DNA of 60,000 bases from Strigamia acuminata (taxonomy: Eukaryota > Arthropoda > Chilopoda > Geophilomorpha > Linotaeniidae): assembly GCA_949358305.1 (NCBI GenBank), contig OX442317.1:1490001-1550000 (forward strand), given 5' to 3'. Below the pieces are notes generated by a model. It did not search any database. It worked only from the letters and a program-made list of their open reading frames with translations, and was not told where the DNA came from. The translations under genes were made by a program, and so were the position numbers. Below, piece by piece: positions 1 through 60,000 of the stretch; the stretch's first letter is position 1; each line of letters starts with the position of its first letter.

Positions 1-3000
1 GTCCGCCTCATTATATCAGGATTTCCTAAACTTTTATTCCGATTAACAGGTGGTGGTGGTGGAATTTTATTATTCGTATGAAAACTAGTGCTATTACTAT
101 TTGTGCTATTGTTGATGTGATGATGGCCATTGTTCACAATAGGTTTGCCAACACTGCCACTGGAATAAGATTTGGAATAGGAAGAATAAGGTGGAGAAGT
201 GGCGGCTGGTTTCGGACGGATGGCAGTGAACGGCTTTTTCACATTCACTTTACGGCTCATGTAAGGTCCTGATGCTTTGATGACTTTGGTACTAAAATAA
301 ATAAACAGATAAATAAATAAATAAATAAATAAAAATCAAATCCATAGAAATCCCCCCAACTTATAAATAATAAAACAATTCATCGTTCCTTGGAAAAAAA
401 ACAGACGTGAATCATTTCCTTTTAATTCATTCACAGACGTAAATCAGCGATCTTCAACACTGATATACCGAATTGCCAACGCTCTGCTGCTTAAACTCTA
501 TTCTAAACGATCCCGCACAATGCGAATGACGCAATTAATGCAGGAACAAATATCAGAAAAACAATTATTTCCATTTTTTCCTCCACATTGTGCGGTCATA
601 CGTAACAACTCTATACATGTCGAAACCGAATAAAACAAACAAAATCGTCCTTTAACACGTTTCCAATGAAAAAACGCCAAAAAAACGACTCAAATTATTT
701 TTAAAAATGCAATTCTTAAGAAATTATTAAAAAGAAAAGTGAATTTTTGTTTTTATGTAACATTTACCAATTTTTCTTGCTTTCCTCCTCAGCAGCTGCC
801 ATTCGAAATTTCGTCGTTTGGTAAACATCGTCCTTCGCTTGTATGTGCATTTTATATTGTGTACAACCCAACGATTCCAAACTCCTAAAAAAACATTCAA
901 ATCTATTAGCAAACATTTAAAAACGGTAATAATAAAGACGAAACCAATGGGGTTGAAAACCCTGACTCATTTCAGTCGCATTTTTCCTCAATTTAACAAC
1001 AATATCGCACCTTGAGCCAATTTTCTTGACACATTCAAAACTCCCCTGCAGTCCTTCGGATTCTGAACTTGGTGAAAAGGTGAAGTCGAAGGCATGTTCG
1101 CTAGTAATTTGTGATGTTGGAAATTTTAAAGTCTAAAAAAAAAAAAATAAAAAATAAAAAAAAAATTAAATATCCACAGCAGACAATAACACAATTAATG
1201 CACGCACGGTTGAACTTAAAACATTCCAAATTCCACAATCTCGTCCAACCTCGAGAAATAGGGCAGAAAGTGAAGGAATAACCACCCAAAACCAGAAAAC
1301 TAACCACCTCCCAAACCAAACCAAACCAATTTCCACTCTTTCATAAAATCACCACCCCCTCCCCTCCCCCACATTTTTTTTTTTAAAAATATCGACCAAA
1401 TTAAAAACCCAAATAACCTTTAAAACCGTTTATTTAGGCGTGTAACTGATTAGCATTAAGGTCACGTACAAACATTCCACATCCGTTTCCCAATTTTTTT
1501 TCTCTCTATAAATCCATTTAATTTTTTTAACACCCCCATAAAAAAAAATTAAAATCCGCCATTTTGAAAAAATTTTAATTTATAAAAAAAAAAAAAAATT
1601 CCTCGAAGGGTCTGGTCATCTGTTTCCTCGTTTTTGCATTCTGGTTCATCGTAGGTCACTGTCCTAATCATCACCAACGACCTCCGATAGCGTCGAATCG
1701 AGACAATCCCAACCCGCATCATCATTAGTGAATATTGAGAAGAAAACGCTCGAAATGTCGTCATTAAAAAACGAATGAGAAATTGTCGAATTTCTGCATC
1801 AAATGCGAACGTCATGTGACCCAAAAAGGGAGCATTACACCAACTCGCATGCCTACAGCATCAATTCAGGTCAGCACGAACTAAAATCGCTGATTTCTAC
1901 ACACCACATTAAATCCCCGCAACGCACAAATTCTTTAAAAAAAACTAAAAGAAATAAAAACGAATGCAAATTAATTTCTGCGCCTGCCGAGGCAAATTAT
2001 GCACGTTTATATAATGCACAAAATTAATAAATCAAACGGCCAAAGTGACAACCCAAGGACAACAGCATTATTTAGCAATCGGTTTTCCTTGATTCTATTC
2101 ACAAGGTGGTCGGTTCCCCAAAAAAAAAAAAATAATAATAATTTAAATTAAAAAAATTTAAATTTTACATTTTTTTACATTCACGATGCCATTTGGGTTA
2201 AGTGTTAACGATTACGGCCCATCGTTTGATGAAATTAGTCCAACTCGTCAATTTAATCACAAATGTTTTTAAAAACAAAAATTAATTCAAAAAACAAAGC
2301 ATAAATATGGAGAAAAACACGCCATGTTGTGTTGAAATGCGATTCGACGACAACGGCGTTTATTTTTGGTCTCGTTGCACGGAAACGAGACAAATTTAGT
2401 CGGCGACACAGCGACAGCGCGTCATTCATTTTCATCTCGCCCAGGTTTAAAAAGCAAACCAACCAACTAACTCTCGGTGCAGTGAACGGCCTCATGCTCA
2501 TGTCTGACCCACATTCGAACTCGAACGACTTTGCATGTGTTTATTACCCCGCCAAACATGGATACGCAAATATTTGCGCATCCATCAAAATATAAAAAAA
2601 TATAAAAAAAATGTGTGCTCGCATTTTTAGATTAATCACTCACGCGCACCTGCTCGCTTATCGTACCCTGTACAGTACTCATTACATTCTATTATTCCCT
2701 CGCAAGGTTGAGTTCACCATGTTCACCTTGACTGCAGCTGCCCATGTCACTGAACTTGCAGTCCCTCACACCCAAACCCTCATTTCCACAATCTAACGCT
2801 GCGTTCCCTAATTATTGCTCCTTTTTGCGTTTCCGAACCGAGATAAACAACGGCTAAAAAGGACAAATTTTCACCGCGTCTATTTTCGAGTCGATTTATA
2901 AAAAAAAGTAAAAAAGTAAAAAAAAAAACAAGGTTGTGGGTATTTACGGAAATCCGGAAGAAACCAATCACGGCCCACGCGTTTAAGACTAAATGTCTTA

Positions 3001-6000
3001 AATTGCGCCTAAGTGGAATTTTTAGTTGCCGAAAAATAAATAAAGATATAAATACATTTGTCCGTGATGCGGTTATTTCCGCGATAACCACTTTTCCGTG
3101 ACACACGTGTAAATATTTAAGACGCCTGAAAATTAAATGGAACAAACATAATTGTCTTTCCTTTCGATTTAACACGAAAATTCTAAAAATTTAAAAAAAA
3201 AAAAAATCTAAAAAAAAAATTAATTTTTTTAAATAAATAAATAAATAAAAAAATATTTTTATTTTGATAATTTTTTTGGTTTTTATCGCAGAAAACTCAT
3301 CGCGTAATCTTCTTTTATCAGCCGAAATTTCCCCAGTACAAAAATCCCATGAGACATATGATACGTTTTCTCATGCGAAATTTTCATTGTAAAAATAAAT
3401 AGAAAAATATCAAAACATCAAACTCACCCCTTGGTTTCCCTGGAATTGGATACTAGGTTGCCTATTTGTAGTTCCCTGAAAAAAAAATCAAAATTACATA
3501 AATAAACAAAAATTAAATTATTTTAAACGCAAACAAAAATATTTTTCAACCATTTTTCATTTTTAAGCCTAAAATGCACCGCCACTTTAAAAAAGGGCCA
3601 ATTTTCTGGACTAATAACCTTATTAGTCACGTAATAACTTTTCTCAATGCACAGCCATTGTGCAAATGGAAACTTTGGCGACACTAACTACAATAAAAAA
3701 ATACAATAAAAATATTTATTGACCAACTTTAACCAACAAAATATAAAAAAAATAAAAAACAGCTGTTCTGTTTCCATACCAAATCTCCTACCGTCAAAAT
3801 CGCAAACTAAAAACATTTCCTAACATTTGGAATAAGACGACATTTTGCAACGTTAAACTTACATAAGCGTCAAATTTGGTATGTGGATCCATTTCCAAGC
3901 CACTAACCCAGTAAACAAGACAGGAAACAACAAAAAAAAAAAAAAAAAATGGCGCTTTTAAATAGAAATAATTGAAAACAAATAAATAAAGACTTCCTAT
4001 ATAAACTAAAGTGATTTTGGAACAGCCTTCGCCCTGAGACCACAGGTGTTCAAGGCTGACCTTGGTCTAAAGGTCCTTTCACTTATCTGTTATTAAACTG
4101 CAAAACACAAACTTTTGCTCAAACAAAATTTAAAAAAAAAATATATAATATTTACATCATCGAGCGGCCATTTTGGTTTTTTCTTTCCCACATTACATTC
4201 CACCAACTTTCAAACTTGTTTTCAAATTGAGCACAAACACCCACTCGTGTCCACCTAATTTATTTATCCCCAATAAAAACAAAATAATAAAATAAAATAA
4301 AAAAATTCCACCCCACCCCCAAAAATTAAACCAACATGGCGGCCATACAAGAAAATGTTGTTGAACTAGTCCTAACTATTCAATTTTTTTTTTTTAAAAC
4401 CACTTTTATGTTTGGCCCACAAAGAACAAGAAATATTTTTTCATCTGATCATTAATACAACCAGTTCCACAAAAAAAAAAAAAAATGGAAAAAAAAAAAA
4501 TGGAAAAATTCAAAACCAGTTTGTTGTTGTCAATTATTCCCTTTCAATTTCTCCCATTTATTTCCCCAACTCAAAACCCAATTTTTGCGCCGACAAAAAC
4601 CACCACGTGACCTTCATCAAATTGCCACCAATTGATACGTGAAATCTTCACCCGTTTCCCCCAAATAATAGCGCAAATTAAACATGCTCTATTTAATTTA
4701 ATCGACACCCGAATCGACCATGCAATCACATCAAACCGAAAACTCATTTTCTTCCTCAATTAATGCCATTTTTCTTTTTTATTTCTTTCCATTTTTTCCA
4801 TTTTTTTGCGAAAAATATTGAGGATGTAGCTATTGTAGCTATTGTTGCATATGTTGTGTATAGAAGCCGTCGGTTTTGTATTACCTGCAGCAGGTGATGT
4901 CTGAATTGAGTTTGAATAAAGAGCATCAATTGACAATATGGAGGGTAAGAATCCTGGTTTAACACAGCTGCCAGAGCTGTTTTTCCCACTTTCTGCAACG
5001 CCGACGCCATTTTGGATGCACAAAATCCCCCCCCCCATTCTTTTTCATTTTAATTTAAACAAAAAAAAAAAATCAAAATTCAAATTATTCAATAATGGTC
5101 GAGTTGATAGGGTTAATGTATTTTTTCCATCTTAATTTCTAATTAAATCTCAATTTCAAGTCATAGGTCAAGGATGATAATGAGGCCAAGAACCTATTTT
5201 ATATAAGAGCAATTTAAATTGCTAAAAAAAAATATGAAAAATCAAAAAATGGAAAATTTTTAATAAATTAAAAAAAAAATGATTTAAAAAAAGTGGAATA
5301 AAAATAATAAAATAAAATATAAGCCTAAAAGCTAGAGCTTGAAGCTGGTTTCACCTGATTGTGCAAGTACCTGTTACTAAGTAGCCTCTGGCATCTCTGC
5401 CCTGAAAAGAGGGCAAGGCAGGCAACAAAAAATGCCTACTTTATTCTCAAATTACTTTAAACTCATAACTAAAAATTACAACCGACATTTTTTTTTTTAA
5501 TTTGAAAAAAAAAATAAATAAATAAATAAAAGCAAACTTTCAAAAATTTTGCACTTAAAAAAAAGAATGATATTTTTTTTTTTTTTTTCTTACTTTTTCC
5601 GTCATGACACATTTTTATTTTGATTAAAATAAAAAGTATAAAAAAAATAATAGAATGTCAATTCTTATAATTTGCGAATAAGTGTGCAGGCCGCATCCAT
5701 TTACCAAATGCACTCATTACCGAGCTAAAATTAGTTTATACTCCGCTACTCAGGTCTCTCTAAAATTGTCACTTGTTGGAATGGGCAAAACAATTTGACC
5801 CAACAATTTTTAGATGCACTTCCCAACCCAAAAAATAAATAACAAAACAAACAAAAATACATGAAAATACAAAATAAAACCCCCAGAAAAATTTTTTTTT
5901 TAGAAAAAAAAACAAAAAAAAACCACAATTTTGAAATGCCACAAAAAGCATCCAAAACCAATCTACCCAATACTAGGAAAACAAATAAGTTTCAGTTTCG

Positions 6001-6434
6001 AGTATCAAATTCGAATCGGGTCTTATCACAACTTTTCCAAAAATTCCTCGCAACATTTGAAAAAATCGTCGCCGAAAAAATTCGATTCAAAACGACGTTC
6101 AACCCGCACACACATACGATCGTTTCACGTACGAATCGAGTGGGAAACACGTCCGGGTGCGAATCGAGCGCGATGAGGGCGAAAAAAGCCCCTTATGTGC
6201 TCGGAATATGGAGAAATTTGCAAACAAGTAACCCAGATGCCAATGAAAAATGGTGAAAATTGCGTTAAAAATCGCCTCGCATAATCTTTAAACTCTACTT
6301 ACCCGACAGATTAAGTATTCTTCTATCGCTCTGAGAGCCGAATCGGTTAATTTGACAAATACTAACGTTCTATTTTCACTATTTTGTCCATGCGAAGATA
6401 GACCATAACTCTGTCCATCAACCAGTGCCGCCAT
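1..6434 (-). CDS. ELL: ELL, RNA polymerase II elongation factor (5' part, cut by window edge)
   Basis: ELL suppresses transient pausing of RNA polymerase II and is a subunit of super and little elongation complexes in the nucleus. I see five coding exons: 6303-6434, 3428-3475 (48 bp), 1011-1132, 768-884 and 1-291 (continues off the window). Each has GT and AG borders and the phases match (0, 0, 2, 2). Exon 1 begins MAALVDGQSYGLS and contains VKLTDSALRAIEEY. The next exons give PSIQFQGNQG, then LQGSFECVKKIG, then YQTTKFRMAAAEEE, then IKASGPYMSRKVNVKKP. These line up in order with the N-terminal ELL domain as I remember it from vertebrate ELL. The last visible stretch becomes Ser/Asn/Pro-rich, as expected for the linker before the occludin-homology domain, which would lie outside. 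The start is the first ATG and matches the family N terminus. About 236 codons are visible. Confidence 0.9.
1133..3427. other. ELL intron 2
   Basis: About 2.3 kb of AT-rich sequence between two ELL coding exons. It contains many poly-A and poly-T runs and short open frames on both strands. I recognise no exon, RNA gene or transposon in it. Confidence 0.7.
3476..6302. other. ELL intron 1
   Basis: About 2.8 kb of AT-rich intron. It holds short homopolymer runs and TAAA/AAATA microsatellite tracts (for example near 5515-5530). Two exon-like pieces (4756-5010 and 5371-5401) were considered and not accepted. A GC-richer patch with CpGs around 6060-6180, just downstream of the ELL start exon, may belong to the promoter-proximal region. 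Confidence 0.6.
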
Positions 6435-6994
6435 TTCTCTGAATGTTGGACAAACGTCATTCACTATCCCACAATTCCCCGGATCTTAATTACATTCAAG
6501 CCTGACGTCAGTTTCTAACCCCAATACTAATGACGTCATGTACCATCGCATCTCAGCGCTGTTTGCCACATTTCCTCCATCACGATTAATGGCCGCCGAT
6601 TTGTTTTTAGAAACGTATTTTTATTACAAGTAAAACAAATAAAATAAAAAATTATTAGTAATTTTAATGAGTTCTCGTTGTAATAAATACAATTATCATC
6701 ACAAAATGTTAGTTGGGCACGAGCAAACAAAATAAAAATAAAAAACAGTTCCTTATACAACATACTTCTCGCAGTGTCAATAGACAACAGCTGAGTGTCG
6801 TCCTACATAACTCAATTACCCAAAAAAAACGTCCACAAGCACAAAATCCACTTATAAAACACTATTTTATTTAAAAGAAATACTTAACAATAATACAATT
6901 TCATTTTCTCATTTAAAAACGTCATTTTCAAAATCCCATACAAAACTACAAAAATCATCTCAACAAATCTCAATAAAAATCATCTCAACAAAAA
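6435..6994. other. Intergenic gap between ELL 5' end and TIR gene 3' end
   Basis: 560 bp. Its left part should contain the 5' UTR and promoter of ELL, and its right part the 3' UTR of the TIR gene. AT-rich sequence at 6860-6990 carries reverse-strand AATAAA-like motifs. No further gene is visible. Confidence 0.6.
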
Positions 6995-7780
6995 TCAACA
7001 ATTCTCATCGTCAGTAACATGTAATTGTTCTAAAATGATAGATGCGTCGTCAGGATTGATGACATTGATATTATACACGTGGCCAACATGCATATTATTA
7101 GCACTGCCAACATTTGTCACGTTTTTAGCGCCATCAGTCGGCATCGGCATACCGCCCCCGTCGCTCATTTGACTCGATCTCCTCCTCTCCAGCAATTCGA
7201 TGGCCAGCCGTTCCCTCGTCTCCTCCTCCCGCAACTTTAACTCCTTCTCTTCGATCTGTTCCCTCTGCACCCGTCTCTTCCTCACCACGTCGTTAAACAT
7301 CGACTTGATCCGAAACGCGTCTTGGTTCTTCACGAACAACTTGAATCCCGTCACTCCCCGCAATCCGCTCGGCGTCAGCGCGACGTATTCGGCTTTCGTG
7401 TAGACCGGGATCAAACTGAGAGATTTATCTTCGATGAACCGCGTTAATAAATCGCTGCGATGTCGCAGACACATTTTGTCCTTGCCGAAGTTGTTGCTGA
7501 TGTAGAGGAAGACGTAGGTGCTTCGTTGCACCATTTCTTCGATGCGGTCGAAGTAGTCGCTTATTTTGCACATTTGGAAGTCGCATTCGACCACGCCGGA
7601 CACTTTGTATTTGGCGCAGAAGTCGTCGCGGAATTGATTCGCCACTTCTTGGTCTTCATCGCAGTTGATGATGCAGAAATCGTACTGGCCCGTCAACCAA
7701 TAACTTTTGGTTAGTTCTACTTTTTCGTCTACGTGGCGTTTTAGTTCGTCGGGGAGGGTTCGGTAGACACTTTCGGCCAT
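6995..7780 (-). CDS. TIR-domain adaptor, TICAM/TRIF-like, with C-terminal RHIM-like segment
   Basis: A 261-residue protein in one coding exon. Residues about 32-165 form a TIR-like domain: box-1-like YDFCIINCDED opens it, and YVFLYISNNFGKD followed by MCLRHRSDLLTRF resembles the TICAM (TRIF/TRAM) type more than the TLR or MyD88 type, as I remember them. There is no signal peptide, membrane segment, LRR or death domain, so it should be a cytosolic adaptor. Residues about 183-220 are a charged Arg/Glu coiled coil. The C terminus has an Asn/Val/Gly-rich segment with NNMHVGHVYNINV, similar in spacing to RHIM or insect cRHIM amyloid motifs (V-x-V-G-x-x-N). TRIF also has a RHIM after its TIR domain. 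A CAACAG acceptor just upstream of the ATG at 7780 suggests an intron in the 5' UTR. TIR assignment is fairly firm, TICAM subfamily moderate, RHIM tentative. Confidence 0.75.
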   Translation of the reverse strand: MAESVYRTLPDELKRHVDEKVELTKSYWLTGQYDFCIINCDEDQEVANQFRDDFCAKYKVSGVVECDFQMCKISDYFDRIEEMVQRSTYVFLYISNNFGKDKMCLRHRSDLLTRFIEDKSLSLIPVYTKAEYVALTPSGLRGVTGFKLFVKNQDAFRIKSMFNDVVRKRRVQREQIEEKELKLREEETRERLAIELLERRRSSQMSDGGGMPMPTDGAKNVTNVGSANNMHVGHVYNINVINPDDASIILEQLHVTDDENC

Positions 7781-9647
7781 TGTTTACACCTGTTGAAAAC
7801 AAATACGTGTTAGTTTTGTCATGTTTTTTGTTTAATATTACCGGATTTCGCTCACTTTAAGGCATTATAATTGTTATGTCATTTCTGGGTGTGATTTTTC
7901 ATTCTCGTTGATTTGGAGTGAGCTTTTGTTTTTCCCCTTCGAAATTGATGTGTCCGATTCGTGTTTGTGGTTATCAATCAGTCGTGATTAGTTTGGAAAA
8001 AACGCTCACCACCACACATCGTTCATCGGGTTATCTATCGATGGCAAGTTTATGTTCGTTGAATATTGGAACGGAAGTGTGGGATTTTTAGGTTTTGAGT
8101 TTGGCCTGACATCTGTTGGTAATTCGTGAAAACTCGCCTTTTTATGCGCACAAATCGAAACTTTTAGCGCCGTTAGTTACAAATAAAGAATCTATTAATA
8201 AAAATGAAATCGTATTCATAATTTTATTTTAATTTAAATTACTATATTACTCATCAAAGTGACATCAGCAGATGCAAAAATTTCAAAAGAATAACATAAT
8301 TCATAAATGAAAAGAATAGGAACACAAAAACGCCACAGACTCCACAAAAACTCCTTTAAATTGTACAACGTCTTACCAATTGGTTCCAAAAAGCTGTTTT
8401 TAAAAAAAGAAAAATTGATGAGCAATTTTTTGTCAAATACTCAATTTGACAATTGATGCAATCACCTGCTGTTCATTGTTTATTTCAGAATAGATTAGAA
8501 GAGGAAAAATACAAAAATTGTAAAATCCGCTACCAGGCTGAAGTTGGCACCACATTCACAAATCCCAATTTTTTTTTAACAACGGATTTCAATGGTTTTT
8601 ACACGAAAAGATAAAGGACTTTCTCCTAAACAAACCATGAAGTGCACAAGTCTCTACTTCTCTTAGTTTTCGAGCAGCAAGCATTTGAATATGGCACAAA
8701 AAAGACTTGTACTGTACTAAATTTCCAAATCTGGTGCCACAACTTCAAACCCCAATATCTCAACAACCTGATCACGGATTTTTTTATTTAAAAAACCAAA
8801 CGAGGACCTTCTCCTCTACAAACTCTAAAAGACAGAACACTCTACCCCTCTTGGTTTTCGAGCGGCGAACTTCAGCCTGGTAAATCTGCTCGTAATTTCA
8901 CTTTCTACGGTGCTCAATGTGTCATTGAACCAAAACTTTGTGAGAAGTATCGAAAGAATCATACCGGTTTTACATTATACATGAGAGAATTTTGCCTTGC
9001 AATTAAAATATTATTTTAAAATATTATTTTGATGAAATTATTTGGCATAATTGCTTCAAACCGATTTTCATGACAACTGTCAACCTGGTCAGAAGAGAAG
9101 ATCAATAAATGACGAATTAATTGATTTTTAAATTTTAAATTTTATTTTTTATACACAAACTTACTGTCGCAGTGCTGTACACTATACAATCATTCTTCCA
9201 AAATAAAAAATAAACAACAAAAATTCAGATTTCTTCTAAAGACACAGAAATTATTTACATAAAAAAAAAATTAAATAATTAAATAATAAAAAAGAGAATG
9301 TAGTTTCCATTCTATGAATGACATTAAGGCACGTTCTAAAACTGCGAATTCCCAACAACCAAAGAATGCCGAGCATTTAATCTGGCGTGATGGCATCGCA
9401 GAAACGACGAGACGACACCGAAACGACATCCAAATCTTGTAAAAGGGAGCAAATTCCTCACACGGGTGAGCAATGTCAAACATAAATAATAAAACAACGA
9501 CGAAAGCGCGAAATTATTGCCGACATCAAAATCTAAACATCTAATTGGGCGCTTTTACACTCGCAAAATGACACCTCACGACTCACTCACCGACTATGGA
9601 AGACTTGAAAAATAACAAAATAACAAAAAAAATCTTACAAAATGAAT
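7781..9647. other. Intergenic region between TIR gene and DAPK 3' end
   Basis: Contains the 5' UTR intron and promoter of the TIR gene near 7780-8200, a MITE at 8533-8880, and AT-rich sequence that should include the DAPK 3' UTR (9100-9647). No other gene was recognised. Confidence 0.6.
8533..8880. mobile_element. MITE with 13-bp terminal inverted repeats and TA target duplication
   Basis: The sequence starts CCAGGCTGAAGTT and ends AACTTCAGCCTGG, exact inverted repeats, flanked on both sides by TA (8531-8532 and 8881-8882). The length is 348 bp and no transposase is encoded. Inside, two related blocks (around 8590-8690 and 8780-8865) share a pattern of 'ctcctaaacaaac/ctcctctacaaac' followed by 'gttttcgagc', so the element contains an internal imperfect direct repeat. 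The TA duplication suggests a Tc1/mariner-type transposase mobilised it. Confidence 0.7.
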
Positions 9648-27910
<18,263 letters not shown>

Positions 27911-28127
27911 CGACGAACAAAACATTCCTAGTAAATAATAACTAGATATCAAACAATTCTAAAGATGTAAATTATTATTCGTGACTTAGCCACGACTCGA
28001 TTTATGTAATAAAAGTAAAGGCGCTTGAATTTCGGGTCGTTTTTTTATTGAATAACCAGAAAAAAAGCGTAAAAAATAAGGGAAAAAAAATCGAATGATT
28101 TTGATCAAATTAGTTAAAAATCGCACG
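27911..28127. terminator. Shared 3' region of convergent genes
   Basis: 217 bp between two tail-to-tail genes. AATAAA at about 28007 serves the plus-strand gene and a reverse-strand AATAAA (TTTATT at about 28043) serves the FKBP gene, so the two 3' UTRs probably lie very close together or overlap slightly. Confidence 0.55.
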
Positions 28128-29971
28128 TTATTTCACAGATTTCAATTCAATTTCGAATTGCAAAGTGGAGTTTGATGGAATGGGACCGGAAGCCGCCTTG
28201 CCGTATGCCTGATGAGCCGGAATGACCAATTTTCGTTTTCCGCCGACTTTCATCCCTTCGATGCCCAGATCCAATCCCTTGATCACTTCTCCGCCTCCCA
28301 CTCGGAATCCGAGCGGACTTCCCTTCTTGGACGAGTCGAAAACCTTATTATTCAACAACCGTCCGACATAGGCAATTTGCACCTGCAAAAATTCAAATCA
28401 AAAACGTAAATCAAACACAATTTTTGCGCCTCGCAACATCGAATAACATTTATTCTTCATTTATAGCGTGACAATTTAACCATAAAAAAGCACCAGTTGT
28501 ACATTACAATTTATATACAATCTGTAACGAAAAAATCATATAAAAAAAACAATAAAAAAAAAAAAGTTTAAATTTTTAATTTTTTTTTTCATGCATCTTT
28601 TCGCAGTTTCGGCTAAACGCGCACGAATTAAAATGAGAATAAACGCTTAAAACTTCTTTACAAATTTGCCACGTTTGGCCACGGGTCCGTTTCCAACGAC
28701 CGCGTCTTCGACCGAGGTTCCACCAACGATTTTACGGACGTTTTTCGGTGTCGCTGCTTTGTCCGCCATCTTTTTCGGCGTGGCTGCGGTTCCGGCCACT
28801 TTCTTGGGCGTCGGTGCCGTTTCGGCTTTTTTCAGCGCATCCTAACAAGAATTTTTGGATTAAAATTGATCGGCGTTTCGATTTTAATTTTCATGTTACC
28901 GAAGGCGTTTTTGGCTGTTCGGCATCGATCGAGACGTCTCCTCCGCCGCCCAACGACTTCTTCTTCCTCTTCCTCCTCTTTTTAGCGCTTGCCGTCAATC
29001 CTTCGGAGTTCGGGGTCTCCGGGCCGTTAGCTGAGGATTGTTTGGCATTCTGAGGAGTGTTTGGCGTTTGTTTAGCGTTTTTCGCATTTTTTGGCGACTG
29101 GACATTTTTCCCGCCGTTTTTAATCTTTTCAACAGCTTTGTTGGAAACTGCTTTCTTCTTATTAAACTGCAAAGCTTTCAAGTTGTCGTCGCTTTCTTCC
29201 TCGTCATCTTCAACCAATTCCTTTAAAATGTACAAAAAGTTTAAAAAAATAAAAAATTAAATTTTATTATTCGGTTAATACTTCATCGCTCAAGTCATTA
29301 AAATCGACAATTTTCGTTTTCTTGTTGTTTTTCAGTTGAATAGCGGCAACTTTCCGCTTCAAACTCGCTTTAATATCTGAAAAATGCAAAAAAAAATCGT
29401 GAAAAACAGAAAAATATTTTTTTTAAAAAGCCGATTTTACCATCTCCAGATTCAATTTCTTCGTCGCTCTCTTCGGAATCGCTATCATCTTCGTCGATAT
29501 AATCCTCGTCATCGTCATACTCTTCTTTGTCGTGCAAAAACCCGGTCAAATGCACAGTCCCTGGCCCGCTGATGAAGAAAGTGACTTCCTCGCCCTCCAT
29601 GAAATTCAAATCCAAATGTTGCTGCACGTTGGTTCCGTGGCGAAGGGAACACAAAAGAAATTCCGATTTGTTGTGCTCGATCATGACCGAAACATTTTTC
29701 TTCTTTTCGCTTTCTGCGATCAAAGAAAAATCGCAAAATTAAAACCAAAAGTCCCAAAATCGAAAAATCCAACACGTGGCTTCAACGGAAATTTTTTCTT
29801 TGTATACCTTGCGTGTTAAATTCTAATGCTGCCATCGATACGTGGAAGGCATCGTCGACTTTCTGCGAATAACGTTTTCCATTCTCCAGCGTAATTCCTA
29901 AAGAAAGAGAAGAAGCACGTGGTCAGTTTTTTGTTTTTTACACATTCACGTGCAAATTTACCCCAAAACAT
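28128..29971 (-). CDS. Nucleoplasmin-like FKBP peptidyl-prolyl isomerase (FKBP39/FKBP46-like)
   Basis: A nuclear histone chaperone and prolyl isomerase of the NPL-FKBP type. Seven exons: 29962-29971, 29808-29897, 29441-29713, 29282-29376, 28900-29220, 28662-28841 and 28128-28382; they sum to 1224 nt (407 residues) with all phases agreeing. The N terminus MFWG, then ITLENGKRYSQKV and AFHVSMAALEF, is the nucleoplasmin-like fold. An acidic tract (EEYDDDEDYIDEDD, then more Asp/Glu/Ser) follows, then a Lys-rich region with several TPKK and KRRKRKKK motifs likely to act as nuclear localisation signals. The last exon is the FKBP domain: YVGRL, FDSS, EVIKGLDLG, AYGKAASG and LQFEIEL. Leu replaces the pocket tryptophan of FKBP12, as expected in this family. 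The 10-bp first coding exon is supported by phase and by the family start. Confidence 0.9.
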
Positions 29972-30776
29972 GGTGATTTTGAATAAACTTCAAATAGTAA
30001 TGAGAGAAGCTGTAAAAGAAAATATTATACTGTTAGTTGAATGTAGTTTAAGTGGTTAAATGCGTTCTGCGTACCCACCTCGAATAGTAAGAGTGAAGCG
30101 TGCGTTAACGACCGGCTATACTTTTAGGGTTAGTAAACTAAAAGAGTTGACGGTAGAGTGCGGGACTTGCGGGTTGGTGACGGGGCATCTGGTGGCGAAA
30201 TACAACATTACAAAGCTATGGCGTGTACAAAAGTTGATTTGAAAATCAATCAAAACTTTTGGTAATGATTCTTTTTTTGCGTGATGTTTTGAATTTTTTT
30301 TTACCAATAAATAAAATTTTAAAAATTAAAAATATGAAAATAAAACAAATTTTAGATTGAGGATCTTTGAGAGATGATATTATTTATATTATTTAATCTC
30401 AATTTATTAGTTTGAAAATTTGAAAAATAAAGGTTCACCAAACCCATTTTTTCATTCTAAAAATCATAAATAATTTATGATTTGATAAGAAAAATTATAC
30501 CTTGATTGATATTTGTCTTATGATACATTTTTTTTAAAAAACAGAATTATACAATTTTCCTAATGATCCGACCCTCTGCATCCTGTTTTCGCATTTTTTC
30601 CTTCCCAAATCCCAAATCCCAATAAACAAAATTGTACATTTTAATTATACATGCAAATCGTCCTTCCGGTTTATTTGAAACAACATTTTACAGAATTTTT
30701 ATATTTTTTTTTATTTTTCTTTTCACAAAAACAATTTTTTCCTGTCATTTCGTTTGAACTTTACGCAAAGCTGAAA
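29972..30776. other. Intergenic region between FKBP and DEG/ENaC genes
   Basis: 805 bp with the FKBP promoter and 5' UTR on the left and the channel gene promoter on the right. From about 30430 onward the sequence is homologous to 59150-59483 upstream of the second channel gene (for example ATAAATAATTTATGATTT and AATGATCCG in both), so the promoter was duplicated with the gene. No extra gene was seen. Confidence 0.65.
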
Positions 30777-33700
30777 ATGCCTCCGACGACAGTTCACGTC
30801 TTAGGATCAGAACAATCGCAAAAAGCGATGCGGAAACTGCAACGAGCCAGAAACAGGAAAGTACAACTTATTGTCAAAGCTACTTTATCAGAAACCAATC
30901 AGATGCCACCTTTCGTAATCGTTTTAAAAAAGTTTACGAAAAAAGCAAAAATAATTTGTTTCTTCTTATTCCTGATACTAATGATAAATTTGTCAGCATG
31001 CGTTTATCAGATCGCTGATCGAATTGCGCACTACTTAAGCGAGCCCACAGCAGTAGATGCGCACATAGTGGAAACATCTCGTGGTGACTTTCCACGGCTC
31101 TTTTTGTACCCGACGATTACAAAAGAACTCTCGACGTACATCGATAAAATTGCTATGAAACATAATATTAGAATTGGCAATTTCTACTGCGAAAACGTTC
31201 TTGCAGATCCACGGACTCTTCGCGACGTCGACTTTTACACAGTCATTGAATTGTGGTCGACGCAGAGTTACATACATGACGCCTACGTACATTTGGTAAA
31301 TTTTTCAAACTCGATATTTATATTGAGACAAACCGTAATTTTGAATTTTCGCTTCAAAGGGTAAATCTCGAAAAAACCTCACGATTAAAACTCACGATTC
31401 TATCGGTCAACCGGCTAAACAAGTGTTTGCAGGTGTGTTGAAATTGAAACAAATGAAATGAACCCTTAATAAAAGTTTCTAATTTAGATTACCCCGTTCC
31501 ATTACACAATCGCAACTACAAAGTAATAATTAAACTTAATGTACCAAAGAGGTGCAGTTACATTCGAGTAATAAGAATACAAAATTGTGAGATTTGTTGC
31601 CGTACTAAATGCACAATTGACTTGCAGGTATTTTTAACTATGACCCCAGAACCATTTTATGAACATCCTGCGAGTGCAGTTGTTCTCAGAGCTGATGGGA
31701 AAACAGAAATCACCGTGGTCACGCAAAAAGTAATGAAACATCCCGGCTTGTTTTGGTGTTTATTTACTTAAAACCTCTATGTATTCTACTCAGTACGACT
31801 TAATCAACACAAAAAAGAATCCTTGCAATAACAATATGGAAAACTGTTTAAGAAATTGTGTCATGAAATTGTGTCTCAATCGATTCAAACTTAATTGCAG
31901 GTAATTATTTTAAATGCCTAAGTAAATAGATACACAGAATCTACGCTTCATATGTAAAAACGATTTATAAAGGGCTTTAAATGATTTATAAATTTATAAA
32001 TAAGATACACTCTGATCTTTTTCACTTTTTAGTTATCCGCTTTATGAAGCCAGACTATTGCCTAAATGCCATAAAAATAGGGATCCACTGATAGTCTACC
32101 ATAGATTACGTCAGATTTTGCTTTCTGTGAATTTTCTAGAATACTGTGGCTGTCCCAATTTATGCGAACTGGCGCAAGTTGTTGCGCACTATGATACCGA
32201 TGAACATAAATCAGCCGTTCATAATGATAAAGCTCGTATAATAGTATCTGCTGAGAGCCATTTTGTGCGTACTCTGAAAGAACACGTGGCCTACGATGTC
32301 ATCTCTCTGTTTTGTGACATTGGAGGAAACATGGGATTTTATTTTGGAATGTCCTGTTTAGCCATTGTCGAAATCGGTGTGTTCGGATTTCGCAAATTTA
32401 CTAAGACGATAAGAAAACTGGCGAAAGGAGATGAAACCTTCAACGAGGTTTTCAAGGCAAAAACCGAGCAAACGGTCGAAGAGACACTGTTGAAGCTGAA
32501 ACAAACAGGAAACAAGAGGTCATTTTTACGTGGGTCTACTCTCATATCGGCAATATTACTGTTGGTGTCGATTTACCAGATTTACGTGAGAATCGGCACC
32601 TATTTTGATTACCCACTTCTGACAACCGTTGTTTTGGCACGAAGTAATGTCATTTACTTCCCAAAGATTTTACAATGTCGAGATAGCATGGAGGTAACCA
32701 ACGCGAAGAAATACTTGGCAATTAAAATGAATCAAACTTGCGACAATTGCCATCTTGTTGATTTACTCGACAAACCGTCCAAGTACGCGAGTAATCCTCT
32801 TGCATTGTGGAACGCATCTTCCACTATTGAAGAACATCGTTATATGCAGGAAAGAGAGACTGTAAGTTTTGCATTTTTGTATTTTCTTTTCTGTACAAAT
32901 ATAAATGCACACAGATCGATGCTCTTCGAACCAAGTTTGGCAATTTATCATCAATTCCAACCCCTTTTGGAATGTGCACGGCATTTACAATGGGTAAGTT
33001 GACAAATTCACAGCCCGTGGTATTCGAATCACCTTTTACTTTAATAGGACTGAGAAAGTATCATCCGAATAACAACTACATGTTTATAAATTACGAAATT
33101 CAATTAGTACATGGCTCCATGTGTGGTTGGCACGAAGTAAAACTTAATTTTGCTTTGTAGTAACTTTCAATCCTGTACAATATGTCGCTCTATTTTGCAG
33201 AATTTTATCCTGACTCAAAATGAATTTGTACATTTTAAACAACTCTTACACCTGAAAAGCGGCTACTACAATGTTATCGCTTTTAACCATCAAAAAGTGC
33301 GTGCCAAACTGTACAATAATAAGTAATAATAATAATACAAATAAAATAAAACTAATTTCGCTGTATTGTAAATTTCGCACAGATTGTACGAATCAACACT
33401 CCAAAGAGTTCTTGCAGGCCCCAACACCAAGTTGAGCAATGTGAACAAAACTGCTTTAACAAGAAACTGGACACCCAAAACTTTACCTGCTTGTGTGTCG
33501 TGACATTTAAAATAAACAAAAACAAATGAAATAAATTTAATTTTTAACACAGGTTACCATTTATGAAGTCAAATCAGTCGTTACAACTCTGCAACTCCTC
33601 AAAATCGGCAAAAGTTACCAAAACGAAATATTTGGAAATTGAATTCCTGATGAATCCACGCAAAGAGTGCGGCTGTCATCTGGCATGTGAAGAACAGATA

Positions 33701-33895
33701 TACATTCCTTCTATAATTTCCGAAATGAGAAGCTTAGTTGAAGCTTCCGACATTTTTCAAATCTCTACTAACATCTGCGAAGAATTGAGACAAGAGAAAA
33801 TGCTGACAGTGATCAAATTATTCTGTGACATTGGCTCTATTATTGGTATAATGGTCGGTTTTTCCATATTCTCTATTCCTCAATTTTTAACCTAA
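30777..33895 (+). CDS. Tandem-fused double DEG/ENaC channel (two subunits in one polypeptide)
   Basis: DEG/ENaC proteins form amiloride-sensitive trimeric cation channels in the plasma membrane. Ten exons: 30777-31295, 31360-31432, 31488-31729, 31794-31900, 32033-32861, 32915-32993, 33048-33136, 33201-33296, 33383-33492, 33553-33895; total 2487 nt, 828 residues, all phases matching. Unit A has TM1 at about 59-79 (CFFLFLILMINLSACVYQI), a short extracellular part with CGCPNLC, and TM2 at about 404-428 with LFCDIGGNMGFYFGMS. Unit B has a second TM1 at about 481-503 (LISAILLLVSIYQIYVRIG), CGCHLAC, and TM2 at about 800-825 with LFCDIGSIIGIMVGFS. Both TM2 carry the G-x-S filter (GMS, GFS). TM2-A and TM1-B sit in the same uninterrupted 829-bp exon, so the fusion is read directly. 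The C-terminal tail after TM2-B is only a few residues. AATAAA lies near 34177. Confidence 0.85.
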
Positions 33896-36800
33896 ATCTT
33901 CAAAAATTTCACATACAGTACAATAAGATTAAACCAAACTGCACCTAGTAATCTGCCTTTAACCAAATGTTACTTAGACACCTGTGTAATGATGTTTACA
34001 ATGCTAAGTTCTTAAGTTTGTTGGTGTTGAATATATTTGCGCATTCTTTGCTGATATGTAACTCGCATTCATTCTCATTGCTGCTCGATTCGTATCTTTC
34101 TGCGATGTTGTAGTTTTGTTGTAATATCACGTTTTGTGACGCCGATTTCTGCAGCGCTAACTATATGCTAATTTTAATAAAGACAAAGATTTTGAGACTC
34201 ACTAACGTGGACGGTTGATCACTTTATTCGCTCTTACATCCTCTTTCAACATCAGCAGCCACCTTTCAACCTTCCCTCACATCGTAATGCAGACTTTGTT
34301 TGGCAGTAAATGCCACTCCATTCGACCATGAAGAAGAAGAAAATGGCGATCGAGTCGTTTTGGGGTTTCTTGATCGACGGTGGTTGCTCAGTCAATGGAT
34401 AGGAATTAATTTCAGACCTAAATTCCATTTTGTACACTGTAATACTAATTTCCGATTTTAAAGGTTGAATTTATGGAAAAAAACCCACGCACATGCGCAT
34501 GGATTAAGAATCAGATTGCATTGTGGGAAGAAGAACGGTGCGATTGGATGTAACCACGTGTGACGGCCTACAGTAGTAGAAACCATTGGTTAGTATTTTT
34601 AGAAATTCATCTGCAGACATCCAATCATTTTGGAGTGGGAAATTCAGTTTGCTTATTTTAATCTGTACTTTAGGTTATAAATGTTCAAAAATTGATTATT
34701 TACGACTGAATAATTTAATGAATTCTGTGATTTTTATTATTTTTTTCACAAGCAGGCTGAAAACAAATCTCGTCGCCATTGGCAGCAATTTAATACTAAG
34801 CCATCCATCTCATCCAGCTCGGTAATGAAGTTTCCTAATGTTCAAAATGCATATTAGTAAGTACTTTTTTCAAATTTCTACAATATTTTAGGATATGATT
34901 TAATGAATCACGGTATTTTTAATTTTTAATAAAACCATAGCTGCGTAGAAACGATTTAGTTTTGTTTGCAAGTCTGATTTTTAAATTGAGCTTTTAATCG
35001 CCAATTAAAGCAAGAAGCAAAATTCTTGTCTGATTATTTAGTGAAATATTAAAATCATCAACAAAACATGACATAATTTCCAGCTTTTGATGTATATTTT
35101 GGAATACAATGATTAGACAAAATAAATAACTCGAGTATTTGTTTATATTTACAAATAAACACTTGAAAACAAACTCCGCCTTCGCTTCACTGCAGCGCAG
35201 ATCACCAAATAAATCTAAATGACGCTTTAATATTTATTCGAATGGTCCAGGCTTCTTCCAACAGAGGGAATTTCGTGAGGATCAGATTGGATTGTGGGAA
35301 GAAGACTGGCGCGGCGTCATGGTCGGCAGCTATGGCATTGGTGGATATTTTAAAACTCAATCTTTGTCCATCCACGATAGAAACTGGAGTTTGCTCAACG
35401 TCACAATGTATTTGGGTGAGTACAATTTCCAAAATTAAGAATTTACAACAGAATAAATCTAAAAATACCGCCATTATTATTTTCTTAGAAAATGCACGCT
35501 GCAAGTTGTTTTACCAGCACAGCCACATTGGATTCCAAGCGTCGTTGCACAAACAAAAACACGACTAAATATATGAATTATTATTGTTTTTAAATGTTTT
35601 ATTTCTTGATAATCGTTGCCACAAGTTTTGTCAAACATTTTTATCGTTTACATCCGAATGAAAATGTTTGCTAATTTTATTTCCTTGTCTGTTCCGAACA
35701 GCATGCAATTCAAATCCACGCGCACATACATTCTTCTCCAATAGTCGACTGGTGACTGGGGAATTAAAAGAAATTGTCCTGATTAAATTTAAGGCTAGGC
35801 ATTAGAATTAGATTTCGGCAAGTGCAGGAAAAACCAGGCTAATTCTTTCAAACTCATTGACAACTGGTTCAGCCCAGGAGGAACAACCCTCACCATGGGG
35901 CCCCCGCTGTGTCCTTTTGCAATCAGGGCGAAAGCGATTTACCTGTGTTATTTCTTGCATTTGTCCGTGAGCTGGGGGGTCGTCGCGAAGGGGAAGGCTC
36001 CTTTAGGGACATGCTTCCAGTTGAGGGCCCTGCCGCGGACATGGCCTAGTCCCGGTGGGTGCATTCCCTTGGTTCGTTCATGTTTACGGGGAGTCAAGCT
36101 TAGTCAGGGTGGCTTTTCGGGATGTGCTTCGAGTTGAGGGCCCTGCTTTGGACGGGCATGTTGACGGTGGCGGGCATGACGGGGCCGTGGGTGCATTCCC
36201 TTGGTTCGTTCACATTTCGGGGAGTTGCCAGATTTGTTTGCGCGTTTGTTTTCCCAGCGGGCGAGGGAAGTTTTGGATTGGATCCCGGTCATTAGTCGAC
36301 ACTCGTTGGAAGGGAGCAGGGAGGACATCTTGGGTCGACGAAACCACTGGACGGATTTATATGCGTAATTTGGTGTTTTAATATTGATAATGTGTTTTAT
36401 TTTCTTTTCTTAATTTTTAGTATGGTTAAAACTTTGAGGTGGATTTGTTTTGAATGGTAAGTTGAGGTTGAATTTAAAATGTTTGACAAAAATTTGTGGC
36501 AAATTGAGAATGGCACTTTGTTTGTTTGTGCTGTTTTTATTGGGAAATTTGAATTTTGAAAACTGGCATTATTAGGTTTATGTGCAAATTTGAATTCGGC
36601 ACACTTGTGGGCCGATATAAAAAGCGCAACACACATTCTTTCATCATTTGCGGGGCCGTCGTGTGCAAATTAGAGGAGGAGGATTTGGCTGCCATGCATT
36701 GAAGCCATCGTTTGGGATTGCGAGAAATATTGTATTATATATTATTCTGTGCGATATTAAAAAGTTTGAAATTGAGTTTTAATAAAACCTATTTATCATT

Positions 36801-37404
36801 GGAATATTTGTTTTAATTACATTTTACGAATTGCCCAACACTCATTTTTTCATCATTTGCGGTCGTCGTGTGGAAATTAAAGTAGGAGGATTTGGCTGCC
36901 GTGCAGTGAAGCCATCGCTTGTGATTGCGAGAAATATTGTATTATGTATTATTCTGTGCGATATTAAAAAGTTTGAAATTGAGTTTTAATAAAGCCTATT
37001 TATTGGAATATTTGTTTTAATTAAATTTTAAAATTTTGACGATAGAAATATAGATATCAAACTTAAGTCTTATATCGCCCGAGTTAGATGAAGACACGAT
37101 ATGAGCGGTATTCAATACGGTATTGTTTCATTCGGTCGTGTCTAGATGGCGACAGCGACCAGAGGCAGTTTGTGATTGGAAACGGTGGCGCCATCTATGT
37201 TTCTAAGTAGTAATGAATCGAAAGTTAAAATCCCTCTTGATGGTGATTATGCTTTGGAAAGGACCGATTTATCGCCCGTGGAAGCGATGCAATACGATAT
37301 TATTTCGTGTACGTTTGTTTGACTTGCACGTCAGTTTCAAGCTATGTTGATCGATCAAACAGTATAAAAATCAAGTTTGGCGCCATTTGTTGCCCAAGAT
37401 AGTT
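33896..37404. other. Intergenic region with decayed repeats, upstream of Ty3 insertion
   Basis: 3.5 kb. After the channel gene 3' UTR come two related segments (34507-34545 and 35278-35316 share a GATTGTGGGAAGAAGA-like core). A GC-rich patch at 35870-36380 contains a roughly 130-bp imperfect direct repeat (GTTGAGGGCCCTGC... GGTGCATTCCCTTGGTTCG twice). A tandem duplication follows at 36634-37031. Sequence at 37070-37330 repeats TATCGCCCG and AATACG(A/G)TATT motifs. These look like remains of older retroelements; no intact gene was found. Confidence 0.55.
36634..37031. repeat. Tandem duplication of a roughly 190-bp LTR-like segment
   Basis: Copy 1 (about 36634-36824) and copy 2 (about 36841-37031) share TCATCATTTGCGG, GAGGATTTGGCTGCC, GTGCGATATTAAAAAGTTTG and GAGTTTTAATAAA. 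A TATAAAAAG motif lies just before copy 1, and each copy ends with an AATAAA-type signal. This resembles the promoter and polyadenylation part of a retroelement LTR, duplicated in tandem. Confidence 0.65.
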
Positions 37405-38225
37405 TGTGGTGACCCAGTTGGATAAGTGTCCCCCCAGGGCGGATACTTGTCCTCTGAGTCACTATGATTGAAGAGTCGTTCCCCCCCGAGTTGGCTCCAC
37501 CTCCCCATGGCAGGTGTGTGCCCCGAGGGGGAGGAAGCGGCTGGTGGTCAGCCCCCATTGGTTGATCGCCGGCCCTTCACCCCACTGCATAAAAGGCTGT
37601 GTTTCCCGCCTAAAGTAAGAACTTACACAAACGACACCAAGAACACAGCAACTACCTCACCGTCAGGCCAACTTCAACTACAAGTTAGGATTGATCGAGG
37701 ATCGCTGAGTAAAGTGCAAACTGTAACTCTCACGAAGTCACTTGCGAGCTATTCCTGCGAAAGCACGAGAATAGCCCTTGTGAAATCACCCAGAATAATC
37801 GCCCAGACGATTATTCGCCGAAGTAAGTGTCCGAGTGCTTTGTAGGGAACCCCAAAGTTCCTAGACGAGGCCTCTGCGACGCTAAACCAAACCCTAGACA
37901 ACAGGCACGGATAGAAGACTCGAGAGAGCATTCCACCGCGTCCGTGAAGACGAATCCGTGACGAATTAACGACAACTCGAGACGCCGCCTTTGTTCCGCC
38001 GACCACGCGGAATCGACGACGCCATCTTGAGAAATCCTTTGTTCGACGCTGACCACGTCGACTCTAGAATTATTACTGAGTGTATTTTAAAGGCATAAAG
38101 CCTGGTGAATAAATTACCTGTTTATTTACATACATTTAGTATTCATTTGGGTATTTGCATAATTGATCACAGGTAAAGTATTACACGTTAGCGCTATTTA
38201 AACCTATACAAAGTAGGACGCGACA
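37405..38225 (+). repeat. 5' LTR of Ty3 element
   Basis: 821 bp, TG...CA ends. A TATA-like CATAAAAGG at about 37588 and an AATAAA at about 38108 mark a plausible U3/R/U5 arrangement. Its copy at 56547-57367 has the same length and I noticed no difference. Confidence 0.95.
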
Positions 38226-38227
38226 CG

Positions 38228-38245
38228 TGGGGGCCTGTCCGGGAT
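38228..38245 (+). promoter_or_regulatory. Primer-binding site, tRNA-Pro-like
   Basis: TGGGGGCCTGTCCGGGAT begins two bases after the 5' LTR. It matches, apart from two swapped bases, the tRNA-Pro primer site known from gammaretroviruses, so a tRNA-Pro variant is the likely primer. Confidence 0.7.
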
Positions 38246-38319
38246 TTAGAAATAAATCTCAAATCTGAACTTGTGATCTCTCAATAAGATAACCCAAATC
38301 GTAGAATTATCGAAAGAAA

Positions 38320-41300
38320 ATGTCAGACAAAGACGAACAATCCACGTCTGAAACCGAGCAGAGAATGCCCGAGAAGGGAAAAAGGACCTCCGACTACCAC
38401 CTAAGGTCGGATGGTCCCGTCCCTGAAATGTCCGCAAAGGCGAAAGCCCGAGCGAATAAAAGGAGAGCGAAGGCGCAGAAAGAGGAGCAAGCTGCATCGC
38501 TCGCGGCCCTAGACGGGCCAGAGCGAGAGCGGGTTCCCTTGAAGATGCAACCCTTCGAAGATACCGATCCGGAAGCCCAAGAAAATCGAGAAGAAATTCG
38601 CGACGTATCACCGGGACGGGTATCGATATTAATGACCGAGGAGACGAATGAAGCTCCGAGAGAAACGGTCGCGGTCGGCACAAACCCATCACCACCAACG
38701 GCTCAGACGTCCGTAGAGCAAACCCCACGGAAAAACGACGGCGGGACCCCGATAACCCCCCGAGTTACGGCGAGTCCTGCAGTTGTTTCCGTCGAAGTAT
38801 CTCACCTAATTCGGTTGACGCAGCAAGCTGCCCAACTAAAAGCGATGATAGACATCCCAGTAGGAACATCAGTCTGGGAATCAATTACTCTACTCACGGA
38901 CGCTATCTGCGCGGCACAAGCCCCGACGCCGGTCGCAAGACCAGCAGCGGAGATGCCCATGCCCCAGGTAACGCCCAGTGACACCGGAGGTTTCGCGCCA
39001 GATCCCAACCGAGCACTTCACCAATCCAGAGAGAAGGCCCGCGAAGAAGCCAGACAAGAAGCGACTAATCGCCAGCGGAGACTGAGCGCAGAGCGGCGAG
39101 AACTCTGGAAGGAAGAGGAAGAAAGGGAACAACGCGAGAGAAGAACCACCGAGAGAACAGAGAAACTGGTCCAAAAAATGAGGGAAGAACGAGAAGCTAA
39201 AATTCGAAAAGAATGGAACGCCACAGTAGAAGGGCGACATCGAGAAGCTCAAGAGTACGAGGACCAATTTCAAGCGCTCGTAGCTCAAAGAAAAGCAGAA
39301 AAGCTACAAATGTTGCGAGAAGAAGCCATTTTACAACATCAAAAATGGGAAGAACGACATCGCGAGAGGTTAAGAGAAGAGGAAGCCAGAAAAGAAAAAG
39401 AACAGTTCCTAAAAGAGAAAGAGGAATGGGACCGAGTCAGATGGACCGAAGAGTACAAAGCAAAGAAACAAGCCATAATAGATGAGCAAAAAAGATGGGA
39501 AGCCGAAAACTGGGAGAAAGAAACAGAAAGGTTCCAAAAAGAGTACGAACAAGGCGTCTCGGACAGGAAGAAAAGGGAAGAAAACCCGAAACGGAAGTCG
39601 GAACCCCCAAGCGGCTCTGATACCGACACAGGAGAAGATGCAACAAAGCCGGCAAAAACGGCGAAAAGGGGGAAATCTCAAAAGAGAGACGGGTCGGTCC
39701 CAAAAACAAAAGACCGTCACCCCTCAAAAAGATCCGAGACGGGAGCAGCCATCGACGCGTTACTCGAAAAGAAAAACGCAAATAAAAACCGGGAACGCCC
39801 CGAAAGCGAAAAAAACAGCTGGCATTCTTTTTACGAGAACAACGACGGAGAGGAGCCGCCGCCATCCGGGGGCTCGAAACAGAAGAAGGCTGGCGGAGAG
39901 AACCCCCCGAGAGGACCGAGGTTTCACCCCCAAGGAGATCCCTCCGAGCCCTCCGATTCGTCGGACGACGACCATCCGAGTCGACCGTCTACAGGGAGGA
40001 GTCAAGAAGGCAGCGATGGGCACCGGTCGAACCGGCCGAATGCTTCAGACCGCTCCTCCCGGAGCTCCAACCCTCGTTCAGAGGAAGGGAACTTTCAGGA
40101 CTCATCTGGCCGACATTACACGATGTCTGAGCTAGGCCGAGCCCTGCTGAACTCTTTCAGAAGAGAAGGAATCGATCTAGGCCATCCAGGCGACGAACAT
40201 AATCGCGCTGGAGAGAGAGTCAAGCGCAAATATGGCGTACGAAACGAACCAAGCAGTGAAGCCACGGGTAACATCCGCTGGCAACACTATATTCAAACGC
40301 GATTTGACGGTTCGTGGAAGGCCGGAGACCGCTTCCTGGACGAAGTAATGCGTATCAAGAAAGCGACAAAAGCCACCGTCGCCGACATGCTAACCCACGG
40401 GCTGGTGGAGCTAACCACGGGGTCGGCTCGAGAATGGTATCAGGGACTGAAAAACCCAACCTGGGACGATTTTCTCGTCCGTTTCGACCTCCGATACGGC
40501 GAGACTCCAGACGAGATCAGTAACAAGTTACGTGGTCTACGACAAGCCCCAGGAGAAACATTAGCCGACTACGACGCCCGAGCGAAACTCCTGTTTGCAA
40601 GAGCGCCGTATGAAATAAACCCCGCTGGTTTTACGATGATCTTTTACGGGGGATTATCGGCCCACTCGCAAAGAATTCTGCTAGACATGCGCGCACCCCG
40701 CACCGGCGATTACCAAGATGTCAGTAACTATCTTCTAACAAACACGTTAGAAATAGAACAGCGGTATTACGCCACTTTGCCCCCGGAGGAAGCTGACGCA
40801 CACGAGAAATGGTTGCAAACGAGCGCCGAGCGTCACAAGACCTCAGAGAAATTAATGAGGCCAAGTGAATATTTGAGCGGTATAATGAGTCTCACCGAAG
40901 CATCCTTCGGACGAATGCTGACGCCTAAGGCAGGCAGTATCCTTCCAGCCAACCCAATAGCTGCCCCAAAAAAGGCACCGGCAGCAACGGCGATGCAGGT
41001 GACCTCGACGGACCCCACCCAGATGGAGAAAGTCGAAGAGACAACACCTCTCGCCACAGCTAAAGAAGAGGAGCCAGCATCGAGCGACGAGGAAGCCCTA
41101 AACGAGCACCTCGAAAACTTATCGACGGGATGCGACGATCAAGGTCCCTATTTGCACCATGCACACCGGGCCTTGGCAATCACACAATTCAGAGCACACG
41201 TGCAGGCAACCAAAGCGAGAGGAGCATTGGGAGGAAAAAGACGATTCCCGACGCCCTTCGTCCCGAAAAAACCGGGATTCACTCCCACAGGGGATAAAAG

Positions 41301-41460
41301 TAACATCAAATGTTACAGCTGTGGAGAATACGGCCACTACTCAGATAAATGTGAGAAAACCGTCAAAGAAAAAGACATCATGCAAACCATGATAAAAATG
41401 ATGATGGAGTTAAAAACTGATCTAGCAAAAAACTTCCGAGCGCAGGCGTCGCCGAAATAA
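38320..41460 (+). CDS. gag: Ty3 element Gag
   Basis: 1046 residues, unusually long for Gag. Residues about 230-480 are an extremely charged Glu/Arg/Lys region predicted to form a long coiled coil, followed by a Ser/Gly/Arg-rich disordered part (about 430-620). The capsid-like Retrotrans_gag region lies at about 690-860 (WYQGLKNPTWDDFLVRF, then RQAPGETLADYDARAKLLF). One CCHC zinc knuckle, CYSCGEYGHYSDKC, sits near residue 997. The N-terminal 230 residues have no recognised domain. The ATG at 38320 follows AAAGAAA and is the first in frame. The stop at 41458-41460 lies 25 bp after a -1 frameshift heptamer. Confidence 0.93.
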   Translation: MSDKDEQSTSETEQRMPEKGKRTSDYHLRSDGPVPEMSAKAKARANKRRAKAQKEEQAASLAALDGPERERVPLKMQPFEDTDPEAQENREEIRDVSPGRVSILMTEETNEAPRETVAVGTNPSPPTAQTSVEQTPRKNDGGTPITPRVTASPAVVSVEVSHLIRLTQQAAQLKAMIDIPVGTSVWESITLLTDAICAAQAPTPVARPAAEMPMPQVTPSDTGGFAPDPNRALHQSREKAREEARQEATNRQRRLSAERRELWKEEEEREQRERRTTERTEKLVQKMREEREAKIRKEWNATVEGRHREAQEYEDQFQALVAQRKAEKLQMLREEAILQHQKWEERHRERLREEEARKEKEQFLKEKEEWDRVRWTEEYKAKKQAIIDEQKRWEAENWEKETERFQKEYEQGVSDRKKREENPKRKSEPPSGSDTDTGEDATKPAKTAKRGKSQKRDGSVPKTKDRHPSKRSETGAAIDALLEKKNANKNRERPESEKNSWHSFYENNDGEEPPPSGGSKQKKAGGENPPRGPRFHPQGDPSEPSDSSDDDHPSRPSTGRSQEGSDGHRSNRPNASDRSSRSSNPRSEEGNFQDSSGRHYTMSELGRALLNSFRREGIDLGHPGDEHNRAGERVKRKYGVRNEPSSEATGNIRWQHYIQTRFDGSWKAGDRFLDEVMRIKKATKATVADMLTHGLVELTTGSAREWYQGLKNPTWDDFLVRFDLRYGETPDEISNKLRGLRQAPGETLADYDARAKLLFARAPYEINPAGFTMIFYGGLSAHSQRILLDMRAPRTGDYQDVSNYLLTNTLEIEQRYYATLPPEEADAHEKWLQTSAERHKTSEKLMRPSEYLSGIMSLTEASFGRMLTPKAGSILPANPIAAPKKAPAATAMQVTSTDPTQMEKVEETTPLATAKEEEPASSDEEALNEHLENLSTGCDDQGPYLHHAHRALAITQFRAHVQATKARGALGGKRRFPTPFVPKKPGFTPTGDKSNIKCYSCGEYGHYSDKCEKTVKEKDIMQTMIKMMMELKTDLAKNFRAQASPK
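41427..41433 (+). promoter_or_regulatory. Predicted -1 ribosomal frameshift slippery site between gag and pol
   Basis: A AAA AAC in the gag reading frame (codons AAA at 41428 and AAC at 41431) is the classic strong -1 slippery heptamer. The pol frame is exactly -1 relative to gag and is open from 41421 onward, and the gag stop follows at 41458. A downstream structure was not checked. Confidence 0.75.
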
Positions 41461-44400
41461 ATTCAGCTTCGTCTGCGCCAGCCGCGGAAATTAAAAAGAA
41501 GAAATATCACACTGGACCCGCAGGTCATGCCTTGGCAGAGGCACAGATCAAAGACCGCATACAGACCGTTCCGAAGAAGGAGGAAAAAGTGACGTTAACG
41601 AGTATGCAAGTGAGAACGAAACCGGAGGTCGACATGGATTGGACGGACCTTCCGTTCAATCTGGAGGTTGAGCCCCAGACATTACGCGTATTTCACTGCA
41701 ATGTCACGAAAACACATTGCGAAACTCTGTGTATGCTGCCAGTGGAGATAGAAAACCAAAAATTGTTCGGTCTACTGGATTCAGGAGCGGACCGTTCATT
41801 CATATCCGAGGATATAGTAAAAGACTTGGATATTGGAAAAAAGGTGGCACAAGTGAACGCGAACGTAGAATTGCTCACCGCCAACGGCTACGTCAAGCCG
41901 AAGGGCGTAGTTCGCATCATGATCGACTGGAAGGGGGGGAACCTGTCCCACCCCTTCATAGTCTTGCCATCCCACGACAAAGTATTCCTCCTAGGGATGG
42001 ATATCATGGCGAAACTGAAAATTCAGCCAAACCCGATAACCCGTTCATGGAACTGGATAAGTCCCGAGGGAGAACGGCCAGTCCCCGTGGTCCCCCAAAA
42101 ATTACTGGACGAAGCCAGGGACAAAGAGGAATACGGAAGAGGATTGCGAAAATTCGTCCAAGATTACGATTTCGCAGCCTTCACTCTGGAATTACAAAGG
42201 AGTAACGTCGTGGACACCCTGGTCGAGGAGGCAGCACTGCGTGTCAACGAGGCATCGCTACTAAGGCGAGTGCTTCGAAAACATGAAAGAATTCTGACCA
42301 AGACACCTGGTCGAACGACGGAGGCAACCCACGAGATAGTCTTAACCACAGACAAGCCGATTCGAGTGCCTTACAAGGGGATGAACCCCCAGAAAAGAGA
42401 CATTGTGACGCAAATGTGCCAAGACATGCTCGACAAGGGCATAGTAACGCAAGCCCTGGGCGAATACGCCATGCGGATCGTCCTGGTAATGCGTCCAGGT
42501 TCGGAACCTCGACTATGCATCGATTATCGCCCCCTGAACGCGATAACGGTTATAGACCCGATTCAGATGCCGTCTATAGACTCGATCCTCCGGGAACTGA
42601 GCCCATTTAAGTGGGTAACCACCATGGACCTATCAAAGGGGTATTGGCAGGTGGAACTCAAACCCGAAGACAAACTGAAAACAGCTTTCTACTCCCCGAT
42701 AGGAAGACTAATGTTCAACGTGATGCCGTTCGGGCTTGTAAATGCCCCGAGCACGTTCCAGAAATTGATCGAAAGCGTGTTGGGAGATATGCTTCACGAC
42801 TTCGTGTGGGCGTATCTCGACGACATCATAATAACGTCGGACACATTCGAAGAGCATATAGACCACATCGACAGAGTGGTCTCTCGCCTGGCCAAGGCGG
42901 GACTCCACATCCATCCAGGGAAGAGCAAGTTTTGCAGAAAAGAGCTTGCCTTCCTGGGATACCGAATAGGAGTCGAGGGAATCGCGATTGACCCCGAAAA
43001 GGTTAAAGCAATAAACGGATTCCCCGCCCCCGAAGATATAAAAGGTGTCCAGAGATTTATGGGCATGGTCAATTTCTTCGGCCGACTGCTCTCTGGTCTG
43101 GCTGAGGTGGCCGCGCCTATAACGGATCTCTTACGAACGGATAAAGAGTTTGAGTGGACGGTCCAGTGCGAGGCCGCATTTAGCACGATCAAGCAAATGC
43201 TGGCTGACGTCGAAAAGATGCCATTGCCGGACCTAAACCGACCGTTCGTGTTGCACACCGACGCGAGTAAAATCGGACTGGGTGCAGCCCTTCTGCAGAC
43301 CCACGTATACAACGGAATCTCGCAGGAAGTACCCTGTATGTTTATAAGCAGAAAAATACAGGGCGCGGAGAAAAATTACACGGCAACGGAACTAGAATGC
43401 CTAGCCGTAATTTGGGCAGTGCGGAAGTTTCGCGACTATCTGGAGTACACGAACTTCGAGGTTCAGACAGATCACCAGGCACTAAGCTGGTTGATGAAAC
43501 TCAAAGAACCCTCCGGCCGACTCGCACGATGGCAACTGGAATTAATGGCGTGCGATATAACAATTACGTACCGCCCCGGGAAGTACAATCATGTGGCCGA
43601 CGCCCTCTCAAGAGCCCCAGCCTCTGACCCCCAAGGTCCAGACGACGACGGCGAGGATGACACCCACCTCTTGTACTGCCCGACTCCACGGAGAATATGG
43701 CGTTTGCGAAAGGCGAACGAGCTACCAGTGATGGAGCCCGAAGATAGAACGTTTTGTGGTTTTTGGACTCGAACATACCAGCCAGCTGGGACGAACGATT
43801 CAACATCCGAAATTCAATCTCCGCCCCCCGGAGAAACCCACAAAACCCCACTACGCGCCTTCACAGCAAAAATTGAAGAAAAAACGCAATATGCTCCACC
43901 CACGAGACGTGAGTTCATCGAACACCAGGCAGCCGACGCAAAATGTCAAATTATAACACAATACTTGCTAAACGGCGAATTTCCGGAAGGGATGACAAAC
44001 CCCCACCGCCGAAAACAGTTCGTCAAGGAAGCAACAAGCTACCTCATAGATGATGAACTCCTGGTAAAATACCACCCGACGTTTCAAGATGACCTCAGCG
44101 GAGCGGGAAACTCGGTTAAAGTGGTCGTGCCGACATCGCTGCACACCCGACTGTTGTGGCTGATGCACGGACACCCGCTCGCCAGCCATTCTGGCGTGGC
44201 GAGGACCCTTTATCGAGTAAAACAACTTTTCTTCTGGCCGGGCGCGCGGCAAAAGATAACGAAATTTATCCGACACTGCCCCCGGTGCCAAGCGTGCAGA
44301 CCGCGAGATAAAGTGGCCAGAAACGCCATGTCTCTCGGACCCTACGCACCATTTGACTGCCTAAGCATAGACTTGATGGGCCCCAAGCCCACAACGGGAA

Positions 44401-45563
44401 ACAAGAACATGTATATTCTCGTAATTATGGATGTGGCCACCCGATGGCCGGAGCTGTACGCCCTCGCGAAGCCCTCGGCTGAAAACATAGTCGAGTGCCT
44501 TTACGACGTGGCAATGCGATTTGGGTTTCCCAGAAAACTCATTTCGGATAACGGCCCCCAATTCCGATCAAGAATATATAAGGACTTCTGTAGAAAATTT
44601 AAAATGGATACATCAAACACCTCCACGTATAATCCTCAGACAAACCCAGTCGAGAGATTAAATAAAGATATAAAATATGCGCTGACAGTATTCACCGATA
44701 TTCACAATCGATGGGACGAATACCTGCGAGAAATCGCTTTCAGCATTCGCTCAACCGTGTCAAGAACACGCGAATTCTCACCGGCGTACCTCAACTTCGC
44801 CCGCGAATTAAGGATGCCATGGGACCCACGCGTTGCCGAAGCTGTTAACGTATTAGACCCATCGAGCCCACATGAGTACGTGTGCCGGTTGGAACAGACT
44901 ATATCCGACACATACCAGCATATGATGGCGCATATTTTCAACATGAGAGAGAGAATCGCAGATAAAGAAGGCGATCTCGCTTTCGCGAACTTTAAAGTGA
45001 ATGATCTAGTGTGGAAGGAGGCACACACGTTGTCCAATGCAGCGAGGGGCATCGCCGCCGGTTTAGCCGACAAGAGGGACGGTCCCTATGTAATTGTGGC
45101 CGAACACGGCGGCAACGCATACCAACTGCGCCGCTTAGAAGACAACAAAAATTTTCAGTCGATACATGGCCGAGATTTAAGGCCATATCTGCCAGAGTTT
45201 CCCCAAGAAATCTGGCTGGAAGGTCAGACACACAGCGGCCAAGGGGGCACCGTGGTCGACACGTTCCAAAAAACGAATGAAGCTGAAAATATAACGGAGG
45301 ACGAGGACGAGTTCTTCGACGCCGAATCCCCAGCCGACGAGGCTCCAACTCAGCCGGAGCAAGCAATTTCGGAGAGGGAGGAAGCAGAAGAATGTACTTC
45401 TGAAATGGAAAATAAAAAAATAAATAATGAGAAAAATGCCAACACATCGGAGATGAACGAGCAAGTAGAGTCACGATCTACGAGCACGTCGAAAATCAAC
45501 CTTCGACCACGACGAAGCGATAATCCGTTCATTCGGGACGGCAAAGTCGTGGGGAAGAACTAA
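41434..45563 (+). CDS. pol: Ty3 element Pol (protease, RT, RNase H, integrase)
   Basis: Open from the frameshift site to 45563; there is no ATG near the beginning, which supports expression by frameshift. Positions below are counted from codon 41532. Protease LLDSGADRSFI at about 80; reverse transcriptase with the catalytic YLDD at about 428; RNase H with HTDASKIGLGAAL at about 575; integrase zinc finger H-x-H...CPRCQAC at about 875-925; then the DDE core with IDLMGP at about 945, SDNGPQF at about 1005 and a Glu in NPVERLNKD at about 1040. A chromo-like or GPY/F-type tail follows. The C terminus is acidic then Arg-rich. All catalytic residues are present. Confidence 0.95.
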
Positions 45564-45945
45564 AAATAAAAGAAAATGTGATAACATGGAGCGGAGGCCT
45601 CGTAAAATAGAAAGATTTACTTGCGAGAGCTGCTGCACATGTTGAGACGCGAAAATTTGGCTAAGTCCAAACTTCGCAACGAATTGTCGCAGTCACCACT
45701 AACAGACGAGAAGTTATGACGTATCGGGCGACCACGTGACAACGAAACCACGCGGTCGACCCCGTAGCGTCATTGCCAGCACGGCGGATCTCGCAAAATA
45801 CGAGACGCGTTCGAGACCCACAATTCTCAGCGTCGATAGGCCCAGTTTCCGACTGTTTTTAACACGACGAGACGTGTTTTTTTTGCTTCTCCCCAAAGAG
45901 AAAAACAAAGACCTCTCAAACAAAACTTCATTTTTCTAAATTGAA
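45564..45945. other. Non-coding spacer between pol and third ORF
   Basis: About 380 bp inside the Ty3 element. It may hold a promoter or splice acceptor for the third ORF; short ORFs here do not resemble anything. Confidence 0.5.
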
Positions 45946-46702
45946 ATGGCCGATCGACGCAACCCACGATTAGAGCCGAGCGCATCGTCGAGAGACGAGA
46001 GCGACGGCCTAATCGTAAATGCAGAAGAAGATGAGAATTGGGACGAACAACCGCCGTTGCAGGTAAATTAGTGTGATTTCCCCAGAGAAATCACATAATT
46101 CTTTGAATCTGTTGCATCCAACCCAGATTGGAGCGTGACTTGTGACTGATATATTTCTTTCTGTTTTATTGTTGATTTAAGGCTGGCTAAAAAACCCGAG
46201 AGTGGACCCAGATTCACCTCGGAGTCAAGGCCGCCAAAAAACTAGAACAAAGGAAGTGTTCGCGGAATGGCGTCGTGGCAAACCAAAACCAAAACTAAAG
46301 GTTTTCTTTCTTTTAAATTTAAACATCGTAATAAATTAAAATACGATTAAAGTTAAAATAAAAAAGTTTAACGTAAAATTAAAATTTAACGATCGGTTTT
46401 GCCTGCGACCCCTTCCTAAAAGCGGATCACCTGAGTTCAAAAGTAGTGTTGGATCAGCGCTACGACGGCGGAGATCATCGCAGAACTGCGAAACAAGAAA
46501 ATAAGACCGACGGCCGCAACAAAAGAAAGGAGTTGCTGCCACCGTCGATCTTGAGCATATTTCTGATCCCCATCGTTAACTGGGATTTATTATATTAATC
46601 TTGTGATCTAAAACTATTCAGGTCGACCCGCTAGAGTCGTGGGACGCCCTGCCTCCGACGGCGTCAACCGCCAACAACATCTTTCGCGGAGCCCTGCCGA
46701 TT
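45946..46702 (+). CDS. Ty3 element third ORF, 5' part (spliced), interrupted by Copia
   Basis: An ATG at 45946 opens 39 codons ending at CAG|GTAAAT (46062). ATTCAG|GTC at 46621/46622 resumes in the same phase for 27 codons up to the Copia insertion at 46702, where the reading frame is cut between codons. This implies a 559-bp intron (46063-46621) within a retroelement ORF. The peptide is acidic and Pro-rich (EEDENWDEQPP). The coding frame continues on the far side of Copia at 53795. No known domain was recognised. The intron is inferred from splice signals and frame continuity only. Confidence 0.6.
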
Positions 46703-47225
46703 TGTAGCAGAGGAGGACTGGAAATAACTCGAAATATCGAGTGAAAAACGAAAAACAGAGTCGAAACACGGCTCGCAGAATACTCGCGAATTCGCTATGC
46801 AGTAAATAACGGCCGTGTAATTACACTTATATGCCGTGTGAAACATAAGACAAATGTTTAAATAAAAACATAAAAAGATTTAATCGAAAATACATTACGA
46901 AATGAGTCCAAAACAAAGTAGAAAACAGCTTGGCACTGCTCAATCATGGCAGCAGCCATCTTGGATGTCACTCAAGTGAGTAGCGACACCTAGTGTCGGA
47001 ATTGAATAATACAATTTGGAGAATAAATCGAAATAAAGTAAATGGGATACAAGAAGCATGGTGCCACATGCTATAAAATATGACAATAGCATTAAATAAC
47101 CGAAAATGCAATAAATGACTCGAAGATAAGTAAATACAGCAATTGGCTAATAAAAAATTGAAAAGATAATGAAATATATCGGATCTATTTGCATCGACAT
47201 ACTAAAAATGGTCAGCAGACCAACA
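46703..47225 (-). repeat. 3' LTR of Copia element
   Basis: 523 bp with TG...CA ends. A minus-strand TATATAAG-like motif (about 46825-46835) may be the promoter TATA box. Confidence 0.93.
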
Positions 47226-47238
47226 AATCCCCCCTTCG
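47226..47238 (-). promoter_or_regulatory. Copia polypurine tract
   Basis: On the element strand GAAGGGGGGATT lies directly against the 3' LTR, as expected for the plus-strand DNA primer. Confidence 0.75.
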
Positions 47239-47430
47239 ATGTAAATAAATTCGGGGGAAATAAAGAACGGGTACTGGAATTACAGTGTGTTATCAGAAAA
47301 GACAAAAGATAAAGTTCGAATCACCGAGCCGGGTACTGTCATTGAAGAACTCTACGGAAGCCCGAATATTCCCACTGGAACTCGATGATCCTCGATGTCG
47401 GGTAAACTAAACTAGGAATGTCAAAAGTAC

Positions 47431-50400
47431 TCAAGGCCGGAAGATTCTCGAGATGAGTGAACGAAGTTTTTCCGAGCCGAGCCACTTTGTAAATATATCG
47501 GCGACGTTCAGATCGCCGGGCACTTTCCGAAGTTCAAACTGTCCCGCCGTGTACCACTCCCGAAGCCAATGGAACTTGACGCGGATGTGTTTCGTCTTGC
47601 TGTTCTCGATATCGTTCGCGGTGAATTGGATAGCAGCAAGCGCGTCGGAGTAGATAACGGGACGAGAAATCGGATCTAACATCGGACATTCGGAGTAAAC
47701 ATGTCGGAGCCAATAAAATTCTTTAACTGCATCAACAAGAGCGAGGAACTCGGCTTCCATTGTTGAGCAAGCCACGGTGGTCTGTTTTCGGCAGGTCCAT
47801 CCAATTGGCGTTTGTCCGATGTAGCAAATGAAGCCTCCGAAACTAAGCGATGTAGCGGTATCCGATGCCCACGATGCGTCTGTGTATCCCCACAGGTGTC
47901 CTGATCCACATCCCGATAATTCGATACAATAATCAATGGTGTTCGAGACATACTGAAGTACCTGGAGTAGGGCTTTGATGTGTGCCTGAGTATAACACGT
48001 GTTGAACTGCGACAGGTAAATCACGGAAAATAAGATATCGGGACGTGTTCGCGACGCTAAAAACAATAGCGATCCAATGAGCGATCTATACGGGAAATCG
48101 ATCAAGTTCTCGGTCGGTCCCCGAGTGAGCGTTGTTCCCGGAGTAACAGGGACCTTGACGAGGTTATTTGCGACGGTTCCGAACCTTTTAACGATCTTCG
48201 AGATGTACATCCGCTGGCTAATGAAAGTCTTGCCAGCCTCTCGGATAAATTCAACGCCGAGCAATTTCGTGATGGGACCCAAGTTGACGATTTGAAACTT
48301 GGTGCTGATCAAAACGATGAGTCGATCGAGGACGGTGTCGTTAGCGTAGAAAAGAACGATGTCGTCCACGTAGACCAGCATCAACGCTGAAGTCCCAAAA
48401 GAATAAACACAATTGCATCCGGGCAGTCTTCGAAATCCGAGCGCTCGAAGAGTTTCGTTTAGCTTCTCGAACCATTGCCTTCCGGATTGATGGAGGCCGT
48501 AGAGGGATTTTATCAGAAGCCAAACGTTGTTCGGGTGTGTGCAAGTCGCACCTGCCGGAATCCGCATATATACCTTGTGCTCGAGCTCGCCATAAAGGTA
48601 GGCACACTTTACGTCGAGGTGTGCGTCCTTCCATCCGCGGAGAATGACAAGCAAGCAAAAGAACATCCGGATGAGAACAAAGTTCACGACGGGGCTGAAA
48701 ACCTCATCGTAGTCGACGCCGAGAGTTTGTCGGAAACCTTGAGCGACAAGGCGGGCACGGTAACGAGTAACTTTGCCGGTGGCGTCGGACTTCAACTTGA
48801 AAATCCATTTACATCCGAGGATCGTTGTATCAGGCGGTTTCGGTACTTCAACGTACACCTCACGCTCCTTGAAAGTTCCGAGTTCTTCATCGATCGCTTC
48901 GCGCCATTTTGGCGCATCATGAAATTTTGGAATTTCGGCGAATGAAGCGGGTTCCGTCCGACACAGGTGAGCCGCATGTCTGGCAGGGATCGAAGGCGTA
49001 GTATATTCAATACTGCCAAAGAAAAAGAGTTCCGGGTTATATTCGAGATGATTAAATTGACAATATTTCTCGATGTCCCCGCGTGAACGTAGTCGCACAT
49101 CCGGTTCCGGGAAATAATATACATCGGTGTCAATCTTTCCGGGTCTCTGAACCTTGCGGAGATGTTCTTCACGTCTCCAACGTGCGCAGTGCGAATCTCC
49201 TCCGACATATCTCCACATGAATGCGGTTCGGTGTGCAGATGTAGGTGCCACTTCAGTTCCTTCAGTTCCTTGAAGCGGAGCCGGAGACATAGGTGCAGCA
49301 TCGAAAACGGGTATTGTATGTTGGAGAACGGAAGTACCCGCTCTTCTCCGTGTCGTCACAAATCTGCTTGGGGAACTAGGTGGAGATAACGGGGGTGATG
49401 TTTGAGGTGAAGTTTGCGGTGACATGTGAGGGGAAGTGTAGTTAGATATTGGCACGAGAGAAACTTCATCGATATCATCAATGTCACGATCCGTGTCATC
49501 ACCTAGATTGCTGTCGGAACTCGGCAATCTCAAAGCACATGCTTCTTGAAACTGACGTTCCGGTGTCTGGAATTGTGCAGATGCTGCCGAGCTCGAACTC
49601 TCTTCTAATGGCGGCATCTCAGACTCTTCGTCTGATGATGAGTATTCATGGTCCGAGTCCGATCCTTTTGGCCAATCGAGATACTGAATGTTCTCGTCGA
49701 ATGTGACAGTCGACTGCGGGATATCTTGAACGTTCGGACTGTGGTCAACATGCGAGTACGGTATGTACTGCCGTAGATTTCCGTTTCCGTTTCCATTTCG
49801 AAGAGTTCGACGATAGGATTGCTTTTCATCAATTCGGACATGAGTTGATTCTGTGATTTTATCGTCAAGTGGGTTCCAGATTCGATATCCCCGTGTGCCG
49901 ACAGCGTATCCAACAATGTAACCTTCCCAGGCACGCATCTGAAGTTTCTTGCGACCTGGGGTAGTAAAATGTACCCAACATTTCGATCCTATCTTGCGCA
50001 GATGTCGTAGTGAAAGGGCACGCTGTCGCCACAAGATGTAAGGGATCTGATTGTTCAAACGAGAATGTGGAGATCGGTTCTTTATATAAGCGAATGTGAC
50101 TGCGATTTCCGCCCACAAGTCGTTCGGAAGTTTCGTTTCGCTTAAAATCGATCTCACGTTGTCGGCCATTGTTCTGTTGATCCGCTCCGCAGTGCCGTTC
50201 ATAGCGGGCGAGTTTGGGTTGGTGCGTTGACCTTCGATGCCCTTCTCTCGGAGATAATTGAGGAATTCGTTAGACATGAACTCCCCGCCGCGGTCAGAAC
50301 GAATGGCTTTGACTCGAGTATTGGCGACGCGTTCAATCCGAGCGACAAAATCCTTAAAGACACCAAAAACTTGGGATTTTTGGGCAATCGGTGTAATCCA

Positions 50401-52392
50401 GCAATATCTGGTCGCGTCGTCGATGATCGTGAAGACAAATCGAGCTCCACCAATTGAAGTCGTTTCCGCTGGCCCCCAGACGTCCATGTGCAAGAGGTCC
50501 AGTGCCTTGGTGGTAATCGGATTTGGATCGGGCTTATGCGAAGCGCGGATGGATTTTGCAATACGACAGTCGTTGCACGCCAAATCCTGGCGTACTTCCG
50601 CAGGCTCCATGCCATAAACCTGATCATTGGCTGCCAGAAGACGCATGGCGTTGGTATGAAGGTGGCCAAGTCGGCTGTGCCATAAGCCGGTTGCATCTTT
50701 CTTTGCCGTCGGATTAGCAACAGTCTCCTTTTTGGGTGGAGAAGGATTTTTGGCAGCGGGAGATGTCGGGATTGACTGTGAGACGTCAGCATAGGATGGG
50801 ACGGGAGATGGTAGCTGGACTTGCGGAGGATTAGGATTTGGTAACGGATTGGTAGGAGTTGGGGTCGGAATTTGGTTCACGACGTTAGAAGGTGACAACT
50901 CGATACGAAAATCCGTCATAAACTCCGTTTTATTTTTCGATTTCTGCTTCGGTTTCGGAATGGGCTCGAAATCAACCTCTGAAGTGACTAAAGTCTTGAC
51001 AGGAACTGTCGGAGCCGGTTGATGAGACGTTGAAACCGTTGTCGAAATAGTCGGAGTAGCGCAAAGTCCGTCCACGTAATACAATCCGCCTTTCTCTTTC
51101 GCTCGGAGAACTGAAGAGCGAATGTCTGTTTGGTAAACATTGATCTCCCCGTTGAAAATATGAATGTGAAACTTATTTCTGTCGATTTTGCTCACGGAGA
51201 CTAGATTCGCCTCAAAGTTCGGTGCAAACAAGACATTATGTAAAGTTACGAAACAGTCACAATTGTCAATCGAGGTCTGAAGTCGTACATTGCCCCGTCC
51301 GGTCACTTTGGACTTGCCCTGTCCAAGCTCGATGTCGAATGGCGTAATGTGTTCAAAGTTCGTAAACCACGATTGGATGTGAGAGACGTGGTCGGTGGCC
51401 CCGCAGTCGACGATCCACTCATTTGACTGCATAAAATGTGCGATGGGGCGCTCGATTACTTGGGGACAATTGACAAAGAAGTTCGCATCTCGACGTGGCC
51501 TGGAACTGCCTCGCGGTTTGGAATCGTCCTGCTTCGCCGAATTTTTATTTCGACGACGGCTCTTGCTGCGTGATGAGCGTTGAACTTGCGCAGCCGGGCG
51601 ACTCTGACCATCGCGTTTCTGATGAGGGCATTTGTTTGCATAATGCCCTAATTCCTGGCAATTAAAACATCGGACAGTGGAAATGTCACGAGGCGGTCGA
51701 GACGGGTTTCGTTGTCGAGACTGATCAGTGTTGGAAGCATGCGCCGAGGATTGTTGGAAATTGTCCGTACGCATCGATTTCAGGCGCATGTATTCCGAAA
51801 GGAGCTGTTCGGCCACTTCCTTCGGTTTGAACTTGTCATCCGGCCAATGATATATGGCAAACGAAACTTGAGAATACTCTGGAGGTAAGCGTCGAAGGTA
51901 TTGGTATGCATGATGTATATCTGACACTTCTTCTTTGACCGCTTTAAGTTGGCTGACGTGGTAATCTACACGGCCAATAAAATCGGCCATTTCCTCGTTC
52001 GGTTTGAGGCTGAGTTCGAGGAACTCCCAGCGCATCGCGGCTTGGCGCGCGCGAGAACTGGGCGCGTAGATCTGGGCCAACTTGTCCCAAGATTCTCTCG
52101 GTGTATCACAGTTATCAAGGGCGGATTTCTTCGCCTCTGAGACAAAACAGTATATTAATCCGAGAGCCTTGTCCTTTTTGCGTTGAAATTTCAGTTTTTC
52201 TTTTTCCGATGCGGTTTTGAGATAATCGATTTCGCCGTCCTCCGTGACGTGGTGCCACAGGCCTTCAGCTTTGAGGAGCATTTTCATGCTCCTCTGCCAC
52301 GAATCATAGTTCCCCACGGCGAGCACGGGAACTTTGCCGCTGGTCGGATCGCCCACTTTCTGCATGATAGCAGCGAAGACGAGACCAAACAC
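47431..52392 (-). CDS. gag-pol: Copia Gag-Pol polyprotein
   Basis: One uninterrupted ORF of 1653 codons. Order: Gag with a UBN2-like region (LKPNEEMADFIGRVDYHV), one zinc knuckle CFNCQELGHYANKC at about 243; protease VDCGATDHVSH at about 327, with Cys instead of the usual Ser in the DSG motif; integrase zinc finger WHSRLGHLH...CNDC at about 570-610, DDE core with HMDVWGP (about 634), RSDRGGEF and NGTAERINR; reverse transcriptase KWIFKLK, DVKCAYLYGEL and the catalytic YVDD at about 1342; RNase H TDASWASD at about 1502, MEAEFLAL and TKHIRVKFH. Translation may begin at the second Met (52365), since the first nine residues look non-family. Nothing is truncated. Confidence 0.95.
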   Translation of the reverse strand: MFGLVFAAIMQKVGDPTSGKVPVLAVGNYDSWQRSMKMLLKAEGLWHHVTEDGEIDYLKTASEKEKLKFQRKKDKALGLIYCFVSEAKKSALDNCDTPRESWDKLAQIYAPSSRARQAAMRWEFLELSLKPNEEMADFIGRVDYHVSQLKAVKEEVSDIHHAYQYLRRLPPEYSQVSFAIYHWPDDKFKPKEVAEQLLSEYMRLKSMRTDNFQQSSAHASNTDQSRQRNPSRPPRDISTVRCFNCQELGHYANKCPHQKRDGQSRPAAQVQRSSRSKSRRRNKNSAKQDDSKPRGSSRPRRDANFFVNCPQVIERPIAHFMQSNEWIVDCGATDHVSHIQSWFTNFEHITPFDIELGQGKSKVTGRGNVRLQTSIDNCDCFVTLHNVLFAPNFEANLVSVSKIDRNKFHIHIFNGEINVYQTDIRSSVLRAKEKGGLYYVDGLCATPTISTTVSTSHQPAPTVPVKTLVTSEVDFEPIPKPKQKSKNKTEFMTDFRIELSPSNVVNQIPTPTPTNPLPNPNPPQVQLPSPVPSYADVSQSIPTSPAAKNPSPPKKETVANPTAKKDATGLWHSRLGHLHTNAMRLLAANDQVYGMEPAEVRQDLACNDCRIAKSIRASHKPDPNPITTKALDLLHMDVWGPAETTSIGGARFVFTIIDDATRYCWITPIAQKSQVFGVFKDFVARIERVANTRVKAIRSDRGGEFMSNEFLNYLREKGIEGQRTNPNSPAMNGTAERINRTMADNVRSILSETKLPNDLWAEIAVTFAYIKNRSPHSRLNNQIPYILWRQRALSLRHLRKIGSKCWVHFTTPGRKKLQMRAWEGYIVGYAVGTRGYRIWNPLDDKITESTHVRIDEKQSYRRTLRNGNGNGNLRQYIPYSHVDHSPNVQDIPQSTVTFDENIQYLDWPKGSDSDHEYSSSDEESEMPPLEESSSSAASAQFQTPERQFQEACALRLPSSDSNLGDDTDRDIDDIDEVSLVPISNYTSPHMSPQTSPQTSPPLSPPSSPSRFVTTRRRAGTSVLQHTIPVFDAAPMSPAPLQGTEGTEVAPTSAHRTAFMWRYVGGDSHCARWRREEHLRKVQRPGKIDTDVYYFPEPDVRLRSRGDIEKYCQFNHLEYNPELFFFGSIEYTTPSIPARHAAHLCRTEPASFAEIPKFHDAPKWREAIDEELGTFKEREVYVEVPKPPDTTILGCKWIFKLKSDATGKVTRYRARLVAQGFRQTLGVDYDEVFSPVVNFVLIRMFFCLLVILRGWKDAHLDVKCAYLYGELEHKVYMRIPAGATCTHPNNVWLLIKSLYGLHQSGRQWFEKLNETLRALGFRRLPGCNCVYSFGTSALMLVYVDDIVLFYANDTVLDRLIVLISTKFQIVNLGPITKLLGVEFIREAGKTFISQRMYISKIVKRFGTVANNLVKVPVTPGTTLTRGPTENLIDFPYRSLIGSLLFLASRTRPDILFSVIYLSQFNTCYTQAHIKALLQVLQYVSNTIDYCIELSGCGSGHLWGYTDASWASDTATSLSFGGFICYIGQTPIGWTCRKQTTVACSTMEAEFLALVDAVKEFYWLRHVYSECPMLDPISRPVIYSDALAAIQFTANDIENSKTKHIRVKFHWLREWYTAGQFELRKVPGDLNVADIFTKWLGSEKLRSLISRIFRP

Positions 52393-53246
52393 GAAAAATC
52401 ACAGAAGCGACGAGAGTGGTATTGGCGCACTAGATTTGAAACACTTAAACGTTCGATGCACAACACAAACACAGCACTGATCCCGCGGTGATCGAAGCGG
52501 AATACCGAAAAGGGGCGATAACTTCTGAAGTTATCAAATAACCCCCGATAGCCAGTCTGAGAGGGTCCGTTCGACTGCCTGGAGCCGCGGGAAACCTCAC
52601 TTGTACCACGACAAGCACTATCGGGGAATACAACGACGCTTACTCGGATTCGAGTGAAGGGCGCCGAGGATACTAAATGTCCCACACCAAAATCCCCCTT
52701 AATTCTAACAAAATAATTACGACTCTGAAAAATAAATAAGGCGAAATGGAGAATCTGTGTGGGATCGTCACCACACCGTCGTGTAAAAAACACGGGTGAA
52801 TAAATGCTTTTCTCGAAAAAGCAAGTGAAAAACGCAGCTCGGATTTCCAAAACCCGAACTCTTCTCGAATTAACGAGGAAAAAATCAATAAATCCGTCGA
52901 AAATAATCAGATCGCCGCTACTGTAGACACTCCGGGGTGAATACAGCGGGTTTTGCCCGTTTCTTGATGAAAACACGCCTCGTCGGCGGTGTCGAGTTGA
53001 ATCTCGAAGAAAATCCACGTCGAATCTGAAAATAACAAAAATTTGCCAGAAAATTCGCGTGACCCGCGGAATTCTCGGCAAAATTAATTGTAGAACGTCG
53101 GTGGAACGTCTGGAAGACGTTTTCGAGACGAAAAACTGCAAAATCGGCGTCAAAATCTGAAAATAGATCAAATTATCGCCGAAAAAAACGCGAAAATTCG
53201 CGAAATTAAGCGATAAATTAGTGGAATGCGTGCTGCAGAGGAGCAG

Positions 53247-53264
53247 AACCATCCTCTGCTACCA
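53247..53264 (-). promoter_or_regulatory. Copia primer-binding site, initiator tRNA-Met
   Basis: Two bases inside the 5' LTR, the element strand reads TGGTAGCAGAGGATGGTT. This is the exact complement of the 3' end of animal initiator tRNA-Met including CCA, over about 17 bases. Confidence 0.88.
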
Positions 53265-53266
53265 AT

Positions 53267-53789
53267 TGTAGCAGAGGAGGACTGGAAATAACTCGAAATA
53301 TCGAGTGAAAAACGAAAAACAGAGTCGAAACACGGCTCGCAGAATACTCGCGAATTCGCTATGCAGTAAATAACGGCCGTGTAATTACACTTATATGCCG
53401 TGTGAAACATAAGACAAATGTTTAAATAAAAACATAAAAAGATTTAATCGAAAATACATTACGAAATGAGTCCAAAACAAAGTAGAAAACAGCTTGGCAC
53501 TGCTCAATCATGGCAGCAGCCATCTTGGATGTCACTCAAGTGAGTAGCGACACCTAGTGTCGGAATTGAATAATACAATTTGGAGAATAAATCGAAATAA
53601 AGTAAATGGGATACAAGAAGCATGGTGCCACATGCTATAAAATATGACAATAGCATTAAATAACCGAAAATGCAATAAATGACTCGAAGATAAGTAAATA
53701 CAGCAATTGGCTAATAAAAAATTGAAAAGATAATGAAATATATCGGATCTATTTGCATCGACATACTAAAAATGGTCAGCAGACCAACA
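53267..53789 (-). repeat. 5' LTR of Copia element
   Basis: 523 bp, same sequence as the LTR at 46703-47225 by eye. The leader between this LTR and gag-pol is about 850 bp. Confidence 0.93.
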
Positions 53790-53794
53790 CGATT

Positions 53795-56501
53795 TACCTG
53801 CGGCAGGCCTATCCTGCGGAGACCAGCGCCTGGAAGATTCGATTGATGTATTCCAGGACCCTCGAAGAAAAATTCGAGCGATCGAAAACGCTGGTCGAGT
53901 GCATGACGAAGGAGATGAGGGAGCGAGTGGGGCCGCGGATCCCACACGATTCGGATCCGCCGAGCCCCGTTTACTCCGGGTATCTGGAAGAGGCTTACCC
54001 AGGCACGGTGGCCGAGTTGCACACCTCCCACAGGTGGCGCGAGGCCCCGACCTTGGCAGCCCGCCAGAGAATAGTGGACGACGAGATCGAACGCTTAAAG
54101 CGCACCGAGACTCACGGAGTAACGCGAGTTCTCTGAGAGAAACGGTTTCTCCCCCGAAGAAATCCGTAGATGGCTTCGCGACATCGAAGAAGATCATCTG
54201 ACACCCAGATGGATACCGCCGGCGAATTTTACGGCCACGCAGTCTGAGATGTGGCAGTTATACCACGCTGGTATCCTGGGAAGTCGCCGCCATCACAGAA
54301 GATCGAAGCGTCCGGCGGAATCCGCTCCACGCGGACCCGCACGAAGAAGACAGGCCGTCTCCCCAACAGAGGCCGGCCCGTCAACGAGTCGCGACTACCG
54401 CAGCCGCTCGAGCAGCTCCAGTTCCCGAACTCGAGTTGTCGTGCGCTCGGAGTGTCGCCGAGTAGTAACGCTCGAGCCTGCCTCGCCAGACGATGCGCGG
54501 GCTGAACGAACGGTCGAATCTTCCGCCCACTGGGCTGCGAGGACCGAGACACACCAAGATCGAGGAAAGAAAAGATCCTCGTTGTTTATGGCGATTACTA
54601 CGCAGTCGTCAGATCGATCCTCGTCGCGACGAACCGTCTCATCCCACCAGAGACCGGATTCCCCGTCGGACGTCCCCCAGAGGACGGTCCAACGAAGGTC
54701 CGTCGCAGCCAGCACCAGAAGGAACCGGAAACGCAAAGTACGTCAGAAGATACGTGCACAATCCCTGATAGCCAAGGGATTAGAGAAGGAGCGAGAGATG
54801 GCCGCCGCGAAAAGGTCCGAACCCCAGAGTCTCGAACCCACGGCTGGGCCATCCAGGCTCCAAGCGGAGATCGACCTGGGAGAATTAACGGAGGAACAAT
54901 TGTCCCAAGATGAGTCGGATAAGGATGGACCGGTTACGAAGCAGGATCTGGCCGTGGCATTGAAGAACGCCTTCCGAGGATACGCGGCCAACCGGCCGTC
55001 GAACTCAACACCGGCTGTGCCAACCGCGCTTGTGCCCCCACAGGTGCAACCGCGATGGCCGCCACTCCTCGAGGGTACAAACCCAGCCGTGACCGCGTGG
55101 ACTCCTCCCCGGATGATTCCGGTGGGAGATCCAACTCCGAAACGGGTCAGATACGATGACTTACCCGGGTTGGGCCGTCCACCATCACCCCCAACACCGC
55201 GCGTGTATCAACCTCATCGCAACGCCGAGTGGTACGCACAGCGGGAGATGGACGCCCGGTGCCGGCGTGAAGCGGCCTATCCTCCACTCAGCGAGCTACG
55301 GGAATATCTGGCCGAATACGAGAACCCCGCGATTGCCGAGTTGGCCATACGACAGGCCGACGCCGCCCAGACTCACCACATCAATTGGGCGATCGAACAG
55401 ATGCGGACGCTGTCACAACAATTCAGTGACAATCCGGACCGCGCTCACCCCTGCCATCGGAGCAGTTTGAATTTGGCCGTGACGAACGTCTTGGCCCAGC
55501 TGTTGTCCCTGGGCGTCTTCTTGGACAGTCGGCAGGCTATGGCGGCCTGGACAATCGTCGATCGTGAGGGAGTTCACCTTCCTCGGGCGTTGTACCAGGT
55601 ATGGGCCGGATGGACTCCTGAGCCCGCCTCGCTGCGCTTCGACCTGGCCAGAAATACAGAAAACCCAGGCCTACAGTTTTCAAAGATGCGCTCGTTAGCA
55701 TTCCGCTACCGGAACCCCGGAGTCCACCCTTCCTTGTTGCGAACAATTCGGGAGGCTCCGGAGATACCGGGGACGGCAGCGAGCCTACCACAGGCCATCG
55801 GGACCGCCCCCCCAGAGGCGGCGGTCCAACCATACATACCGACCCCAAAGCCGGTATTCCCGAAGGAGAAGCGGTACGCGAATCGACCCAAATTGATTCC
55901 GAAGCGCTCCAACCGAGGACCGCGAACTCCTCCGCTGCCCTCTCCTTCACCACCAGCGGCAGAGCTGGCCGCTCTTGCAACAGAGCCGGCTACGCCACCG
56001 TTGGAGAGTCCAATGGAGATTCCACTTCCTCCATCGCCTCCGCCGCCCCCAGCAGCGCAGCTTTATTTGAGGCTGGGAGTGGAATACCCCTTCCTTCAGA
56101 TGTCGGAGTTCACGCGACAACGCATCATTGACTCCGATGATCACGGCGAGTCGATCCTCAAATGGCTGAACAGAGAGGCCCGATCCACCATGGATGCCGT
56201 CTTCCATCGCCGTATCCTACGGGCCCACAGGAAACCCGGTTCGAGCGCCGAGTCGCGAAGGATTCGACTCGTTCCAGACCGATTCCCTGCATCTACCCGG
56301 ATTTGGATCCATGAGCGTACGGGACTGATCGGCGAACCCGTCGGTGGTCACCCGCAATATTTCATCAACGAGCGACAGAATCCTGCGGATCTGACAACCT
56401 CTCTGCCCCCGGATTTACCACCTCCGCCACCGGCCGTGCCGCCAGTGATCCTCCGCCCATGCAGAGGAGTGTTGCCGGCTCTGCGCAGAGGAGAGCGATA
56501 A
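53795..56501 (+). CDS. Ty3 element third ORF, 3' part (frame break near 54130)
   Basis: The third ORF resumes here in frame with 46622-46702. That frame stops at 54134, while the +1 frame becomes open after a stop at about 54117 and continues to 56501 (first internal ATG at 54249, 750 codons). So a one-base frame difference lies within about 54118-54134: either a mutation, a sequence error, or programmed frameshifting. The protein is Arg/Pro/Ser-rich with an N-terminal basic region, a central part with alternating helices (LREYLAEYENPAIAELAIRQ), and Pro-rich stretches. It has no signal peptide, transmembrane segment or glycoprotein-like cysteines, so it is not a recognisable envelope. Function unknown. 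Confidence 0.65.
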
Positions 56502-56530
56502 AATTTGAGATCGCTCCGATCCGAGATCGA

Positions 56531-56546
56531 AGCTGGAGGAGGGACG
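56531..56546 (+). promoter_or_regulatory. Ty3 polypurine tract
   Basis: AGCTGGAGGAGGGACG directly precedes the 3' LTR. The purine run GGAGGAGGGA is the likely primer of second-strand synthesis. Confidence 0.65.
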
Positions 56547-57367
56547 TGTGGTGACCCAGTTGGATAAGTGTCCCCCCAGGGCGGATACTTGTCCTCTGAG
56601 TCACTATGATTGAAGAGTCGTTCCCCCCCGAGTTGGCTCCACCTCCCCATGGCAGGTGTGTGCCCCGAGGGGGAGGAAGCGGCTGGTGGTCAGCCCCCAT
56701 TGGTTGATCGCCGGCCCTTCACCCCACTGCATAAAAGGCTGTGTTTCCCGCCTAAAGTAAGAACTTACACAAACGACACCAAGAACACAGCAACTACCTC
56801 ACCGTCAGGCCAACTTCAACTACAAGTTAGGATTGATCGAGGATCGCTGAGTAAAGTGCAAACTGTAACTCTCACGAAGTCACTTGCGAGCTATTCCTGC
56901 GAAAGCACGAGAATAGCCCTTGTGAAATCACCCAGAATAATCGCCCAGACGATTATTCGCCGAAGTAAGTGTCCGAGTGCTTTGTAGGGAACCCCAAAGT
57001 TCCTAGACGAGGCCTCTGCGACGCTAAACCAAACCCTAGACAACAGGCACGGATAGAAGACTCGAGAGAGCATTCCACCGCGTCCGTGAAGACGAATCCG
57101 TGACGAATTAACGACAACTCGAGACGCCGCCTTTGTTCCGCCGACCACGCGGAATCGACGACGCCATCTTGAGAAATCCTTTGTTCGACGCTGACCACGT
57201 CGACTCTAGAATTATTACTGAGTGTATTTTAAAGGCATAAAGCCTGGTGAATAAATTACCTGTTTATTTACATACATTTAGTATTCATTTGGGTATTTGC
57301 ATAATTGATCACAGGTAAAGTATTACACGTTAGCGCTATTTAAACCTATACAAAGTAGGACGCGACA
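56547..57367 (+). repeat. 3' LTR of Ty3 element
   Basis: 821 bp, matches the 5' LTR over its whole length by eye. Followed by the target duplication AGTT. Confidence 0.95.
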
Positions 57368-57371
57368 AGTT

Positions 57372-57682
57372 GGACAGTGTCGTGTACCGACATTGTTTGC
57401 TACATAAATTGCTATACATTATTGTATTTAATTGTACCACATTTAACAATTACTTGGTTGCCAGGTTGACAAACCTGACAACCAAGAGTTCTTTTATTCT
57501 GGAATAATAAATACTCAGTCTGACTCGAAATCTGCTTTGTGTAACATCTTCCTAATGCTGTGCCCAAGTGCATGGCATTCCAACTTGGCCCTAAATTATC
57601 GAGCCTAATTCTACAAGTGAATTACACCACAGATTTCACAGACAGCCCTTGCTTATACGGCGTAAGTTAGTTATAGTTACAA
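57372..57682. other. Unique flank downstream of Ty3, with hairpin
   Basis: Contains a strong hairpin at 57453-57486 (CTTGGTTGCCAGGTT / AACCTGACAACCAAG, one mismatch) followed by AATAAATACTC. It could be the rest of an older LTR into which the Ty3 element inserted; this is only a guess. Confidence 0.4.
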
Positions 57683-58690
57683 AAAGGTCGTTAGAAGGTC
57701 ATTGAAAAGTTGTTTGAAGATTGTTGGAAGGTTGTTGAAAGGTTGTTGGAAGGTTATTAAAAGGTCATTGAAAGGTCATTGGAAGGCTGTTGGAAGGTCG
57801 TTGGAAGGTTATTGGAAGGTTATTGGAAGGTCGTTGGAAGGTCATTGAAAGGTCGTTGGAAGAACGTTGGAAGGTTGTTGGAAGATTATTGGAAGGTTGT
57901 TAGAAGGTCATTGAAAGGTCATTTGAAGATTGTTGGAAGGTTGTTGGAAGGTCGTTGGAACGTTATTGGAAGGTCGTTGGAAGGGTGTTAGAAGGTCGTT
58001 AAAAGGACATTGGAAGGTCATTTGAAGGTCATTGAAAGGTTATTGAAAGGTCGTTAGAAGGTTGTTGGAAAGTCGTTGAAAGGTCATTGGAAGGTCGTTT
58101 GAAAGTCATTGGAAGGTCGTTGAAAGGTCATTGGAAGGTTGTTGGAAGGTCATTGGAAAGTCATTGAAAGGTCGTTGGAAGGTTATTGAAAGGTCGTTTG
58201 AAAATCACTGGAAGGTTATTGGAAGGTCGTTAGAAGGTCATTGGAAGGTCATTGAAAAGTTGTTTGAAGATTGTTGGAAGGTTGTTGAAAGGTCGTTGGA
58301 AGGTTATTGGAAGGTTGTTGGAAGGTCGTTGGAAGGTTATTGGAAGGTCGTTGGAAGGTTGTTAGAAGGTCATTAGAAGGACATTGAAAGGTCATTAGAA
58401 GGTCATTAGAAAGTTGTTGGAAGATCATTAGAAGGTCATTGGAAGGTCTTTGGAAAGTCTTTGGAAGGTCGTTGAGGATCATTGGGGGGTCATTAGAAGG
58501 TTGTGGGGGGTTGTTGGGAGTCGTTTGGGTATTGTTGGAAGGTTGTTGGAAGGTTGTTGGAAGGTCGTTGGAAGGTTGTTTGAAAATCATTGGAAGGTTG
58601 TTGGAAGGTCATTGGAAGGTTATTGGGAGGTCGTTGGAAAATCGTTGGGGGGTTGTTGGAAGATTGTTGGGGATCGTTCGGGGTCATTCG
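57683..58690. repeat. 11-bp minisatellite, about 1 kb
   Basis: About 90 tandem copies of TYRTTGGAAGG (for example TCGTTGGAAGG, TTGTTGGAAGG, TCATTGAAAGG). Because 11 is not a multiple of three, the array gives long open frames on both strands with an 11-residue period; these are artefacts. It grades into a short AATTAG microsatellite at about 58692-58715. Confidence 0.95.
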
Positions 58691-58716
58691 GGAATTAGAA
58701 TTAGAATTAGAATTGG

Positions 58717-58769
58717 AATTTTGTTTAATTTTCCCAAATGATTTACATTTGGGAAAATTAAACAAAATT
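58717..58769. repeat. Perfect inverted repeat, 24-bp arms
   Basis: AATTTTGTTTAATTTTCCCA and four more bases (58717-58740) are followed by a 5-bp loop (ATTTA) and the exact reverse complement (58746-58769). It directly follows the minisatellite. Confidence 0.85.
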
Positions 58770-59483
58770 TCAACAGAAATTTCACGACCTGTTTCGTCAA
58801 ATCGATTGTACGATTCAATCGTTATGTGCGCCGAAAGTGCGCGGACGCAGGCAGCAACCGACTTCTCCTCTTTAGCTTTGAGTTTAATTATTTCACCGTG
58901 TCAAATAAAATTGTAAATAAAGTTGTGTTTCAATCAAGTTTGAGACGTTTTATTCCAATGAAAAAGTCAAAACTCTGCCCAATAACTGACAAATCGCGTG
59001 CAAAATCCAAGTTGAAACTATGAAAACCTTGCTAAAACGAGTCTTAAATACCGCAAACGAATGAACTAAAAATTACAAAATGATTAACTATATTTATTAA
59101 ACACAAATCCACTCGGGGCCCAAGCCCAGGCCGGTTGGAAAAATTGAAAAATACAAGCTCGCCAAACCCACTTTTTTTTCTTATAAAAATCATAAATAAT
59201 TTATGATTTTAAAAATAAAATTCTACCTTCATAACTTACGATCAAAATTTTTTTTGAACAAAATTATACAATTTTGTAATGATCCGTCTTGCTGCTTCCT
59301 GTTTTTGCAATTTTTTCCTACCCAAATGCCAAACTCCAATAAACAAAATTTTAAATTTTAATTATACATGCAAATCGTCTTTCCGGTTTGTTTGAAAGAA
59401 CATTTAACAGAATTTCTATATTTTATTTTTGTTTTTCTGAATTTTTTCCTGTCATTTCGTTTCAACTTGACTCAAAAATTACA
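58770..59483. other. Upstream region of second DEG/ENaC gene
   Basis: From about 59150 it is homologous to 30430-30776, so promoter and 5' UTR were duplicated with the gene. The left part (58770-59100) has no feature I recognise. Confidence 0.6.
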
Positions 59484-60000
59484 ATGGCTTCAACTACAGT
59501 CCACGTCTTTCGAGCAGAACAATCGCAAAAAGCGATGCAGAAACTGCAACGAGCCAGAAACAGGAAAGTACAACGCATTGTCAAAGCTACTTTATCAGAA
59601 ACAAATCAGATGCCACCTTTCGTAATCGTTTTAAAAAAGTTTACGAAAAAAGCAAAAATAATTTGTTTCTTCTTATTCCTGATACTAACGATAAATTTGT
59701 CAGCATGCGTTTATCAGATCGCGAATAGAATTGCGCACTACTTAAGCGAGCCCACAGCAGTAGATGCGCACATAGTAGAAACATCTCGTGGTGACTTTCC
59801 ACGGCTCTTTGTGTACCAGCCGAGCACTAAAGAACTTAATTCTTACATTGATGACGCGAAAAAAATGGCTAAGAAATATAACATTCACATTGACAATACC
59901 GGGTGCTACAACGTTCTGATCAAACCACCGACTAATCAACTACTAAACTTTTACTCAGTTATAAACCGGTGGTCAAAGCAAAGTTTTTTACACGATGCCT
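59484..60000 (+). CDS. DEG/ENaC channel paralogue, first exon (cut by window edge)
   Basis: ATG at 59484 opens a frame that runs to the window end (172 codons). It is highly similar to exon 1 of the double channel gene at 30777: nearly identical from the N terminus through TM1 (CFFLFLILTINLSACVYQI) to ETSRGDFPRLF, then diverging in the extracellular part (EL.SYID, then CYNVL). The similarity also covers the upstream region, so this is a tandem gene duplication. Whether it also encodes two fused subunits lies outside the window. Confidence 0.88.
   Translation, partial: MASTTVHVFRAEQSQKAMQKLQRARNRKVQRIVKATLSETNQMPPFVIVLKKFTKKAKIICFFLFLILTINLSACVYQIANRIAHYLSEPTAVDAHIVETSRGDFPRLFVYQPSTKELNSYIDDAKKMAKKYNIHIDNTGCYNVLIKPPTNQLLNFYSVINRWSKQSFLHDA

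Follow-up and report, generated by a model that had tools for sequence, protein, structure and literature searches.

A two-unit DEG/ENaC gene in the centipede Strigamia acuminata and its bridge-exon relatives

DEG/ENaC channels have been studied as trimers, and the order of their subunits has so far been imposed by engineering. The gene described here lies in a 60,000-nucleotide stretch of the Strigamia acuminata genome (C5:1490001-1550000; hereafter the window) and raises the questions of whether two complete DEG/ENaC units are encoded in one chain, and how such a chain could take part in a trimeric channel. Gene structure, paralogues in the same genome, selection on the exon joining the two units and the nearest known relatives were analysed.

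Structure of the two-unit gene

The coding region (30777-33895, forward strand) consists of ten exons, which join in frame to 828 residues followed by a stop codon, and all nine introns have GT-AG borders. Exon 1 (30777-31295) encodes the N-terminus, the first membrane segment (M1) of unit A (30951-31007) and the start of ectodomain A, and ends in phase 0. Ectodomain A continues through exon 2 (31360-31432, end phase 1), exon 3 (31488-31729, end phase 0) and exon 4 (31794-31900), the latter ending in phase 2 as exon 9 does. Exon 5 (32033-32861), the bridge exon, comprises the end of ectodomain A, the second membrane segment (M2) of unit A (32295-32390, residues 402-433, with the filter GMS at 32346-32354), an inter-unit linker predicted to be cytosolic (32391-32540, residues 434-483), M1 of unit B (32541-32597, residues 484-502) and the start of ectodomain B. 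Exons 6 to 9 (32915-32993, 33048-33136, 33201-33296 and 33383-33492) encode further parts of ectodomain B, which is completed in exon 10 (33553-33895) together with M2 of unit B; the M2 motif DIGSIIGIMVGFS with the filter GFS is located at 33827-33865, and the stop follows nine residues past it. An end of exon 9 at 33496 was rejected because it broke the frame, which is restored at 33492. Since exon 3 may conceal a short intron, the length of the protein is to be read as 828 residues give or take some. A spliced aligner gave identical exons; as its query was the same protein, this is a check of the boundaries only.

Ten exons closing in frame to 828 residues with four membrane segments and two G-x-S filters had been proposed in a first-pass annotation of the locus, and the exon joins and the hydropathy profile bear this out. 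The same holds for the proposal that the 829-bp exon 5 runs uninterrupted from M2 across the linker into M1: it lies within a 328-codon open frame (32016-33002), for which the probability by chance is 4.5e-11 at the local base composition, and the corresponding chance for the M2-to-M1 stretch of 99 codons to stay open is 7.6e-4.

Compared with the Pfam ASC profile (PF00858), the first half of the protein scored 45.8 bits and the second 39.6 bits, both above the curated cut-off of 23.6 bits, and the two halves align with each other at 28% identity across about 150 residues (E 1e-10). Four hydrophobic segments were found in the hydropathy profile, enclosing ectodomains of about 320 (A) and 290 (B) residues. 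The filters are GMS at residues 419-421 in unit A and GFS at residues 817-819 in unit B, and the variants GFS, GLS, GVS, GMS and GIS occur among the paralogues. Both ectodomains had been thought to contain few cysteines; the counts of 15 in residues 78-400 and 14 in residues 503-795 contradict this. Both units thus agree with DEG/ENaC subunits in Pfam score, membrane segments, filter and cysteines. An HG motif precedes M1 in DEG/ENaC proteins, though not in all members, and inspection by eye found none ahead of either M1 of the fused protein. The gene departs from the family pattern of one unit per chain in that two units share one open frame, and this is its novelty rather than a ground for exclusion from the family.

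Relatives of the bridge exon in the genome

The genome searched comprised 237,517,015 bases in 157 contigs. An initial ASC search, in which the best 93 of 2095 candidates were scored, yielded M2-linker-M1 frames at eight additional loci (L020-L023, L027, L028, L032 and L033). Three bridge exons were used as queries: exon 5 of the window gave 140 rows (best of 1175 candidates), 138 of them stop-free, the exon of L022 gave 126 (best of 1560; 102 stop-free) and that of L021 gave 139 (best of 986; 119 stop-free). All but one of these 405 rows cover the M2 motif through the end of M1. After merging, at least 367 loci with an M2-linker-M1 frame were counted, at least 324 of them stop-free and the window included; both figures are lower bounds, as the best candidates were scored in each search, and recent duplicates are counted separately. 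More than one query recovered 37 of the 367 loci. The 367 loci are located on C1 (195), C6 (95), C8 (27), C3 (26), C4 (9), C9 (5), C11 (3), C5 (3) and small contigs (4). The fused gene is accordingly one of hundreds and not a lone oddity.

Tandem, near-identical bridge copies, which represent recent duplications, were observed on C1 at 4.7-4.8 Mb and on C6 at 1.77-1.80 Mb (for example L045 and L046, 99%). Duplicated assembly was rejected as the source of the copies, because the majority of the 140 matches to exon 5 of the window are only 34-45% identical. A nematode origin of the sequence was rejected: the genome contains no exact copy of the SL1 leader, and the opening 500 bases of C1 are occupied by TTAGG-type repeats, which were not seen at two other contig ends.

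That one reading frame holds two complete DEG/ENaC units, the central claim of the first-pass annotation, is supported by the sequence and by the recurrence of the same bridge at hundreds of paralogous loci, which disfavours a local prediction error. An artefact of the gene model was rejected in view of the 324 stop-free bridge loci together with the dN/dS values of the bridge exons given below. A stop is contained in 43 of the 367 bridges, so some of the family is decaying or mis-framed. Judged by these frames, this centipede likely carries hundreds of ready-paired channels.

Spliced models with both units and four membrane segments were obtained for the window gene and for L036, L020, L021 and L027, whereas those of L022, L023, L028, L038, L040, L043 and L045 are partial and hold pieces of one or the other unit; the homology-guided spliced aligner is rough at low identity, and several models (e.g. 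L039 and L041) end in junk. L036, the tandem paralogue, begins just outside the window at C5:1551167 and is 78% identical to the window gene over exon 5. In all six genes with a visible end of unit B a stop follows 9-31 residues past the motif, so they have two units and not three. The six paralogue units submitted to Pfam all passed the ASC cut-off. Frames that end after one M2, apparently of single-unit genes, are present in the same genome.

The linker of the window gene has 49-50 residues and a net charge of about +7. Among 20 bridge loci, linkers could be measured in 18 and have 32-66 residues and net charges of +4 to +16; L045 and L046 fell below the hydropathy threshold. The positive charge in these 18 loci agrees with the positive-inside rule for a putative cytosolic location.

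Selection was assessed by dN/dS (Nei-Gojobori) in four paralogue pairs, with small counts and no significance test. For the bridge exon, values of 0.55 (window/L036), 0.38 (L027/L033) and 0.29 (L028/L032) were obtained, and for the linker only, 0.49, 0.39 and 0.23, respectively; the pair L045/L046 has zero synonymous changes and is uninformative. By these estimates the linker is under purifying selection in the three informative pairs. Between the window (32034-32861) and L036, dS amounts to 0.48 ahead of M2 and to 0.036 after M1, and dN/dS beyond M1 is 1.49 at this dS of 0.036. The drop suggests that unit B was recently copied between the two neighbours, probably by gene conversion, and the statistics of this pair depend partly on that putative event.

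Origin of the join and nearest known systems

The exon plan of the two units points to how they may have been joined. In an alignment of A with B, introns coincide at column 306 (phase 0) and at column 345 (phase 2), two further introns have equal phases and lie 4 and 11 columns apart, and B has one extra intron. The bridge exon shares its start phase (2) with exon 10 and its end phase (0) with exon 1. The common intron plan and these phases suggest that two neighbouring genes were joined, the terminal exon of one to the opening exon of the other: an ancestral head-to-tail pair would have lost the intervening stretch, whereby the final exon of A merged with the initial exon of B, and the joined A-B gene would then have multiplied. 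A tree was built from 42 C-terminal segments, with 6 of 16 decapod proteins included; its supports are moderate and its root serves for drawing only. One branch sets the A rows apart (77/75) and another the B rows (94/93). As these groupings span very different paralogues, the fusion is likely older than the expansion of the family. Genes of this genome that seem to have a single unit are placed near A, where the support of the group is moderate.

Among structures in the PDB, the family profile scored highest with BRTNaC1 (99.8 bits) and PDPNaC1 (98.7 bits), followed by ASIC2 (49.8 bits) and Pickpocket 26 (39 bits), and residues 492-825 of unit B were aligned to residues 69-407 of BRTNaC1, almost its full length. 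These nearest solved relatives are three-chain entries. PDPNaC1 is described as a proton-gated homotrimer in antennal neurons of the centipede Scolopendra and BRTNaC1 as a thermal (heat) receptor of the same Scolopendra species (PMC12714832). Like the fused gene, they are DEG/ENaC genes with multiple exons and come from the same class of animals; they differ from it in encoding a single unit per chain (BRTNaC1 431 residues, PDPNaC1 421 residues).

Concatemers in which ASIC subunits follow each other head to tail across a cytosolic linker, as in the A-B chain, have been engineered, and with linkers of 19 residues they assemble into functional trimers (PMC10329638). These constructs are made in the laboratory and contain three units with linkers of 19 residues, whereas the A-B chain is natural and has two units linked by 49 residues; a cytosolic link of 49 residues should thus be no hindrance to function. 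A search of the open literature, outside which most subscription papers lie, found only laboratory-built DEG/ENaC fusions and no natural one. This agrees with the earlier statement that no natural DEG/ENaC concatemer has been described, while three-unit predictions from decapods lie unremarked in databases.

A protein search with the 828-residue query gave one match (Homarus) among 3881 candidates, and the eight-row family alignment had no match at E 0.01 among 6915 candidate proteins. Searches of this type draw no more than 100 words from the first 500 query residues and are confined to a length band, and their outcome does not imply absence from other species, the sister species S. maritima included. 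In Homarus LOC121878297 and its relatives (P0001-P0016), three DEG/ENaC units per chain were found in 16 of 16 decapod proteins, the middle unit having a shortened ectodomain and no separate Pfam stretch reported. The decapod proteins share about 35-60% identity with each other and merely general ASC-level similarity with the window protein, and in the tree their units 1 and 3 are separated from the centipede units (93/87), none pairing with A or B. A crustacean origin of the window, which the Homarus match had suggested, was discarded because the similarity goes no further than this general level. They are like the A-B chain in their natural head-to-tail units with short linkers from M2 to the next M1, and unlike it in having three units with a short middle one instead of two. 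On the evidence of its sequence the decapod chain is possibly a natural single-chain trimer, which would make it a ready object for structure work.

Assembly, role and neighbourhood of the two-unit chain

The stoichiometry puzzle raised in the first-pass annotation is genuine, since chains of two units cannot add up to a trimer, and no result singles out an arrangement of two plus one. Channels formed by two fused pore units per chain exist in the two-pore-domain potassium channels; their fold is unrelated, and two chains of two units suit a four-fold pore, whereas two fails to divide three. The reading that we prefer, with a probability of about 0.6, is that a single A-B chain supplies, as a ready-made pair, two subunits of a trimeric cation channel and that the third comes from a different chain, probably a single-unit DEG/ENaC protein. 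Translation would yield both head-to-tail subunits in one chain; the basic linker would stay in the cytosol with both ectodomains facing outward, and the pairing would set which subunits adjoin. This arrangement is favoured because apparent single-unit frames exist in the genome and because B seems to have a specialised filter region, which reads DIGS or DIGN instead of DIGG. Weighed against the other assemblies considered, A-B plus one further subunit would have about even odds on these sequence features.

An unlikely alternative is that three A-B chains form two joined trimers, one of A and one of B units, side by side and connected through three linkers. Such a complex would make a partner gene unnecessary, linkers of 32-66 residues could bridge two adjacent channels, and the separate grouping of A and B units across very different paralogues looks as if each contacts its own kind. 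However, we know of no precedent for this arrangement, and a pore of B units only may fail to conduct, as their filter is less canonical. The simplest arithmetic for a two-unit chain would be a four-unit channel with one pore made by two A-B chains, and one study has argued for tetrameric ASIC1a at the cell surface (PMC4529235). We regard this as improbable, given that the closest relatives of solved structure are entries with three chains and that PDPNaC1 is described as a homotrimer (PMC12714832).

Slimmer still is the chance that the genomic frame is continuous but its two units are carried on separate mRNAs or cleaved apart, so that the working channel is an ordinary single-unit trimer. 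A long basic linker is what a protease site might look like; yet neither AATAAA nor ATTAAA was found on scanning the linker DNA (32364-32550), no pyrimidine-rich acceptor was found in 32301-32600, the frame is kept open at no fewer than 324 loci, and the linker appears to be under purifying selection in three pairs. That the fused copies are mostly a poreless, non-channel or decaying family kept through tandem duplication, as the stops in some bridges and several near-identical recent duplicates such as L045/L046 might suggest, is very improbable, as the filters, the cysteines and the M1-M2 pair of each unit are retained in copies of 20-45% identity and dN/dS is below 1.

If the preferred pairing of one A-B chain with a further subunit is true, a natural chain that fixes neighbours exists in hundreds of variants, from which stoichiometry, subunit order and asymmetric gating could be read through evolution. 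A sensory role of the fused family is probable by analogy, on the basis of its two nearest solved relatives, which are antennal centipede channels, and of its receptor-like size; if so, a large overlooked receptor repertoire would be identified in an eyeless animal. More tentatively, and at somewhat less than even odds, arthropods may have made pre-assembled chains for trimeric channels at least twice, as A-B pairs in a geophilomorph centipede (in hundreds, maybe among the largest of its sensory receptor families) and as three-in-one chains in decapods, with the A-B pairs acting as tuning receptors that dock on shared single-unit partners.

Geophilomorph centipedes are blind, and a study of S. 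maritima reports that lineage-specific duplicated genes of that species are enriched for sodium transport and taste and that its GR family is expanded; the words ENaC, degenerin and sodium channel are absent from its main text (PMC4244043). In the genome searched here, chemoreceptor profiles matched at one place for PF02949 (26 candidates), at two places for PF08395 (16 candidates) and at at least 94 places for PF00060 (best 150 of 239 candidates scored). As S. maritima reportedly has many GRs (PMC4244043), the PF08395 search must be blind to divergent GRs, and its count is unusable for concluding that GRs are scarce; neither the IR nor the GR tally thus lends weight to the preferred reading. 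Dense weak matches to PF00060, an apparent IR cluster, were observed on C10 at 3.5-7.8 Mb.

Within the window, a retroelement region (36500-58500) separates the fused gene from its tandem paralogue. It contains a Ty3/gypsy-type element with reverse transcriptase, RNase H and integrase frames at 38305-45563, flanked by direct repeats of 100% identity (300-nt copies) at 37405 and 56547. Inside these repeats lies a copia-type element on the minus strand (47431-52398), between identical repeats at 46702 and 53266, and a long array of an 11-bp repeat lies next to the retroelement at 57595-58500. Also on the minus strand, a death-domain frame (9648-10550; 48.9 bits) is located near a TIR-like frame (6995-7783; 23.5 bits against a cut-off of 28), which looks like an innate-immunity neighbourhood. 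Immediately upstream of the fused gene, the minus strand carries a nucleoplasmin-like (NPL) domain frame at 29370-29738.
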